Assembly: GCA_900298995.1 (NCBI GenBank)
Contig: OMIC01000001.1
Coordinates: forward strand, 1-64,000
Origin: Hyphomicrobiaceae bacterium
Lineage (GTDB): Bacteria > Pseudomonadota > Alphaproteobacteria > Rhizobiales > Aestuariivirgaceae
DNA: 64,000 nt
Reading direction: 5' to 3'
Shown here: positions 1 to 64,000 of the stretch, one piece after another
Layout of the letters: each line of letters begins with the position of its first letter
Numbering within the stretch: the stretch's first letter is position 1
Notes under the pieces: generated by a model
The model's database searches: none
Seen by the model: only the letters and a program-made list of their open reading frames with translations
What the model was told of the DNA's origin: nothing
Program-made: the position numbers and the translations under genes

Positions 1-1
1 C

Positions 2-520
2 GATGGCCTCGACCCGGAGGCCGCCGAGGGCGCGGCCACCATCGCCGTCGAATTGCTGGAGGGACCCGCGAAGCCCGAGGTTCTGGCCGTTCCGCTCGGC
101 AACGGCGCGCTGCTCACCGGCATCGCGCGCTGGGCGAAAGCCGTCGATCCCGCAATCCGCGTGATCGGCGTTCAGGCCAGGGGAGCCGATGCCATGGAGA
201 AATCCTGGCGCACGGGGCGCCTCGTCTTCCCGCCCGCCGTCGCCACCATCGCGGACGGGATCGGCGTTCGGGTGCCGATTGCCGAAGCCGTCGAGGACAT
301 GCGGGACATCGTCGATGAGGTGGTGCTGGTCAGCGATGCGGACATCATTGCCGCCATGCGGCTCCTGTTCCGCACCGCGGGCCTCCTCGCAGAACCCTCG
401 GGCGCCGCGGGGCTCGCCGCCATCGCCGCCCATCCGGAGCATTTCTCCGGGCGGCGCGTGGCAACTGTCATCTGCGGCAGCAACCTCACGGACGCCCAGA
501 TCCGGGAGTGGGTGTCCTGA
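2..520 (+). CDS. Threonine/serine dehydratase-like PLP enzyme (3' part)
   Basis: The gene enters from the left edge already in frame, so only about 172 C-terminal residues are visible. They match the second half of fold-type II PLP enzymes of the threonine dehydratase / threo-3-hydroxyaspartate dehydratase group. The phosphate-cradle-type segment VPLGNGALLTGIARW, the GVQARGADAM strand-turn, the EPSGAAGLAA helix start and the terminal CGSN, which contacts the pyridine ring in this family, are all present. There is no ACT-type regulatory domain at the C-terminus, which points to a catabolic-type enzyme. The expected role is PLP-dependent deamination of threonine or serine to a 2-oxo acid. The catalytic lysine lies outside the window, so the exact substrate cannot be settled. 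Confidence 0.8.
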   Translation, partial: DGLDPEAAEGAATIAVELLEGPAKPEVLAVPLGNGALLTGIARWAKAVDPAIRVIGVQARGADAMEKSWRTGRLVFPPAVATIADGIGVRVPIAEAVEDMRDIVDEVVLVSDADIIAAMRLLFRTAGLLAEPSGAAGLAAIAAHPEHFSGRRVATVICGSNLTDAQIREWVS

Positions 521-556
521 TCAAAACGAAAACGGCCGGACCCCCGGGGTCCGGCC
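521..556 (-). terminator. Rho-independent terminator of tig
   Basis: An 11-bp perfect inverted repeat (534-544 against 546-556, GGCCGGACCCC and its complement) is followed on the minus strand by a T-rich run, TTTTCGTTTT. It sits just past the trigger factor stop codon. The plus-strand gene also ends here, so the hairpin may serve both. Confidence 0.75.
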
Positions 557-582
557 GCTGATCCTCGAGGTGGTGCGGGCGC

Positions 583-1944
583 TCAGGCGCTCGCCATGTC
601 TTCCTCGTCCTGCACCATGGCCTGGAGCTCTTCCTTGCTGACCGTCTTGTCGGTCACCTTGGCCTTGGCGACGATGCTGTCCACCACCTTCTGCTCGAAG
701 ATGGGGCCGCGTAGCTCCATCATGGCGCCGGGGTTCTTGCGGTAATAGTCGATGACCATCTTCTCCTGGCCGGGGAACTGGCGCATGCGGCCCATGAGCG
801 CGTTCTGCAGCTCCTGCTCCGTCACCTGCACATTCTCCTTCTCGCCCATGGTGCCGAGCACGAGGCCGAGTCGCACGCGGCGCTCGGCGATGGCGCGATA
901 CTCCTTGCGGGCATCCTCTTCCGTCGTGTTCTCGTCGGCGAAGCTCTTGTTCGAGCGGTTCATCTCGGCAGTGAGCGCATTCCAGATGCCGTTGAACTCG
1001 GCCTCCACCAGCCGGTCGGGCAGCGCGAAGGCATATTCCTTGTCGAGCGCGTCGAGCACGTCGCGCTTGAGCTTCATGGCACTCATCTGCGCGAACTCGG
1101 CCGCCGTGCGCTCCTTCACCATCTCCTTTAGCTTGGCGAGATCCTCGAAACCCATGCGGGTGGCGAAGGCATCGTCGATGGCGGTTTCCGTGGCCTGCTC
1201 CACCTTGCTGACCTTGGTGGCGAACTCCGCCGCCTTGCCCGCCAGCGCCGCCGCGCCATAGTCGGCCGGGAAGGTCACCTTCACGACACGCTCTTCGCCA
1301 GCCTTGGCGCCGATCAACTGGTCCTCGAAACCGGGGATGAACTGGCCGGACCCAAGCTCCAGCGCCGCGTCCTCGGCGGTGCCGCCCTCGAAGGGCGTGC
1401 CATCGATGGTGCCGACGAAACTGATGGTGACGCGGTCGCCCTTTTCGGCAGCGCCCGTCTTGTCCTCGAAGCTCTTGGCATTGGCGGCCAGGCGCTTCAG
1501 CGTCTCTGCGATCTGGTCCTCCGCGACGTCCACCACATGGCGGACCAGCGCGAGGCCGGAATGGTCCTTGACGTCGAAGTCCGGGATCACCTCCATCGAC
1601 ACCGAGAAGGCGAGGTCGCCCTTGCCGTCCATTACGGCGCGGACCTCGGTTTCATCATCCGAGAGCTTCACCTCCGGCTGATAGGCCGGCTTCAGCTTCT
1701 TTTCCTCGAGCAGCGCCTTCGACTTGGCGTCGATGGTGTCCTGCACCACTTCCGCCATGGCCGACTTGCCATAGACCCGGCGGAGATGCGCCACCGGCAC
1801 CTTGCCCGGGCGGAAGCCCTTGATGTTGGCGCGGCGGGACATGTCCTCGAGCTTGGCATTGAGTTCCCGGTCGAGTTCGGCCTGGTTCACCACCACCTTG
1901 TATTCACGCTTGAGGCCAGCGCTGAGCGTCTCGGTTACCTGCAT
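583..1944 (-). CDS. tig: Trigger factor (ribosome-associated chaperone and prolyl isomerase)
   Basis: A protein of 453 residues, the usual size for trigger factor. It binds the ribosome at the polypeptide exit and shields nascent chains. The N-terminal domain starts MQVTETLSAGLKREYKV and carries the ribosome-docking signature GFRPGKVP. The FKBP-type PPIase domain follows (GDRVTISFVGTIDGTPFEGG, FIPGFEDQLIGAKAGEE), then the long helical C-terminal domain ending in an acidic tail. I place the start at the ATG at 1944. A longer reading would run back through the tRNA gene, which is not credible. tRNA-Leu lies about 60 bases upstream on the same strand, with no obvious promoter between them. Confidence 0.97.
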   Translation of the reverse strand: MQVTETLSAGLKREYKVVVNQAELDRELNAKLEDMSRRANIKGFRPGKVPVAHLRRVYGKSAMAEVVQDTIDAKSKALLEEKKLKPAYQPEVKLSDDETEVRAVMDGKGDLAFSVSMEVIPDFDVKDHSGLALVRHVVDVAEDQIAETLKRLAANAKSFEDKTGAAEKGDRVTISFVGTIDGTPFEGGTAEDAALELGSGQFIPGFEDQLIGAKAGEERVVKVTFPADYGAAALAGKAAEFATKVSKVEQATETAIDDAFATRMGFEDLAKLKEMVKERTAAEFAQMSAMKLKRDVLDALDKEYAFALPDRLVEAEFNGIWNALTAEMNRSNKSFADENTTEEDARKEYRAIAERRVRLGLVLGTMGEKENVQVTEQELQNALMGRMRQFPGQEKMVIDYYRKNPGAMMELRGPIFEQKVVDSIVAKAKVTDKTVSKEELQAMVQDEEDMASA

Positions 1945-2005
1945 CGTTCCTGCTTCCGTCTGATGTCGTGGATCCTGCGGCGCCGGAACACGCTCGACGC
2001 GCGCA

Positions 2006-2090
2006 TGGTGCGGGCGGAGGGACTTGAACCCCCACGGGTTTCCCCACTGGAACCTAAATCCAGCGTGTCTGCCAATTTCACCACGCCCGC
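2006..2090 (-). tRNA. tRNA-Leu (anticodon UAG)
   Basis: Read on the minus strand, the 85 bases begin GCGGGCG and end CGCCCGCACCA, so a 7-bp acceptor stem closes perfectly and CCA is encoded. The anticodon arm CTGGATTTAGGTTCCAG shows anticodon TAG. The long variable arm and the GGTTCAAGTCC T-arm fit a class II leucine tRNA. It lies directly upstream of tig on the same strand. Confidence 0.96.
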
Positions 2091-2178
2091 GCGCGGGCAA
2101 GAGCCCCGGGCCGCTGCAATGGGCGCGGTCTATAGCAGAGGGGTTTTCGGGATGCCAGTGAAGACAATGACAGTGTTG

Positions 2179-3060
2179 TCAGCGCCGCCGCTGCGCCAGG
2201 CTGGTGAGCGTGATGCCCAGCGCCACGACCGCGACACCCGCCCAGACCAGCGGCGGATAGCGTTCGCCCAGCAGGCTCACGCCTATTCCGACACCCACCG
2301 CGGCCGCCACATAGCCGATCTGCGAGAGATAGGTCGGCCCGCCCACCGCCTGGAGCCGGAAGAAGGTCAGATACATGACGGTCGAGGCCGCAAGCTGGGC
2401 GGCCACCAGCCCGGGAACGCGGGCGAGCGGCGCGAGGTCGAGGCCACCCTGCAACCCGGCGAGCAGCAGAAGTGCGGGCACGGCGGCGAGATTGACCATG
2501 GCGCCGAGCCGCATCGGGCCCGCGCCGCGCGGCCAGGCGATGCTGCGGTAGACATTTCCCGCCCCCAGGAACAGCGGGATCAGCGCCGCCGCGAACAGCC
2601 ATCGCGAGGCGTCGGCGGCCAGCAGCTGATGGCGGGCTGCCACGATGATCACCGCCCCGGCCAGGCCCAGTCCCAGACCCGCCAGTTCGGCGAGCCGCGG
2701 CGGGCGGACCTTGAACACCATGGCGAGCAGCGCCGTGCTGAGCGGAGAGGTGGCGACCAGAATGGCGGTCAGCCCCGCTCCGATATGCGGCATGGCCGAG
2801 AAGGTGAGCACCAGAGGAATGACATTGGAGACGAGGCTCGAGGTCAGGGCATAGCGCAGCAGGCCCGGCGGCCTGGCCGGTCCCGCCGGCTCGAACATCC
2901 GCGCCGCTGCCAGAACCATGAGTCCCGCGCCGAGGCAGATCACCACCGCCCACAGGGCCGGATTGACGCCCGCCTCGACGGCCAGCTTGCCCAGCGGGAA
3001 ATTGCAGCCAAAGGCCAGTCCCGTGACAAGGAGCAGCGGCAGCGGCCGGTCCTGGGTCAT
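2179..3060 (-). CDS. EamA/DMT-family permease
   Basis: A 293-residue inner-membrane protein with about ten hydrophobic segments in two EamA-type halves. A conserved glycine- and proline-rich helix (TAILVATSPLSTALLAMVF) ends the first half and GVGIGVSLLGERYPPLVWAG lies in the second. The family exports or imports small metabolites such as amino acids or nucleosides, and the sequence does not reveal the cargo. Its start overlaps the stop of the NAD(P)HX repair gene by four bases (ATGA), so the two are probably translated from one message. Confidence 0.85.
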   Translation of the reverse strand: MTQDRPLPLLLVTGLAFGCNFPLGKLAVEAGVNPALWAVVICLGAGLMVLAAARMFEPAGPARPPGLLRYALTSSLVSNVIPLVLTFSAMPHIGAGLTAILVATSPLSTALLAMVFKVRPPRLAELAGLGLGLAGAVIIVAARHQLLAADASRWLFAAALIPLFLGAGNVYRSIAWPRGAGPMRLGAMVNLAAVPALLLLAGLQGGLDLAPLARVPGLVAAQLAASTVMYLTFFRLQAVGGPTYLSQIGYVAAAVGVGIGVSLLGERYPPLVWAGVAVVALGITLTSLAQRRR

Positions 3061-4475
3061 AGGCTGGCGAGCAGCGTTTCGGCGGTCAGCCCGCGCGCGC
3101 CGTGACGGTTGGCGGCATCGCCATGCAGCCAGACGGCGGCACAGGCGGCCTCGAAGCCTGGCAGCCCCTGCGCCAGCATCGCCGTCACGATCCCCGCCAG
3201 CACATCGCCGGAGCCCGCCGTGGCGAGGCTCGGCGGGGCGTTCACATTGATCCGCGCCCGGCCGTCGGGCGCCGCGATCACCGTGTCCCGGCCCTTCAGC
3301 ACCACCACCGCGCCCGACCGGGACGCAGATCGCCGCGCCGCTTCCAGTTTTGAATGAACTTCAAGATCAATGTCACTGAAAAGACGTTTGAATTCTCCCT
3401 CGTGAGGTGTCAGGACGACGTCCCGGCCGGGGACCAGCCCGATCAGCCGCTCCAGTCGCTCGCGCTCCGCCGCGAAGGCCGTCAGGGCGTCGGCATCGAG
3501 CACCGCCGCCGCGCCGCTCAGCAGCACCGTCTCGACCTTGTCGCGCGTCTCGGCGCCCGCGCCCGCCGCCGGGCCGATGCACACCGCATTCTTCCGCCGG
3601 TCGGACAGAAGACGTCCGAGATCTTCGTCCGAGAGCATGACCGCTGTCACCTGGGTGGCGTGGACGGCCAGCGCCTCGCGGCTACCGGACAACGTCACAA
3701 GACCTCCGCCCGCATGCAGAATGGCTACGGCGGCAAGCCTTGCGGCACCGGTCTGCAACGCGCCGCCCGACACGACAACCGCATGGCCGCGGCTGTATTT
3801 GTGACCGGCGGCCATCTGTGTAGGTCTGGAAATTTTCTCGTTTATCCAGGTATTTGGCTTTATTTCCTGCAGTAAAGTCTCAGGAATTCCGATGTCGGCC
3901 ACCACCACCTCGCCGCAGAGGTCCCGCCCCGGCATCAACACATGACCGGGCTTCCTGCGAAAGAAGGTTATCGTCACCTCCGCCCGTATCGCAGCCCCCC
4001 GCACCCGGCCTGTGAGCCCGTCAACACCCGAGGGCACGTCCACCGCCACCACCGGCACGCCTGCGCCATTGACTGTCGCGGCCCAGCCGGATGGAAATGC
4101 CCGCGACAGCCCGGCTCCGAACATCGCGTCGACGATCAGACCTGCATCTCGGACGGCAATCTCGTGTTCGATCGGGCCGTCCCAGAGGGCAGCCATGGCA
4201 GCGGCATCGCTTCCGGGCCGGGCGCCTTCGCCAGGCACCGCCACCCGCACTGGCCAGCCCCAGTTCCGCAGATGGCGAGCCGCCACATAACCATCGCCGC
4301 CGTTGTTTCCGGGTCCGCACACCACCAGCACCGGTCTCGCACCAAACCGGCGGACGATCTCCTCGGCCACGGCACGGCCGGCATTCTCCATGAGCGTCAG
4401 GGTGGCGACGCCCGCCGCAGCCGCCAGGGCGTCAGCGCGGTACATCTCCTCGGGCGTGAGCAATTCGGCCATCAT
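3057..4475 (-). CDS. nnr: Bifunctional NAD(P)H-hydrate epimerase / ADP-dependent dehydratase
   Basis: 472 residues with both halves of the metabolite-repair enzyme. The N-terminal YjeF_N epimerase domain (about 1-210) has GPGNNGGDGYVAARHL. The C-terminal ribokinase-like dehydratase (about 220-470) has LTPHEGEFKRLF and the ADP-binding loop ATAGSGDVLAGIVTAML. Together they convert damaged S- and R-NAD(P)HX back to NAD(P)H. Two consecutive ATGs (4475 and 4472) could serve as start, and neither has a strong ribosome binding site. The gene precedes a DMT permease with a four-base overlap. Confidence 0.93.
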   Translation of the reverse strand: MMAELLTPEEMYRADALAAAAGVATLTLMENAGRAVAEEIVRRFGARPVLVVCGPGNNGGDGYVAARHLRNWGWPVRVAVPGEGARPGSDAAAMAALWDGPIEHEIAVRDAGLIVDAMFGAGLSRAFPSGWAATVNGAGVPVVAVDVPSGVDGLTGRVRGAAIRAEVTITFFRRKPGHVLMPGRDLCGEVVVADIGIPETLLQEIKPNTWINEKISRPTQMAAGHKYSRGHAVVVSGGALQTGAARLAAVAILHAGGGLVTLSGSREALAVHATQVTAVMLSDEDLGRLLSDRRKNAVCIGPAAGAGAETRDKVETVLLSGAAAVLDADALTAFAAERERLERLIGLVPGRDVVLTPHEGEFKRLFSDIDLEVHSKLEAARRSASRSGAVVVLKGRDTVIAAPDGRARINVNAPPSLATAGSGDVLAGIVTAMLAQGLPGFEAACAAVWLHGDAANRHGARGLTAETLLASL

Positions 4476-4563
4476 CGGAGTTCATGTTATACTAAGATGG
4501 GTTTCCGTGCACGCCGGCCCGGTTCTGGTCCGGCCGCGGCCGGATCTCTGACGGGAGACGCAG

Positions 4564-5109
4564 ATGCCAGACAACACCCAGCCCGATGCGGTCAAGCTTC
4601 TCGCCCGGCGCATTCTCGAGATCGGCTATGACGACCTGCCGCAGCGCGAGCGCCATGTCATCGAGCGCGTCGCGAGACGCATCGCCGTCTCCCGCGACGT
4701 CGGGACGAGTTTCGAGGAGGGCCGGACCTTCGGCGAACGGCTGGCTGACCGCATTGCGGCCTTTGGCGGCTCCTGGACCTTCCTCATGCTGTTCGGCGCG
4801 GCCATCGCCGCCTGGGTGGCCATCAACACCTTGCTTCTGGTGCGTACCGGCCAGCAGCCCTTCGACCCCTATCCATTCATTCTGCTTAATCTCTTCCTGT
4901 CGCTGGTGGCCGCCATTCAGGCGCCGGTCATCATGATGTCGCAGAACCGGCAAGCTGCGAAAGACCGGGTTCAGGCGGGTCATGACTATGAGGTGAACCT
5001 CAAGGCCGAGATCGAGATCATGGCGCTTCACGAAAAAATGGATGAACTCCGCCAGAAGGACCTCAAGGAACTCATCCGGTCGATCCGGGGACAGGATCCA
5101 ACGCCCTGA
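4564..5109 (+). CDS. DUF1003 membrane protein
   Basis: 181 residues. A hydrophilic N-terminus is followed by the DUF1003 core: GRTFGERLADRIAAFGGSW, then two membrane helices (WTFLMLFGAAIAAWVAINT and FILLNLFLSLVAAIQAPVIMM) joined by a short loop with FDPYPF. The charged C-terminal helix NLKAEIEIMALHEKMDELRQ looks coiled-coil-like. The family has no established biochemical role. A good ribosome binding site (GGGAGA) supports the ATG at 4564. It is divergent from the NAD(P)HX repair gene and precedes glnB, but the sigma-54 promoter separates it from that operon. Confidence 0.85.
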   Translation: MPDNTQPDAVKLLARRILEIGYDDLPQRERHVIERVARRIAVSRDVGTSFEEGRTFGERLADRIAAFGGSWTFLMLFGAAIAAWVAINTLLLVRTGQQPFDPYPFILLNLFLSLVAAIQAPVIMMSQNRQAAKDRVQAGHDYEVNLKAEIEIMALHEKMDELRQKDLKELIRSIRGQDPTP

Positions 5110-5181
5110 TTTTGTGCAGTCCTGCCTGTTTTTTGATCAGCAGTGCAAGTTTCCCCGCCTGACCGTGGCGTAACCCCATGA

Positions 5182-5592
<411 letters not shown>

Positions 5593-5630
5593 CTCTTCAA
5601 GCAACCCGCTCAAGACCAGAGGAAAACACC

Positions 5631-7049
5631 ATGAGCAAGCCAATGGACGTCTCCGGCGTTCTCAAGATGATCAAGGACAAGGACGTCAAATACGTCGACC
5701 TGCGCTTCACCGATCCGCGCGGCAAGATGCAGCATCTCACCATGGACGTCTCGCAGATGGGCGAGGACGCCTGGGCCGACGGCCTGATGTTCGACGGCTC
5801 CTCGATTGCCGGCTGGAAGGCCATCAACGAGTCCGACATGGTGCTGATGCCCGATCCGTCATCGGCGCACATGGATCCGTTCTACGCCCAGACCACGCTG
5901 TCGGTATTCTGCGACATTCTCGATCCCGGCACCGGCGAGGGCTACGCCCGCGACCCGCGCATGATCGCCAAGCGCACCGAGGCCTACCTCAAGTCCACCG
6001 GCATCGGTGACACGGTGTTCGTGGGCCCCGAGGCTGAATTCTTCATCTTCGACGACGTGAAGTTCGCGGTGACCCCCTACAACACCGGCTTCAAGCTGGA
6101 CTCGGTGGAATTGCCGATCAACTCCGACCGCGACTACGAGACCGGCAACATGGGCCACCGGATGCGCACCAAGGGCGGCTACTTCCCGGTCAACCCGATG
6201 GACTCCGCCCAGGACATGCGCTCCGAGATGCTCTCGACCATGGGCGAGATGGGCCTCATCGTCGAGAAGCACCACCACGAGGTGGCATCCGCGCAGCATG
6301 AACTCGGCACGCGCTACCAGCCGCTGGTCACCGCCGCCGACCACATGCAGATCTACAAATACGTGATCCACAACGTCGCCCATGCCTACGGCAAGACCGC
6401 CACCTTCATGCCGAAGCCGATCTTCGGCGACAACGGCTCAGGGATGCACTGCCACTTCTCGATCTGGAAGGACGGCAAGACCCAGATGTCCGGCAACCAG
6501 TATGCCGACCTCTCGGAAACCTGCCTTTATTTCATCGGCGGCGTCATCAAGCACGCCAAGGCGCTCAATGCCTTCACCAACCCCTCGACCAACTCCTACA
6601 AGCGCCTGGTGCCGGGCTATGAGGCGCCGGTGCTCTTGGCCTACTCCTCGCGCAACCGCTCGGCCTCCTGCCGCATTCCCTACACCTCAAACCCCAAGGC
6701 CAAGCGCGTTGAGGTGCGGTTCCCGGACCCGACGGCAAACCCGTATCTGGGCTTCTCGGCCATCATCATGGCTGGCCTCGATGGCATCATGAACAAGATC
6801 CATCCCGGCCCGGCGATGGACAAGAACCTCTATGACCTGCCGCCCGCCGAACTGGCCCAGGTGCCCACCGTCTGCGGCTCGCTGCAGGAAGCCATCGACT
6901 CGCTCAAGGCCGACCACGACTTCCTGCTCAAGGGCGGCGTGTTCACCAAGGACCAGATCGAAAGCTACCTCGACCTCAAGCAGGAAGAGCAGGACCGCTA
7001 CCGGATGACCCCGCACCCGGTCGAATTCGACATGTACTATTCCTGCTGA
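5631..7049 (+). CDS. glnA: Type I glutamine synthetase
   Basis: 472 residues of GSI-beta. It makes glutamine from glutamate, ammonia and ATP as a dodecamer in the cytoplasm. Visible signatures are [10 protein letters not shown] near the start, the glutamate and ATP site [37 protein letters not shown], and the adenylylation loop [11 protein letters not shown] with the target tyrosine at about residue 401. Translation starts at ATG 5631 behind AGAGGAAA. It is co-transcribed with glnB from the sigma-54 promoter and closed by the hairpin at 7076, so the operon should respond to nitrogen status. Confidence 0.98.
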
Positions 7050-7075
7050 GCCAGTCCCGGAACATCATCATGCAG

Positions 7076-7106
7076 AGCCCCGGCGGAAACGCCGGGGCTT
7101 TTGCTT
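7076..7106 (+). terminator. Rho-independent terminator of glnBA
   Basis: A perfect 10-bp stem (7076-7085, AGCCCCGGCG, against 7090-7099) with a GAAA tetraloop is followed by TTTTGCTTTT. It lies 27 bases after the glnA stop. Confidence 0.92.
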
Positions 7107-7117
7107 TTCAAGGCATC

Positions 7118-7486
7118 TCAGGGCGGCAGCGGGCAGGTGAGGTCGCCCTCCTGGCAGTTGAGGTAATACTCGAGCTGCGTCACACGCTGGGTCGTGAGTT
7201 CGGCGAGGCAACCGGCGAGAAGCTGCGGCTGGATCGATCCGCCCTCGGTCCACTGCGTCTGAAAGGCGCATTCGGCATCGCGAAAGGCAAGCCAGGCGCG
7301 CTGCGTCGTCCTGAGCTTGGCCAACTCATCGCCCTGGAGGCGGCGGCTCAGTGTCTTGTAGGCCACATTGAGGGCCTTGTCGGCGGTCTGAAACCCGGCT
7401 CCCGCGTCCTGCTCCTGAGCCAGCGCGCCGCTGCTCAGAACCATCCCCAAAGCCAGCGCAATGCCTGCGCTGCCACATGCCTTCAT
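7118..7486 (-). CDS. LprI-type (DUF1311) periplasmic protein
   Basis: 122 residues with a clear signal peptide (MKACGSAGIALALGMVLSSG, cut after ALA). The mature part fits the DUF1311/LprI family: a charged helical repeat with LRTTQRAWLAFRDAECAF and a conserved C-terminal cysteine pattern (AGCLAELTTQR...LEYYLNCQ). Members include lysozyme-inhibitor-like periplasmic proteins, but most have no assigned role, so the family is better supported than the inhibitory function. It is a single-gene unit convergent with glnA, with no obvious operon partner. Confidence 0.75.
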   Translation of the reverse strand: MKACGSAGIALALGMVLSSGALAQEQDAGAGFQTADKALNVAYKTLSRRLQGDELAKLRTTQRAWLAFRDAECAFQTQWTEGGSIQPQLLAGCLAELTTQRVTQLEYYLNCQEGDLTCPLPP

Positions 7487-7613
7487 GACCAGCCCCCGTC
7501 TCTTCCGAGACCGAGCTTAGACAGCCCGGCCTCCGCTCTGCAAGCGGACAGGGCCAGACATGCGGCGGGCCTGCTTGCCGGGCACGTCAACGGCAGCCTA
7601 GACACCTCATTCG

Positions 7614-8540
7614 ATGCCGCCTCAGTCGCCAGCGATTCGCTCCCGCACCCCCGCCGCCGAGTTCCGGCTGGGCCTGCTGATGGTTGCCGGATCGGCACTG
7701 TGCTGGAGTTTCGGCGGAACCATCGCCCGCTACATCAGTGAACCCGACCCCTGGACCATCGTGTTCTGGCGGGCGCTGTTCTCCTCGACCTTCCTGCTCC
7801 TCTTCATGCTGTGGCGCGACGGCCCGAAAGACACGGTGCGGATGTTCCGCAGCATGGGACTGCCCGGGATCGGCGTCGCGCTGTGCTTCGGCATTGCCTC
7901 CTCCTGCTTCATCATTGCTTTGCAATTCACCACCGTGGCCAACATCCTGCTCACCCAGGCCGCCGCGCCGCTGTTTGCCGCGCTGCTCGCCTGGATGGTC
8001 TTCGGCGAACGCATCAATCTTCCCACATGGATCGCCATCGCCGCAGTGATCGGTGGCGTGGGGATCATGGTCTCGGCATCCTTTTCGGGCGAAGTCTCAC
8101 CCATCGGTGACGGCATCGCCCTCCTGCTCACAATCCTGTTCTCGACCGCGATCGTCATCACACGGCACCATCCAGATGTGAGAATGATGCCGGCCGTCTG
8201 CCTCGGAACGGGTCTGGCGTCGCTGGCAGCCTTCTTTCTTGCGGGCGGACTTGCGGTGTCGGCGGATGACTTCGCGCTGCTCATTCTGTTCGGCGCGGTC
8301 AATCTCGGGCTCGGCCTCGCCCTGTTCGTGACCGGCGCGCGGCTCGTGCCGGCGGCCCTGGTGGCGCTGGTCAGCAATGTGGAACCGGTTCTGGGCCCGC
8401 TCTGGGTCTGGCTGTTTCACGGCGAGGTGCCGGCGCTGCGCACCCTTATCGGCGGTGGCATCGTGTTTGCCGCGCTCACGCTCCATATCCTGAATGACTG
8501 GCGGCGGCAGCGGGAGCGGCGGAGCTCCACAGCAGCATGA
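7614..8540 (+). CDS. EamA/DMT-family permease
   Basis: 308 residues, ten predicted membrane helices in two EamA repeats. A short arginine-containing N-terminus precedes LGLLMVAGSALCWSFGGTIARY. The first repeat ends with ANILLTQAAAPLFAALLAWMVFGERI and the second with VSNVEPVLGPLWVWLFHGE, the position of the conserved Pro/Glu pair seen in RhaT/EamA carriers. The substrate is unknown. No upstream gene lies on this strand, and the luciferase-like operon starts 63 bases downstream, so it may be that operon's first gene. Confidence 0.85.
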   Translation: MPPQSPAIRSRTPAAEFRLGLLMVAGSALCWSFGGTIARYISEPDPWTIVFWRALFSSTFLLLFMLWRDGPKDTVRMFRSMGLPGIGVALCFGIASSCFIIALQFTTVANILLTQAAAPLFAALLAWMVFGERINLPTWIAIAAVIGGVGIMVSASFSGEVSPIGDGIALLLTILFSTAIVITRHHPDVRMMPAVCLGTGLASLAAFFLAGGLAVSADDFALLILFGAVNLGLGLALFVTGARLVPAALVALVSNVEPVLGPLWVWLFHGEVPALRTLIGGGIVFAALTLHILNDWRRQRERRSSTAA

Positions 8541-8603
8541 CTTTTCGGTTTTCAACCGCGCGAAGCTCTGCCACTCTCAGGGTCTGAACCGGAGCCCCGC
8601 CCC

Positions 8604-9629
8604 ATGGACTTCATCCATTTCCTGTCGAGCCACATGCTGGACCCGTCGCTGGGTGGAAAGGGTCTCTACAGAAACGTCGTGGCGCAGGCCGTTCACGCCG
8701 AGGCAGTCGGCTACCGCGGCGTCGGTATCCCCGAACATCACCTCCTCAACATCCTGCTCATCCCGGCGCCGCTCCAGATGGCGGTCAAGATCGCCGCGCA
8801 CACCAAGCGCATCCTGCTCATGACCTCGGTCTGCCAGCTGCCGATCCGCGACATGCGCATCTTCGCCGGCGAGGCCGTGCAGGCCCAGGCCCTCTGCGAT
8901 GGTCGCCTGATGCTGGGCGTGGGCAAGGGTGCCTTTGGCTTCGAGACCGCGCGCTTCGGGGTGCCGATCGAAGATACCAAGCCGCAGTTCGAGGAGGACC
9001 TCGCCCTGCTGCAGGCGTTGCTGACGCAGGAGGAGGTTTCCTGGAACAGTCCGCGCTATTCCTTCGCGCCGCTCACCATCATGCCTCGCCCCGAGGACCC
9101 GATCCCGCTCATGGTGGCAGTGATGAACCCCGCGGGCATCGAGGCTGCCGCCAGAGCAGGCTACCATGTCCAGACCACTCCGCTTGGCGGCAGCCACCAG
9201 CAGCTCATCGATCAGGTTACCGCCTTCACGCGGGGCAAGGCGGCGGCCGGACGGCCGATCGATACCCGCCTCAGCCTTCAGCGCGGCATGTTCCTCGTCG
9301 CGAATGACAGGGAGCGCCGGCATATCGCGGAGCGGGCCTGGACCTATTACAAGAGCTTCGACAATGTCTTTGGCGGCCCTGGTATCGTCGACACGGGCAT
9401 CATCCGCCCCCTGCCCCGCGCCCAGAGTGTGGAGGAGCTCGCCTCCAACCTCCTGCTCTGCGGAAAGGACGAAATGATCGACCGCCTGTCCGTGTATTCC
9501 GATCTCGGCATCGACGAGGTCCTTACCACCTCCAACTTCGGCCAGGAGGAACAACTGACGCTCGACATGATGAGCCGCTTCGCCGAAGAGGTCATGCCGC
9601 ATTTCCGCGCCAGGCGGAAGGCGGCCTAG
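8604..9629 (+). CDS. Luciferase-like (LLM) flavin-dependent oxidoreductase
   Basis: 341 residues of the bacterial luciferase-like monooxygenase superfamily, expected to use reduced FMN or F420. The TIM-barrel strands are recognisable: GYRGVGIPEHHLLNILLIPAPLQ near the N-terminus, RILLMTSVCQLPIRDMRIFAGE, the GRLMLGVGKGAFGFE flavin-phosphate loop, and PIPLMVAVMNPAGIEAAARAGY. The ATG at 8604 has GGAG upstream. A tautomerase and an alpha/beta hydrolase follow immediately (23-base gap, then a four-base overlap), suggesting a small catabolic operon. The substrate cannot be read from the sequence. Confidence 0.85.
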   Translation: MDFIHFLSSHMLDPSLGGKGLYRNVVAQAVHAEAVGYRGVGIPEHHLLNILLIPAPLQMAVKIAAHTKRILLMTSVCQLPIRDMRIFAGEAVQAQALCDGRLMLGVGKGAFGFETARFGVPIEDTKPQFEEDLALLQALLTQEEVSWNSPRYSFAPLTIMPRPEDPIPLMVAVMNPAGIEAAARAGYHVQTTPLGGSHQQLIDQVTAFTRGKAAAGRPIDTRLSLQRGMFLVANDRERRHIAERAWTYYKSFDNVFGGPGIVDTGIIRPLPRAQSVEELASNLLLCGKDEMIDRLSVYSDLGIDEVLTTSNFGQEEQLTLDMMSRFAEEVMPHFRARRKAA

Positions 9630-9652
9630 TTTCAACAGAGGGAACCACCGCC

Positions 9653-9853
9653 ATGCCAATCATCCGGGTTGAAATGTTCAAGGGCCGCACGCCCCAGCAG
9701 AAGAAGGCCATCGCGCGCGAACTGATCGATGGCTTCATCCGTGGAAATGGCGGCGGCAACCCCGACGCCTTCGACGTGGTCTTCGTCGATGTCGACAAGC
9801 AGGACTGGGCCCATGGCTATGAAATGATGAGCGAGAAATATCCCGATAAATGA
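9653..9853 (+). CDS. 4-oxalocrotonate tautomerase-family protein
   Basis: 66 residues with the diagnostic N-terminal proline after Met (MPIIRVEMFKGRTPQQKKAI). That proline is the catalytic base in keto-enol tautomerases of the 4-OT family. The length matches small hexameric tautomerases. GAGGGA precedes the ATG. The stop overlaps the start of the next gene (ATGA), implying coupled translation with the hydrolase. A role in a ring-fission or unsaturated oxo-acid pathway is inferred from the neighbours. Confidence 0.85.
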   Translation: MPIIRVEMFKGRTPQQKKAIARELIDGFIRGNGGGNPDAFDVVFVDVDKQDWAHGYEMMSEKYPDK

Positions 9854-10650
9854 GCACAGCCGCGCCCATCCAGTCTGCCTTCTCGGTCGAGGGTGAGGGC
9901 GAGCCTCTGTTCCTCATCCACGGTATCGGCGCCTCGCGCGCCTCCTTCGCCGGGCTTGTGCCATATCTCAAATCATCGTTCCGCTGCATCTCCTACGACC
10001 TGCGCGGTCACGGCGCCTCGCCGGTGCCCCATCCGCCCTACACGCTTGATGATCTGGTCGAGGATCTCGAAGCGCTGCGGCGGCAGCTCGGCGTCGACAA
10101 GGCGCATTTCGCCGGACATTCACTGGGCGGCATGATCGGTCCGGCCTATGCGCGGCGTTACCCCCAGCATGTGCTGAGCCTGGGCCTCTATTCGACCGCC
10201 GCCTTCCGCGACCCCGATGACAGCGCCAGGGTGAAAGGCGTCGTTGCCGCCATGCGCGCGAAGGGCATTCCGCAGGTGTTGGAAACCCTGAAGGACCGCT
10301 GGTTCACGCCCGAATTTGCCGCGCGCCGTCCGGAGGTGATCAGCCGCCGCATGCAGCAGGTCATCGACACGGACCCCGAGGTATTTCTTTCGGTCTTCGA
10401 CATCTATGCTGAAACAGAAATGGCGCCATGGCTTCACGAGATCCGCCAGCCCTGTCTGGTGCTGACTGGCGAGAACGACGGCGGCTGCAATCCACGCCTC
10501 AATCAGAAGATTGCCGCCGCCCTGCCCCACTCGGAACTGGTGATCCTGCCGGTGCTTCGCCATGCCATCCTGCTCGAGGCCGCGGAGCAGGTAGCCCCTC
10601 CTGTCCTGGATTTCCTCCGCCGTCACCAGCGGCCGGCTGCGCTCGGCTGA
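9850..10650 (+). CDS. Alpha/beta-fold hydrolase
   Basis: 266 residues with the full alpha/beta hydrolase layout. It has the HGIGASRASF oxyanion loop (near residue 25), YDLRGHGASP, the nucleophile elbow FAGHSLGGMIG with Ser near residue 95, an acidic residue in CLVLTGENDGGCNP, and the catalytic His in LRHAILLEAAEQV. It resembles 3-oxoadipate enol-lactonase and meta-cleavage-product hydrolase types. As the last gene of the LLM-tautomerase-hydrolase set it probably cleaves a lactone or C-C bond of an intermediate. Precise chemistry is not determinable. Confidence 0.85.
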   Translation: MSTAAPIQSAFSVEGEGEPLFLIHGIGASRASFAGLVPYLKSSFRCISYDLRGHGASPVPHPPYTLDDLVEDLEALRRQLGVDKAHFAGHSLGGMIGPAYARRYPQHVLSLGLYSTAAFRDPDDSARVKGVVAAMRAKGIPQVLETLKDRWFTPEFAARRPEVISRRMQQVIDTDPEVFLSVFDIYAETEMAPWLHEIRQPCLVLTGENDGGCNPRLNQKIAAALPHSELVILPVLRHAILLEAAEQVAPPVLDFLRRHQRPAALG

Positions 10651-10907
10651 CGGCAGGCGAGAAACTGGCAACGGCCGTCAGTACCGGCTTGAGGCGACAG
10701 CTTGAAGATCGGAGTGTCGGCTTTTTACCATTTTTGGTAGTATATTGCCTCTCTCCACTCGATTCATTTCAAGCGTGTCATGCCGTCGACCCCTTCCAAC
10801 GCGCCAGAACGCCTGGGTTGCTTGCCCTGCATCTCAGATCGTCAAGTGACATCACTTCCCGGAACGGTCATCTGCACTGACCATCCGGATGAGACGAACG
10901 GGCAGTG

Positions 10908-11957
10908 ATGAAGCCGGTCGATCAACATCTTTTTCAGCCTCAACAATCTTGGTCTGCGCGGGCAAGGTCAAAATGGCGGCGCCTGTATCAGGCCCATCAC
11001 GCAAGTTCGATTTTGATTTTCGCGCCCTGGCTCTGGCTCGTGAACATCGTGCAGGCGATTGTGATCGCAGTGTGGATCTATCTCGACGGTCGCATTTCCA
11101 TATCGACCCCGGGGCTTCCATTGTTGCTTGCAAGCCTGTTCAGTTGCGTGATCGCCACAGCCCTGATCTGTCGCATCGAACAGAGAGAAGGCAGTATCAA
11201 TGTCATTCTTGCGCGGCTGCGGATCGGGTTCATCGGGGTCATCTTCTTGACCACTGCGTTCACAGGAATCCGCTTTCTCAACCATCTGTCCATGTCACTG
11301 TCCTTCCCCCTTGCCGATGACACCCTCGACGCGCTGGACAGGATCCTTGGCCTTGATTGGCATGCCTATGCACTGTGGCTGGGAGAGTATCGCGAGGCCC
11401 AGTGGTGGATCATGTCTGCATACTATTTCACCACGCGGTCCGCAGCGATCACTTTCCTTCTGCTTGTTCTGATCGGACGGCAAGACCGGGCAGTTGAATT
11501 CGGCTCGCTTCTGTTCATCGGGGCGGCCATTGCCATAACTGTTGGCGCATTGCTGCCCGCTGAAGCAGCCATGGTCCGGAACATGGACGCGACACTAGTC
11601 GAGCTATTTGGCCATGAGGCCGGTGTCTATCACATGAACCAGCTGACCGCTCTCAGGAGCAATGTTCCGATCAGCATGAATTTCACGGAACTCGCAGGCC
11701 TTGCAACATTTCCGTCATACCATACCATCGCCGGCCTCACGCTCGTCTACGCCTGGCGCCACAGCTTGGCCGGACTCATGATCGCCTCGGTCTGGGCGGC
11801 GGCCATGCTGCTCGCCACGCCCATCTATGGAGGCCATTATTTCATCGACGTCATCGCAGGCTTTGCTGTCACTGCCATTCTGATCACCTTCAACGAACTC
11901 ATCAAACGCAGGTCATCAAGGCGATTGGCGGGCACCGCCGATTCCAGTGTGTCGTGA
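10908..11957 (+). CDS. PAP2-superfamily membrane protein
   Basis: 349 residues with roughly eight membrane spans. The C-terminal part carries PAP2 (type 2 phosphatidic acid phosphatase-like) motifs: LATFPSYHTIAGLTLVYAWR (the PSxH motif) and IYGGHYFIDVIAGF (the final His-Asp motif). The N-terminal KxxxxxxRP motif is not evident, as in many inositol-phosphorylceramide-synthase-like relatives. It probably acts on a lipid phosphate at the inner membrane. I take ATG 10908 over the in-frame GTG three bases earlier. The gene and its 250-base upstream region look less GC-rich than their neighbours. It seems monocistronic. Confidence 0.75.
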   Translation: MKPVDQHLFQPQQSWSARARSKWRRLYQAHHASSILIFAPWLWLVNIVQAIVIAVWIYLDGRISISTPGLPLLLASLFSCVIATALICRIEQREGSINVILARLRIGFIGVIFLTTAFTGIRFLNHLSMSLSFPLADDTLDALDRILGLDWHAYALWLGEYREAQWWIMSAYYFTTRSAAITFLLLVLIGRQDRAVEFGSLLFIGAAIAITVGALLPAEAAMVRNMDATLVELFGHEAGVYHMNQLTALRSNVPISMNFTELAGLATFPSYHTIAGLTLVYAWRHSLAGLMIASVWAAAMLLATPIYGGHYFIDVIAGFAVTAILITFNELIKRRSSRRLAGTADSSVS

Positions 11958-12066
11958 AGCCATATCCTTGCACTTCGCGCCTGATACACGCACAGCGCGT
12001 TGCCTCGGAACGGGAATCGATGATAGCCTCTCCCGAAAGACTATCCTGAAGGCCTGAAAATCCGGC

Positions 12067-12627
12067 ATGCGCACCGTCACCCGCCTTCCCGCCGTTGAGA
12101 CACGCTCTCTCATCCTGCGCGAGATCGAGCTGCGCGATGCCCAATCCTTTGCCAATTTCATGCTGCAGGAAGACTACCAGCGCTTCATCGCGGCGAGGCT
12201 CGCAAACCTCGCCGAGGTCAGGGCCTTCGTGTCCCGCGCCGTCGCCCGTCAGGGCGATGAGCGGCGCAGCGCGTTCCATCTGGCGGCCGAGGAAAAGCAC
12301 TCCGGCGAGGCGATCGGTGATGGCTTTCTCATCCGCCAGCAGCCCCGAAACGTCGAGATCGGCTGGGGCCTCCATCCTGCCATGTGGCGCATGGGGCTGG
12401 GGCGCGAGATCGGCGCGGCTCTCCTCGGGCTCGCCTTCGAGCGTCTCGGCGCCGACACCGTCTGGTCCAAGGTGATGGGCGGCAACGCAGCCTCCGCGCG
12501 TCTCGCCCAGACCATCGGCATGCGCCGCACCAGCGCCGTTGCAGACTATGCCATCGCCCCCGGCGTGACCGGCAGGGTCGATGTATTCACCATGACTGCG
12601 GCGCGCTATTTCGAGCGCAGCTACTGA
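12067..12627 (+). CDS. GNAT-family N-acetyltransferase (RimJ/RimL-like)
   Basis: 186 residues of the GNAT fold. The N-terminal TRSLILREIELRDAQSFANF is typical of the RimJ/RimL-like Acetyltransf_3 group. The acetyl-CoA-binding segment GWGLHPAMWRMGLGREIGAAL occupies the motif A position. The C-terminal half has NAASARLAQTIGMRRT, the usual 'older residues of the same protein stand apart from newcomers' type helix of this group. No substrate can be named. It lies between the PAP2 gene and the DDAH-like gene with gaps of about 100 and 80 bases, so it is probably its own unit. Confidence 0.85.
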   Translation: MRTVTRLPAVETRSLILREIELRDAQSFANFMLQEDYQRFIAARLANLAEVRAFVSRAVARQGDERRSAFHLAAEEKHSGEAIGDGFLIRQQPRNVEIGWGLHPAMWRMGLGREIGAALLGLAFERLGADTVWSKVMGGNAASARLAQTIGMRRTSAVADYAIAPGVTGRVDVFTMTAARYFERSY

Positions 12628-12705
12628 AACGCCGCCCCGTCAACGCCCCTATGGCGCAGCGCTTCGGACTGGCCTAATCTTGCCATTCGACAAGGGAGGA
12701 CCGTC

Positions 12706-13641
12706 ATGAGCCAGAACAACACGCCGCTGCGCGCCCGCCGCGAGGCCGGCGGCACACCAAGAATGAAAGGCCGTTTCGAGATGAAGTCCGAGACCGGCCT
12801 GCTGAAAGACGTCCTGCTGGGACCCGCAGAGAGCTTCCGCTGGATGGGGCTTGAAAACGCCGCGTGGTCCTCGCTCGTGCGGGACACCATGCGCAAGGGC
12901 TACAAGTTCGACAAGCAGGTGGCCATGCGTCAGCACCGCGAGATGGTGGATGCCTATCATCAGGCTGGCGTCACCACCCATTTCCTGCCGCTGGACATGA
13001 CCAATCCCTATCAGGTCTATGCCCGCGACTCTTCCTTCATGTCGCCCTATGGCGCAGTGGTCTGCCAGCTCGCCAATCCCCGGCGGCGCGGCGAATATGC
13101 CGCCGTGCTGCGCTTCTACCTCGAGAACAACATCCCGATCTATGACATGATCTCGGCCGGCAACTTCGAGGGTGGCGACTTCAACATCATCCGGGACGGG
13201 CTCGCACTTGTGGGCTACACCGACCACCGGTCCGAGGAGGTGGCGGCCCGCCAGGCAGCCGACTGGTTCGCGAAGGAAGGCTGGGAAATCAAGTACGCAC
13301 CGATCGACCAGTTCTACGTCCACATCGATCTCATGGTCTGCATGCTGAACGAGCATTGCGCCGCCGTCTGCCTCGAGACGACCGAGGATGATGTGGTGGC
13401 CTGGCTGAAATCGAAGAAGATCGAGATCATCCCCGCCACATTCAAGGAAACCATGGCGCTGGGCTGCAACGTCGTCACGCTGGGGGGCGACCGGGTTCTG
13501 TCGACCGCAACGGCGACGGACCTCAACGCCAAGATGCGCGCGGCAGGCTTCACCGTCTATGATCCGGACATGACCATGTTCCTGCAGGCGGGTGGCGGCG
13601 TTCATTGCATGTGCCAGCCGCTGGCGCGCGAAGCCGCCTGA
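12706..13641 (+). CDS. DDAH/arginine-deiminase-superfamily hydrolase
   Basis: 311 residues of the guanidino-group-modifying pentein fold. Signatures are the acidic motif YARDSSFMSPYG, the substrate-carboxylate loop GNFEGGDFN, the catalytic His region YVHIDLMVCML, and a C-terminal catalytic Cys in GGGVHCMCQPL. The family hydrolyses dimethylarginine, arginine, agmatine or similar guanidines. Which one is not clear; the 40-residue N-terminal lead is longer than in DDAH. GGGAGGA precedes ATG 12706. It heads a set of four genes with 3-, 10- and -1-base junctions, ending with the MsrQ-like protein. Confidence 0.8.
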   Translation: MSQNNTPLRARREAGGTPRMKGRFEMKSETGLLKDVLLGPAESFRWMGLENAAWSSLVRDTMRKGYKFDKQVAMRQHREMVDAYHQAGVTTHFLPLDMTNPYQVYARDSSFMSPYGAVVCQLANPRRRGEYAAVLRFYLENNIPIYDMISAGNFEGGDFNIIRDGLALVGYTDHRSEEVAARQAADWFAKEGWEIKYAPIDQFYVHIDLMVCMLNEHCAAVCLETTEDDVVAWLKSKKIEIIPATFKETMALGCNVVTLGGDRVLSTATATDLNAKMRAAGFTVYDPDMTMFLQAGGGVHCMCQPLAREAA

Positions 13642-13644
13642 ACA

Positions 13645-14769
13645 GTGGCCGACGTCAGCGTCTACGGCGCGGGCCCCGCAGGCCTGATGGCGGCGGAGGT
13701 GCTCGCGACGGCTGGCCACCGCGTAACGATCCACGACCACATGCCGTCCCCGGCGCGCAAGTTCCTGCTGGCGGGCCGTGGCGGTCTCAACCTTACCCAT
13801 TCCGAACCGCTCGAGACCTTTCTCGAGCGCTACGGTGATGCGCGGAGCTTTCTCGAGCCCGCCATCCGCGCCTTCCCGCCGGATGCGCTGGTGGCCTGGG
13901 CAAATGGCCTTGGCATCGAGACTTTCGTGGGCAGCTCCGGCCGTGTCTTCCCGAAGCAGATGAAGGCCTCGCCGCTGCTCCGGGCCTGGCTGAGGCGGCT
14001 CGATGCGCAGGGTGTCAAACTCGTCCCGCGCTCACGCTGGCCGGGCTTCGACGGGCGGCCCGCCCTCCTCGCCTTCGGCGGGGCAAGCTGGCCGCATCTG
14101 GGATCGGATGCCGCATGGCTTCCGGCCTTTGCCGCGCAGGGCATCACTGTCCATCCCTTCAAACCCGCCAACAGCCGCTTCCTGGTCCGGTGGTCGGATG
14201 TCTTCCGCCAGAAATTCGCCGGCACACCGGTCAAGAACGTCGCCCTCACCTATGCCGGAAAGCGGGTACGCGGCGAGTTGATGATCTCGCAGGAGGGCAT
14301 CGAGGGCGGCGCCATCTACGCGCTCTCCAAGGGATTGCGCGAGAAACCCGGCCACCCGCTGGTCATCGATTTCCGCCCGGATCTCACGGAAGAGATCCTG
14401 GCCCAGCGCCTGACGAAGCCGCGAGGCAAGGACTCGCTCTCGACCTATCTGCGCAAGGTGGCGGGCCTGTCACCTGTAGCCATCAACCTGCTGCGGGAAA
14501 CCGGAACCACGCCGGATGCCGGCGGCATCAAGGCCATGCCATTGCGGCTCGAGCGCCCGGCCGGCATTGCCCGGGCGATCTCGTCGGCAGGCGGCGTGGC
14601 ACGCGAGGAGGTCGATCCGCATTTCCAGCTCCTCAAGGCGCCCGCTGTCTATTGCGCAGGCGAGATGCTGGACTGGGAAGCACCCACCGGCGGCTATCTT
14701 CTGCAGGCCTGCTTCTCGACTGCTGTCATGGCTGCGCGCCATCTTGCCAGCACACTGGAAACGCGCTGA
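13645..14769 (+). CDS. HI0933/BaiN-type flavoprotein (NAD(P)/FAD oxidoreductase)
   Basis: 374 residues beginning at a GTG four bases after the previous stop. The Rossmann motif VYGAGPAGLMAAEVLATAG and the hallmark of the HI0933 family, KFLLAGRGGLNLTHSE, are both present. The C-terminal FAD contact GEMLDWEAPTGGYLLQACFS follows. The protein corresponds to the proteobacterial TIGR03862-type branch. Members are flavoproteins of uncertain substrate. Its position between a DDAH-like hydrolase and an FAD-linked oxidase suggests co-transcription, though a shared pathway is only inference. Confidence 0.85.
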   Translation: MADVSVYGAGPAGLMAAEVLATAGHRVTIHDHMPSPARKFLLAGRGGLNLTHSEPLETFLERYGDARSFLEPAIRAFPPDALVAWANGLGIETFVGSSGRVFPKQMKASPLLRAWLRRLDAQGVKLVPRSRWPGFDGRPALLAFGGASWPHLGSDAAWLPAFAAQGITVHPFKPANSRFLVRWSDVFRQKFAGTPVKNVALTYAGKRVRGELMISQEGIEGGAIYALSKGLREKPGHPLVIDFRPDLTEEILAQRLTKPRGKDSLSTYLRKVAGLSPVAINLLRETGTTPDAGGIKAMPLRLERPAGIARAISSAGGVAREEVDPHFQLLKAPAVYCAGEMLDWEAPTGGYLLQACFSTAVMAARHLASTLETR

Positions 14770-14779
14770 AATTCGACCG

Positions 14780-16129
14780 ATGAGCCTCTCTGACCGCCTG
14801 CGCGCCGAACTGGGAGACAGCGGCGTCCTTGAAGGTGCCGCCGTCGGCGCGCGCCATCGCTCCGACATGAGCGGCACCGGAGCGGCCATGCCCCAGCTGC
14901 TCGTCCGCCCAAGGACCACTGCTGAAGTTGCAGCCGTGCTGAAGGTCTGCAATGCGGCAGGTGCCAGCCTCACCGTGCAGGGCGGGCTTACGGGACTGGC
15001 CGGCGGCGCCAATCCCGGCAGCGGCGACGTGGCGCTCAGCCTCGAACTGCTTCAGGGCATCGAGGAGATCGACACGGCCTCCGCCACCATGGTGGTGCGC
15101 GCTGGTACACCGCTCGAAACCTGCCAGAGGGCAGCGGCGGAGAATGGGCTGTTCCTCGCCCTTGATCTCGGCTCGCGGGGCTCCTGCCACATCGGCGGCA
15201 ATCTTGCCACCAATGCCGGCGGCATCCGCGTCATCCGCTACGGCATGGCGCGCGAGCAGGTCTTGGGGCTCGAGGCCGTGCTCGCCGATGGCACGGTAAT
15301 GTCCTCCATGAACCGCATGCTCAAGAACAACGCGGGGTACGATCTCAAGCAACTGTTCATCGGTTCCGAGGGTACGCTCGGTGTGATCACGCGCGCCGTG
15401 CTGCGGCTGCATCCCCCGCCCGGGCCCATCACGACCACGCTCTGCGCAGTTGCATCCTACCCCCAGGTCGTCGCACTTCTGCGGCAGGCGCAGGCCGGTC
15501 TCGGCTCCGTGATGGCCTTCGAGGCGATGTGGCGGGACTATTTCGACTTCAACACACGTGCGCTCAGTCTTCACTTTTTCGCGCAGACGCACCCCTTCAG
15601 CGTCATCCTCGAAAGCACCGCGAGCACAGATGTTGTCGAGGCCTTTCTCGCCCAGTGCCTGGAGGATGGACTCATCTCGGATGCACTTATTGCCCGGTCA
15701 CAGGCGCAGGTCCGGGAGATCTGGTCAGTCCGCGAAGGCTATCCCATCGAAACCCTGCCCAACCTGCTCAACTTCGATGTCAGCCTGCCCATTGGCCGCA
15801 TCGGTGATTACGCCGAGGCCTGCACCGGCACGCTCATCGCCCGCTGGCCTGCTGCGCACGTGTCCTTCTATGGCCATGTGGGCGATTCGAATGTCCATAT
15901 CTGCGTCTCCACCCTCTATTGCGAGGGCGAGTCGATGCATGATGTGGATGACATCGTATATGGCGTGCTGGGGCGTTACGCAGGCTCGATTTCCGCCGAA
16001 CACGGCATCGGTTCGGTGAAACGCCCTTACCTGCATTTGTCGCGCACGGGCGAGGAACTGGCCCTGATGCGCCGCCTCAAGCAGGCGCTCGACCCGAATG
16101 GCATACTGAATCCGGGAAAGGTGATCTGA
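14780..16129 (+). CDS. FAD-linked D-2-hydroxyacid dehydrogenase (GlcD/LDH-type)
   Basis: 449 residues, VAO/PCMH flavoprotein fold. The PP-loop FAD domain (about 35-215) shows QLLVRPRTTAEVAAVLKVCN, VQGGLTGLAGGANP and GGNLATNAGGIRVIRYGMAREQVLG. The FAD-oxidase C domain ends with the metal/substrate segment FYGHVGDSNVHICV and the family signature SAEHGIGSVKRPYL. It probably oxidises a D-2-hydroxy acid such as glycolate, D-lactate or D-2-hydroxyglutarate and passes electrons to a membrane acceptor. The start is ATG 14780; upstream in-frame codons lie inside the preceding gene. Its stop overlaps the next start (TGATG). Confidence 0.87.
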   Translation: MSLSDRLRAELGDSGVLEGAAVGARHRSDMSGTGAAMPQLLVRPRTTAEVAAVLKVCNAAGASLTVQGGLTGLAGGANPGSGDVALSLELLQGIEEIDTASATMVVRAGTPLETCQRAAAENGLFLALDLGSRGSCHIGGNLATNAGGIRVIRYGMAREQVLGLEAVLADGTVMSSMNRMLKNNAGYDLKQLFIGSEGTLGVITRAVLRLHPPPGPITTTLCAVASYPQVVALLRQAQAGLGSVMAFEAMWRDYFDFNTRALSLHFFAQTHPFSVILESTASTDVVEAFLAQCLEDGLISDALIARSQAQVREIWSVREGYPIETLPNLLNFDVSLPIGRIGDYAEACTGTLIARWPAAHVSFYGHVGDSNVHICVSTLYCEGESMHDVDDIVYGVLGRYAGSISAEHGIGSVKRPYLHLSRTGEELALMRRLKQALDPNGILNPGKVI

Positions 16130-16731
16130 TGCTGCGGGAGATTGTCGATTCCTTCCTGGCCCTGCGTTTGCTGCTTGCACTCCCGGCGGCAGTGATGCTT
16201 TCGCAGTTCTTCTTCGGCGAACGTGGCTGGGGCCAACTCATCAACCAGTCCGGTGACGGGGCTGTCCGTCTGCTGATCCTTACCCTTGCGGTCACGCCGC
16301 TGCGCCTTCTGATGAAGCAGATGGGCCTTGGTCCGCACTGGCCCATGTGGCTGTTCAAGCGCCGCCGAGATCTCGGCCTGGCAGCTTTCCTCTACGCCTC
16401 ATTGCATCTTTGCGCCTATCTGATCCGGCAGGCGAACCTCAACGTCGTGCTTTTTGATCTGCGCACAGCCGCCTATCTCGCAGGCTGGATCGCCTTTCTG
16501 ACCATGCTGGCACTGGCCCTGACGAGCAACGACAGTGCAGTGCACCGGCTTGGCGTCTGGTGGAAACTCCTGCAGCGTCTTGCCTATGTATCGGTGATTG
16601 CCGCCGCCCTGCACTGGTATCTGATCAAGAGCGGACACGAGGCGCTGTGGCTGCACCTGCTGCCTCTCGCGGTGCTGGAAGCCTACAGGATCTGGTCCAA
16701 TTTCGCCCGGCCCGCCGGACTGAGGCACTGA
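16129..16731 (+). CDS. msrQ: MsrQ-like haem-binding membrane protein
   Basis: 200 residues with about six membrane helices of the ferric-reductase-like transmembrane type. RRDLGLAAFLYASLHLCAYL supplies one haem-ligand His and LQRLAYVSVIAAALHWYLI others, as in MsrQ, the b-type cytochrome that feeds MsrP in periplasmic methionine sulfoxide repair. Translation begins inside the stop codon of the FAD-linked oxidase gene. No msrP is adjacent, which is unusual for msrQ. The partner may be elsewhere, or this subunit may take electrons from the upstream flavoprotein. Confidence 0.78.
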   Translation: MLREIVDSFLALRLLLALPAAVMLSQFFFGERGWGQLINQSGDGAVRLLILTLAVTPLRLLMKQMGLGPHWPMWLFKRRRDLGLAAFLYASLHLCAYLIRQANLNVVLFDLRTAAYLAGWIAFLTMLALALTSNDSAVHRLGVWWKLLQRLAYVSVIAAALHWYLIKSGHEALWLHLLPLAVLEAYRIWSNFARPAGLRH

Positions 16732-16748
16732 GCCGGAACGGCCGGCTG

Positions 16749-18194
16749 TCAGACGACCTTCACGCTGCGCATGAGGAAGGCCGGCATCGTCTGTTCAGTG
16801 AAACCGCGATTGTCGGGGGCATCCTGCGGTTCGCGTGCAGGCTTGGACTCGCGGGCAGGCTTGGCCTCGCGGGCGGGCTTCGGTTCCCGTGCCGGGCGCT
16901 CCTGGCGTGGCGGCTTTGGTTCGCTGCGCGGAGACTGTTCCGGCTGTTCGATACGCTCGGCCTGCGCAGTTGTCTCGCGGCGCGGGCGGCGGTCTGGCTT
17001 GCCGCTCCGCTCGCGGCGCGGTTGACGGTCGGGCTCGGCGGCACGGGTCTCAATGGCTTCCTGGGCTTCCGCGCTCAACTCGAAATAGGGGACCTCTTTC
17101 TTGATGAGCGCTTCGATCGCCTTCCACTGCTTGCCTTCTTCCTTGGTAACAAGCGTGAATGCCTGACCCTCTCGTCCTGCACGGCCGGTGCGGCCGATCC
17201 GGTGGACATAATCCTCGGCATGGGTGGGAACATCGAAGTTGAAGACATGGCTCACCTCAGGAATATCGAGGCCGCGTGCGGCGACGTCCGAGGCGATGAG
17301 ATAGGTGATCTCATTGGCGCGGAAGGCGGCGAGCGTCTTCAGGCGTGCGGACTGGTCCATGTCGCCGTGCAGCGCACCGACGCTGAATCCGTGCACGGCA
17401 AGCGATTTTTCGAGCAGCGCAACGGTGGTCTTGCGGTTGGCGAAGATGATGCCGTTCTTCACATTGGTCTGTGTGCGCAACAGCTGGCGCAGCGTCTCGC
17501 GCTTGGCCTTCGCCTCATGCGGGGCCTTGACCAGCATCTGCGTGATGGTCTCGGCGGTCGATGACGGACGCGACACCTCGACGCGCACAGGATTGTGCAG
17601 GAAGGCTGTGGTGAGCCGCTGAATTTCCGGCGGCATGGTGGCCGAGAAGAACAGCGTTTGGCGGGTGAAGGGCAGCAGCTTGCAGATGCGCTCGATGTCC
17701 GGGATGAAGCCCATGTCCAGCATGCGGTCCGCCTCGTCGATGACCAGCATGTCGATGCCGGTGAGTAGCAGCTTGCCACGCTCGAAATGGTCCAGCAGGC
17801 GACCCGGCGTTGCGATCACCACATCGGCGCCACGGTCGATCTTGAGGGCCTGCGGCTCGAAGGCCACGCCCCCGATCAGCAGTGCGACAGAGAGGTTGTG
17901 CATCTTGCCCAGCGTCTCGAAGGCCTCGCGCACCTGGTCGGCGAGTTCCCGGGTCGGTTCGAGAATGAGCGTCCTTGGCATGCGCGCCCGGGCTCGGCCC
18001 TTTTCCAGAAGCGAGAGCATGGGGAGCACAAAGGCGGCAGTCTTGCCGGAACCGGTCTGGGCGAGGCCCATGACATCGCGGCGCTGCAGGGCGGGCGGAA
18101 TGGCCTCCGCCTGAATGGGTGTGGGGGTCTGGTAGCCGGCGGCAGTGACCGCCTCGAGGGTTCTGGGGCTCAGTCCGAGCTCGGAGAAGTTCAT
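16749..18194 (-). CDS. DEAD-box ATP-dependent RNA helicase
   Basis: 481 residues. The core (about 1-370) carries all DEAD-box motifs: the Q motif TPTPIQAEAIPPAL, Walker A AQTGSGKT, PTRELADQV, DEAD in VIDEADRMLDMGF, SAT, and HRIGRTGRAGREG. It resembles RhlE. The tail after about residue 385 is very rich in Arg, Pro, Glu and Lys, with tandem KPARE-type units (EPKPAREAKPARESKPARE), typical of disordered RNA-binding tails. The start is ATG 18194 (MNFSELGLSPRTLEAV), the standard N-terminus; a longer reading adds no conserved sequence. Its 3' end converges on msrQ. Confidence 0.93.
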   Translation of the reverse strand: MNFSELGLSPRTLEAVTAAGYQTPTPIQAEAIPPALQRRDVMGLAQTGSGKTAAFVLPMLSLLEKGRARARMPRTLILEPTRELADQVREAFETLGKMHNLSVALLIGGVAFEPQALKIDRGADVVIATPGRLLDHFERGKLLLTGIDMLVIDEADRMLDMGFIPDIERICKLLPFTRQTLFFSATMPPEIQRLTTAFLHNPVRVEVSRPSSTAETITQMLVKAPHEAKAKRETLRQLLRTQTNVKNGIIFANRKTTVALLEKSLAVHGFSVGALHGDMDQSARLKTLAAFRANEITYLIASDVAARGLDIPEVSHVFNFDVPTHAEDYVHRIGRTGRAGREGQAFTLVTKEEGKQWKAIEALIKKEVPYFELSAEAQEAIETRAAEPDRQPRRERSGKPDRRPRRETTAQAERIEQPEQSPRSEPKPPRQERPAREPKPAREAKPARESKPAREPQDAPDNRGFTEQTMPAFLMRSVKVV

Positions 18195-18460
18195 GCGGGG
18201 TGAGAAACCAATCTGGCGGCTTTGTTCATCTTGAGAAGGCACGCTGGGCGAGGTGCGCCATGAAGGCCCGGCGGCGTCATGACCGCGCACATAGGGATTC
18301 CGCGGGGGAAAGTCAATCGACGGCCCCGGGCGGCAACCTTGCGCGATTGCCGGGGAAAGAACAATCTCCGGGGGTTTTCTGCGATATCTTGTGATTCTTA
18401 ATTCGAATCCATGCTGTCTCCCCAGACGGGGCGGCAGACCAACAGAGGGGAAGACAATTC

Positions 18461-19147
18461 ATGATCAAGAAACTGGGAGCCGAATTTTTCGGCACGTTCT
18501 GGCTGGTTCTCGGCGGCTGCGGCTCGGCCGTTCTGGCAGCTGGAGTGCCGGAGCTTGGCATCGGCTTTGCCGGTGTGGCCCTCGCCTTCGGCCTCACCGT
18601 GCTGACCATGGCCTATGCCGTGGGCCACATCTCGGGTGCACATTTCAATCCGGCCGTAACCGTCGGCCTCGCCACGGCGGGCCGTGTCGGATGGAATACC
18701 GTTCCGGGTTATGTCGTCGCGCAGGTCCTGGGTGGAACGTTCGGCGCACTGGTGCTTTATCTGATCGCCAGCGGCAAGGCGGATTTTTCCACGGCTGGCG
18801 GCTTCGCCTCGAACGGCTATGGCGAGCATTCACCGGGCGGCTATTCGCTCCTCGCCGCTCTGATCTGCGAGGTGGTGCTGACCGCGATGTTCCTGGTGGT
18901 AATCCTCGGTGTCACCCACAAGAATGCGCCCGCCGGATTCGCACCGCTCGCCATTGGTCTGGCGCTGACCCTCATTCATCTGATCTCGATCCCGGTGACC
19001 AACACCTCGGTCAATCCGGCCCGCTCCACTGCCGTTGCGCTGTTCACGGGCGGCTGGGCCATCCAGCAGCTCTGGCTCTTCTGGCTTGCACCTGTCGTCG
19101 GCGGCGTCATCGGCGCGCTGGTGCACAAGTTCCTCTCAGAGGACTGA
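18461..19147 (+). CDS. aqpZ: Aquaporin Z
   Basis: 228 residues with six membrane helices and both aquaporin half-helices: [14 protein letters not shown] and [15 protein letters not shown]. The N-terminus [21 protein letters not shown] is characteristic of AqpZ. The cysteine and histidine-containing selectivity region and short loops argue for a water channel and not a glycerol facilitator. AGAGGGGAAG precedes the ATG. It has its own 260-base upstream region and stands alone, divergent from the helicase gene. Confidence 0.95.
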
Positions 19148-19158
19148 GAAGGCCACCT

Positions 19159-19195
19159 TCCGAAAAGAAAGGGGGCGGGTCTTCCGACCCGCCCC
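19159..19195 (-). terminator. Hairpin terminator between aqpZ and the dehydrogenase gene
   Basis: A perfect 10-bp stem GGGGCGGGTC (19172-19181) against 19186-19195 has a TTCC loop. On the minus strand it is followed by CTTTCTTTTC, so it best serves the minus-strand operon ending at 19282. On the plus strand it may still stabilise the aqpZ message end, but no T-run follows. Confidence 0.65.
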
Positions 19196-19281
19196 AGTCT
19201 GACACACGGGAGGTTATGCTGTGCGCCGAATCATCAACAGTCCAAGCGCAGTAGACACCTCCACAACCCAAGCTGCAAACG

Positions 19282-20181
19282 TTATTCCAGTCGGGCGGGG
19301 AAACCCGGTGCGCGAAGGTCCGTATGCAGCAGGTCCTCAAGGAGATTGGCAATCTGGGTTGACTGCGCCGCCCCGCCATAGGCCGCCTTGCCCTTCATGA
19401 AAGTCTGCTGGGTCATCGAGGCGAGGTCCAGCGGCACGCCGAACTCCTTGCCGAAATTCATGGCGAAGCCCAGATCCTTGAGCGCCAGGTCCATGGTGAA
19501 GGCGATGTCATAGCTGCCATTCAGGATGAGCTGGCCCTCGGTTTCATGCACGAAGCTCGTCCCTGACGAAGCCGTGATCGCGTGCCACGCCTGCGCGAGG
19601 TCAAGACCGCCGCGCTTGGCCAGCATCAGGGCTTCCGCATCCGCCACGAGATGGATGAAGGCCAGCATGTTGGTAATTACCTTGATCACGGCCGCCGAGC
19701 CGATCGGCCCCATGTGAAAGATCTTCTTGCCGATGGTCTCGAGCGCCGGCTTGTGCAACTCGAACAGATCCTTTTCGCCTCCCACCAGCACGGTGATCTC
19801 GCCGCGCGCCGCAAGATGAACGCCGCCCGTCACCGGGGCTTCGAGCACCTTCACGCCCTTTTTCGCCGCCATGGCTGCGAGGCGCTGCATCTCGTCGCGG
19901 CCATTGGTGGAGTTCTCGATCCAGCTTGATCCGGGCTTCAGCGTGGTGAGGATTTCTGCCAGCACCTTCTCCGAGACAACAGGGGACGGCAGGCAGGTGA
20001 AAACCGCATCGACTTTTGCCGCAAGCTCGGCTGGTGAAGATGCCCATTGCGCGCCATCCTTGATGTGACGGTCAGCAAGCGTCCGGTCGAGGTCGAAAAC
20101 CGTGACCTTGTAGCCCTTCTTCACCAGCGAATGCGCCAGGTGGCCACCCAGATTGCCGAGGCCGATGTAACCGTAATGCAT
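19282..20181 (-). CDS. Beta-hydroxyacid dehydrogenase (3-hydroxyisobutyrate / tartronate semialdehyde reductase type)
   Basis: 299 residues of the beta-hydroxyacid dehydrogenase family. The NAD(P) site is YIGLGNLGGHLAHSLVKKGY. The substrate loop is EAPVTGGVHLAARGEITVLVGG, the catalytic lysine lies in GSAAVIKVITNML, and the C-terminal helical domain contains DLALKDLGFAMNFGKEFGVP. Family members reduce tartronate semialdehyde or oxidise 3-hydroxyisobutyrate. Three bases separate it from the enolase-superfamily gene upstream on the same strand, so a role in sugar-acid breakdown, such as reduction of a semialdehyde, is plausible. Confidence 0.85.
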   Translation of the reverse strand: MHYGYIGLGNLGGHLAHSLVKKGYKVTVFDLDRTLADRHIKDGAQWASSPAELAAKVDAVFTCLPSPVVSEKVLAEILTTLKPGSSWIENSTNGRDEMQRLAAMAAKKGVKVLEAPVTGGVHLAARGEITVLVGGEKDLFELHKPALETIGKKIFHMGPIGSAAVIKVITNMLAFIHLVADAEALMLAKRGGLDLAQAWHAITASSGTSFVHETEGQLILNGSYDIAFTMDLALKDLGFAMNFGKEFGVPLDLASMTQQTFMKGKAAYGGAAQSTQIANLLEDLLHTDLRAPGFPARLE

Positions 20182-20184
20182 GAT

Positions 20185-21387
20185 CTATTCTTCCTTGCGC
20201 AGCGGACGGTTGGTCATTTCGAGATGCAGGTTCGTACCAGTATAGGGATGGGCTTCCGCGACCTGTTCGTCGAGTTCGATGCCAAGACCGGGCTCCGTCG
20301 GAGGGATCACATAGCCATCCTGCCAGAGGATCGGCTTCTTCAGGATCTGCGAGTGGAAGCCACCCCATTCCTCGATCGACTCGAGGATCAGGAAATTGGG
20401 AAGTGAGGCGGCATAATGGATGTTGGCAGCGCCCTCGACCGGCCCGGCATAGAGATGCGGTGCGATCTGCGCATAATAGGTCTCGGCCATGCCGGCGATC
20501 TTCTTTGCCTCCATCAGGCCGCCTACCCGGCCGAGCGCCATCTGCAGGATTGACGCGGCGCGGCACTCGAGCACGCGGGCGAATTCGTATTTCGTGGTGA
20601 GCCGCTCGCCGGTCGCAACCGGAATGGACGTGGCCCGCGCCACCAGAGCCATGTCCTCGGGCTTTTCAGGCGGCGTTGGCTCCTCGAACCAGAGTGGGTC
20701 GAAGGGCTCGATCTTCTTAGCAAACCGAATGGCGCCTGCGGTGGTGAACTGACCATGGGTGCCGAACAGCAGATCGGCCTTGGTGCCAACGGCCTCGCGG
20801 ATCAGCTTGCAGAACTTGACGCAGAGTTCCATCGATTCAAGCGACGGCTGACGCGGGTCGAAGGCCGAATAGGGCGCGGCCGGATCAAACTTGAGGCCAG
20901 TGAAGCCACGCTTCACGTAATGCGCGGCCTGCTCGGCTGATTGCTCGGCATTCCAGAAGATCGACGCGTCGTGCCCCTTGGCCGGATTCGGGTAGATGTA
21001 CGTGTAGGAGCGCAGCTTCTCGTGGACACGTCCGCCGAGCAGCTCGTAGACGGGCTTTCCCACCGCCTTGCCCTTGATGTCCCAGAGTGCGATCTCGAGA
21101 CCGGAGAGCACGCCCATGAGTGAGGGATCGGGGCGGAGCGTGTAGCCTGAGCCATAGGCCTTGCGCCACATGGCTTCGAGATGGAACGGGTCCATGCCCT
21201 CGACATAACGCGAGAATGTGTCCTCGATCATCGCCGTCATGGCCTTGGGCCCGAAACTGGCGCCATAGCATTCGCCGATGCCGGTGATTCCATTGTCCGT
21301 CGTCAGCTTCACGAATGTGAAATAGCGCCCGCCCCAGGAGGGCGGCGGATTTCCGACGATGAAAACCTTGAGGTCCGTGACTTTCAT
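20185..21387 (-). CDS. Mandelate racemase/muconate lactonizing enzyme-family (enolase superfamily) protein
   Basis: 400 residues. The N-terminal capping domain is MKVTDLKVFIVGNPPPSWGGRYF; the barrel contains the KxD-like strand FTGLKFDPAAPYS, a metal-binding region LLFGTHGQFTTAGA, EEP in WFEEPTPPEKPED, and the third metal ligand in VATGERLTTKYEF. This pattern fits acid-sugar dehydratases or racemases of the MR subgroup; the exact sugar acid is unknown. I choose ATG 21387 because GGGAGGG lies about seven bases upstream of it. The ATG six bases earlier would sit directly against that site. It is co-transcribed with the dehydrogenase gene downstream. Confidence 0.85.
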   Translation of the reverse strand: MKVTDLKVFIVGNPPPSWGGRYFTFVKLTTDNGITGIGECYGASFGPKAMTAMIEDTFSRYVEGMDPFHLEAMWRKAYGSGYTLRPDPSLMGVLSGLEIALWDIKGKAVGKPVYELLGGRVHEKLRSYTYIYPNPAKGHDASIFWNAEQSAEQAAHYVKRGFTGLKFDPAAPYSAFDPRQPSLESMELCVKFCKLIREAVGTKADLLFGTHGQFTTAGAIRFAKKIEPFDPLWFEEPTPPEKPEDMALVARATSIPVATGERLTTKYEFARVLECRAASILQMALGRVGGLMEAKKIAGMAETYYAQIAPHLYAGPVEGAANIHYAASLPNFLILESIEEWGGFHSQILKKPILWQDGYVIPPTEPGLGIELDEQVAEAHPYTGTNLHLEMTNRPLRKEE

Positions 21388-21539
21388 GCGCATGCCCTCC
21401 CGCGAGACCTTGTGCTTCTAGCAGGTGGTCACAGGGCCAGGCGATGAAAATTTCTAACCGGTGTTGAGCCGGAAATACTTGTTTTCCATGGCCGAACGGA
21501 TGCAAATGCCAGTGCTCTCTCACCACTGTACGGGGCATC

Positions 21540-23159
21540 GTGGCAGACCGTTTCGACTATATCATCGTGGGCGCGGGATCGGCGGGTTGCGTGCTGGCCG
21601 ACAAGCTCACCGCCGGCGGCACGAGGCGCGTGCTGCTGCTCGAGGCAGGCGGCTCTGACAGGCGCTTCTACGTCCAGATGCCGCTCGGCTACGGCAAGAC
21701 CTTCTATGACGCCCGCGTCAACTGGATGTATCAGGCCGAGCCCGATCCCGGCCTCAATGGGCAGCGCGACTACTATCCGCGCGGCAAGATCCTGGGCGGC
21801 TCCTCCTCGATCAACGCCATGGTCTACATCCGCGGGCACCGCCAGGATTATGAGGACTGGAAATCGGCAGGCAACACCGGTTGGGGCTGGGAAGATGTGC
21901 TTCCCGTCTACAAGGCGATGGAGGGTTATGCGGCCGGCGATCCAGCCTGGCGTGGTCACAACGGGCCGGTGTTCATTTCCGACCTCGGGCATCAGGCACA
22001 TCCGCTGTGCCGGCCGTATATCGAGGCCGCACAAGCGGCGGGCCTCGCCTACACTCCCGACTTCAACGGCGCCGAACAGGAAGGCGTCGGCCTCTACCAG
22101 TTCACCATCAAGGGCGGGCGGCGGCTCTCCGCGGCACGCGCCTTCCTGCGCCCGGCGATGACGCGGAGCAACCTGCGGGTTGAAACACACGCCCATGTCA
22201 CGCGCGTGCTCTTCGAGGGCAACCGCGCCGTGGGAGTTTCTTATACACAACATGGCCAGAACCGCGAGGCGCGCGGCGGCGAGATCATCCTCGCGGGCGG
22301 CGCCATCAACTCACCGCAGTTGCTGCAACTCTCCGGCATCGGCCCGGGGGCATTGCTGCAGTCGCTTGGAATTCCGGTCTTGCGCGACAACCAGAATGTC
22401 GGCGCCCGCATGCAGGATCATCACGGCATCAACTACACCTGGCGCATGAAGGTTCCGACCCTCAATGACGAACTCCGTCCGTGGTGGGGCAAGCTCAGGG
22501 CCGGGCTGCAATATCTTCTGTTCCGGGAAGGCCCGCTGGCGTTGAGCATCAACCAGGGCGGTGGCTTCTTCCGCACCCATGGCGCCATGACCCGACCCAA
22601 TATGCAATTGTATATGCAGGCTTTTTCGACGCTCATCCCGAAACCAGGCGAGCGGCCGATCCTCAATCCGGATCCGTTCTCGGGCCTGTCGCTGGGGCTT
22701 TCCAACTGTCGCCCGACCAGCACCGGTTCGGTGATGATCAAGTCGCCCGATCCGTACGCGCATCCGAAGATCGTGTTCAATGCCTTCTCGACGGCGAGCG
22801 ATGTCGAGGAAATGCTGGCGGCGGTGAAGTTCCTGCGCGTGCTGGCAGCCCAGGAACCGCTGAAAAACCTGATGGCGGAAGAACTTCGGCCAGGACCGGC
22901 AATCACCAGCGACGATGCGCTGATCGATGACTTCAAGCAACGGAGCGGGACGGTCTATCACCATGCCTGCACATGCCGAATGGGTGCCGCCGTAGCCAAT
23001 TCGGTTGTTGATCCGAAGCTGCGGGTGCATGGCGTCGAAGGACTGCGCGTCTGCGACGCCTCGGTGTTCCCCAACCTCATCGCAGGCAACACCAACGCCC
23101 CCGCCATGATGATGGGCTGGCGCGGCGCGGAGATCATCCTGGCGGATGCGCGCGCCTGA
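21540..23159 (+). CDS. GMC-family FAD-dependent oxidoreductase (choline/alcohol dehydrogenase-like)
   Basis: 539 residues starting at a GTG. The FAD-binding motif DYIIVGAGSAGCVLADKL, GMC signature 1 GKILGGSSSINAMVYIRGH, signature 2 GAINSPQLLQLSGIGP, and the C-terminal catalytic region RSGTVYHHACTCRMG followed by NLIAGNTNAPAMMMG are all intact. Family members oxidise alcohols, choline or polyethylene glycol and often pass electrons to the respiratory chain. The gene is divergent from the enolase-superfamily operon across a 150-base gap, suggesting joint control and a linked catabolic role. The substrate is not determinable. Confidence 0.88.
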   Translation: MADRFDYIIVGAGSAGCVLADKLTAGGTRRVLLLEAGGSDRRFYVQMPLGYGKTFYDARVNWMYQAEPDPGLNGQRDYYPRGKILGGSSSINAMVYIRGHRQDYEDWKSAGNTGWGWEDVLPVYKAMEGYAAGDPAWRGHNGPVFISDLGHQAHPLCRPYIEAAQAAGLAYTPDFNGAEQEGVGLYQFTIKGGRRLSAARAFLRPAMTRSNLRVETHAHVTRVLFEGNRAVGVSYTQHGQNREARGGEIILAGGAINSPQLLQLSGIGPGALLQSLGIPVLRDNQNVGARMQDHHGINYTWRMKVPTLNDELRPWWGKLRAGLQYLLFREGPLALSINQGGGFFRTHGAMTRPNMQLYMQAFSTLIPKPGERPILNPDPFSGLSLGLSNCRPTSTGSVMIKSPDPYAHPKIVFNAFSTASDVEEMLAAVKFLRVLAAQEPLKNLMAEELRPGPAITSDDALIDDFKQRSGTVYHHACTCRMGAAVANSVVDPKLRVHGVEGLRVCDASVFPNLIAGNTNAPAMMMGWRGAEIILADARA

Positions 23160-23178
23160 GGCGCGGCATGCCTCGCGT

Positions 23179-23553
23179 CTAGTCCAGAAGGACGACACTT
23201 TCCTGTTCGTTGGGATCGGTCCGTGCAATCACAGCGCGCACCGGCTCATCGGTCGGGTTGTAGGGCTGATGCGGAACGCCGGCCGGAATGTAGCAGAAAT
23301 CACCCGCCTTGATGACCATCACATGCTCGAGCTGCGGGCCATGGCGCATCTCGGAATAACCTTCGAGAACGAAAATCGCCGATTCATGGCTTTCATGGTA
23401 GTGCGGCCGGGCGCTGCTGCGGGGCGGGATGGTCACCAGATGCATGCACAGCCCGGTTGAGCCGGCCGTCTCCGCCGAGATGCCCTCGAAATAGGACAGG
23501 CCCTGCTTGCCCGTCACGGCCGGGCCTGCGCTGATCAGCTTGCAGGATTTCAT
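23179..23553 (-). CDS. Small cupin-domain protein
   Basis: 124 residues of a single cupin barrel. The metal-binding motif 1 is RPHYHESHESAIFVLEG with two His and a Glu equivalent; motif 2 is GDFCYIPAGVPHQPYN. I place the start at ATG 23553, which has GGGGAG upstream; the longer reading adds 23 residues without cupin features. No enzymatic role can be named. It is convergent with the GMC oxidoreductase (19-base gap), so it may belong to the same functional group. Confidence 0.8.
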   Translation of the reverse strand: MKSCKLISAGPAVTGKQGLSYFEGISAETAGSTGLCMHLVTIPPRSSARPHYHESHESAIFVLEGYSEMRHGPQLEHVMVIKAGDFCYIPAGVPHQPYNPTDEPVRAVIARTDPNEQESVVLLD

Positions 23554-23746
23554 GGCGAGAAACTCCCCTTGTATTCCGAGCCTTTGCTTAGCCCAAGGCC
23601 TTGCGCGCCGCAAAGCCATCACCCAGCCGGAAACAGATATTGACTTTCTTCCTATTGTATGCTTTTATTCTAAATTCCCCCAAAGACCCGGAGGTCACAT
23701 GTCCTGTTTCGTCCCGACTGTCGGAGATGTAGCGCCGCCCCTGTGT

Positions 23747-24229
23747 TCAGGCGGTGGTGGCGCGGTGCTGATCACGCAGACGCAGAAGCTGCCAGACGAT
23801 GAAGACGCCGACGGTCTTGCTCGCCACCTCGATGAGGAAGGCAGCGGGCGTCAGGTAGCCGGCAAGATACTGGAAGGCCAGCGTGTCGAGCGGCACGGCG
23901 ATGATGCTCGAGATCAGGATGCGCTGCGAGAGCGGGCGGCGCATCAAGGAATAGACGCCCCAGTCTGCTGTCTCGGAGAGCGCGAAGGCGGTGACGGAAG
24001 CCAGCGCGATGGCGGGATCGACCATGAACCACGTCAGGACGCCTGCCACCGCCGTGCCAAGCAGGATGTAGTGGCCCACTTCGCGCTGCGCATAATCGCG
24101 CAGCACGAAAATGAACCCCACGACCACATTTGCGAGATAGAGATCGCCCAGCGGGGTCGCCCATGGCGGGATCGCCGTGAACATCCAGTTCACGAGAACG
24201 ATCGCCGCGATATAGAGGAGCGTCCACAC
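23747..24229 (-). CDS. VUT-family membrane protein (YhhQ-like, putative queuosine precursor transporter)
   Basis: 160 residues, about five hydrophobic helices. LYLANVVVGFIFVLRDYAQREVGH carries the conserved RD-Q of the vitamin-uptake-like (VUT/YhhQ) family, and VTAFALSETADWGVYSLMRR contains the SE-D-VY motif. YhhQ members import queuine precursors such as preQ0, and that role here is by family only. It lies 12 bases downstream of ndk on the same strand. The protein is shorter than E. coli YhhQ but has the conserved core. Confidence 0.78.
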   Translation of the reverse strand: MWTLLYIAAIVLVNWMFTAIPPWATPLGDLYLANVVVGFIFVLRDYAQREVGHYILLGTAVAGVLTWFMVDPAIALASVTAFALSETADWGVYSLMRRPLSQRILISSIIAVPLDTLAFQYLAGYLTPAAFLIEVASKTVGVFIVWQLLRLRDQHRATTA

Positions 24230-24241
24230 GGGACTACGACG

Positions 24242-24664
24242 TCAGCCGGTAATTTCGCCGGGCTTGAAGACCTGGTTGATCTCGATCTTCGCGTTCTCCG
24301 GCGAGTCCGAGCCATGCACCGAATTGGCTTCGATCGATTCCGCGAATTCCTTGCGGATGGTGCCGGGCGCAGCATTGGCCGGATTGGTGGCACCCATCAC
24401 CTCACGGTACCTGGCGACCGCGTTGTCGCCTTCCAGCACCTGCACCACGATCGGGCCGGAGATCATGAAGGCCACGAGATCATTGAAGAAGGGACGTTCC
24501 TTGTGAACGGCATAGAAAGCCTCGGCGTCGGCCTTGGCCCAGCGCACACGCTTCTGGCCGACGATACGCAGGCCTGCGCCCTCGATCTTGGCGTTGATGG
24601 CGCCAGTCAGGTTACGGCGCGTGGCGTCGGGCTTGATGATCGAGAAGGTGCGTTCGATGGCCAT
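24242..24664 (-). CDS. ndk: Nucleoside diphosphate kinase
   Basis: 140 residues, the standard NDK length, beginning [23 protein letters not shown]. The active-site histidine lies in [12 protein letters not shown] (about residue 117), and the nucleotide site residues [16 protein letters not shown] precede it. It exchanges the terminal phosphate between nucleoside tri- and diphosphates through phosphohistidine. It is a separate unit from the ABC transporter genes upstream by 74 bases, and it may be co-transcribed with the VUT gene. Confidence 0.97.
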
Positions 24665-24738
24665 GAATATCCTCGTCGGTTCAGTCTGTTGGGAATGCGC
24701 CGCCGTATAGCCGCAGGCCGCCCGGCTGGCAAGCGCCC

Positions 24739-25482
24739 TCAGAGCCGTCCGGCTTCGATGATGCGCTTGAGGAAGGCCCGGGTGCGCTCTTGCGTCGGAT
24801 TGGCGAAAATCTGGTCGGGCGGACCCTCTTCATGCACCACGCCCTCGGACAGGAAGCACACCTTGGAAGCCACTTCGCGGGCAAAGCCCATTTCATGGGT
24901 GGCAAGCAGCATGGTCATGCCCTGATGTGCAAGATCGCGCACGATGTTCAGCACCTCGGAGACCAGTTCCGGATCAAGTGCGGAGGTGATCTCGTCCAGA
25001 AGCATCAGCTTCGGCTCCATGGCAAGCGCCCGCACGATTGCCACGCGCTGTTGCTGGCCGCCCGACAGCCGGTCGGGATATTCGCGCGCCTTGGCCTCGA
25101 GTCCGATGCGCTTGAGGAGCGCCATGGCCCGGGCTTCGGCCTCAGCGGGCGCAAGCTTGAGCACCTTGATGGGCGCGAGCGTCACATTTTCCAGGACACT
25201 CATGTGCGGAAACAGGTTGTAGCTCTGGAACACGATGCCGACATCGCGGCGCAGCCGGTTGACGTCAACACCCGGGCCCGACACGCGGTCATCCATCAGC
25301 CGGATCTCGCCGCCCTGAATGGGCTCCAGTCCATTGATGCAGCGGAGCAGCGTGGACTTGCCGCAACCCGAGGCGCCGATGAGGCAGACCACCTGATGCT
25401 CGTCGACACTCAGGTTGACGCCACGCAGCACACGCACCGCGCCGAATTCCTTGTGAACATCGCGGATTTCGAGAAAGGCCAT
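24739..25482 (-). CDS. Amino-acid ABC transporter ATP-binding protein
   Basis: 247 residues of the GlnQ/HisP polar amino-acid ATPase type. It has Walker [11 protein letters not shown]-loop [21 protein letters not shown], signature [20 protein letters not shown], Walker [20 protein letters not shown] (DEITSALDP in place of the usual DEPTSALDP) and the H-loop [13 protein letters not shown]. It is the last gene of an SBP-permease-ATPase operon with a three-base gap to the permease. The Ile for Pro change after DE is a mild departure from the consensus and is also seen elsewhere in this family. Confidence 0.92.
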
Positions 25483-25485
25483 GGC

Positions 25486-26640
25486 TCAGCCCCCTGCCCG
25501 CATGCGGGCATTGTCGCGCTCGATCAGGCGATCGACGAAGCGGGCCTGCGGAATGGTGATGACCACGAACAGGATCGCCACGATGGTGACGGCCGAGAGG
25601 TTGAAGGCATTGGATGCGATAATGCGGGACTGATTGAAGGCATCAATCACGCCCACCACCTGGACAAGCGCGGTGTCCTTCTGGAGGCCGATGAAGTCAT
25701 TGAGCAGCGGCGCCATGATGCGGCGCACCGCCTGCGGCACGACGACGTAGCGCATGGTCTGCATGTAGGACAGGCCCAGCGAGCGGGCCGCCGAAATCTG
25801 GCTCCAGTGGATGCTGTCGATGCCCGCCCGGTAGACTTCAGCCACATAGGCGCCATAGGTCAGCGTCAGGGCCAGGATGCACCACCAGGTCACGGGGATG
25901 CGCGTGGCAGCGCGCTGTTCGGCCACGGTCATCGCCGAGAGGTCGGTGAACAGGCCGACGATGTGGGGAACGATCAGGTCGGGCAGGCCGGAGGTCGGGA
26001 TGCCGAAGCCGATCAGATAGAGCGTCACGATGGCTGGAAGGCCGCGGAAGATGTCGCAGTAGAGAATGGCCAGCGCCCGGATCGGCTGGCCAGCCTTGCC
26101 CGGCATGAGCCGCGCAAGGGCCACGATGAGACCCCACACCAGCACGAGGATCTCGGCCACCACGAAGATGAAGATATTGTTGATCAGGAACTGGCGCGTG
26201 ACCTGCCACCATTTGTCCTCAATCAGCGGCAGATAGAAGAAGGTGTGACCGACGGCCACGTCATTCATCATCACGAAGCTGGCAAATCCCAGGATGATGA
26301 GGGCGAAGGCGCCCCAGCCGAAGGTGAGCCAGCCATGATCGCGCGCCGCTGCGCTGGCGATGCGCGCAGTGACAAGATCGCCCGCCGCAAGCGCCACAGC
26401 CGCCTTGCGGGATTCGCCCATGGCGCGCAATGCCGGCAGGAAGAGAAGCGCCGTGGCGGCCATGGCAAGCCACAGCAACACCTGCCAGACACCACCCGTG
26501 ACGCCAAGTCCTGCGAGGGCCGATGCCACCAGACGGGTCGAGCCATAGGCGGACAGCGTCGCCAGACCGGCAAACAGCAGCGCCGCCAGCGCGAGGCCAT
26601 CGGCGCGCTGCGGCAGGCGGGCGGGAACGGGCTGGGTCAC
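25486..26640 (-). CDS. Amino-acid ABC transporter permease with extended N-terminus
   Basis: 384 residues, against roughly 220-250 for ordinary HisM/GlnP permeases. The C-terminal half holds the core: IFVVAEILVLVWGLIVALARL, DIFRGLPAIVTLYLIGFG, and the EAA loop EVYRAGIDSIHWSQISAARSLGLSYMQTMRYVVVPQA. The first about 130 residues add hydrophobic segments that are not part of the core. No second permease gene is present, so it probably works as a homodimer. Its substrate is presumably an amino acid, judged from the ATPase and the binding protein. Confidence 0.88.
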   Translation of the reverse strand: MTQPVPARLPQRADGLALAALLFAGLATLSAYGSTRLVASALAGLGVTGGVWQVLLWLAMAATALLFLPALRAMGESRKAAVALAAGDLVTARIASAAARDHGWLTFGWGAFALIILGFASFVMMNDVAVGHTFFYLPLIEDKWWQVTRQFLINNIFIFVVAEILVLVWGLIVALARLMPGKAGQPIRALAILYCDIFRGLPAIVTLYLIGFGIPTSGLPDLIVPHIVGLFTDLSAMTVAEQRAATRIPVTWWCILALTLTYGAYVAEVYRAGIDSIHWSQISAARSLGLSYMQTMRYVVVPQAVRRIMAPLLNDFIGLQKDTALVQVVGVIDAFNQSRIIASNAFNLSAVTIVAILFVVITIPQARFVDRLIERDNARMRAGG

Positions 26641-26651
26641 GTGCGTAGGAG

Positions 26652-26678
26652 GTCCCCGCCGGTCAGGCCGGCGGGGAC
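26652..26678 (-). other. Intercistronic stem-loop between binding-protein and permease genes
   Basis: An 11-bp perfect stem (26652-26662 GTCCCCGCCGG against 26668-26678) with a five-base loop and no T-run lies in the 45-base gap. In transporter operons such hairpins protect the 3' end of the binding-protein message, raising its expression over the membrane genes. That role here is inferred. Confidence 0.7.
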
Positions 26679-26685
26679 GCGGGGA

Positions 26686-27528
26686 TCACGGGTTGAAGTA
26701 GGGAACAGCGGCGGGATCCTTACCCCATGCCGCAGCAAGATACCTGGCGCCGAGCTTCGCGACCGTGCCGTCGTCAATCATCGACTGGATGATCTTGTCG
26801 AGCGTGGCGTTGTTGGCATTGCCCTTGGGATAGATGGCGCCATAGGTCTCGCCGGTCTTGTACTGACCCACGACGGCAACCTTGTCCGGATTGGCCACTT
26901 CCTCGGCGAGGACGATCGAGGTGTCGGTCATGGCGGCGTCGATCTGGCCAGCGCGGAGCGCAGTGAACATGTCGCCCTGGTCCGGATAGACCTGCACGTC
27001 GGTGAGGCCCAGTGTGTCCTGCGCGAAGGCAGCTCCGGTCGTGGCCTGCTGGACGCCGAGCCTGGCCGACTTGATGGACTTCTCATCCACGGGCGCATCC
27101 TTGCGGGCAAGGACGCCGATATCGGAATTGAAATAGGGAACCGAGAAATCATGCACCTTCTTGCGCTCGTCGGTGATGGAGATCTCGGACATGGCGAGAT
27201 CGAAACCTTCGGTCTGGCCTGCAATCAGTGCATCCCAGCCGACATTGACCACCTCGAGCTTGTCGAAGCCGGCGCGCCAGGCGATTTCAGCCGCCATGCA
27301 ATACTCCATGCCGTCCTTGATCGTCTCGGGGGCATCGCCGTTCCACCAGATCGGAGCGGGAAGCGACACCTCGACCGTGAGTTGACCGGCCTTGGCGGGG
27401 CTGGCAATGGGAATCGAGCCCTTCTCACCGGTAACTTCGCAATTGCCGATCTTGCCACCAGCCATAGCCGGGCTACTCAGGGCGAAGAGGGCGGCAGCCG
27501 CCAGAACGATGTGTTTCGAGACTTTCAT
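26686..27528 (-). CDS. Amino-acid ABC transporter substrate-binding protein
   Basis: 280 residues with a signal peptide (MKVSKHIVLAAAALFALSSP, cut after AMA). The mature chain is a family 3 solute-binding fold: LTVEVSLPAPIWW, a ligand-loop FDLAMSEISITDERKKVHDFS (the family's standard SxxxIT-R-K...FS motif), LGVQQATTGAAFAQDTLG and YPDQGDMFTALRAGQIDAAMTDT. It is the first gene of the operon and likely the most expressed because of the stem-loop behind it. The specific amino acid cannot be predicted. Confidence 0.9.
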   Translation of the reverse strand: MKVSKHIVLAAAALFALSSPAMAGGKIGNCEVTGEKGSIPIASPAKAGQLTVEVSLPAPIWWNGDAPETIKDGMEYCMAAEIAWRAGFDKLEVVNVGWDALIAGQTEGFDLAMSEISITDERKKVHDFSVPYFNSDIGVLARKDAPVDEKSIKSARLGVQQATTGAAFAQDTLGLTDVQVYPDQGDMFTALRAGQIDAAMTDTSIVLAEEVANPDKVAVVGQYKTGETYGAIYPKGNANNATLDKIIQSMIDDGTVAKLGARYLAAAWGKDPAAVPYFNP

Positions 27529-27640
27529 GCTGGTTACTCCTGTCTGTCACGTGGTGAGGAGGAGTAGACGGTAAAAACGGCGTCAGGGCAAGGGGCATCG
27601 CCCAAGACAGCGCCGCCGGAGCGGTGTAGGATCCCGGGTC

Positions 27641-28372
27641 ATGACCCTCTCCGTCAGCGCCTTCTACAAATTCGTGGAGCTTCCCGATTTCCGGGCGCTG
27701 AGAGACCCGCTTCTAGCAATGTGCCGGGACAAGGGCATCAGGGGCACCATCCTGCTGGCCCCCGAGGGCATCAACGGCACGATTGCGGGGGCGCCCCAGG
27801 AGATGACGGAGGTCATGGCCAGCATCCGCGCCATGCCGGTGTTCGCGGACCTCGAAAGCAAGACGTCGCATGCCAAGACCATGCCCTTCCGGCGCATGAA
27901 GGTGCGGCTGAAGAAAGAGATCGTCACGCTGGGCGTTGCAGGGATTGATCCGCGCCACATGGCTGGTCATTATGTGGAACCCTGCGACTGGAACCGCCTG
28001 ATCTCGGAACCCGGCGTGCTGGTGATCGACACGCGAAATGCCTTCGAGGTGGCGGCCGGCACCTTCCGGGGTGCAATCGACCCGGGAACCACGTCCTTCG
28101 GCGAGTTCCCCGCCTTCGTGACACGCGCTCTCGCCGGCCGCGAGCAGCAAAAGATCGCCATGTTCTGCACCGGCGGCATCCGCTGTGAAAAGGCGACGAG
28201 CTTCCTGCGCGCCCATGGCTTCGAGAATGTCCATCACCTCAGGGGTGGCATCCTGAAGTATCTCGAAACAGTTCCGGAAGCCGAGAGCCTGTGGCAGGGC
28301 TCGTGCTTTGTCTTCGACGAGCGCGAGGGGCTGGGACACGGGCTCGCCGTCGAGCCCCCGGCGCCACGCTGA
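27641..28372 (+). CDS. trhO: tRNA uridine(34) hydroxylase TrhO (YceA-type rhodanese protein)
   Basis: 243 residues. The N-terminal acylphosphatase-like domain has RGTILLAPEGINGTIAG; the rhodanese domain has VLVIDTRNAFEVAAGTF and the active loop FCTGGIRCEKATSFL with cysteines at 176 and 182. TrhO uses oxygen to make 5-hydroxyuridine at position 34 of certain tRNAs. The C-terminal cysteine-rich extension seen in some members is absent; the chain ends shortly after the GSCFVFDERE motif. The stop abuts the ppc stop on the other strand with no gap. Confidence 0.92.
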   Translation: MTLSVSAFYKFVELPDFRALRDPLLAMCRDKGIRGTILLAPEGINGTIAGAPQEMTEVMASIRAMPVFADLESKTSHAKTMPFRRMKVRLKKEIVTLGVAGIDPRHMAGHYVEPCDWNRLISEPGVLVIDTRNAFEVAAGTFRGAIDPGTTSFGEFPAFVTRALAGREQQKIAMFCTGGIRCEKATSFLRAHGFENVHHLRGGILKYLETVPEAESLWQGSCFVFDEREGLGHGLAVEPPAPR

Positions 28373-31078
<2,706 letters not shown>

Positions 31079-31220
31079 GGACTTCGCGTGTGCCACCTGA
31101 TGTACGCTCCTCAGCTTGCCTGATGGCTTGTGCGGTGCAGCGCAGCCGCAGTCAATACCGTTTTGGATGACAGCGGAAAGCGGCTCCCCAGACGGTGAAT
31201 TTGCGCTACAAGCCCCGCCC

Positions 31221-33071
31221 ATGTTGCACATCAACGGACTGACCTACCGGATCGGCGGGCGTCTCCTTCTGGAGGAGGCGGCGGTCGCCATTCCGGAAGG
31301 TCACAAAGTCGGGATTGTCGGGCGCAATGGCGTGGGCAAGTCCACCCTGTTCCGGCTCATTCTGGGCGAGATCCCGGCCGAGGCAGGCGCGGTCACCCTG
31401 CCCCGCAACGCCCGCATCGGCACCGTCGCCCAGGAGGCGCCGGGGGGTCCGGAGAGCCTCATCGACACCGTGCTCGCGGGGGACGCCGAGCTCACGGCGC
31501 TGCTGGCCGAGGCCGAAACGGCGACCGATCCCCACCGCATCGCCGAGATCCAGATCCGGCTGGCCGACATCGACGCCCACAGCGCCAGGGCGCGGGCGGC
31601 AACGATCCTGAGCGGCCTCGGCTTCAGCGACGAGCGCCAGGAGGGTCCCTGTTCGGCACTCTCCGGCGGCTGGCGGATGCGCGTGGCGCTGGCCGCCGCG
31701 CTGTTCGCGGCTCCCGACGTGCTGCTGCTCGACGAGCCCACCAACTATCTCGATCTCGAGGGCGCCATCTGGCTCAAGAGCTTCATCCGCGACTATCCGC
31801 ACACCATCGTGCTGATCAGCCATGACCGCGACCTGCTGAACGAGGCGGTGGGGCACATCCTGCATCTCGAACGCGGCAAGCTCACGCTGTATCAGGGCAA
31901 CTACGACAGCTTCGAGCGCCAGCGGCGCGAGAAGCAGGCGCTCACCCAGAAGCTGCGCAAGAAGCAGGACGACCAGCGCAAGCACATGATGGCCTTCGTC
32001 GACCGCTTCCGCTACAAGGCCTCCAAGGCGCGCCAGGCGCAGAGCCGTCTCAAGGCGCTGTCGAGGCTCGAGCCCATCGCCGAGCTGGTCGAGGACCGGG
32101 TCGCGCCGTTCTTCTTTCCCAATCCCGAGAAGGCCATCGCGCCACCGCTGGTGCAATGGGACAAGGCGAGCGTCGGATATGCCGCGGACCGCGCGGTTCT
32201 CAGGAACATCACGCTGCGGCTCGACCCCGACGACCGCATCGCGCTGCTCGGCTCAAACGGCAACGGCAAATCGACCTTCGCCAAGCTGCTCTGCGGAAAG
32301 CTCGCCTGCATGGCGGGCGAGATGACCGCGCCGGCCCGCCTCAGCGTCGGCTACTTCGCCCAGCATCAGCTCGATGAAATCTCGCCCGAGCGCACGCCCT
32401 ATTCCTATTTCAGCGAACTCATGCCCGATGAACCGGAATCGAGACGCCGGGCGAAACTCGGCGCCCACGGCTTCGGCGCGGCACTGGCGGATTCGCGCTG
32501 CGACACGCTCTCGGGCGGCGAGAAGGCCCGGCTGCTGTTCGCGCTGGCCGCCTTTCATGCCCCGCATGTGCTGGTGCTCGACGAGCCCACCAACCACCTC
32601 GATGTCGACAGCCGCGAAGCGCTCATCATGGCAATCAACGACTATGAGGGCGCGGTCATCCTCATCAGCCACGACCGCCACATTATCGAGACCTGCGCCG
32701 ACGCGCTCTGGCTGGTGAAGGACGGGACGGTGAAGCCCTTCGACGGCGACATGGATGACTACACCCGTCTCGTGCTCGACACCGCCCGTGAAAACCGCAG
32801 GGCCGAACGCGCCGCCGGCAAGGTGCAGGCGCCGGCATCACGCCCGGCACCGCGGCCCTCCTCCGCCGCCACCCAGAAGACGGTCGAGAAACTGGACCGC
32901 CGGATGGAGGAGTTGCGCGGCAAGATCGCCATTCTGGACGACGCGCTGGCCGATCCTGCCCTCTACAGCGAGGCACCCATGAAAGCGGCCGACTTCACAC
33001 GGCTGCGCGCCAAGCTTGCCGCTGATCTCGAAGACACCGAGAACCAGTGGCTCGCCGCCCAGCTCGAGTAG
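31221..33071 (+). CDS. ABC-F family ATPase
   Basis: 616 residues with two ABC modules and no membrane domain. The first module has GRNGVGKST and LSGGWRMRVALAAAL; the second has GSNGNGKST and LSGGEKARLLFALAAF. DEPTNYLDLE and DEPTNHLDVD are the two Walker B strands. The linker (about residues 240-300) is highly charged, with FRYKASKARQAQSRLKAL, as in Uup/YheS-type ABC-F proteins, which act on the ribosomal E site. A C-terminal charged helix pair after about residue 530 resembles the Uup DNA-binding tail. The start is ATG 31221 (MLHINGLTYRIGGR). Confidence 0.93.
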   Translation: MLHINGLTYRIGGRLLLEEAAVAIPEGHKVGIVGRNGVGKSTLFRLILGEIPAEAGAVTLPRNARIGTVAQEAPGGPESLIDTVLAGDAELTALLAEAETATDPHRIAEIQIRLADIDAHSARARAATILSGLGFSDERQEGPCSALSGGWRMRVALAAALFAAPDVLLLDEPTNYLDLEGAIWLKSFIRDYPHTIVLISHDRDLLNEAVGHILHLERGKLTLYQGNYDSFERQRREKQALTQKLRKKQDDQRKHMMAFVDRFRYKASKARQAQSRLKALSRLEPIAELVEDRVAPFFFPNPEKAIAPPLVQWDKASVGYAADRAVLRNITLRLDPDDRIALLGSNGNGKSTFAKLLCGKLACMAGEMTAPARLSVGYFAQHQLDEISPERTPYSYFSELMPDEPESRRRAKLGAHGFGAALADSRCDTLSGGEKARLLFALAAFHAPHVLVLDEPTNHLDVDSREALIMAINDYEGAVILISHDRHIIETCADALWLVKDGTVKPFDGDMDDYTRLVLDTARENRRAERAAGKVQAPASRPAPRPSSAATQKTVEKLDRRMEELRGKIAILDDALADPALYSEAPMKAADFTRLRAKLAADLEDTENQWLAAQLE

Positions 33072-33074
33072 GAC

Positions 33075-33530
33075 TCAACCCGCCGCGCGGTTCCGCCAGC
33101 GTCCCTGTTCATCCTGCTGCCAGTAGCTCACCTCATGGCCTGCGGCGCGAAACCGCTTCCAGCCCTCACGGGCCGCGGCCACCGCATCCGGATCCCGGCC
33201 GTCGAACAGGATCACCGCGCGGAGAAGACCCTCGATCTCACCCACGGGCGCCCCATCCACATAGAAACGCACATTGGCATTGTTGGGGTTTTCATCCTCG
33301 GCCGTGATCCACACCGGCTGCAGGTCAGGATAGCCATCCGCCCTGGTGCCATGCGGGAGGAAGCTTTCCTCATCATGCACCCACAACTGCTGGGCCAGCG
33401 CCTCGGCCCGGTCCTCGGAGCCCGCCTGAACTACCACGCGCCAGCCGCGCTCCAGACTGGTCGTCAGAAGCTTCGGCAGCACCGCTTCAAGGGGCTGGCG
33501 CTCGAGATGATAGAACGACACGGGTGTCAT
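33075..33530 (-). CDS. holC: DNA polymerase III subunit chi
   Basis: 151 residues starting MTPVSFYHLERQPLEAVLPKLL, the family N-terminus. Conserved features are LTTSLERGWRVVVQAGSEDRAEAL, LWVHDEESFLPHG, WITAEDENPNNANVRFYVDG and ILFDGRDPDAVAAAREGWKRF. Chi links the clamp loader to SSB. A longer reading with five extra residues from 33545 is possible. It is convergent with the ABC-F gene across four bases. Confidence 0.93.
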   Translation of the reverse strand: MTPVSFYHLERQPLEAVLPKLLTTSLERGWRVVVQAGSEDRAEALAQQLWVHDEESFLPHGTRADGYPDLQPVWITAEDENPNNANVRFYVDGAPVGEIEGLLRAVILFDGRDPDAVAAAREGWKRFRAAGHEVSYWQQDEQGRWRNRAAG

Positions 33531-33617
33531 GCCCCCATTCAGCAAGAGCCGTGCGCAGGGTCAAGGCCGGACCCCGGCTCTCCGCTCGGGAACAGCCGGT
33601 ATCAGGGGCGTCGGGGA

Positions 33618-35141
33618 CTAGAAGTCCGTCTTCTCGCCGCCCTCCGCCACGCGCCGGGCGACGAAGCTGTCGATGGCCGCGAGCCGGTCGGCATCGAATG
33701 GCGGAAGCTGATACTCGGCCAGAGCCTGTTTCCATAGCGCATTGGCCCTGGTGGCGGCGGTAGGCGAACCTGCCGCCTCCCAGTTCTGGAAGTTGCGCCA
33801 GTCGGAAATCAGCGGCTGATAGAAGGCCGTCGCATAGCGTTGAAGCGTGTGCTGCGCCCCGAAGAAGTGGCCTCCCGGACCCACCTCGCGCATGGCCGCG
33901 CGTCCCATTTCCTCGGAATTGACCAGCACGGGCTTCAGGAACTCCTGCACCATCTGCAGCAAGTCGGCATCGAGCACGAATTTTTCGTAGGATGCAACGA
34001 GGCCGCCTTCCATCCAGCCCGCCGCATGCTGGATCACATTGCCACCACCCATGATGGCCGCCCACAGCGAGAACACGGTCTCATAGGCGGCCTGCGCATC
34101 GACGCTGTTGGCGGCATTGGTGCTGGAGGTCCTGTAGGGCAGCCGATAGCGCCGCGCCAGCTGACCGCCGATGATGGTGGCCTTCATGTATTCCGGTGTG
34201 CCGAAGGCAGGCGCGCCCGACTTCATGTCGACGTTCGACGTGAAGCCGCCATAGACGAAGGGCGCCCCCGGCCGGGTAAGCTGCGACAGGGCGAGGCCCG
34301 CCAGAGCTTCGGCATTCTGCTCGACAATACCTCCCGCCAGCGTGACGGGCGCCATGGCGCCCAGCAGGGTGAAGGGCGTCACCACCGCGATCTGGTTGAG
34401 GCGCGCCATCTCGATGATGCCCATGGCCATGGGTGCATCCAGCTTCAGCGGCGAATTGGTATTGATGACGGTATAGGCGGAGGGCTCGGACAGAAGCTGG
34501 TCATGGCTGATGCCGCGCGCCAGCCGGATGATCTCCAGACCGTCGAACAGACGGGCCCGGCCGGTCGCATAGATAAAGGGCACCTTGTCGGAATAGACCA
34601 TCTTGTTGCGGGTGATGTGCAGATGGCGCACCGAGGCATGGACATCGAGCGCATCGACGGAGGCGCCGCCCGCCGTGTGAACGGTGTTGAAGAACTGCGC
34701 GAGTTTCACGAAGTTTCCCGCGTCCTCGAGCGTGCCCGGCCTGCGTCCACGGTCAAGGTCGGAGCAGTTGGGCGGACCGCCCACGGGTGCGAAAACGATC
34801 GACTTGCCGCCGATGCGCAGGTTGTGCGCCGGGTTGCGGGCATGGAAGGTGAACTCGGCCGGCGGCGTCCTGAGAGCTTCCGCGATGATGTCGCGGCCGA
34901 TCCTCACGCGCTCGCCATCCACCAGCGCGCCGGCCTTGCCGAGAATGCTGCGCGCCTCGGGGAGCAGCATGTCCATGCCGATCTCCTCGAGCACGCCGAG
35001 CGACTCGGCATGGATTGCCTCGATCTGGTCATCCGAGACGATGCGCGAAGGCTCGAGCGTGAGCGATGGCTGCTGCCACGGAAGCTGCCGGATCGGCGTA
35101 TGGGCGGCATCAGGGCGGCGGCCACGACGTGGACTGGTCAT
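33618..35141 (-). CDS. MttB-family corrinoid methyltransferase, paralog 1
   Basis: 507 residues of the trimethylamine methyltransferase (MttB/MtgB) superfamily, which moves a methyl group from a quaternary or tertiary amine to a corrinoid protein. An arginine-rich start (MTSPRRGRR) leads into the TIM barrel, with VTPFTLLGAMAPVTLAGGIV, VYGGFTSNVDMKSGAPAFGT and EVGPGGHFFGAQHTLQRY. The reading frame is uninterrupted, so no pyrrolysine codon is used, as in MtgB-type enzymes. ATG 35141 follows GGAGGAGAG. It is last in a lysR-paralog 2-paralog 1 operon with a 33-base gap. The substrate is unknown; glycine betaine, proline betaine and carnitine are family precedents. Confidence 0.88.
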   Translation of the reverse strand: MTSPRRGRRPDAAHTPIRQLPWQQPSLTLEPSRIVSDDQIEAIHAESLGVLEEIGMDMLLPEARSILGKAGALVDGERVRIGRDIIAEALRTPPAEFTFHARNPAHNLRIGGKSIVFAPVGGPPNCSDLDRGRRPGTLEDAGNFVKLAQFFNTVHTAGGASVDALDVHASVRHLHITRNKMVYSDKVPFIYATGRARLFDGLEIIRLARGISHDQLLSEPSAYTVINTNSPLKLDAPMAMGIIEMARLNQIAVVTPFTLLGAMAPVTLAGGIVEQNAEALAGLALSQLTRPGAPFVYGGFTSNVDMKSGAPAFGTPEYMKATIIGGQLARRYRLPYRTSSTNAANSVDAQAAYETVFSLWAAIMGGGNVIQHAAGWMEGGLVASYEKFVLDADLLQMVQEFLKPVLVNSEEMGRAAMREVGPGGHFFGAQHTLQRYATAFYQPLISDWRNFQNWEAAGSPTAATRANALWKQALAEYQLPPFDADRLAAIDSFVARRVAEGGEKTDF

Positions 35142-35174
35142 CAACTCTCCTCCGCACAGGCCGCAGCGCGGCTG

Positions 35175-36734
35175 TCAGAAATCCGTGGGCGCCCCACCTT
35201 CCGCCTTGCGCTGCTCGACGAAGGCGTTGAGCGCATCGCGGATCGCCGGGTCGATCGGCGGTTCCTGGTAATCCGCCAGCGCCTGTTTCCACACGGCATT
35301 GGCTTTCTGCCAGGCTTCGGGCTTGCCCGCCGCCAACCATTGCTGATTGTTGCGCCAGTCCGAGATGATGGGCGCGTAGAACGCGTTTGTATAGCGCGCC
35401 AGCGTGTGTTGTGCGCCGAAGAAATGCCCGCCAGGCCCCACCTCGCGGATCGCCTCGACGCCCAGCGCGTCCTCGGTGGTCTCAAGCGGCTGCAGGAACT
35501 CACTCACCATCTGGATGAGATCGCAGTCGAGCACGAATTTCTCGAAGCTCGCCACCAATCCTCCTTCGAGCCAGCCCGCACCATGCATGATGAGATTGCC
35601 GCCACCCATGGTGAGGCCCCAGAGCGAGAACACGCTCTCATAGGCGGCCTGGGCATCCACAGCATTCGCGGCGCAGGTGTTGGATGTGCGGAACGGCAGC
35701 TTGTAGCGCCGGGCGAGCTGCCCGCCGACAATGGTCGCCTTCATGTATTCCGGCGTGCCGAAGGCGGGGGCACCCGACTTCATGTCAACATTCGAGGTGA
35801 AGCCGCCATAGATGACCGGCGCTCCCTTGCGGACCAGTTGGGTAAAGGCGATTCCAGCCAGTGCCTCGGCATTCTGCTCTACCAGCGCACCCGCCACCGT
35901 GACGGGCGCCATGGCGCCGGCAAGCGTGAAGGGCGTCACGCAGACGATCTGATTGCGCGCCGACATCTCCAGGATGCCACGCAGCATGGGCGTGTCGAGC
36001 TTGAGGGGCGAGTTGGTGTTGATGATGGTGAACAGCGAAGGCTCTCGCTCCAGCTGTTCATGGGAGATGCCACGCCCGAGGCGGGCGATCTCGATGGCAT
36101 CGCGGATGCGTTCCGTGCCGAGCGAATAGGCGTGGAAGGGCTTGTCGGTGAGCAGCACCATATCGCGCAGCGCCTCGAGATGGCGCAGGGAGGCGTGGAT
36201 ATCGATGGGCTCGACGGGATAGCCGGCGATGAAGCCGATGCAGTTGAAGTACTGGCCGAGCCTCAGGAAGTTGCGGTAGTCGGCCTGATTGCCGGTGCGG
36301 CGGCCGTTGTCCATGTCGGCACTGTTGGGCGGGCTGGCGACCGTGCCGAAGGTGATGGCATCGCCGCCGATCCTCAGGTCGTTGTCCGGGTTGCGCGCAT
36401 GGAAGGTGAATTCCGCAGGCGCGGAGGCGATGAGACCTTCGATCATCGCAGGGTCGAAGCGCACCCGCTCGCCATCCACCGAGGCGCCAGCCTTCTTCAG
36501 CATGTCGCGGACTTCCGGCAGTGTGAAATCCATGCCGATCTCGGAAAGCACCCGGAGCGAGGCATGATGGATCGACTCGATCTCATCGGCCGAAACGATA
36601 GCCATGGGCGGGAACAACCGCCGCAGCTTGCGGCGTGGCAATTGCGGGACAGGATTGCGTCCGGACACCCCGGCGCGGCGGCCGCCGCCTTCGCGCCGCG
36701 GCCTGCGGCCTGTTTCACTCTCGGTGATGCTCAC
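35175..36734 (-). CDS. MttB-family corrinoid methyltransferase, paralog 2
   Basis: 519 residues, clearly the sister of the next gene downstream. They share long identical blocks such as YGGFTSNVDMKSGAPAFGTP and REVGPGGHFFGAQHTL, and equivalent domain borders. The N-terminus is again arginine-rich. Translation probably begins at a GTG (36734) that overlaps the lysR stop (GTGA) with AGGGAAAG upstream. No in-frame amber codon occurs. A TIM-barrel methyltransferase working with the corrinoid protein at 43012 is expected. Whether the two copies differ in substrate or form a hetero-oligomer cannot be told from sequence. Confidence 0.87.
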   Translation of the reverse strand: MSITESETGRRPRREGGGRRAGVSGRNPVPQLPRRKLRRLFPPMAIVSADEIESIHHASLRVLSEIGMDFTLPEVRDMLKKAGASVDGERVRFDPAMIEGLIASAPAEFTFHARNPDNDLRIGGDAITFGTVASPPNSADMDNGRRTGNQADYRNFLRLGQYFNCIGFIAGYPVEPIDIHASLRHLEALRDMVLLTDKPFHAYSLGTERIRDAIEIARLGRGISHEQLEREPSLFTIINTNSPLKLDTPMLRGILEMSARNQIVCVTPFTLAGAMAPVTVAGALVEQNAEALAGIAFTQLVRKGAPVIYGGFTSNVDMKSGAPAFGTPEYMKATIVGGQLARRYKLPFRTSNTCAANAVDAQAAYESVFSLWGLTMGGGNLIMHGAGWLEGGLVASFEKFVLDCDLIQMVSEFLQPLETTEDALGVEAIREVGPGGHFFGAQHTLARYTNAFYAPIISDWRNNQQWLAAGKPEAWQKANAVWKQALADYQEPPIDPAIRDALNAFVEQRKAEGGAPTDF

Positions 36735-37663
36735 GTGGTCTTTCCCTTGTCGCGATAGGCTTCCAGCGCCGGGTCGGCGGCGATCTGCTTCACCAGCCAG
36801 TCCTCGAAACGCCTGATCTTTGGCTTCATGCGGTGCTCGGCATTGCAGGCCAGAAGCCAGTTGTGGCGGTGCTGCACCCTGAGCGGAAACGGCGTGACGA
36901 GCCGTCCCATCTTGATTTCCTCGGTGGCGAAGGGGCCGATGGTCATGGCGACACCGCGGCCCTCGATTGCCGCCTCCTGGGCGAGAATGTAGCTGTCGAA
37001 GGCCAGACGGTCGGACAGCTTGATGCCCTTGACGCCCGCCGCCTCGAGCCAGATGTGCCAGTCTTCCTCGGCGGTATAGACATAGAGCAGCTTGTGCTTG
37101 CGGAGGTCATCGGGCGTGAGCAGCGCATTGGGGCCCTTGAGCAGATCGGGCGAACAGATCGGCGTCAGGCGCGAGCTGAAAAGCGTCCGGTAATAGTGGT
37201 CAGGCGAACGGTTGCGCGCCAGGATGAGCCCGACATCGACATTCTTCTCGTCAAAGTCCCAGTCGAAATAGGATGTGGAAAGCCTCACCTTCATGTCCGG
37301 GAAGCGGCGCTCGAAGTCGTGCAGCCTCGGGATGAGCCATTTCAGCGCCACGGTGACATAGACCTGGACAGTGAGCTCATTGTCGGCCGCCGAGGGCTTC
37401 AGCGCACGGGTCTGCGCCTCGACCATGTCGAAGGCATCGCGCACCGGAGGAAAGTAGGTGTGGCCTGCCTGAGTGAGTTCGGCGCGCCGGGCATCGCGCC
37501 GGAACAGCTGCACACCCAGCCTCTGCTCGAGCGACTTCACCTGATGGCTGACCGCCGAGCGGGTGATGCCCAGCTCGCTGGCCGCAAGCCGGAAGCTGCC
37601 AAGCCGCGCGGCCGCCTCGAAGGCGGTGAGCGCACGCAGGGGGGGCAGGTCACGTCTGGCCAA
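36731..37663 (-). CDS. LysR-family regulator (GcvA-like) of the methyltransferase genes
   Basis: 310 residues starting at a TTG. The winged-helix DNA-binding domain is PLRALTAFEAAARLGSFRLAASELGITRSAVSHQVKSLEQRLGV in the GcvA/AmpR style, here split across residues 6-49. The effector domain follows (ELTVQVYVTVALKWLIPRL). It is the first gene of the operon with paralogs 2 and 1, overlapping paralog 2 by four bases, and it is divergent from paralog 3 across 179 bases. That arrangement suggests it controls both transcription units. The effector is unknown; a methylated amine or glycine-related compound is a reasonable guess. Confidence 0.9.
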   Translation of the reverse strand: MARRDLPPLRALTAFEAAARLGSFRLAASELGITRSAVSHQVKSLEQRLGVQLFRRDARRAELTQAGHTYFPPVRDAFDMVEAQTRALKPSAADNELTVQVYVTVALKWLIPRLHDFERRFPDMKVRLSTSYFDWDFDEKNVDVGLILARNRSPDHYYRTLFSSRLTPICSPDLLKGPNALLTPDDLRKHKLLYVYTAEEDWHIWLEAAGVKGIKLSDRLAFDSYILAQEAAIEGRGVAMTIGPFATEEIKMGRLVTPFPLRVQHRHNWLLACNAEHRMKPKIRRFEDWLVKQIAADPALEAYRDKGKTT

Positions 37664-37842
37664 GTTTCCTCACCACTCTGTTGTCGGCTCCTTCTATCAT
37701 CATTGATTTCATGGCGTTAAGGGAGGAGGCCCGGAAAAAGCCCTCTATAGGGTGACAAATACTCACCACCAAACCAAAAAGATAGGCCATTGAAACACCC
37801 GCCCGAACCGGGGGATATAGGGACAGATCAGGAGTTTCAGCC

Positions 37843-39420
37843 ATGAGTGCCGTTGAAGACCTCTCTCGCCGCCGCGGCGGTCGTGAAGCCCGCCGGGCCC
37901 TGCGGTCCCGCCCGATCCCGATGGCCGAAGCCGCCGTGCGGCCCGGCATGGAGGGCGGCCAGTACAAGCCCCTCACCGAACGCGACATGCAGCGCATCCA
38001 CGAGACGGCGCTGAAGCTTCTCGAGACGGTGGGGCTTTCGCAGGCCATTCCGACCTGCGTCGAGGCAATGACCGCGCGAGGCTGCTTCATCAATTCCCAG
38101 GGCCGGCTGTGCATTCCGCGCGCCCTCGTCGAGGACACGCTGGCGAGCTGCGCGCGCAACTTCGTGCTGCATGGACGCGATCCGAAGCATGACATGGAAC
38201 CCTCGGGCAACAAGGTCTATTTCGGAACGGCGGGCGCCGCGGTGCATGTCGTCGAGCCCGAGACCAAGACCTACCGTGAATCGGTTCTGGTCGATCTCTA
38301 TGACGCGGGCCGCATCGTGGACACCTGCGAGCATATCCACTTCTACCAGCGTCCTCTCACCGCCCGCGACATGCTCACCGGCCACGACCTCGACATCAAC
38401 ACCATGTATGCCTGCATCGCAGGCACGCAGAAGCATGTCGGCACGTCGATGGTCGACCCCGCGCATGTCACCGAATGCCTCGAAATCCTGCATTTCGTGG
38501 CGGGCGGTGAAGCCCAGTGGCGCGAGCGGCCCTTCGTGTCGCAGTCCAACTGCTTCGTCGTGCCGCCGATGAAATTCGCCGAAGACGCCTGCCGCTGCCT
38601 CGAAGTGGCCGCGCGCGGCGGCATGCCGGTGCTGCTTCTCTCGGCCGCGCAGGCAGGCGCCACATCGCCCGCCGCGCTGGCCGGCACGGTGGTGCAGGCC
38701 GTGGCGGAATGCCTCGCAGGCCTCGTCTACATCAACTGCGTGGTTCCCGGCGCGGTGGCGATCTGGGGACCGTGGCCCTTCGTCTCGGACCTGCGCACCG
38801 GCGCAATGTCGGGTGGTTCGGGCGAACAGGCGCTCATCACGTCGGGCTGCGCCCAGATGGGGCACTTCTACAATCTCACGGTCGGCTCGGCTGCCGGCAT
38901 GTGCGACTCGAAGATGCCGGACATGCAGGCGGGTTACGAAAAGGGCGTGACCGCCGGAATCTCGGCCATGACGGGCATCAACCTGCTCTATGAGTCGGCC
39001 GGCATGCACGCCTCGCTGCTGGGCTTCTGCCTCGAGAGCCTGCTCATCGACAACGACATGCTGGGCTCGATCAACCGCAATGTGCGCGGCATCGAGGTGA
39101 ACGAGGACACGCTGTCGCTCGAAGTCATCGCCGATGTGTGCCTCGCGGGACCCGGTCATTATCTCGGCAACGAGCAGACGCTGACGCTCATGCAGAAGGA
39201 ATACGTCTATCCGCATGTCTCGAACCGCATGAGCCCCAAGGAATGGAACGAGGCCGGCAAGCCCGATATCGTGGAGCGGGCCGCGGCCCGGAAGCGCGAG
39301 ATCCTGACGAGCTACTATCCCGACTACATTCCGCGGGCCATCGACGAGCAGATCCGCGCCAAGCACGACATCAGGCTTCCCCGCAGCGTGATGGAGCCGG
39401 GCGACCCGCGCTGGAGCTGA
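37843..39420 (+). CDS. MttB-family corrinoid methyltransferase, paralog 3
   Basis: 525 residues, a more distant member of the same superfamily. The arginine-rich lead RRRGGREARRALRSRPIP is shared in style. The barrel shows SGNKVYFGTAGAAVHVVEP, PAALAGTVVQAVAECLAG, WGPWPFVSDLRTGAMSGGSG and LAGPGHYLGNEQTLTLMQKEY, the last corresponding to GPGGHFFGAQHTL of paralogs 1 and 2. No in-frame amber codon. CAGGAG lies upstream of ATG 37843. It heads an operon with the ferredoxin-like gene (1-base gap) and a homocysteine methyltransferase (4-base gap), which ties the demethylation to homocysteine as methyl acceptor. Confidence 0.87.
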   Translation: MSAVEDLSRRRGGREARRALRSRPIPMAEAAVRPGMEGGQYKPLTERDMQRIHETALKLLETVGLSQAIPTCVEAMTARGCFINSQGRLCIPRALVEDTLASCARNFVLHGRDPKHDMEPSGNKVYFGTAGAAVHVVEPETKTYRESVLVDLYDAGRIVDTCEHIHFYQRPLTARDMLTGHDLDINTMYACIAGTQKHVGTSMVDPAHVTECLEILHFVAGGEAQWRERPFVSQSNCFVVPPMKFAEDACRCLEVAARGGMPVLLLSAAQAGATSPAALAGTVVQAVAECLAGLVYINCVVPGAVAIWGPWPFVSDLRTGAMSGGSGEQALITSGCAQMGHFYNLTVGSAAGMCDSKMPDMQAGYEKGVTAGISAMTGINLLYESAGMHASLLGFCLESLLIDNDMLGSINRNVRGIEVNEDTLSLEVIADVCLAGPGHYLGNEQTLTLMQKEYVYPHVSNRMSPKEWNEAGKPDIVERAAARKREILTSYYPDYIPRAIDEQIRAKHDIRLPRSVMEPGDPRWS

Positions 39421-39421
39421 G

Positions 39422-40081
39422 GTGGAGCATCCGGTTCTGACCGCCATCCGCCGCGCGGCCTTCACGCCGCTCGGCTGGTTCGCGCCGGGCGCGACAGACG
39501 GGATGCCTGGGGATGCGCGCTTCGCGATCCTGATCGGCAATGCCGGACCGGACATGTTCCGGCGCTTCGCGCGCGAACGCGATGTCATGCGCGACACCCT
39601 CGATGCATGGACCCGCGACGTGGTCTCGGCGCTGGCGCGCGACCTCGATGCGCGGGCCGTTTATCCCTTCGACATGGATCCGCCCTGGCCGTTCCTCCGC
39701 TGGGCACAGCGGGCGGGCGCTGGCCATGTATCGCCGCTGGGCCTCAACATCCACCCTGTCTACGGCCTGTGGCATGCCTATCGTGCGGCACTGCTGTTTC
39801 CCGTGGCCTTCGACCTGCCCCCGCAGAGCCCGGGGCCGAACCCCTGCGGGACATGCGCCGGCAAGCCCTGCCTCACCGCCTGCCCCGTGGACGCCTTCGA
39901 CGGCCAGCGCTATGACGAGACATCCTGCGCGGGCCATATCGCAACAGCTGACGGGCAGTCCTGCATGAGCCGGGGCTGCCTCGCGCGCCACGCCTGTCCC
40001 GTGGGACAGGGTTTCGCCTATGCGCCCACCCAGGCAGAGTTTCACATGCGCGCTTTCCGCGCGGCGCGGGGCAAGGTCTAG
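39422..40081 (+). CDS. Two-cluster ferredoxin-like protein in the methyltransferase operon
   Basis: 219 residues from a GTG one base after paralog 3. The first about 135 residues show no family I recognise, although they resemble the ferredoxin-linked domains of QueG-type proteins. Eight cysteines follow: 142, 145, 150 and 154 (CGTCAGKPCLTACP) and 169, 181, 186 and 192 (CMSRGCLARHACP). This spacing can hold two 4Fe-4S clusters. No signal peptide, so it is cytoplasmic. The tight junctions indicate co-translation with paralog 3 and the homocysteine methyltransferase. A role in reducing the corrinoid cofactor is attractive because no RamA/RACo activator is present, but it is inference. Confidence 0.72.
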   Translation: MEHPVLTAIRRAAFTPLGWFAPGATDGMPGDARFAILIGNAGPDMFRRFARERDVMRDTLDAWTRDVVSALARDLDARAVYPFDMDPPWPFLRWAQRAGAGHVSPLGLNIHPVYGLWHAYRAALLFPVAFDLPPQSPGPNPCGTCAGKPCLTACPVDAFDGQRYDETSCAGHIATADGQSCMSRGCLARHACPVGQGFAYAPTQAEFHMRAFRAARGKV

Positions 40082-40085
40082 ATCG

Positions 40086-40997
40086 ATGTACGGACACATC
40101 GCGGGAAAGCTGGCGCGCGGCGACATCATCATCCTGGATGGCGGCACCGGAACCGACATCCAGCGCCGTGGCGTGCCGATGAGTTCCGGCACATGGTGCG
40201 CGGAGGCCAATCTCTCCCATCCCGATGTGGTCGCGGCGGTTCACGCCGACTACATCCGGAGCGGCGCCGACATCATCACCGCCAACACCTTCGCGACATC
40301 GGCCCTGCTCTTCAACGCGGTGGGACGCGATGACGACATGCTGGCGATCGACCAGGCAGCGGTGGCCATTGCCCGGCGGGCTGCGGCCGGTCACGCGGTC
40401 GCGGTTGCAGGCTCGATGTCCACCATGCGTCCCGTCCAGCCCGGCAGTGACCGCACGCTGAAGCAGCAGGAATGGCCGGAGGCGCAGGCGCGCGACCTTT
40501 TCAGGCGCAAGGCGGAAAATCTGGCAGCGGCCGGCGTCGACCTCATCATGATGGAGATGATGCGCGACCAGGACTACTCGGTCTGGGCCACGGAGGCAGC
40601 ACAGGCGACGGGGCTCCCCGTCTGGATCGGGCTCTCCGCCGAACGCCGGAAGGACGGTGCGCTCACCGGCTTCGGCCGCGAAGACCAGATGCTCGACGAC
40701 GTGGCGCGCGTGCTCTCCGCTCTGAAGCCAGATGCCTTCAGCATCATGCACACATCGCCCAACGATACCGGTGCGGCGATCGACGTTCTCCGCCGCCACT
40801 GGAGCGGCCCGGTCGGCGCCTATCCCGAAAGCGGCTATTTCACCATGCCGGACTGGACCTTCGTCGACATCATCGCGCCCGCCGACCTGGTGGCAAAGGC
40901 CCGCGACTGGCAGAGACGGGGTGTGACGGCCTTTGGCGGCTGCTGCGGGCTGGGCCCGGAACATATCACTGCCCTGCGGTCGGCGTTCCCGTCCTGA
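40086..40997 (+). CDS. Homocysteine S-methyltransferase-family protein
   Basis: 303 residues of the Pfam S-methyl_trans barrel. The N-terminus is IILDGGTGTDIQRRGVP and the zinc site is completed by a GGCCG motif in FGGCCGLGPEHI near residue 290, with a further Cys expected in the upstream barrel. The N-terminal zinc Cys of the usual GANC motif is replaced in this chain by SIMHTSPND, which is unusual. The start is ATG 40086; the longer reading extends back into the ferredoxin-like gene. It closes the operon of MttB paralog 3 and would transfer the methyl group to homocysteine or a thiol. Confidence 0.83.
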   Translation: MYGHIAGKLARGDIIILDGGTGTDIQRRGVPMSSGTWCAEANLSHPDVVAAVHADYIRSGADIITANTFATSALLFNAVGRDDDMLAIDQAAVAIARRAAAGHAVAVAGSMSTMRPVQPGSDRTLKQQEWPEAQARDLFRRKAENLAAAGVDLIMMEMMRDQDYSVWATEAAQATGLPVWIGLSAERRKDGALTGFGREDQMLDDVARVLSALKPDAFSIMHTSPNDTGAAIDVLRRHWSGPVGAYPESGYFTMPDWTFVDIIAPADLVAKARDWQRRGVTAFGGCCGLGPEHITALRSAFPS

Positions 40998-41135
40998 GCA
41001 CTGCCGTTCCGCTGATGGCCGGATGGCCGGCCGCACGGACTGCAACACCGCCGGCAATCCTCTCGGGTCTTGCAGGCGCCGTTCCGGTGCGCGAAACTCA
41101 GCCGGTTACGCAAACCCTTCCTTATGTTTGGGGAC

Positions 41136-42038
41136 ATGTCATTGAGAGATCCCTATGAAGTGCTGGGCGTCGCCAGGACCGCCACGCCCGAGGACATCCG
41201 ATCAGCCTACCGGAAGCTGGCGAAGAAGCTGCATCCCGACCTGAACCCCGGCGACAGCAAGGCCGAGGACAGGTTCAAGGAGGTGACGGGGGCCTACGAG
41301 ATCCTTTCGGATGCCGAAAAGCGCCGCCGCTTCGACGCGGGCGAGATCGACGCATCCGGCACGGAGCGGCCGCAGCAGCACTATTACAAGGAGTATGCGG
41401 GCGCAGCAGGGCCGCGGTATCAGAACACGTCGGGGTTTGCCGATCTGGCCGAGGAGGACGACTTCCTCGCCGAACTCCTCAGGCGGCGCGAGCAACAGGC
41501 ACGGCGGGCGCCGGGAGCCGACAGGCTCTACCAGTTGCAGGTGGATTTTCTTGACGCCGTGACTGGCGCGACACGGCGGATCACGCTTCCCGACGGCAAC
41601 TCGCTCGACGTCACGATCCCGCCGGGCATACAGGACGGCCAGACCCTGCGGCTGCGTGGCAAGGGCGCGCCAAGCCGTGGCGATGGCCCGCCGGGAGACG
41701 CGCTGGTCGAAATCACGATCAGGCCGCACAAGTTCTTCACGCGGGACGGCGATGACATCCTGATCGAGCTTCCGGTCACCATCGCGGAGGCCATTCTCGG
41801 CGGCAAGGTGAAGGTCCCGACGCCGTCGGGCGCGGTGATGCTGACGGTGCCGAAGGGATCCACCACCGGCTCAACCCTGCGCCTCAAGGGCAAGGGGGTC
41901 GCGCGCCGCGACGGCAGCCATGGCGATGAGCTGGTGAAGCTCAAGGTGATGACACCCGCCCAGCCAGATGCCGAGCTTGAGTCCTTCCTGTCCAACTGGA
42001 CACCGAATTATGATCCGCGCCGGGACATGCAGCCATGA
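41136..42038 (+). CDS. cbpA: DnaJ-class co-chaperone CbpA
   Basis: 300 residues. The J domain (1-66) has the HPD motif in [22 protein letters not shown]. There is no cysteine-rich zinc finger; the two C-terminal beta domains ([44 protein letters not shown]) follow directly, which identifies the CbpA type. It stimulates DnaK. ATG 41136 has a GGGG site; an ATG 12 bases earlier is in frame. The next gene, its modulator cbpM, overlaps by four bases, confirming the assignment. Confidence 0.93.
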
Positions 42039-42325
42039 TCATCAGCAAGACGGAATTTCTCTATCGTGCCCAGACGGATCAGGAAACCCTGCAATTGTGG
42101 ATCAGCGAGGAATGGATCGCTCCTCAGGGGCCGGACACCGAACCGGAATTCTCGGAGGCAGACCTCGCCCGCGCCGGCCTGATCCGGAACCTGCAGCAGG
42201 ACCTCGGCGTCAACACGGAAGGCGTCGGCGTGATCCTGAATCTTCTGGACCAGATCCACAGCCTGCGCTGGGCCCTGTCCAGCAGGCTGCGGGCGGGAGA
42301 GACAGAGAGCGAAAGCGGGACCTGA
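42035..42325 (+). CDS. cbpM: Chaperone modulator CbpM
   Basis: 96 residues of the CbpM/MerR-like fold: [27 protein letters not shown] near the start, [37 protein letters not shown] in the helical core. CbpM binds the CbpA J domain and blocks its co-chaperone action. The start lies in the cbpA stop (ATGA), so the two are co-translated. The 3' end converges on the DUF1638 gene. Confidence 0.9.
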
Positions 42326-42354
42326 CCCACGAGGCAAGGACGCAAGTCCTGGCT

Positions 42355-42993
42355 TCACACCGCCTGCGCCGTGAGGTCCCTCTCCAATTCGCCATAGCCC
42401 GTGAACCGGTATTCATAGGCAAGCCCGAGGCGTCGGGCCGCAGCCTCGGCGCGGGTCGCGAGATCCGGGTCGCGTGTCTGGGCCAGAAACACGATCTTGG
42501 TGTAGTTGCCGAAATAGTCGGCCAGAAGTTCCGGATGCCTGTCGAGACCCAGTCCCTCCCAGATCAGCTTGTCGAAATGCCGCGCCAGATAGTCGGTGAG
42601 GAAAAAGGCCGTGATGTCTTCATCGGCATGCGCTGCAAATGCGGCGTTGCCTGAGAAGAAGGCATAGCAGTGCGGACCTTCGAGGCGCTGAATACCCTCC
42701 GCTTCCAGCATGGCATCGAGCAGTCCGCCTGTACCGCAATCGCCGTAGAGGACGAAGATCGCGTCATAGCGTCCGCGCGCTGCAGCAATCTTCTCGCGCA
42801 GCGCCGGCACGATCCTCTCCGGCGTGTTGTGCCACTTGGCGGGCAGGCATTGCAGGTCGAAGCCCGACCAGCGGTTGCGTTCGATCAGGTCAACGATCTC
42901 GCGCGCCAAAGCACCGCAGGCCAGAAGAAGAACCTTCCCCTGGCCTGGCTTGAACTCGAACTCTTCTGCAGGCGCCAGATCGACGGCGGTCAT
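42355..42993 (-). CDS. DUF1638 protein of the corrinoid methyltransferase island
   Basis: 212 residues of DUF1638. The core motifs are LLLACGALAREIVDLIERN, CLPAKWHNTPERIVPALREKI, and YGDCGTGGLLDAM, with conserved cysteines at the first and third. The fold is likely Rossmann-like. Members are commonly found beside MttB-type methyltransferases and corrinoid proteins, but no activity is established. The gene follows the corrinoid protein gene by 18 bases on the same strand, so the two are co-transcribed. The conserved CG and DCG cysteines and the pairing suggest a thiol- or metal-dependent job in the methyl-transfer chain, by inference only. Confidence 0.83.
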   Translation of the reverse strand: MTAVDLAPAEEFEFKPGQGKVLLLACGALAREIVDLIERNRWSGFDLQCLPAKWHNTPERIVPALREKIAAARGRYDAIFVLYGDCGTGGLLDAMLEAEGIQRLEGPHCYAFFSGNAAFAAHADEDITAFFLTDYLARHFDKLIWEGLGLDRHPELLADYFGNYTKIVFLAQTRDPDLATRAEAAARRLGLAYEYRFTGYGELERDLTAQAV

Positions 42994-43011
42994 GGCCGTC
43001 CTGCCACAGCC

Positions 43012-43713
43012 TCAGTTGGACGCGAGCTGATTGTGCTTGCGGGCCATGAAGCTCTTGGCAGTCTCGACCGCCACGGCCGCGTCACGGCAATAGGCGTCCG
43101 CACCGATGGCCTTGGCGAATTCCTCGTTCAGCGGCGCGCCACCCACGAGCACGACATAGTCGTCGCGCATGCCCTTTTCCTTCATGGTGTCAATGACGAC
43201 CTTCATGTAGGGCATGGTTGTCGTGAGCAACGCCGACATGCCGAGGATGTCCGGCTTGTGCTGCTCCATGGCCTCGAGATACTTCTCGACGGGATTGTTG
43301 ATGCCGAGGTCGATGACTTCGAAGCCCGCGCCCTCCATCATCATGCCGACAAGGTTCTTGCCGATGTCGTGAATGTCACCCTTCACCGTGCCAATCACCA
43401 TCTTGCCCTGGCGCGGCGCGCCGGTCGCGATCAGCAAGGGTCGCAGGATGTTCATGCCGGCCTTCATCGAATTGGCGGCCAGCAGAACCTCGGGCACGAA
43501 CAGGATGCCATCGCGGAAGTCGACGCCAACGATGCGCATGCCCTCGACCAGAGCCTCGGTGAGAACCTTGTAGGGCGCCCAGCCACGGCCGAGCAGGATG
43601 TGCACCGCCGTCTCGACCTCTTCCTTGAGGCCGTCATAGAGGTCGTCATGGACCTGCTGGACGAGTTCCTCGTCATTAAGGGAGTTCAGGTCAAGTTCGC
43701 CATCATCGCTCAT
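43012..43713 (-). CDS. Corrinoid (B12-binding) methyl-carrier protein
   Basis: 233 residues. The N-terminal helical cap (about 20-100) is VHDDLYDGLKEEVETAVHIL through VGVDFRDGILFVPEVLLAAN. The Rossmann B12 domain has GDIHDIGKNLVGMMMEGAGFEVIDLG with the cobalt-ligating His at 115, ILGMSALLTTTMPYM and VLVGGAPLNEEFAKAIGADAY. It accepts the methyl group from the MttB-type enzymes and hands it to the methyl acceptor, as MtgC or MttC do. It is the only corrinoid protein in the window and so presumably serves all three MttB paralogs. It is followed by the DUF1638 gene. Confidence 0.95.
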   Translation of the reverse strand: MSDDGELDLNSLNDEELVQQVHDDLYDGLKEEVETAVHILLGRGWAPYKVLTEALVEGMRIVGVDFRDGILFVPEVLLAANSMKAGMNILRPLLIATGAPRQGKMVIGTVKGDIHDIGKNLVGMMMEGAGFEVIDLGINNPVEKYLEAMEQHKPDILGMSALLTTTMPYMKVVIDTMKEKGMRDDYVVLVGGAPLNEEFAKAIGADAYCRDAAVAVETAKSFMARKHNQLASN

Positions 43714-43850
43714 CAGCTGTCTCCGGGCGCAAGATCTTGAAAAAACACACTAGACCCAACCGGCACCGATGCTTGGCCAGCGGGCGACGTCCACATGCCG
43801 GAAAGCGACGGTTGAGGCAAGCAGAAAGCAGGGTTAAGGAGGTCTTCTCC

Positions 43851-45116
43851 TTGATTGAACCGGATGTTTTCAGCATGCCCGCGTCGTTCGACATCGCCCT
43901 CTGCCGCAGTCAGTTCCCCGCCCTTTCACTGGCTGACGAAGGCCGTCCCCGGGCCTATCTGGACAATCCGGCAGGAACCCAGGTGCCGCGCCAGGTGATC
44001 GACCGGACCGTCGAATGCCTCACGGCCCGCAACGCCAATCTCGGCGGATATTTCACGACCACCGTCGCGGCTGGCCAGCTCGTGGATGAAGCCCATCAGG
44101 CCTGTGCCGATTTCTACAACGCGGCCTCGGCCTCCGAGATCGTGTTCGGGCAGAACATGACCAGCCTCACGCTCCACATGTCGCGCTGCCTTGGCAAGAG
44201 GTTCCGGCCCGGTGATGAGATCGTGCTGTCGCGCATGGACCACGACGCCAATGTCGCGCCCTGGCTGCTGCTGGCAGACGATCTGGGCCTCGTCGTGCGC
44301 TGGATGGATTTTGACACCGAGACCTATGAATTCCCCGAGGATGCGCTCAGCAAGGTGCTGACCTCGCGCACGCGGCTGCTCGCCATGGGCATGGCGTCAA
44401 ACTGCACGGGCACGGTCAATGACGCGAGGCGCTTTGCCGCCCAGGCGAAGGCTGCGGGCGCCATCGTGTATCTCGATGCGGTTCAGTTTACACCCCATTA
44501 CGCCATCGACGTTCAGGACCTTGGCGCGGACTTTGTCGTCTCATCGGCCTACAAGTGGTTCGGGCCTCACCAGGGCGTGCTGTGGGGCCGCGAAGCGCTA
44601 CTGAAGGAGACCTTCGGTTACAAGGTGCGTCCGGCGGGCGAGGATCTTCCACACAAGTTCGAGACAGGAACCCTCTCGCATGAGGGCATGGCGGGCACGC
44701 TGGGCGCGATCGAATATCTCGAACAGTTCGGCTCCGGCGGCACGCGGGCAGAGCGCCTGCGCTCAGCCTGGGCCACGCTCGCTGCCTATGAACACGGGCT
44801 GACGCAACGGCTGATCGACGGCCTGCGCGGCTTCCGGGGGCTCACGATCCGGGGCATCACATCCGGCAATGCGCTGGACCGGCGGGTGCCGACCGTGTCC
44901 TTCACCCTCGAAGGGCATCACCCGGACAATCTCGCCAGGGGTTTCGCGCGCGACAACATCTTCGTCTGGTCGGGACATAACTACGCCATCGAACCCGTCA
45001 CCCGCATGGGACTGATGGACAGAGGCGGCGTGCTGCGCGTCGGACTTGCGCATTACAACACGGCCGAGGAGGTGGATTCCCTGCTCGCCTCTCTGGCTAG
45101 GCAGGTGAAGGGGTGA
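43851..45116 (+). CDS. Cysteine-desulfurase-like class V aminotransferase
   Basis: 421 residues from a TTG; ATG 43875 is the alternative. I prefer TTG because a perfect AAGGAGG (43836-43842) lies eight bases upstream and nothing precedes the ATG. The chain is a fold-type I PLP enzyme of the NifS/CsdA-like TIGR01976 group: VFGQNMTSLTLHMSRCLG, MGMASNCTGTVNDARR, YLDAVQFTPHYAIDVQDLGAD and the PLP lysine in SSAYKWFGPHQGVLW. The C-terminal Cys loop of true desulfurases is not evident; the corresponding part is FVWSGHNYAIEPVTRMGL. Its activity is unknown. The last 20 bases overlap the kinase gene on the other strand. Confidence 0.83.
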   Translation: MIEPDVFSMPASFDIALCRSQFPALSLADEGRPRAYLDNPAGTQVPRQVIDRTVECLTARNANLGGYFTTTVAAGQLVDEAHQACADFYNAASASEIVFGQNMTSLTLHMSRCLGKRFRPGDEIVLSRMDHDANVAPWLLLADDLGLVVRWMDFDTETYEFPEDALSKVLTSRTRLLAMGMASNCTGTVNDARRFAAQAKAAGAIVYLDAVQFTPHYAIDVQDLGADFVVSSAYKWFGPHQGVLWGREALLKETFGYKVRPAGEDLPHKFETGTLSHEGMAGTLGAIEYLEQFGSGGTRAERLRSAWATLAAYEHGLTQRLIDGLRGFRGLTIRGITSGNALDRRVPTVSFTLEGHHPDNLARGFARDNIFVWSGHNYAIEPVTRMGLMDRGGVLRVGLAHYNTAEEVDSLLASLARQVKG

Positions 45117-46578
45117 AGAGCCGGGCGATGCGGGCGAGCGTCTCGGGCGCATCCCCCGACGCATCAACCCGCACCCAGCTGATCGTACCCAGATCATAGC
45201 CCAGCTGCCGGGCGACCACATCCGCCGTGGCATCCGACGCATCGTTCCGCCGCGCCGCCACGCGCGCCGTGAGAATGGCTTCAGGCGCCTCCAGCCACAC
45301 GCCGGTGAACCGCGCACCGGCACCCCGGGCGAGCGCCTCGGCCTCACGGCGTTCACCTTCACGGGCGAACACGGCATCGAGCACCACGCTGTGCCCGGCA
45401 CGGAGCGCCGCACCCGCCCGTCTCAGGCAGGCCTCATAGACGGCAAAGGACGCCTCGGGCGTATAATGCGCGGCATCCAGCCGCTGCGTGTCGCCGACCC
45501 CCGCCAGAACCTTGCGCTCGAGGTCACTGCGCAGGTGAATGGCGCCCGGCGCCACACCCAGTTGCGGAGCCAGTGCCGCAGCGGCAGTCGACTTTCCCGT
45601 GCCGGAGAGCCCTCCGATACAGACGAGGTGCGGTCTTGCCCCGCTGAGATAGGCGATCGAGGCGCGGAACCAGTCGAGTGCCTGACCCCGTGCCTGCATC
45701 GATCGGCCAGGCGTCATCTCATGGGCCAGATCGGCTGTGACCAGCGCGCGCACACCCGCGCGTGTCGAAAGAAACAGCGGCAGGGCAGCGAGACCCGAGA
45801 GATCCTCCGCAGACCGGCGCAGATGAAGATAGCGATTCAGGACGATGTTGGCCGCCCGTCTCTGGCCATGGCTCCAAAGATCCATGAGCAGGAAGGCGAG
45901 ATCATAGAGGACGTCGATCGTGGCAATCGACTCGCTGAACTCGATGGCGTCGAACAGCCGGGGCTGGCCCTGCTCCACGATGATGTTGCCGCAATGCATG
46001 TCGCCATGACAGCGGCGCACCAGCCCCATCTGCCCCCGCATTTCAAGAAGCGCCTTGCACCCCGACAGCGCAGCCTCGCAGACGGCGTGAAAGGAAAGTG
46101 TTTCACCGGGCGGAAAGATGTCAGGCGAGGCGACGAAGGCTCCTGACAGTTGCGCGCCGAGCCCCATCATGATGCCTGCGCCGGGCACAGCGCGCGGCGG
46201 AGCCTTTCCGTGAGATACGGCAACCATCGCGGCGAGCTTCTCGGCAAGAGGCGCGTCGATACCGCCGTGCGACACCTGCCAGGCGAGAAGCGCGGTTGCC
46301 GCGAAGCGGCGCATCACAAGCACGGGCTCGCCCTTCGCCTCCACAAGGCCGAGATAGAGTTCCGGCGTGAACAGTCTGTTGATCTCAAGTTCGGCCGCAA
46401 GCGCCGCCCGCCGCTTGTCGCGGCTCGAAAAATCGAGATAGGGGAGGCGGACATCCTTCTTGATCTTGAAGGCGCGGTCACCCACCAGAAATACATGCGC
46501 AGCATGGGTTTCGGTGTGTTCCACGGCAAGGCCCGGGAAGCCCCATGTCTCGCCCTTCAGGTATCCGGCATCGAACAT
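45097..46578 (-). CDS. Fused APH-type kinase / AAA (zeta-toxin-like) P-loop protein
   Basis: 493 residues. The N-terminal half resembles aminoglycoside-phosphotransferase-type kinases: RAFKIKKDVRLPYLDFSS and the catalytic HxDxHxxN-type loop CHGDMHCGNIIVEQGQPRLFDAIEF. The C-terminal half (about 315-490) is a P-loop kinase: LVCIGGLSGTGKSTAAAALA with Walker A, followed by GHSVVLDAVFAREGERREAEAL. Such two-domain proteins are widespread in proteobacteria and have no assigned substrate. The stop lies 20 bases inside the convergent desulfurase-like gene. It precedes no obvious operon partner. Confidence 0.83.
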   Translation of the reverse strand: MFDAGYLKGETWGFPGLAVEHTETHAAHVFLVGDRAFKIKKDVRLPYLDFSSRDKRRAALAAELEINRLFTPELYLGLVEAKGEPVLVMRRFAATALLAWQVSHGGIDAPLAEKLAAMVAVSHGKAPPRAVPGAGIMMGLGAQLSGAFVASPDIFPPGETLSFHAVCEAALSGCKALLEMRGQMGLVRRCHGDMHCGNIIVEQGQPRLFDAIEFSESIATIDVLYDLAFLLMDLWSHGQRRAANIVLNRYLHLRRSAEDLSGLAALPLFLSTRAGVRALVTADLAHEMTPGRSMQARGQALDWFRASIAYLSGARPHLVCIGGLSGTGKSTAAAALAPQLGVAPGAIHLRSDLERKVLAGVGDTQRLDAAHYTPEASFAVYEACLRRAGAALRAGHSVVLDAVFAREGERREAEALARGAGARFTGVWLEAPEAILTARVAARRNDASDATADVVARQLGYDLGTISWVRVDASGDAPETLARIARLFTPSPA

Positions 46579-46622
46579 GGCGCGACCTTGCCGCGCCCTG
46601 GGTCAGGAAACCTTGACGGACG

Positions 46623-47639
46623 TCAATTCCCGCGGCGGCGCTCCCGGCGGGCAGCGCCCGCAGCGGCGGCATCAACGCCCTTGGCGAGTTCCGAGACGGG
46701 GCCAAGCTTCTCCTCGATCAGCGCAATCGAAGCCCGCGCGCCGCCGCCGTAGGTTTCAAGCGACTTGCGCATCGCGGCGAGATGCTCCGGGCTCGTGCCG
46801 CAGCAGCCGCCGATGATCTTCGCCCCTGCATCGAGCGCGATCCGCGCGTAATCTGCCATGAGTTCCGGGGTTCCCGTGTAGTGAATATGCCCGTCGACAT
46901 ATTGAGGGATGCCGCAATTGCCCTTGGCGACGACCGCCGCGTCAGGCCTCGCCTCCGTGATGCCGAGGACGGTTGCGATCAGTTCGGACGCTCCGACGCC
47001 GCAGTTTGCGCCAATCGCAGCAGGCTGGACCGGCAGCGCGGCGGTGATGGCGCCAAAAGCCTTGGGGGTGATGCCCATCATGGTCCGGCCATTGGTGTCG
47101 AAGCTCATGGTGGTCACGATCGGCAGGCCCGCCTTCGATGCACCCTCGACGGCGGCCCTGAGTTCCTCTTCCGACGACATGGTCTCGATCCACAGCACGT
47201 CCGCCCCGCCTTCTTTCAGGGCCATCGCCTGTTCGGAAAAGGCCTTCACGGCGTCGCCGTGCGAGAGCGCGCCAACGGGTTCCATGATCTCGCCGGTCGG
47301 ACCGATTGAGCCTCCGACATAGACCGGCCGGCCCGCCGCATCCGCCTCGGCGCGGGCATTGCGCATGGCGGCCAAGTTGATCTCGCGCACCCTGTCCTGG
47401 GCATCATGCAGTTTCAGCCGGTGACGGTTGCCGCCGAAGGAGTTGGTGAGGATGATGTCAGCCCCCGCCTCGATGAAGCGTCGGTGCAGCGAACGAACGC
47501 GGTCCGGGTGTTCGAGGTTCCACATCTCCGGCGCATCGCCCGAGACAAGGCCCATCTGAAAGTAGTTGGTGCCCGTTGCGCCGTCGGCCAGGAGCCACGG
47601 ACGGGTCGCGAGAGCCTCGGTGAAGGACGGGCGGGTCAT
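46623..47639 (-). CDS. bmt: Betaine-homocysteine S-methyltransferase-type protein
   Basis: 338 residues of the S-methyl_trans barrel with a complete zinc site: the GANCGVGASE motif near residue 215 and GGCCGTSPEHLAAM near residue 295. The N-terminus LLADGATGTNYFQMGLVSGD is characteristic of the alphaproteobacterial BHMT form. It moves a methyl group from glycine betaine (or a methyl carrier) to homocysteine to make methionine. GGAGG precedes the ATG. The 20-bp palindrome at 47662 is placed to repress it. Together with the corrinoid and MttB genes this links the island to the methionine cycle. Confidence 0.9.
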   Translation of the reverse strand: MTRPSFTEALATRPWLLADGATGTNYFQMGLVSGDAPEMWNLEHPDRVRSLHRRFIEAGADIILTNSFGGNRHRLKLHDAQDRVREINLAAMRNARAEADAAGRPVYVGGSIGPTGEIMEPVGALSHGDAVKAFSEQAMALKEGGADVLWIETMSSEEELRAAVEGASKAGLPIVTTMSFDTNGRTMMGITPKAFGAITAALPVQPAAIGANCGVGASELIATVLGITEARPDAAVVAKGNCGIPQYVDGHIHYTGTPELMADYARIALDAGAKIIGGCCGTSPEHLAAMRKSLETYGGGARASIALIEEKLGPVSELAKGVDAAAAGAARRERRRGN

Positions 47640-47661
47640 GGCAGCCTCCGGAAAGAACAGA

Positions 47662-47681
47662 ATATAAAGAAATCCTTATAT
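47662..47681. promoter_or_regulatory. ArsR/SahR-like palindromic operator of bmt
   Basis: ATATAAAGAAATCCTTATAT is an imperfect 20-bp palindrome (8 of 10 pairs match) 22 bases upstream of the bmt start codon. It resembles sites of SahR, the ArsR-family regulator of the methionine cycle that responds to S-adenosylhomocysteine. On the minus strand it lies between candidate -35 (GTGAAC) and -10 (TATATT) elements, a geometry fit for repression. Confidence 0.62.
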
Positions 47682-47711
47682 CGTTCACCCGCGCTTGCCA
47701 AGCCCAAAGCG

Positions 47712-48641
47712 TCAGGCGGCCCGGGCCCCGTAGAACAGGGTCACCACATGCTGGGCTTCGGCGAAGAACAGCCAGCGTTCGACAACCGCCGCCACGAGCG
47801 CCACCAGCGCGGCGAGCACGGCGGCGAGCGGCGCCACCAGGGCGGCCAGCATCAGCCCGATGGCGAGGCACAAGGCCAGAACGACCAACCGCCGCAGCTT
47901 GCGGGCATGCTTGCGGGCCACCGCATAGCCCATTTCGGTCTGGACATAGTTGGCCGAGGTGTGCGGCACCTCCCACTGGCTCACGCGCCCGATGCGACCG
48001 AGGCCCGTGGCGGCCTCGATGGTGTGGGTGCGGGGAGCCGAATCGATGGACCGCCAGTAGGCAAGCTTGAGCGCCAGCGTGAGCGCCAGCAGCAGGCACG
48101 ACAGATAGACCAGAAAAGCCGGGAGATTGCCGAACAACGCCGTCAGCGCAGCCAGCAGCGAGGCGCCCGTCGACAGCCCGAAGACCAGATAGACCGGCAC
48201 CGTCAGGCCATTGTTCCAGGCCCGGATGGTTGCGAGGCTCGAATAGATCTTGCCGGTGCAGAAGACGGTGATCACGGCCAGGACGACGCTCAGCGCGCCG
48301 AGCGGTGCTATCAGCGTCGGCGCCTCGAGGAGGCCCGACCAGACGAGGCCAAAGAAAAGGGCCGGCCCAAAGGCGAGCACGGCCACCACACCCTCGCGCG
48401 ACAGCCAGGAGGTGCGCCACTGCGACAGGGCCCGCCAGGCGCGCTCGGGATGACCCAGGTGGAAGGTTGAGGACAGAAGGCCCGCCGTGATGAGGCCGAG
48501 ACTGACGATCATGGCCGCCACGCCGAATGCGATGCTCGAGGCCTGTCCGTGGCTCATGCCGGTGAGACCCAGAAGGGCCAGCAGGCCGTAGCCAGCGCCC
48601 GAGGCCGTCGTGAACAGGATGACGGAATAGGCAGGATGCAT
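47712..48641 (-). CDS. DmsC/NrfD-type membrane anchor of a molybdoenzyme (SoeC-like)
   Basis: 309 residues with about eight hydrophobic helices: YSVILFTTASGAGYGLLALLGL, FGVAAMIVSLGLITAGLLSST and the anchor-family turn FHLGHPERAWRALSQWRTSWLSREG. This matches the DmsC family of quinone-facing subunits. It is the third gene after the molybdopterin and iron-sulfur subunits (3-base gap), so it tethers the complex to the cytoplasmic face of the inner membrane and exchanges electrons with quinone. In SoeABC these electrons come from sulfite. There is no haem-ligand pattern I can call. Confidence 0.87.
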   Translation of the reverse strand: MHPAYSVILFTTASGAGYGLLALLGLTGMSHGQASSIAFGVAAMIVSLGLITAGLLSSTFHLGHPERAWRALSQWRTSWLSREGVVAVLAFGPALFFGLVWSGLLEAPTLIAPLGALSVVLAVITVFCTGKIYSSLATIRAWNNGLTVPVYLVFGLSTGASLLAALTALFGNLPAFLVYLSCLLLALTLALKLAYWRSIDSAPRTHTIEAATGLGRIGRVSQWEVPHTSANYVQTEMGYAVARKHARKLRRLVVLALCLAIGLMLAALVAPLAAVLAALVALVAAVVERWLFFAEAQHVVTLFYGARAA

Positions 48642-48644
48642 GCT

Positions 48645-49442
48645 TCAGCCTTCGAGCTTTCCGGAATTGTCGATGTCGGCGGCCCGCGCGGGGGTCTTGC
48701 CAGTCGAGAGCAGCCGGTCGGCCCAGGCGAACAGCCGGTCGAAGGCCGATCCATCGGGCTTCGGCAGGGCTTCGGGCCTGGAGGTGGCACCGTCGCGGCG
48801 CGGCCGCGGCGGCAGGTATTTGTTGACCGGCTTGTAGCCCATCTCAGGCAGAAGATCATAGCCGCCGCGTTCGGCCACGAGTTGGGAGACAGCGGAATCC
48901 GGATCGCCCAGATCGCCGAAATGACGCGCGCCCGTCGGGCAGGCCTTGACGCAGGCCGGAAGCCTGTCGTCGGGTTCGAGATTGTCGTTGTAGATGCGGT
49001 CGACGCACAGCGTGCATTTCTTCATGACGCCGTCGTTCTGATCATATTCGCGTGCGCCATAGGGACAGGCCCAGGAGCAGAGCTTGCAGCCGATGCAGGT
49101 TTCCGGATTCACCAGAACGATGCCATCCTCGGCGCGCTTGTAGCTGGCGCCCGTCGGGCAGACGGTGACACAGGCGGGCTCCTCGCAATGCAGGCAGGAG
49201 CGAGGGAAATTGACGATGCGCCTCTGGGCCTGGCCGGCCTCTTCGACCTCATAGCCGTGGATGCGGTTGAGCCACGTGCCGGACGGGTTGGAGCCATAGG
49301 CATTCACGTCGTTCAGAGGGGCGGAATAGCCCTGCGTGTTCCATTCCTTGCAGGAGGTGGCACAGGCCTGACACCCGACGCAGGTATCGAGGTCGATGAC
49401 CAGGCCAAGCTTCTTTGCCGATGGCGAAGGGAGCGATGTCAT
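48645..49442 (-). CDS. Iron-sulfur subunit of the molybdoenzyme (SoeB/DmsB-like)
   Basis: 265 residues with four 4Fe-4S cluster sets: CVGCQACATSCKEWN, CLHCEEPACVTVCPTGA, CIGCKLCSWACPYGA and CTLCVDRI...CVKACPTGA. The arrangement and the GLVIDLDTCVGC start match DmsB/SoeB electron-transfer subunits. No signal peptide is present, so the complex is cytoplasmic. The true start is ATG 49442, overlapping the molybdopterin subunit stop by four bases (ATGA). A roughly 50-residue tail past the last cluster is proline-rich and probably contacts the anchor. Confidence 0.92.
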   Translation of the reverse strand: MTSLPSPSAKKLGLVIDLDTCVGCQACATSCKEWNTQGYSAPLNDVNAYGSNPSGTWLNRIHGYEVEEAGQAQRRIVNFPRSCLHCEEPACVTVCPTGASYKRAEDGIVLVNPETCIGCKLCSWACPYGAREYDQNDGVMKKCTLCVDRIYNDNLEPDDRLPACVKACPTGARHFGDLGDPDSAVSQLVAERGGYDLLPEMGYKPVNKYLPPRPRRDGATSRPEALPKPDGSAFDRLFAWADRLLSTGKTPARAADIDNSGKLEG

Positions 49443-52246
49443 GATGCCCCCGCAAGGGTCTTGAGGGCCGCGAATTGCGGCTCGCTGGCCGGCTGCTGGT
49501 CCCCTGCCTTCTCGATGCGCACGCGCAGATCGTACCAGGCCGCCTGACCGGTGACGGGATCGCTGTTGGAATAGCGGTAGCCGCCTTCGCGCTCCGGCAG
49601 AAGTTCGGAGATCAAGTGGTTGAGCAGGAAGCCCTGCTTCGACTCGTCCGCGCCGGGCGCAAGGTTCCACGCGCCCGACCGCTTGCCGATTGCATTCCAC
49701 GTCCATACGGTTTCGGGATTGACGCCGTCCATGAGCCGGGCCTGCGCCTTGATCCGGCCATGGTGCGAGGTGACCGTGACCCAGTCATCATCCGCGATGC
49801 CGTGCCTCGCTGCGAGTTCCCGCGCCATGTAGAGCCAGTTGCGTCCGAGGATCTGACGCAGCCAGGCATTCTGCGAGCCCCAGGAATGATACATGGCCAT
49901 CGGCCGCTGGGTCACGGCATGAAGCGGATATTGTTCCGCCGCAACGAGCTCGCCCTCGAAGGGCGCATACCAGAAGGGGATGGGATCGAAATGATCCGCG
50001 ATGCGCTGGCGGTGGCCGGCGGGCGGCACGATTGACCCGTGTCCGCGCGCGGCGAGGCGGAATTTCTGCAGCGGCTCGCAGTAGAGCTGGTGGATTACCG
50101 GATCGGGCCTGGCGATGAAGCCGAAGAAGGTGGCCCAGTCCAGATAGGCCCAGTTCACATGCCGGTAGTATTTCATGTGGTCGGGCAGTTCATGGAACCA
50201 GTGGCAGCCATTGGCGATATAGGCCTGCAACTGGTCGGGATTGGGCGCACCCCGCCCCTGCGCGCGGCCGTTGGCGCCCCGGAAGCCCGCCAGGGGCCCG
50301 ATGCCCGGCGCGCGCTCGTGATTGACGATGTAGTCGGGGTAACCGCCGGGATAGCGCGGCGAGCCGTCATTGCGTGTCATGCCGGGCAGGCCCAGCCGCG
50401 CGCCGATGTCGAGCAGCACGGTCTGGAACGGCCGCACGTCCCGGTCGGGCTCGGTGACCGGCTGGCGGATCGAGTCCGCAGGGCCGTCGGCCTCCGAGAT
50501 CGGGCGGTCGAGCAGCGACACGCAGTCCCAGCGTTCGAGATAGGTGGTGTCCGGCAGGATCAGGTCGGCATAGTGCACCATCTCCGAGGCATAGGCGTCG
50601 GAATAGATGATCTTCGGGATGGTGTAGGACCCGTCAGGCTCCTTCTGCGTGAGATAACCGATGGTGTCCGGCACGTTCATGGCCGAGTTCCAGCTCATGT
50701 TGGCCATGTACATGAACAGGACGTCGATGCCGTAGGGATCCTTCTTCGCGGCATTGGTGATGACCATGTGCATCAGCCCATGGGCCGCCAGCGGCGCATC
50801 CCAGCTGTAGGCCTTGTCAATGCGCTGCGGCCTGCCCTCGGCATCAACCAGGAGATCGGCAGGCGCGGCCACGAAGCCGAGCGGCGGCCCGGGCAGCGGC
50901 GTGTTGGGCTTCACCTGACCGGGCTTGCCGGCAGGCTTGACACCGGGCGGCGCGGGCTTCGGAAACGGCGGTTTGTAGCGGAAGCCACCCGGCACATCTA
51001 TGGTGCCGAGCAGGATCTGCAGAAGATGGATGGTGCGGCAGGTCTGAAAGCCATTGCTGTGGGCCGATATCCCGCGCATGGCATGCATGGACACAGGCCG
51101 GCCGATCATCTTTTCGTGATAGCGGCCCAGATGATCCGTCCACGGAACATCAAGCGCGATTTCCTCTTCGAAGGCAGTCCGGACGAGTTCCGCCGCAATC
51201 CGTCTGATCGTCTCCGCCGGAACCCCGCAGCGCGCCGCGATGTTCTCGGGCGCCCACTCCGGTTCCAGAAACCGCTCGGCAATGAGCGTGAAGGCGGTGA
51301 CCACACGGCGGCCGTCCGGAAGCTTGTAGCGACCCATCAGTTTCGGTGCGGCATCGGGCGAGAGCGCGGGCATGGGCGAACTGGAGTGGCCGTCCCAGAT
51401 CAGCGCAGAGCCCTGTGCATTGCGGGCAAACAACCCGTCGTCCTCGCCGCCCGGGTTCTCGATGATGAGCCAGGGTGAATTCGTGTAGCGCAGCAGATAG
51501 TCGCCATCGATCCGCTGGGCGCTCACGATCTCGTGGATCAGCGCGCCCACGAACAGTCCGTCCGTTCCGGGACGAATTCCGATCCATTCATCGGCAATCG
51601 CGGAATAACCGGTACGGATGGGATTGATGGAGACGATCTTGGCGCCGCGCTCCTTCAACTGGCCGAGGGCCTTCTTGATCGGGTTCGAGGCGTGATCTTC
51701 GGCAACGCCGAAGAGCATGAAGTATCTGGTGTGCTTCCAGTCGGGCTCACCGAACTCCCAGAACGAGCCGCCGAAGGTGTAGAGCCCCGCCGCCGCCATG
51801 TTGACCGAGCAGAACCCGCCATGCGCGGCATAGTTGGGCGTCCCGAACTGCGTTGCCCACCAGCCCGTCAGGCCCTGGCTCTGGTCGCGTCCGGTGAAGA
51901 AGGCGAGTTTGCGGGGGTCCTTGGCACGAACCTCCGACAGCCACTGGGTGGCAAGGCCCAGGGCCTCCTCCCATTCGATTTCGCGGAAGTCGCCCGAACC
52001 CCGCTCGCCGACGCGCAGCAGCGGCTTCGACAGGCGCGCGGGCGAGTAATGCTGCATGATGCCGGCTGCACCCTTGCCGCAGATCACGCCCTTGTTCACG
52101 GGGTGCGCCGGATTGCCGTCGATATAGGTGACGCGGCCGTCCTTCAGATGAACCCGGATGCCGCAGCGGCAGGCGCACATGTAGCAGGTCGTTGTCTTGA
52201 CCTCGTCCCAGGTCCTGGGCGAGGTGTTCACGAAGGGCTCGGTCAT
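49439..52246 (-). CDS. Molybdopterin oxidoreductase catalytic subunit (SoeA-like)
   Basis: 935 residues of the DMSO-reductase superfamily. The N-terminal 4Fe-4S motif is CYMCACRCGIRVHLKDG and continues to VICGKG, as in SoeA and similar enzymes. Further landmarks are FFTGRDQSQGLTGWWATQFG, the guanine-dinucleotide contacts SVNMAAAGLY and FMLFGVAEDHASNPIKK, ADLILPDTTYLERWD, and the C-terminal domain YPLHAVTQRPMAMYHSWGSQNAWL with ATFFGF before it. No twin-arginine signal is found, which separates it from periplasmic DmsA/TorA. I favour a SoeABC-type sulfite dehydrogenase for this reason and for the adjacent MocR regulator. The start is ATG 52246; a longer reading would run into the divergent promoter. 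Confidence 0.85.
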   Translation of the reverse strand: MTEPFVNTSPRTWDEVKTTTCYMCACRCGIRVHLKDGRVTYIDGNPAHPVNKGVICGKGAAGIMQHYSPARLSKPLLRVGERGSGDFREIEWEEALGLATQWLSEVRAKDPRKLAFFTGRDQSQGLTGWWATQFGTPNYAAHGGFCSVNMAAAGLYTFGGSFWEFGEPDWKHTRYFMLFGVAEDHASNPIKKALGQLKERGAKIVSINPIRTGYSAIADEWIGIRPGTDGLFVGALIHEIVSAQRIDGDYLLRYTNSPWLIIENPGGEDDGLFARNAQGSALIWDGHSSSPMPALSPDAAPKLMGRYKLPDGRRVVTAFTLIAERFLEPEWAPENIAARCGVPAETIRRIAAELVRTAFEEEIALDVPWTDHLGRYHEKMIGRPVSMHAMRGISAHSNGFQTCRTIHLLQILLGTIDVPGGFRYKPPFPKPAPPGVKPAGKPGQVKPNTPLPGPPLGFVAAPADLLVDAEGRPQRIDKAYSWDAPLAAHGLMHMVITNAAKKDPYGIDVLFMYMANMSWNSAMNVPDTIGYLTQKEPDGSYTIPKIIYSDAYASEMVHYADLILPDTTYLERWDCVSLLDRPISEADGPADSIRQPVTEPDRDVRPFQTVLLDIGARLGLPGMTRNDGSPRYPGGYPDYIVNHERAPGIGPLAGFRGANGRAQGRGAPNPDQLQAYIANGCHWFHELPDHMKYYRHVNWAYLDWATFFGFIARPDPVIHQLYCEPLQKFRLAARGHGSIVPPAGHRQRIADHFDPIPFWYAPFEGELVAAEQYPLHAVTQRPMAMYHSWGSQNAWLRQILGRNWLYMARELAARHGIADDDWVTVTSHHGRIKAQARLMDGVNPETVWTWNAIGKRSGAWNLAPGADESKQGFLLNHLISELLPEREGGYRYSNSDPVTGQAAWYDLRVRIEKAGDQQPASEPQFAALKTLAGAS

Positions 52247-52337
52247 GCGCTTTCCGCCTCGGGACTCATTAGGGACTACTCTACCGGCTCTCTTGGCCCT
52301 ATGATAGGTCCAGACACAGCGTTCACAGGGACCAAAC

Positions 52338-53801
52338 TTGCGCGACTGGCTCGTCCATATCCGGCGCAACGAACACGCCAGCCTCCAGACCCAGATCCGG
52401 GAGGCCCTGGTATCGGCCATTCTCGACGGCCAACTGGCCCGGGAGGAGCCGATTCCGTCCACCCGCAAGATGGCCAAGAGCCTTGGCGTGTCGCGGAATA
52501 CGGTCGTTCTGGCCTATCAGGGCCTGCTGGACGACGGCTATCTCGTGGCGCGGGAGCGGTCCGGCTACTATGTATCCGACAAGGCGATCGAGACGGCAGC
52601 GCCGCCCAAGCTGGCCACCAGGCCCACGTCCGCCGGCGCCAGCATCGACTGGTCCAGCCGACTAACCATGCAACCCGCGAACCAGGCCAATGTCTCCAAG
52701 CCGCTCGACTGGCAGTCCTACCCCTATCCCTTCATCTACGGGCAGGTCGACCACACGCTGTTTCCGCTGGCGGAGTGGCGCGACTGTGCCCGCCAGGCGC
52801 TCGGCAAGAAGTGGCTCGGCTCCTGGACCAACGACACATGGGCCCATGATGACCCCCTGCTTGTCGAGCAGATCCGGCGCCGCATCCTGCCGCGGCGCGG
52901 CATCATGGCCAATGACGATGAGATCCTCGTCACGCTCGGCGCACAGAACGCCCTCTATCTGCTCACGACATTGCTCGTGGGCCGCGACACCCGCGTCGGC
53001 ATGGAAGACCCCGGCTATCCCGACGTCCGCAACATCTTCAGCCTTGCCACGCCGCATGTGTCGCTTCTCGCCGTCGACGAGAAGGGACTCGTCGCCGACG
53101 ACAGCTTCAACGCATGCGACATGGTGTTCACGACGCCGAGCCACCAGTTCCCGACCACCGTGACCATGCCGCTGGAGCGCCGCATGGAACTGCTCCGGCG
53201 CGCGGCGAAACACGATGTTGTGATCATCGAGGACGACTACGAGTTCGAGACGAATTATGTGAACGAGCCCTGTCCGGCGCTGAAGTCGCTCGATGACGAG
53301 GGGCGCGTGATCTATGTGGGCTCACTGTCGAAGACGCTCTTTCCCGGCCTGCGGCTTGGATTTCTGGTTGCGCCCCGCAACATCGTGGCGCAGGCCCGCG
53401 CGTTGCGCCGACTGATGGTACGGCATGCGCCGAACAACAACCAGCGCACGGCGGCGCTGTTTCTCTCCCTTGGCCATCACGACACGCTGATCCGACGCCT
53501 CCACCGCGCCTATCGCGGGCGCTGGGAAATCATGGGGGAGGCGCTGAAACAGCACCTTCCGGACGCAAGCCGGGTTCCCAGCTTCGGCGGAACCAGCTTC
53601 TGGGTAAAGGGATCACCTGGCCTCGACAGCGAAGAGCTGGCACGCGCGGCGGCCGCGAAGGGCGTTCTGATCGAGCCCGGCCGCATCGCATTCGGCAGCG
53701 GCAATGCCCCGCGGAACTTCTACCGGCTGGCATTTTCGTCGATCGACGAAAAGCGCATCGAACCCGGAATCCGCATTCTCTCCAGCCTGCAGCCGCACTG
53801 A
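52338..53801 (+). CDS. MocR-family regulator (GntR domain fused to aminotransferase; TauR-like)
   Basis: 487 residues from a TTG with CAGGGA upstream. The N-terminal winged helix (about 10-75) is LQTQIREALVSAILDGQLAREEPIPSTRKMAKSLGVSRNTVV. The rest is a fold-type I aminotransferase with DDYEFETNY and the PLP lysine in GSLSKTLFPGLRLGF. MocR regulators use PLP-linked sensing; TauR for taurine use is a related case. It is divergent from the SoeABC-like operon across 91 bases, and probably controls it. The sequence AGGTCCAGAC near 52307 contains GTCCAG, comparable to TauR-type elements. A DMT permease follows it after four bases. Confidence 0.87.
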   Translation: MRDWLVHIRRNEHASLQTQIREALVSAILDGQLAREEPIPSTRKMAKSLGVSRNTVVLAYQGLLDDGYLVARERSGYYVSDKAIETAAPPKLATRPTSAGASIDWSSRLTMQPANQANVSKPLDWQSYPYPFIYGQVDHTLFPLAEWRDCARQALGKKWLGSWTNDTWAHDDPLLVEQIRRRILPRRGIMANDDEILVTLGAQNALYLLTTLLVGRDTRVGMEDPGYPDVRNIFSLATPHVSLLAVDEKGLVADDSFNACDMVFTTPSHQFPTTVTMPLERRMELLRRAAKHDVVIIEDDYEFETNYVNEPCPALKSLDDEGRVIYVGSLSKTLFPGLRLGFLVAPRNIVAQARALRRLMVRHAPNNNQRTAALFLSLGHHDTLIRRLHRAYRGRWEIMGEALKQHLPDASRVPSFGGTSFWVKGSPGLDSEELARAAAAKGVLIEPGRIAFGSGNAPRNFYRLAFSSIDEKRIEPGIRILSSLQPH

Positions 53802-53805
53802 TCAG

Positions 53806-54741
53806 ATGCGCCTGTCCTCTGACAACCGGACCCTCGCGACGATGTTCGTTCTCGGCGCGGTTGGGCTGGCCTCGACCCAGGATGCGGTCGTCAAGTACAT
53901 GTCGTCAGGCTATCCGGCCTATGAGACGCTTCTGCTCCGCTGCATCGGGAGCGTTCCCGTGATCGTCTTCATGCTGTGGCGGGAAGGAAAGGGCTGGTCG
54001 ATTGCAACACCGCTCCTGCCGCTCGTGCTGCTGCGCGCAGCGATCCTCTCGGCTGCCTATCTCAGCTTCGTGCTGTCCATCGCGGCCATGCCGATCGCCA
54101 ATGCCGTGGCGATCTATTTCACCATGCCCTTCTTCGTGGCAGGCCTCGCAGGCCCGTTGCTTCACGAGCGCGTGCGAGCGCACCGGTGGGCGGCGATCGT
54201 TGCTGGATTCCTGGGCGTGCTGATCATGGTCCGCCCCGGCGCCGGGGTCTTCGAACCTGCGGCCCTTCTCGCCCTTCTCTCGGCGATGGGCTATGCCGTG
54301 GGCCAGATGCTGGGCCGGCCGCTGTCGCAGAAGGTTGCTCCCATCATCATCGCGACCTGGCAGAATTTCGTCTATGCGGGTCTCGCGATCGTCCTCGGAT
54401 TGCTGTTCAATCTCGTGGATTTCGGCACCTTCACGCATCCCAGCCTCGTCTTCCTGTCGCGGCCCTGGGTGTGGCCCGGCGCCTTCGACGCGACGCTTCT
54501 GCTCGGACACGGCGTCCTGGCCGGCTGCGCGATGATCATGTTCATCAATGCCTATCGGCTTGCCGAGACCAATTTCGTGGCGCCCTTTGAATACTCAGCC
54601 ATGATCTGGGCCGTCGGTTTCGGCCTCGTGCTGTTTGGCGATTTCCCCGACCTCTATACGTGGATCGGCGCCGCCATCGTCATCGCTGCCGGCATTCTCA
54701 TGATCCTGCGGGACCGTCAGCTGGACCGTTCGGTCAGCTAG
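53806..54741 (+). CDS. EamA/DMT-family permease next to the MocR regulator
   Basis: 311 residues, ten membrane helices in two EamA repeats: TLATMFVLGAVGLASTQDAVVKY at the start, LSIAAMPIANAVAIYFTMPFFVAGLAGPLL ending the first repeat and FINAYRLAETNFVAPFEYSAMIWAV the second. It lies four bases after the MocR gene, likely in the same operon, so it may carry the regulator's ligand or a product of the molybdoenzyme pathway. The start is ATG 53806; an earlier in-frame reading overlaps the regulator. The stop overlaps the Lrp-type gene stop by four bases on the other strand. Confidence 0.87.
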   Translation: MRLSSDNRTLATMFVLGAVGLASTQDAVVKYMSSGYPAYETLLLRCIGSVPVIVFMLWREGKGWSIATPLLPLVLLRAAILSAAYLSFVLSIAAMPIANAVAIYFTMPFFVAGLAGPLLHERVRAHRWAAIVAGFLGVLIMVRPGAGVFEPAALLALLSAMGYAVGQMLGRPLSQKVAPIIIATWQNFVYAGLAIVLGLLFNLVDFGTFTHPSLVFLSRPWVWPGAFDATLLLGHGVLAGCAMIMFINAYRLAETNFVAPFEYSAMIWAVGFGLVLFGDFPDLYTWIGAAIVIAAGILMILRDRQLDRSVS

Positions 54742-55205
54742 ATCGGATAACCCGCCCAGCCCTTCACGGTGCGCAGGGCAAGGGACGACTGGATACGCTG
54801 TACGCCCGGAAGCCGTGATATGCGGGAGCGGTGGATGCGCTCGTAATCAGCCGCATCCGTCGCCGCAACGCGCAGCAGATAGTCGAACTGACCGCTCATG
54901 AGATGGCATTCGAGAATTTCCGGCACCCGCTGCACGGCCGTCTCGAACTTCTCGAAGGCCGCCTCGGTCTGTGCAGACAGCGACACCTCGACGAAAAACT
55001 CATTGGCCAGCCCCAGCAAGCTGCGGTCGAGACTGGCGGTGTAGCCCGTGATGACCCCCGCCTGCTCGAGCAGCTTCACCCGGCGGTGACAGGAGGAGGC
55101 GGACAGGCCCGCCCGCTGGGCCAGTTCCGCCACCGGACGCTGGGCGTTCTTCTGGAGTTCGGACAGGATGATCTTGTCTGTTCTATCAAGTTCTTGGATT
55201 TTCAT
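54738..55205 (-). CDS. Lrp/AsnC-family regulator, probable control of ald
   Basis: 155 residues, the standard Lrp/AsnC size. The helix-turn-helix is IILSELQKNAQRPVAELAQRAGLSASSCHRRVKLLEQAGVITGY; the C-terminal RAM domain follows with FFVEVSLSAQTEAAFEKFETAV and SGQFDYLLRVAATDAADYERI. It is divergent from alanine dehydrogenase across 121 bases that contain repeated TTTTCAATGC 10-mers and a CATTCGA inverted repeat at its own start. It is likely an alanine-responsive activator or autorepressor. Start is ATG 55205; a longer reading from 55277 adds a segment with no homology. Confidence 0.93.
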   Translation of the reverse strand: MKIQELDRTDKIILSELQKNAQRPVAELAQRAGLSASSCHRRVKLLEQAGVITGYTASLDRSLLGLANEFFVEVSLSAQTEAAFEKFETAVQRVPEILECHLMSGQFDYLLRVAATDAADYERIHRSRISRLPGVQRIQSSLALRTVKGWAGYPI

Positions 55206-55232
55206 TCGACAATCACTGCCATATTTCGAATG
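55203..55232. promoter_or_regulatory. Inverted repeat at the Lrp-type gene start (probable autoregulatory site)
   Basis: CATTCGA (55203-55209) and its complement TCGAATG (55226-55232) face each other across 16 bases. The left arm covers the Lrp-type gene start codon. That placement fits an autoregulatory binding site. Confidence 0.5.
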
Positions 55233-55234
55233 GT

Positions 55235-55244
55235 TTTTCAATGC
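55235..55244 (+). promoter_or_regulatory. TTTTCAATGC 10-mer, distal copy of the ald operator repeat
   Basis: An exact copy of the 10-mer found at 55321-55330, with its complement at 55304-55313. Three copies in a 96-base stretch between the Lrp-type gene and ald is well beyond chance and suggests protein binding sites. Confidence 0.65.
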
Positions 55245-55303
55245 TGCACTGCTTCGCGGCCCGCTTCGGAAAATCATTTCAGACGGGATTTGCTAGTTTT
55301 GCC

Positions 55304-55330
55304 GCATTGAAAAGGGAGGATTTTCAATGC
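55304..55330. promoter_or_regulatory. Perfect inverted repeat around the ald ribosome binding site
   Basis: GCATTGAAAA (55304-55313) and TTTTCAATGC (55321-55330) form a perfect 10-bp inverted repeat. The seven-base loop GGGAGGA is the ald ribosome binding site and the right arm contains the ATG at 55327. It may be an operator, an RNA hairpin controlling translation, or both. Confidence 0.7.
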
Positions 55331-56445
55331 TCATCGGCGTTCCAAGGGAAATCAAGAATCACGAATACCGGGTCGGCATGACGCCCACCTCGGTGCGCGA
55401 GGCGGTCCGTCATGGCCACACGCTTCTCGTCGAGACCAATGCCGGAGCGGGGATCGGCGCGAGCGATGCCGACTACACCCAGGCCGGCGCCAAGATCATC
55501 GGCAGCGCGGCAGAGATTTTCGCCAAGGCCGACATGATCGTAAAGGTGAAGGAACCGCAGGCGGCTGAGCGCAAGATGCTGCGCGAGGGCCAGATCCTCT
55601 ACACCTATCTCCATCTCGCACCCGATCCTGAACAGACCAGGGATCTCGTCGCCTCGGGCGCCATCTGCATCGCCTATGAGACGGTCACGTCGGCACGCGG
55701 CGGCCTGCCGCTTCTCGCTCCCATGAGCCAGGTGGCCGGGCGCATGTCGGTCCAGTCGGGCGCGCACTGCCTTGAAAAGGCACAGGGCGGCCGCGGTGTC
55801 CTGCTCGGCGGCGTTCCCGGCGTGGCGCCCGGCAAGGTTGTCATCCTCGGCGGTGGCGTCGTCGGCACCAATGCCGCGATCATTGCGCTCGGCATGGGGG
55901 CGGACGTCACGATCCTGGAAAAGAACACCGACCGCATGGAAGAGCTGGTGGCGCGCTTCGGCACGTCTCTGAAGACCGTCTATTCAACACAGGGCGCGGT
56001 CGAGGACGAGTGCGCATCGGCCGATCTCGTGATCGGCGGCGTGCTGATCCCCGGCGCTGCAGCTCCCAAGCTCGTGACCCGTGCCATGCTGAAGGACTGG
56101 AAACCGGGCTCGGTGCTTGTTGACGTGGCCATCGACCAGGGCGGTTGCGCCGAGACGTCGAAGGCCACCACCCATGCCGAGCCCACCTATGTGGTCGACG
56201 GCGTCATCCATTATTGCGTCGCCAACATGCCGGGCGGTGTCGCCCGCACCTCGACCTATGCCCTGAACAACGTGACCCTTCCCTTTGCCCTGGCGATTGC
56301 GGGCAAGGGCTGGAAGAAGGCGCTCAGCGATGACGCGCATCTGCGCAATGGCCTCAACGTGGCCGGCGGCAAGGTGACCTACAAGGCAGTGGCCGATGAC
56401 CTCGGCTACAGTTATGTGCCCGCCGAGAAGGTGCTGGCCGCCTGA
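55327..56445 (+). CDS. ald: Alanine dehydrogenase
   Basis: 372 residues of the alanine dehydrogenase/PNT family, which reversibly deaminates L-alanine to pyruvate with NAD. The N-terminus is [20 protein letters not shown]; the catalytic Lys-His pair lies in MIVKVKEPQ and YTYLHLAPD, and the NAD site is [30 protein letters not shown]. The C-terminal [24 protein letters not shown] is family-typical. The start codon is embedded in the inverted repeat at 55304, and a divergent Lrp-type regulator lies upstream. A bidirectional terminator follows. Confidence 0.97.
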
Positions 56446-56464
56446 GGCCAGCCCATATCCAGAC

Positions 56465-56498
56465 AAGCAAAAAGCCAGCCCCGGAGGCTGGCTTTTTC
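56465..56498. terminator. Bidirectional terminator between ald and rpmF
   Basis: A perfect 10-bp stem AAAGCCAGCC (56471-56480) against 56486-56495 with a CCGGA loop is flanked by an A-run on the left (AGCAAAAAG) and a T-run on the right (CTTTTTC). It works in both directions and separates the convergent ald and rpmF genes. Confidence 0.88.
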
Positions 56499-56526
56499 AT
56501 TGGCGGGAACCGATCTCAGCGTTGGA

Positions 56527-56712
56527 TCAGGCGTCGGCCTTGGGCGTCAGCACCTGGCGGCCCTTGTACATGCCGGTCTTCAGGTCGATGTGGTGCGGAC
56601 GGTGGATCTCACCCGTCTTCTTGTCTTCCACCCAGGTCACGGTGGCGAGCTGATGGCCGGAACGGCGCATGCCGATGCGGCTCTTGGACATCTTCTTGCG
56701 TGGAACGGCCAT
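56527..56712 (-). CDS. rpmF: 50S ribosomal protein L32
   Basis: 61 residues, the normal L32 size, beginning [23 protein letters not shown]. The zinc-ribbon cysteines of some L32 forms are absent, as in alphaproteobacteria. A longer ATG start 12 codons earlier is possible but would add non-homologous residues. It lies 70 bases downstream of mtgA on the same strand, a common arrangement in this group, and ends before the bidirectional terminator. Confidence 0.96.
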
Positions 56713-56782
56713 GAGAAACTCCATAGGAAAAGAGCGCGGGGAACAGCCCACGCCCTTCGGTTGGACGGGCTTCTAGCCGAGA

Positions 56783-57553
56783 CTAGCGGTCAAGGCAAGT
56801 GAGATAGGGGCTCATCCCGGCCATGCGGATGAGAATGCGGTTGGCAATCGCCCGCACCCCCTTGGACGGCTTCCCGGCATTGCGCCTGATTGGGTTGGGA
56901 AGCACGGCGGCCAGCAGGGCGGCTTCCTTTTTCGTGAGCTTTTTCGCGGACTTGCCAAAATGGTGCTGGGCGGCCGCCTCGGCGCCATACACGCCGGGGG
57001 CCCATTCCACGATGTTGAGATAGATCTCGATCATCCGGCGCTTGGACCAGATCAGGTCCATCCACATGGCAAGGGGGAGCTCGATCAGCTTGCGGACCGC
57101 AAAGCGGCCGTCCCACAGAAACAGGTTCTTGGCTGTCTGCATGGGAATGGTCGAGGCGCCACGGATCGGCGCCTCGTCCTTGTCCAGCGCATCCTCGATG
57201 ACCCCCTGGAACTCGACCCAGTCAACGCCGTCATGCTCACAGAAGCGGGCATCCTCCGAGGAGATCACGGCGCGGGGAAGCGCCGGCGAGATGTCGTCGA
57301 GGCTCACCCACTGCTTCTGGATTCCCGCCCCGCCAAGAGCCCGGAGAAGCATGATGTTGGACACCGGCGGCGGCACCACCGCATAGACGAGTGTCATGAC
57401 GATCGGCCAGGCAATCAGAAAGCCAAGCACATAGAGGCCCCAGCGCAGATAGCGCCGGACCGCCGTGGGCTGGACGGTCTCCGGCGCGGCGGCGGCAGGT
57501 GTTTCGGCAATCTCCGCAGGCAGAACTGCGGCTGGTTGAGTTTCTTCGGTCAT
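56783..57553 (-). CDS. mtgA: Monofunctional biosynthetic peptidoglycan transglycosylase
   Basis: 256 residues. A single membrane anchor (LRWGLYVLGFLIAWPIVMTL, about residue 34-55) precedes a GT51 domain. The catalytic glutamate lies in SSEDARFCEHDGVDW, and the second motif reads RGASTIPMQTAKNLFLWDGR followed by KRRMIEIYLNIVEWAPGVYG. It polymerises lipid II into glycan chains at the periplasmic face and lacks a transpeptidase domain. It is divergent from the polyprenyl synthase gene across 40 bases, and rpmF follows downstream. Confidence 0.95.
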   Translation of the reverse strand: MTEETQPAAVLPAEIAETPAAAAPETVQPTAVRRYLRWGLYVLGFLIAWPIVMTLVYAVVPPPVSNIMLLRALGGAGIQKQWVSLDDISPALPRAVISSEDARFCEHDGVDWVEFQGVIEDALDKDEAPIRGASTIPMQTAKNLFLWDGRFAVRKLIELPLAMWMDLIWSKRRMIEIYLNIVEWAPGVYGAEAAAQHHFGKSAKKLTKKEAALLAAVLPNPIRRNAGKPSKGVRAIANRILIRMAGMSPYLTCLDR

Positions 57554-57593
57554 GACCCTAATCAGAAGGGGCCCATAGCACAGGAATTCCGCC

Positions 57594-58472
57594 TTGTCCT
57601 TCGAGGAAGCCCTCGCCCGCTGCGCCGCCGAAACCGAGATCCTGCTCGACGCCCTGCTGCCGCCCGGCGGCTTCCCGGCGCGGCGTGTGACGGAAGCGAT
57701 GCGCTATGCCGCACTCGGGCCCGGCAAGCGGCTCAGACCATTTCTGGTGGTGGAATCAGCGGCTCTCTTCGGCGTCCCGCGGCAACGGGCGCTGCGGGTG
57801 GGCGCAGCGCTCGAATGCGTGCACTGCTATTCGCTGGTTCACGACGACCTTCCCGCCATGGATGACGATGACCTCCGGCGGGGCAGGCCCACCACCCACA
57901 AGGCCTTCGACGAGGCCACCGCGATCCTCGCCGGCGACGCCCTGCTCACCTATGCCTTCGAGATCCTGGGGTCGCCCGAAACCCACCCTTCGCCGGAGGT
58001 TCGCCTCAGACTGGTGACAGGTCTGGCGCGTGCTGCAGGTGTTGCGGGCATGGTGGCGGGTCAGATGCTGGACATCGAGGCGGAAGCCGGACATGCGGGC
58101 ACGCTCACCTCGATCACCACCATCCAGTCGCTCAAGACGGGGGCGCTCTTCAGCTATGCCTGCGAGGCTGGCGCCGTCCTTGGCGAGGGCGACCCCGCGC
58201 CTCTGCGCCAGTATGCCGAAAGGATCGGCCTCGCCTTCCAGATCGCCGACGACATTCTCGATGTTGAGTCAACACCCGAGGCGCTCGGAAAGGCGACACA
58301 GAAGGACAGCGGAATGGGAAAGGCCACATTCGTGGACCTGCTCGGCCTCGACGGCGCCCGCGCGCGCGCCGCGGCGCTGGTTTCGGAAGCGATTGCGAGC
58401 CTTGCGCCCTATGGCGCCAGGGCAGAGATCCTTGCCGACGCTGCGCGATTCATCGTCAGCCGGCGGAAGTAG
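57594..58472 (+). CDS. ispA: Polyprenyl (farnesyl/geranyl) diphosphate synthase
   Basis: 292 residues. It adds isopentenyl diphosphate units to an allylic primer. The two aspartate-rich motifs are [19 protein letters not shown] and [12 protein letters not shown], flanked by [11 protein letters not shown] and [10 protein letters not shown]. Size and motif context fit short-chain FPP or GGPP synthases such as IspA. The only available start is TTG 57594, because an in-frame TAG lies at 57576-57578; AGGA is upstream. The last 17 bases overlap the 3' end of ispG on the other strand, placing two MEP/isoprenoid genes tail to tail. Confidence 0.92.
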
Positions 58473-59703
58473 CTGAACTTCCGCCCCAGCGGCCCCTCAC
58501 ATAGTTCTCGACGATATCCTTGAACTGCTGCGAGAGATTGTCGCCGCGCAGCGTCATGGCTTTCTTGCCGTCGATGAACACCGGAGCCGCCGGCAGTTCG
58601 CCCGTGCCGGGAAGCGATATGCCGATATCCGCATGCTTGGATTCGCCCGGCCCGTTGACGATGCAGCCCATCACCGCGAGCTGCAGCGTTTCGAAGCCGG
58701 CATAGTCGCGCCGCCAGTCCGGCATGCGGGTGCGCACATAGGACTGGATGTCCTGCGCCAGTTCCTGGAACACCGTTGATGTGGTCCGTCCGCAGCCCGG
58801 GCAGGCAATCACCATGGGCGCAAAGTTGCGGATGCCCATGGTCTGAAGAATTTCCTGCGCCACGACAACCTCACGCGTCCGGTCACCGCCCGGTTCGGGC
58901 GTGAGCGAGATGCGGATCGTGTCGCCAATCCCTTCCTGCAGCAGCACGGACAGGGCCGCCGTGGACGCCACGATGCCCTTGGAGCCCATGCCCGCCTCCG
59001 TCAGGCCGAGATGCAGCGCATAGCTGCAGCGCGCGGCGAGCGAACGGTAGACCGCGATCAGGTCCTGCACCTCGGAGCACTTGGCCGAGATGAGGATCAT
59101 GCTCGCGGGAAGCCCAAGCTCCTCGGCGCGCGCGGCCGACAGGAGACCCGACTGCACCACCGCCTCATGCATCACTTCGCGCACGTCCCGCGGCTGTGAC
59201 GCGCGGGCGTTCTGGTCCATCAGTTCGGTGAGCAGCGCCTGATCGAGCGAGCCCCAGTTGACGCCGATCCGCACCGGCCGGTTGAAGCGCAGCGCGGTCT
59301 CGATCATCATGGAGAAGTTGCGGTCCTTCTTCTCCTTGAAGCCGACGTTGCCAGGATTGATGCGATACTTGGCCAGCGCCTCGGCACAGGCCGGATGATC
59401 GGCCAGCAGCGTGTGGCCATTGTAGTGAAAATCACCGACCAGCGGCACGCCGCAGCCCATGCGGTCAAGCGCCTCCCGGATATGCGGAACGGCCCGTGCC
59501 GATTCGTCCCGGTCGACCGTGATCCGCACCAGTTCGGACCCCGCCTGGGCAAGGGCTGCAACCTGCCGGGCCGTCGCCATGGCATCGGCCGTGTCGGTAT
59601 TGGTCATGGACTGGACGGTGACCGGGGCGCCGCCGCCCACCGTCACGGGCCCGACCTGGACCGCGACCGATTCCCGCCTCTTGCCGATTGCTGAGTAGCT
59701 CAT
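58456..59703 (-). CDS. ispG: 4-hydroxy-3-methylbut-2-en-1-yl diphosphate synthase
   Basis: 415 residues of IspG/GcpE, the 4Fe-4S enzyme that converts MEcPP to HMBPP in the MEP pathway. Landmarks are [48 protein letters not shown] and the cluster cysteines in [16 protein letters not shown] with a third in [18 protein letters not shown]. The full two-domain form is present. It ends 17 bases inside the polyprenyl synthase gene, convergently. The next gene upstream on the strand is znuB, five bases away, so it may be part of a longer transcript. Confidence 0.97.
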
Positions 59704-59708
59704 GGCAG

Positions 59709-60518
59709 TCAGTTTGCCTGAGGCCGGAGCAAGGTCAAGATGAAGAGCAGCGCCGCCGACAGGACAATGGCCGGCCCCGTCACCGCATTGGCGTAGGCCG
59801 ACAGGAATAGCCCCATGACCACGGCCGCACAGGCAAGCCCTGCGGCCGCCAGCGCCATGGCCTCCGGGCTGCCCGCCAGCCGGCGCGCGGCGGCGGCGGG
59901 AATGACCAGCAGCGCGGTGATGAGCAGCAGCCCCACGATCTTCATGGCAACCGCAGTCATCAGCGCGATCAGGATGACGAAGCCCAGTTCGACCCGTTTC
60001 ACCCGGATCCCCTCGGCCTCCGCCAGTTCCTCATGGACCGAAATGGCGATGAGATCCCGCCACAACAGGCCAAGCACCAGCAGAACGGCCGCCGCCCCGG
60101 CCCAGACGACCGACACATCCTGCCAGCTGACTGTCAGGATATCGCCGAACAGCAGATCGAGATGATCGCCCGCCGCTCCGGTCACCAGTCCCACCGTGAA
60201 GATTCCGAGCGCCAGAGAACCATGTGACAGGATGCCGAGCAGCGTGTCCGTGGCCAGCGCCCGCTGGTTCCGGAGCAGGACGAGCAGGAGGGCCACCGCC
60301 ACGGCGGAAGCCGCCGCTCCCAGTGTGAGGCTGAAGCCCAGCAACAGCCCGAGGCCAACCCCGAACAGCCCGGAATGGGCAAGCGTCTCGCCGAAATAGG
60401 CCATGCGCCGCCAGACGATGAAGCAGCCGACCGGACCCGCCACGGACGCAATGGCAAGCCCCGCAAGCAGGGCGCGCTGGAAGAAGGGTTCGGCCAATAT
60501 CCCGGTCATGGCGCTCAA
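59709..60518 (-). CDS. znuB: Zinc ABC transporter permease ZnuB
   Basis: 269 residues, about seven to eight membrane helices of the ABC-3 metal permease family. It has [47 protein letters not shown], and [44 protein letters not shown]. It forms the membrane channel of the zinc importer. The start overlaps the stop of znuC by four bases (ATGA). The operon reads zur-znuC-znuB, with no znuA beside it. Confidence 0.94.
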
Positions 60519-61279
60519 TGGCGATGGTGGTCGTGATCGCAGCCATGGCCATGGCTTTCATGGTCATGGTCGTGGTGGTGCGTGTAGGCGGCAATCATGC
60601 GCGCCGCCGACGGCCCGAACAGCCGCGCGAATTCCGGATCCTGCTGCACCTTGGACGGACCGCCCTCGCAGCAGACATGACCATTGAGGCAGACCACGTG
60701 GTCGCTCTCGGCCATCACCATGTGCAGGTCATGGCTGACCATGAGAATGCCGCAGCCATGCTGCCTGCGGATTTCGGAGATCAGCTCATACATGCGCGCC
60801 TCGCCCATGAAATCCACCGCCTGCACCGGCTCGTCCAGAACCAGAAGCTCGGGCTTGCGCAGCAGCGCACGGGCCAGGAGCGCGCGCTGCAGCTCACCGC
60901 CCGACAGCCGCGCCACGGCCGCGTGCTTCAGATGCGCTATGCCGGTCTCGGCGAGCGCCGCGTCGATCTCAGACTCGGAGGGTTTCAGTGTCAGAGACAG
61001 AAGACGGCGCACATCGAGCGGCACATTGGGCGTCTGGGGAAAGCGTTGCGGCACATAGCCGATGCGAAGCGCCTTCGACCTGATGATCTCGCCCGACGTG
61101 ATGGGTTGCAATCCGAGGAGGCAGCGGACAAGGGTTGACTTGCCCGCGCCATTGGGCCCGATCACGGTGACAATCTCGTTCGGTCGTACGTCGATCGTGA
61201 CATGGTCGAGAATGCTTCGCCCATTGAGCGTGAGGCTCACGTCGCGTGCGCTCAGCAGCGCATCAGAAACCTTCAGCAT
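60515..61279 (-). CDS. znuC: Zinc ABC transporter ATPase ZnuC
   Basis: 254 residues. Walker A GPNGAGKST, Q-loop YVPQRFPQ, signature LSGGELQRALLARALL, Walker B LLVLDEPVQAVD and H-loop MVSHDLHM place it with ZnuC. After about residue 230 the tail is a histidine-aspartate run (HHHDHDHESHGHGCDHDHH), a likely zinc-binding segment found in this subgroup. The start at ATG 61279 overlaps the zur stop (TGATG), so it is translated with zur. Upstream in-frame Met codons belong to zur and are rejected. Confidence 0.95.
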   Translation of the reverse strand: MLKVSDALLSARDVSLTLNGRSILDHVTIDVRPNEIVTVIGPNGAGKSTLVRCLLGLQPITSGEIIRSKALRIGYVPQRFPQTPNVPLDVRRLLSLTLKPSESEIDAALAETGIAHLKHAAVARLSGGELQRALLARALLRKPELLVLDEPVQAVDFMGEARMYELISEIRRQHGCGILMVSHDLHMVMAESDHVVCLNGHVCCEGGPSKVQQDPEFARLFGPSAARMIAAYTHHHDHDHESHGHGCDHDHHRH

Positions 61280-61752
61280 CAGTTGCCTCCACGACAGTTG
61301 CCGCACGCGCCCGAGAGCTCGACCACGCTGCGGCGCACGTGGAAACCGCGCGCCTCGGCCGCCGCTTCGAGAGCGCCGAACACCGGCGGCACATCGAGTT
61401 CGGCCACCAGGCCGCAGTGATCGCAGACGAGAAGTGCCGCAGGCGCGCCATCATGCGGATGCGAGCAGGCGACATAGGCGTTGCGGCTTTCGACCTTGTG
61501 GACGAGGCCGTGAGCCTCGAGAAACTCAAGCGCCCGGTAGACGGTGATCGGCGCCGGCCGGGCGCCACGCCCTGCCATGCGCTCGATGATGTCATAGGCG
61601 CCGACCGCCGCATGGCTCTGGGCCACGCAACTGAGCACATCCCGGCGCTGGCCGGTAAGCCGCGAGCCCCGGCGCTCACAGCAACGCTCGGCACGTGCCA
61701 GCAGTTCAGCCGTGCACTTTGCGTGATTGTGGGACGGCGCCGGAAATGTCAT
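61279..61752 (-). CDS. zur: Zinc uptake regulator Zur (Fur family)
   Basis: 157 residues of the Zur branch of the Fur family. N-terminal HNHAKCTAELLARAERCCERRGSRLTGQRRDVL leads into the winged helix AVGAYDIIERMAGRGARPAPITVYRALEFLEAHGLVHKVES. The zinc sites include CSHPHDG, CDHCGLVAEL and a C-terminal CGNCRGG. It represses zinc uptake genes when zinc is plentiful. Transcription starts close to a near-perfect Zur box only four bases upstream of its ATG, so it represses itself and znuCB. It is divergent from the cupin gene. Confidence 0.96.
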   Translation of the reverse strand: MTFPAPSHNHAKCTAELLARAERCCERRGSRLTGQRRDVLSCVAQSHAAVGAYDIIERMAGRGARPAPITVYRALEFLEAHGLVHKVESRNAYVACSHPHDGAPAALLVCDHCGLVAELDVPPVFGALEAAAEARGFHVRRSVVELSGACGNCRGGN

Positions 61753-61755
61753 ACT

Positions 61756-61770
61756 TGTTATATTATAACA
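61756..61770. promoter_or_regulatory. Zur box
   Basis: TGTTATATTATAACA is a perfect 15-bp palindrome (7-bp arms around a central T) and matches the core of the established proteobacterial Zur consensus, TGTTATANTATAACA. It lies four bases upstream of the zur start and in the shared zur/cupin intergenic region. Confidence 0.9.
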
Positions 61771-61778
61771 TTCCGTCT

Positions 61779-61793
61779 GGAACTTCCAGTTCC
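61779..61793. repeat. Second palindrome next to the Zur box
   Basis: GGAACT-TCC-AGTTCC, 6-bp arms around three bases, lies nine bases from the Zur box and between it and the cupin ribosome binding site. Its role is not known; it may be another operator or a short leader hairpin. Confidence 0.45.
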
Positions 61794-61830
61794 ATCCTGC
61801 GGCATTCCCAAGATTGGAGGAGAATCCCCC

Positions 61831-62112
61831 ATGTCAGGTTCGGCCAAGGCCACCGTCTTCATCGAAAATGACCGCGTCATCGTCACCGAATACCGTTTCG
61901 CACCGGGCGACAACACCGGATGGCACAAACACGGCCACGATTATGTCGTGGTTCCGCTGATGGACGGCAAGGTCCGGCTTGAAGCCCCCACCGGCCCGGG
62001 CCACGCCGAGATGAAGAAGGGTGTGCCCTATTTCCGGCAGGCGGGCGTCGAACATGACGTGATCAGCGCGTCCGAGGGCGAATTCGCCTTCATCGAGATT
62101 GAGCTGAAATGA
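61831..62112 (+). CDS. Small cupin-domain protein divergent from zur
   Basis: 93 residues of one cupin barrel: TEYRFAPGDNTGWHKHGHDYVVVPLMDG holds the metal-binding His pair, and PYFRQAGVEHDVISASEGEFAFIEIE the second motif. GGAGGAGA precedes ATG 61831; a longer in-frame reading antisense to zur is rejected. The promoter region contains the Zur box, so zinc control is possible. Its stop overlaps an in-frame ATG of the acetate kinase gene. No enzymatic function is known. Confidence 0.82.
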   Translation: MSGSAKATVFIENDRVIVTEYRFAPGDNTGWHKHGHDYVVVPLMDGKVRLEAPTGPGHAEMKKGVPYFRQAGVEHDVISASEGEFAFIEIELK

Positions 62113-62135
62113 AACTGGCCGGACCGGAGCGCGAC

Positions 62136-63224
62136 ATGAAAATTCTTGTCCTGAACGCCGGTTCCTCATCGCTCAAATTCGCCGTCTTCAACCGGGGTCT
62201 TGATCTGCTTCTCAAGGGACAGGTGTCGGGAATCGGCTCGACCCCGCGTCTCGAGGTGGACGGTCATTCCAGCCGTGACGTTCCCCATGTCACGACCCCC
62301 AGCGAAGGCCTTCTGGTCGCGGCTGAATGGCTGTCCGACAACGGCTACGAGCCGGACCGGTTCAACGGCATCGGTCATCGGATCGTCCATGGCGGCACCA
62401 AATACGTGACGCCGGTGGCGGTGAATGACGCGATCCAGCACGATCTTGAAGCCCTGCGCGCGCTGGCACCCCTGCATCTGCCATTCGGACTGGGCGTGTT
62501 GCGTGAAATGCGGCGGGTGGCGCCGGAGGGGCCGAACATCGCGTGTTTCGACACGGCCTTTCATGCCACCCAGCCGGAGCTTGCGACCCGGCTGCCATTG
62601 CCGCGCGCCTATTTCGACAAGGGCTACCGCCGCTACGGCTTTCATGGCCTCAACTACGAGCATGTGGTTCAGGACATGCCGCGTCTCACCGGCAAACCCC
62701 TGCCCCGCCGCCTGCTCGCCGCTCATCTCGGTTCAGGCGCATCGATGTGCGCGATCTTCGACGGCAAGAGTGTAGCGACAACCATGGGCTTCTCCACCGC
62801 CGATGGCCTCGTCATGGGAACGCGCACCGGCTCCATCGACCCCGGCGTGCTGGTGGCGCTGATGCGCGATGAGCATCTGAGCCTCGATCAGCTGGAGGAC
62901 CTGCTCTATCGCAGGAGCGGGCTACTTGGCCTCTCCGGCATCTCGCCGGACATGCGCGTGCTGCTGGCGAGCGACCGCACCGAAGCGATCGAGGCCGTGG
63001 ACTATTATTGTTACTCTGCTGCGCGCCATGCGGCCTCGCTCGTTCCCGCGCTGGGAGGCGCAGACGCGATCGTGTTTACCGGCGGAGTCGGCGAAAACGC
63101 CGGGCCTGTCCGAGCCCGCATCCTCTCGCACCTGAAATGGCTCGGCGTACCACCCGAGAATGTACATGTGGTTCCGGCCAACGAGGAACTGACCATCGCA
63201 CGCCATGTGCGCGAACTGGTCTAG
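62136..63224 (+). CDS. ackA: Acetate kinase
   Basis: 362 residues beginning MKILVLNAGSSSLKFAVF, the family signature. Other motifs are HRIVHGGTKY, CFDTAFHATQPELA, RRYGFHGLNYEHV, AHLGSGASMCAIFDGKSVATTMGFS and FTGGVGENAG. It interconverts acetate plus ATP with acetyl phosphate. I take ATG 62136 because GGAG lies six bases upstream and it gives the canonical N-terminus. An in-frame ATG at 62109 overlaps the cupin stop and would add nine residues. The partner phosphotransacetylase gene converges on it six bases away. Confidence 0.95.
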   Translation: MKILVLNAGSSSLKFAVFNRGLDLLLKGQVSGIGSTPRLEVDGHSSRDVPHVTTPSEGLLVAAEWLSDNGYEPDRFNGIGHRIVHGGTKYVTPVAVNDAIQHDLEALRALAPLHLPFGLGVLREMRRVAPEGPNIACFDTAFHATQPELATRLPLPRAYFDKGYRRYGFHGLNYEHVVQDMPRLTGKPLPRRLLAAHLGSGASMCAIFDGKSVATTMGFSTADGLVMGTRTGSIDPGVLVALMRDEHLSLDQLEDLLYRRSGLLGLSGISPDMRVLLASDRTEAIEAVDYYCYSAARHAASLVPALGGADAIVFTGGVGENAGPVRARILSHLKWLGVPPENVHVVPANEELTIARHVRELV

Positions 63225-63229
63225 CCGGA

Positions 63230-64000
63230 TCAACTCATCGCCAGCAGCAGCACGCCAGCTGCGACGATGTCATCCACGCTGGCGCCGCGAGAGAGGTCCG
63301 AGACCGGTCGTGCGAAGCCCTGCAGCACCGGCCCCACCGCCTGCGCGCCAGCCAGGTACTGCGTGAGCTTGTAGGCGATATTGCCGGCATCAAGATCGGG
63401 GAAGACCAGGACATTGGCGCGGCCCGCCACCTCGCCGGCATCCGCCATCTTGCGCGCGGCAACGGCCGCAGAGAGCGCGGCATCGCCCTGAAGCTCGCCA
63501 TCGATCTTGATCTGCGGCGCCTTCGCCCGGGCAATGGCAACGGCCTCGGCGACCTTCGTGGCATCCGGATGGTTGCCGCTCCCCTTGGTGGAAAAGGACA
63601 GGAGCGCCACGCGCGGCTCGGCACCCAGGAGCGGTCCGGCACTCGCAGCCGACGCCAGGGCGATATCGGCGAGTTCCGCCGCGCTCGGCTGGATGTTGAC
63701 CGCGCAGTCGGCAAACACCAGCCGCCGCTCCGGCCATTGCATGAGAAAGAAACTGGAAGGCGTTGCAATGCCCTGCGCCAGCCCGATCGTCATCAGCGCG
63801 GCCTCGATGACGCGCGCCGTGGGATGAGCGGCCCCTGCGAGCATGGCATGCGCGTCTCCCGCCGCCACCGCCGCGCCGGCGCGGTAGAGGGGCTTTGCAA
63901 GCAACCGCATCGCCATCGTGTCATTGAGCTTTTCCCGCCTCTGGCGAAGAATGGCGACGTGCCGGGCGGACGCCGGAGGCACATCCCCGGCACCGAACAG
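63230..64000 (-). CDS. pta: Phosphate acetyltransferase (3' part, runs off window)
   Basis: The last 257 residues of a phosphotransacetylase are visible, and the frame stays open to the right edge. Family motifs include [74 protein letters not shown], here quoted only in part as [19 protein letters not shown], and [18 protein letters not shown]. It exchanges CoA for phosphate on acetyl groups, making the acetyl phosphate that AckA uses. It could be the C-terminal half of a longer or fused protein, as often in this family, and the window cannot show it. It converges on ackA. Confidence 0.88.

Follow-up and report, generated by a model that had tools for sequence, protein, structure and literature searches.

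The 219-residue protein encoded at 39422–40081 of the window (the whole 64,000-nucleotide stretch of DNA analysed here) looks like a member of an uncharacterised family of minimal cobalamin and [4Fe-4S] proteins, in which a predicted CblC-like B12 module is joined to a built-in electron relay. The sequence-only reading had taken it for a ferredoxin-like candidate activator of corrinoid proteins. The link to corrinoids stands, as indicated by co-occurrence, gene clusters and a predicted B12-enzyme fold, whereas the activator role is weakened by a RACo that is present in the genome and shares clusters with relatives of the gene.

To our knowledge, the loading and reduction of B12 for bacterial corrinoid proteins are poorly understood. 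A passage of PMC4646009 considers it possible that more families combining cobalamin and [4Fe-4S] clusters exist among genes with C-terminal ferredoxin-like modules, and the protein at 39422 is a concrete candidate for one of them. It fits this picture in being CblC-sized, in having a QueG/RdhA-type relay and in lacking the HEAT domain of QueG.

The gene and its surroundings

The reading frame is a real gene and not a chance one, given that its cysteines are conserved in homologs and that its dN/dS is 0.13–0.23. In four pairwise comparisons dN was 0.17–0.26 and dS 0.86–1.93, and this low dN relative to dS indicates that the protein is under selection. The frame starts with GTG, just downstream of a GGAG, and the N-terminus MEHP is also found in most close relatives, for which the start codon nearest the expected place was chosen. 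The gaps given by the sequence-only reading were accurate, the gene lying 1 nt after the MttB gene and 4 nt before the homocysteine methyltransferase gene (Table 1). The same reading had the corrinoid protein in this operon, which is wrong: its gene and that of the DUF1638 protein are both on the minus strand. A search of 37500–41200 for promoters and terminators gave no count clearly above chance.

The adjacent MttB paralog is divergent, with 23–26% identity to MttB1, MttB2 and the S. meliloti MttB. It stays next to the 39422-type gene in most relatives of the genus and is a candidate methyltransferase. The homocysteine S-methyltransferase family protein downstream is 24.8% identical to the one at 46623, and of the two only the latter passes a curated equivalog model (betaine–homocysteine methyltransferase). 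Further along the minus strand, the open reading frames at 47712–52477 resemble by eye a cluster of molybdopterin oxidoreductase, iron-sulfur subunit and membrane anchor.

Table 1. Features of the window around the 39422 gene
Feature	Position	Strand	Basis
CblC/QueG-like cobalamin and two-[4Fe-4S] protein (219 aa), proposed	39422..40081	+	ORF, model, fold search, QueG profile
Predicted nitroreductase-type B12-binding module as in CblC, residues 1–140	39422..39841	+	fold; conserved G115, W117, R121
Two-[4Fe-4S] module, residues 141–195	39842..40006	+	Cys pattern, alignments, QueG profile comparison
MttB-family methyltransferase, divergent paralog 3 (MttB3)	37843..39420	+	PF06253 353.7 bits; TIGR02369 below cut-off
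Homocysteine S-methyltransferase family protein	40086..40997	+	PF02574
MtgC-type corrinoid protein	43012..43713	-	only PF02607 match in genome; below cut-off of every named corrinoid model
DUF1638 protein	42355..42993	-	PF07796
Betaine–homocysteine S-methyltransferase / MtgE-like subunit	46623..47639	-	NF005718 508.7 bits, over cut-off
MttB-family protein 1	33618..35144	-	PF06253
MttB-family protein 2	35175..36734	-	PF06253
LysR-type regulator, divergent from MttB3	36731..37663	-	PF03466/PF00126

Predicted fold and cysteine pattern

The AlphaFold model of the protein (pLDDT 94.8, pTM 0.90) was compared with the PDB, the Z scores being re-alignments of the matches that Foldseek itself returned. 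The best match was human CblC/MMACHC (3som_B, Z 13.7, rmsd 3.5, 185 of 219 residues aligned), followed by QueG (5d6s_C, Z 11.7) and the CblC of C. elegans (Z 11.6). Lower Z scores went to reductive dehalogenases (about 9) and to CblD, a B12 chaperone (5.8), and ordinary nitroreductases reached 4.9 at most. The model thus has the CblC fold and, as in the class III cobalamin and [4Fe-4S] enzymes QueG and RdhA, a nitroreductase-type B12 module, as far as a predicted fold can tell, ahead of a C-terminal cysteine pattern for two [4Fe-4S] clusters. The plain ferredoxin reading was dropped, the N-terminal 140 residues being conserved and CblC-like by predicted fold.

Family models match the protein weakly, below their cut-offs. 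The protein scored 12.4 bits with the CblC model PF16690 (cut-off 27) and 24.8 bits with the QueG model TIGR00276 (E 9.4e-6, cut-off 200). Over the family, PF16690 matched 12 of 19 members at E up to 0.1 (best 0.003) and TIGR00276 13 of 19 (best 9.4e-6), while the ferredoxin-type NapG model NF007012 matched 15 of 19 (best E 1.7e-5), about on par with QueG. In profile searches of PDB sequences QueG came first (E 0.0048 and 0.014) and CblC behind it (E 0.056 and 0.51), so that sequence alone leaves the assignment unsettled. When a family profile was compared with five alphaproteobacterial QueG, the match had probability 96.2 and E 2.2e-9 over 109 columns, which run from the last part of the B12 module into the beginning of the Fe-S module. 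Of the Pfam, NCBIfam and PHROGs models searched, none names the protein above its cut-off; PHROGs gave no match at E up to 0.01, and the reductive dehalogenase model TIGR02486 none at E up to 1. A TagF_N match from Pfam (E 0.023, below cut-off) was shared by only 2 of 19 members and taken as chance. Among viral stretches, five fit the search pattern and none of them encodes a relative.

The likeness to CblC also includes the motif IHP-x2-G-x-W-x3-R and a size similar to that of the solved CblC chains. The stretch GLNIHPVYGLWHAYRA of the protein aligns with GVCIHPRFGGWFAIRG of the CblC chain 3sby, an alignment that at E 0.055 is non-significant on its own; in it R121, W117 and H111 stand opposite positions 161, 157 and 151. 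R161 of human CblC is, as we take it, a disease residue and part of the glutathione site. G115, W117 and R121 are invariant in 19 of 19 members of set A1, which was chosen otherwise than set A2; the loci of A2 were picked by the peptide pattern GLWH[AG][YF]R[AG]A, and the conservation of residues 115–123 there is therefore partly circular. Unlike the known CblC, the protein is bacterial and scores below the PF16690 cut-off. Moreover, it carries a two-[4Fe-4S] module, whereas CblC, which according to a passage of PMC4646009 binds cobalamin much as QueG does, has no ferredoxin domain.

With QueG the protein shares the succession of a nitroreductase-type B12 module and a two-[4Fe-4S] module, together with the order of the cysteines. 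QueG continues into a C-terminal HEAT domain, whereas the protein at 39422 stops at residue 219 after the Fe-S module and a long helix (the four QueG compared have 353–379 residues). The DYH tripeptide, invariant in the five QueG of set A3, occurs nowhere in its 219 residues. RdhA, in which two [4Fe-4S] clusters adjoin the corrin (PMC4646009), resembles the protein in predicted fold and is about twice as long.

The count of eight cysteines in two sets made by the sequence-only reading is exact. They are spaced C142-x2-C145-x4-C150-x3-C154-P and C169-x11-C181-x4-C186-x5-C192-P, which differs from the textbook ferredoxin C-x2-C-x2-C-x3-C-P and matches QueG in order. All eight are conserved in 63 of 63 aligned sequences, that of the window among them, in an alignment that left out interrupted, very short and very long frames. 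A looser eight-cysteine motif is present in 156 of 162 homolog frames, some genomes entering this count more than once. Of the six frames that miss it, L156 has an altered motif and the other five (L072, L086, L122, L159 and L173) are interrupted or shifted, L122 and L173 being apparently a single stretch. In QueG the distal cluster is held by C184, C187, C190 and C243 and the B12-proximal cluster by C194, C210, C236 and C239, as listed in PMC4646009 where the clusters are described. By analogy, C142/C145/C150/C192 would hold the distal cluster of the protein and C154/C169/C181/C186 the B12-proximal one, a correspondence that for C142–C169 lies within the alignments and for C181–C192 follows from order only.

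Neighbourhoods and distribution of the relatives

A scan of the genome collection returned at least 576 stretches that encode a 39422-type protein. The best 80 include Alpha-, Beta- and Gammaproteobacteria, Sorangium and a MAG labelled Nitrospira, part of them being the same genomes as in a set of 61 relatives. Homologs lie in MttB/corrinoid clusters, as the conserved-neighbour check proposed by the sequence-only reading would have it: in 40 of these 80 loci, genes for MttB, a corrinoid protein, DUF1638, an MtgD-like protein or RACo lie no more than 8 kb away. Four have only other matches to the B12 query set (one of them, L119, an ABC ATPase match alone); 21, with at least 4 kb on both sides, have no query-set match within 8 kb, and the remaining 15 without a match have short flanks. 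Of 20 further loci, 17 gave no query-set match in the stretch fetched. In 36 of the best 80 the 2.5 kb upstream contain an MttB gene on the same strand, and in 30 a homocysteine methyltransferase gene comes within 300 nt downstream. The adjacent paralog varies, being of MttB3 type in 27 loci, of S. meliloti type in 5 and of MttB2 type in 4.

A quick tree was made of 104 homologs, and 37 of its 101 inner branches are weak. The cluster context switches 12 times on it (shuffled mean 34.5), so that gain or loss of the association probably happened repeatedly. Ten switches are left when short-flank loci are removed, and at least three are forced by well-supported branches.

In S. meliloti (L069), Shinella (L070) and Paracoccus aminovorans (L071) the gene is the last of a cluster with RACo (ASKHA), methyltetrahydrofolate:corrinoid methyltransferase, MTHFR, DUF1638, corrinoid protein and MttB. 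The S. meliloti record, CP090106.1, is labelled pSymB; its 3.7 Mb are presumably the size of the chromosome, and the label may be wrong. In the related genome G014 (L056) the gene goes with RACo, DUF1638 and corrinoid protein, and no MttB was found in the 19 kb fetched. Other neighbourhoods touch different B12 enzymes: the gene directly follows IcmF in L164 and L167 (the L164 copy of IcmF scores 1925 bits against a cut-off of 1500), and in L171 it lies between MCM large subunit/mutase genes upstream and a corrinoid protein gene downstream. A run of cobalamin genes in Methylibium petroleiphilum PM1 (L072) has at its end a distant homolog that comes third after cobS; the frame annotated for this homolog misses the second set of cysteines. 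Mutase-like matches in L128, L143 and L144 reach 31–35%. The btuD-like match of L119 (34%) is probably one that any ABC ATPase would give and is not counted as support.

No constant neighbour emerged for the homologs outside clusters among 43 loci examined with a crude longest-ORF gene caller. The caller placed the 39422-type gene itself in a single similarity group for no more than 23 of the 43. Three of the 43 (L126, L132 and L139) were later found to have cluster genes. In family f49 the gene stands just after what by eye looks like acetylglutamate kinase (argB) in L195 and L197, and one ORF after such a gene in L198, not beside MttB. Taken together, the neighbourhoods agree with a general B12 function that methyltransferase clusters have recruited, although the standalone loci themselves show no positive sign of B12.

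A strong homolog (E below 1e-40) is encoded in 38 of the 61 related genomes, and the weak matches that were all four more genomes gave proved to be QueG. All 38 have MttB and 33 have RACo, while MttB occurs without the gene in 9 of the 61. In a class-wide sample of 385 genomes (matches at E up to 1e-20) the gene was found in 82, MttB in 82 and RACo in 84. The co-occurrence with MttB that the sequence-only reading called for is there: 61 of the 82 MttB genomes carry the gene, 21 have MttB without it, 21 the gene without MttB and 282 neither, an odds ratio of 39. RACo accompanies MttB in 76 of the 82 MttB genomes (odds ratio 467), these counts and ratios taking no account of kinship. All three genes occur together in 57 genomes and the gene without MttB or RACo in 17 of the 82 that bear it, whereas 19 of the 76 genomes with MttB and RACo have no 39422-type gene, so that the pathway can run without the protein. 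In the phylum-wide sample, 40 of 249 genomes gave a match at E up to 1e-10.

A link to the MetH reactivation domain PF02965 was considered and set aside. The domain occurs in 16 of 17 gene-only genomes and in 147 of 278 with none of the three genes; this was not relied on because genome size and kinship are uncontrolled and genomes with MttB and RACo show no such link (27 of 57 with the 39422-type gene, 7 of 19 lacking it). No published name or paper for the family was found in the open-licence PMC literature, outside which most subscription journals lie.

RACo and the possible functions of the protein

RamA and RACo are indeed absent from the window, as the sequence-only reading had it. Its premise, that a ferredoxin does the work since there is no RACo, fails at the level of the genome: a search of the source genome (G000, 99.4% complete) found one RACo on contig C40, the only match to PF14574, a model that also matches the control Methanosarcina acetivorans. 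This RACo is complete, with Fer2, linker, middle and C-terminal domains, and directly follows an MtgD-like methyltransferase gene. Seven MttB-family matches were found in the genome, and a search for the MetH reactivation domain PF02965 gave none at E up to 1e-20. RACo, DUF1638 and the MtgE-like protein form a set that resembles the split methionine synthase of Phaeobacter and also the dual glycine betaine/methionine system of Ruegeria, the latter as described in part of PMC12478193. Methionine synthesis in Phaeobacter requires a RamA-like DUF4445 protein and a DUF1638 protein, to both of which the passages concerned of PMC5764234 ascribe a presumed part in B12 reactivation, with no specific proposal for DUF1638. 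Compared with the MtgBCDE system of PMC12478193, MtgC-, MtgE- and MttB-family genes and DUF1638 are found in the window and MtgD-like and RACo genes on contig C40. The word "ferredoxin" is absent from the main text of that paper, and the passages drawn on here from it and from PMC5764234 mention no protein like the one at 39422. Relative to the MtgBCDE system, the 39422-type gene is an added component.

We give about even chances to the reading that the protein, as modelled, would be a bacterial counterpart of CblC wired to its own electron supply, which dealkylates or reduces B12 and then hands it over. Its N-terminal nitroreductase-type module would bind cobalamin base-off, as suggested by the predicted fold, and the C-terminal two-[4Fe-4S] module, placed as in QueG, would pass electrons to the cobalt via the cluster nearest the corrin. 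In this way, free or damaged cobalamin could be stripped of its upper ligand and its cobalt reduced. The reduced cobalamin would then be handed to B12 proteins, the most likely client here being the genome's single MtgC-type corrinoid protein, which is presumably shared by the MttB enzymes and the split methionine synthase; in other genomes the recipients would include IcmF and mutases. A base-off cobalamin beside a cluster suits ligand removal or reduction, and this would explain the links to methyltransferase, mutase and cobalamin genes. Routine reactivation of Co(II) to Co(I) would be left to RACo and DUF1638. The protein thus appears to accompany RACo instead of replacing it, because RACo goes with MttB so regularly and shares clusters with the gene in S. 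meliloti, Shinella and Paracoccus, although five relatives without detectable RACo leave some doubt. It also differs from RACo and RamA, with which it has in common an iron-sulfur nature and a place alongside MttB and corrinoid proteins, in giving no match to the ASKHA domain PF14574, the genome's RACo being a separate gene.

If this is true, a B12-handling step would be added to glycine betaine demethylation and split methionine synthesis. The mtgC of the glycine betaine/methionine route is reported in a passage of PMC12478193 to be highly expressed across the ocean. More tentatively, and at somewhat under even chances, we propose that the relatives make up a further widespread cobalamin and [4Fe-4S] family, a bacterial CblC with its own relay and a minimal form between CblC and QueG/RdhA, which would make or repair reduced cobalamin for B12 methyltransferases and mutases.

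Direct activation, as the sequence-only reading proposed it, seems to us unlikely. The protein would then return Co(II) on the corrinoid protein to Co(I), either unaided or as a reductant acting together with DUF1638. The MttB genes found so often just upstream on the same strand would suit such a role, as would five relatives with the gene and MttB in which Pfam found no RACo: G005, G008, G009, G023 and G024, whose assemblies are scored as 100%, 82%, 66%, 90% and 94% complete. A full-length RACo search was empty in the last four and gave in G005 only a 39% match to residues 29–126, the Fer2 part; G005 (L046) has the gene, MttB, corrinoid protein and DUF1638. To these the class sample adds four more genomes with the gene and MttB and no RACo match. 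However, RACo is present in the source genome and in 57 of the 61 class genomes with both genes, and one of the four, G067, has at the edge of a contig the end piece of a RACo with 63% identity, which indicates that some of the absences are assembly gaps. Chemistry also weighs against it: on an O-demethylase protein the Co(II)/Co(I) couple stands at −530 mV, lower than ferredoxin or flavodoxin and beyond ferredoxins without ATP, and an activase with ATP moves it to −250 mV (PMC6739815, in the part on activation). At such potentials a ferredoxin by itself is poorly placed to carry out direct reactivation. Direct activation nevertheless keeps its small share of probability because G005 and the four less complete relatives show no RACo.

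We consider equally improbable that the protein is a small cobalamin and [4Fe-4S] reductase acting on a metabolite, for example by reductive dealkylation, and no cofactor chaperone. Its relay is common to QueG and the reductive dehalogenases, and the gene occurs in class genomes without MttB or RACo and often stands by itself. However, no substrate domain such as the HEAT repeats of QueG has been added, the nearest fold is that of a processing enzyme, CblC, and the crude gene calls gave no constant neighbour.

Still less probable is a role as a simple electron carrier to RACo or some other oxidoreductase, with a purely structural N-terminal module, since that module is conserved and CblC-like by predicted fold and 21 of the 82 gene-bearing class genomes have no RACo match, even if a passage of PMC6739815 has RACo-type activases probably drawing electrons from ferredoxin or flavodoxin, one S. 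meliloti record annotates the gene as "ferredoxin" and the NapG model weakly matches most members.

Other QueG-like proteins came to light in two loci. In L064 (7680–8789, minus strand), one ORF from a homolog, a 369-residue protein looks QueG-like in its HPEFG stretch and cysteine sets and gave no match to Pfam (E 0.01) or NCBIfam (E 1e-5). In L180 (1085–2371, minus strand) a QueG-like iron-sulfur protein (TIGR00276 45.9 bits, below cut-off) is fused to an SCP2 sterol-transfer domain and possibly represents another unnamed cobalamin and [4Fe-4S] family.
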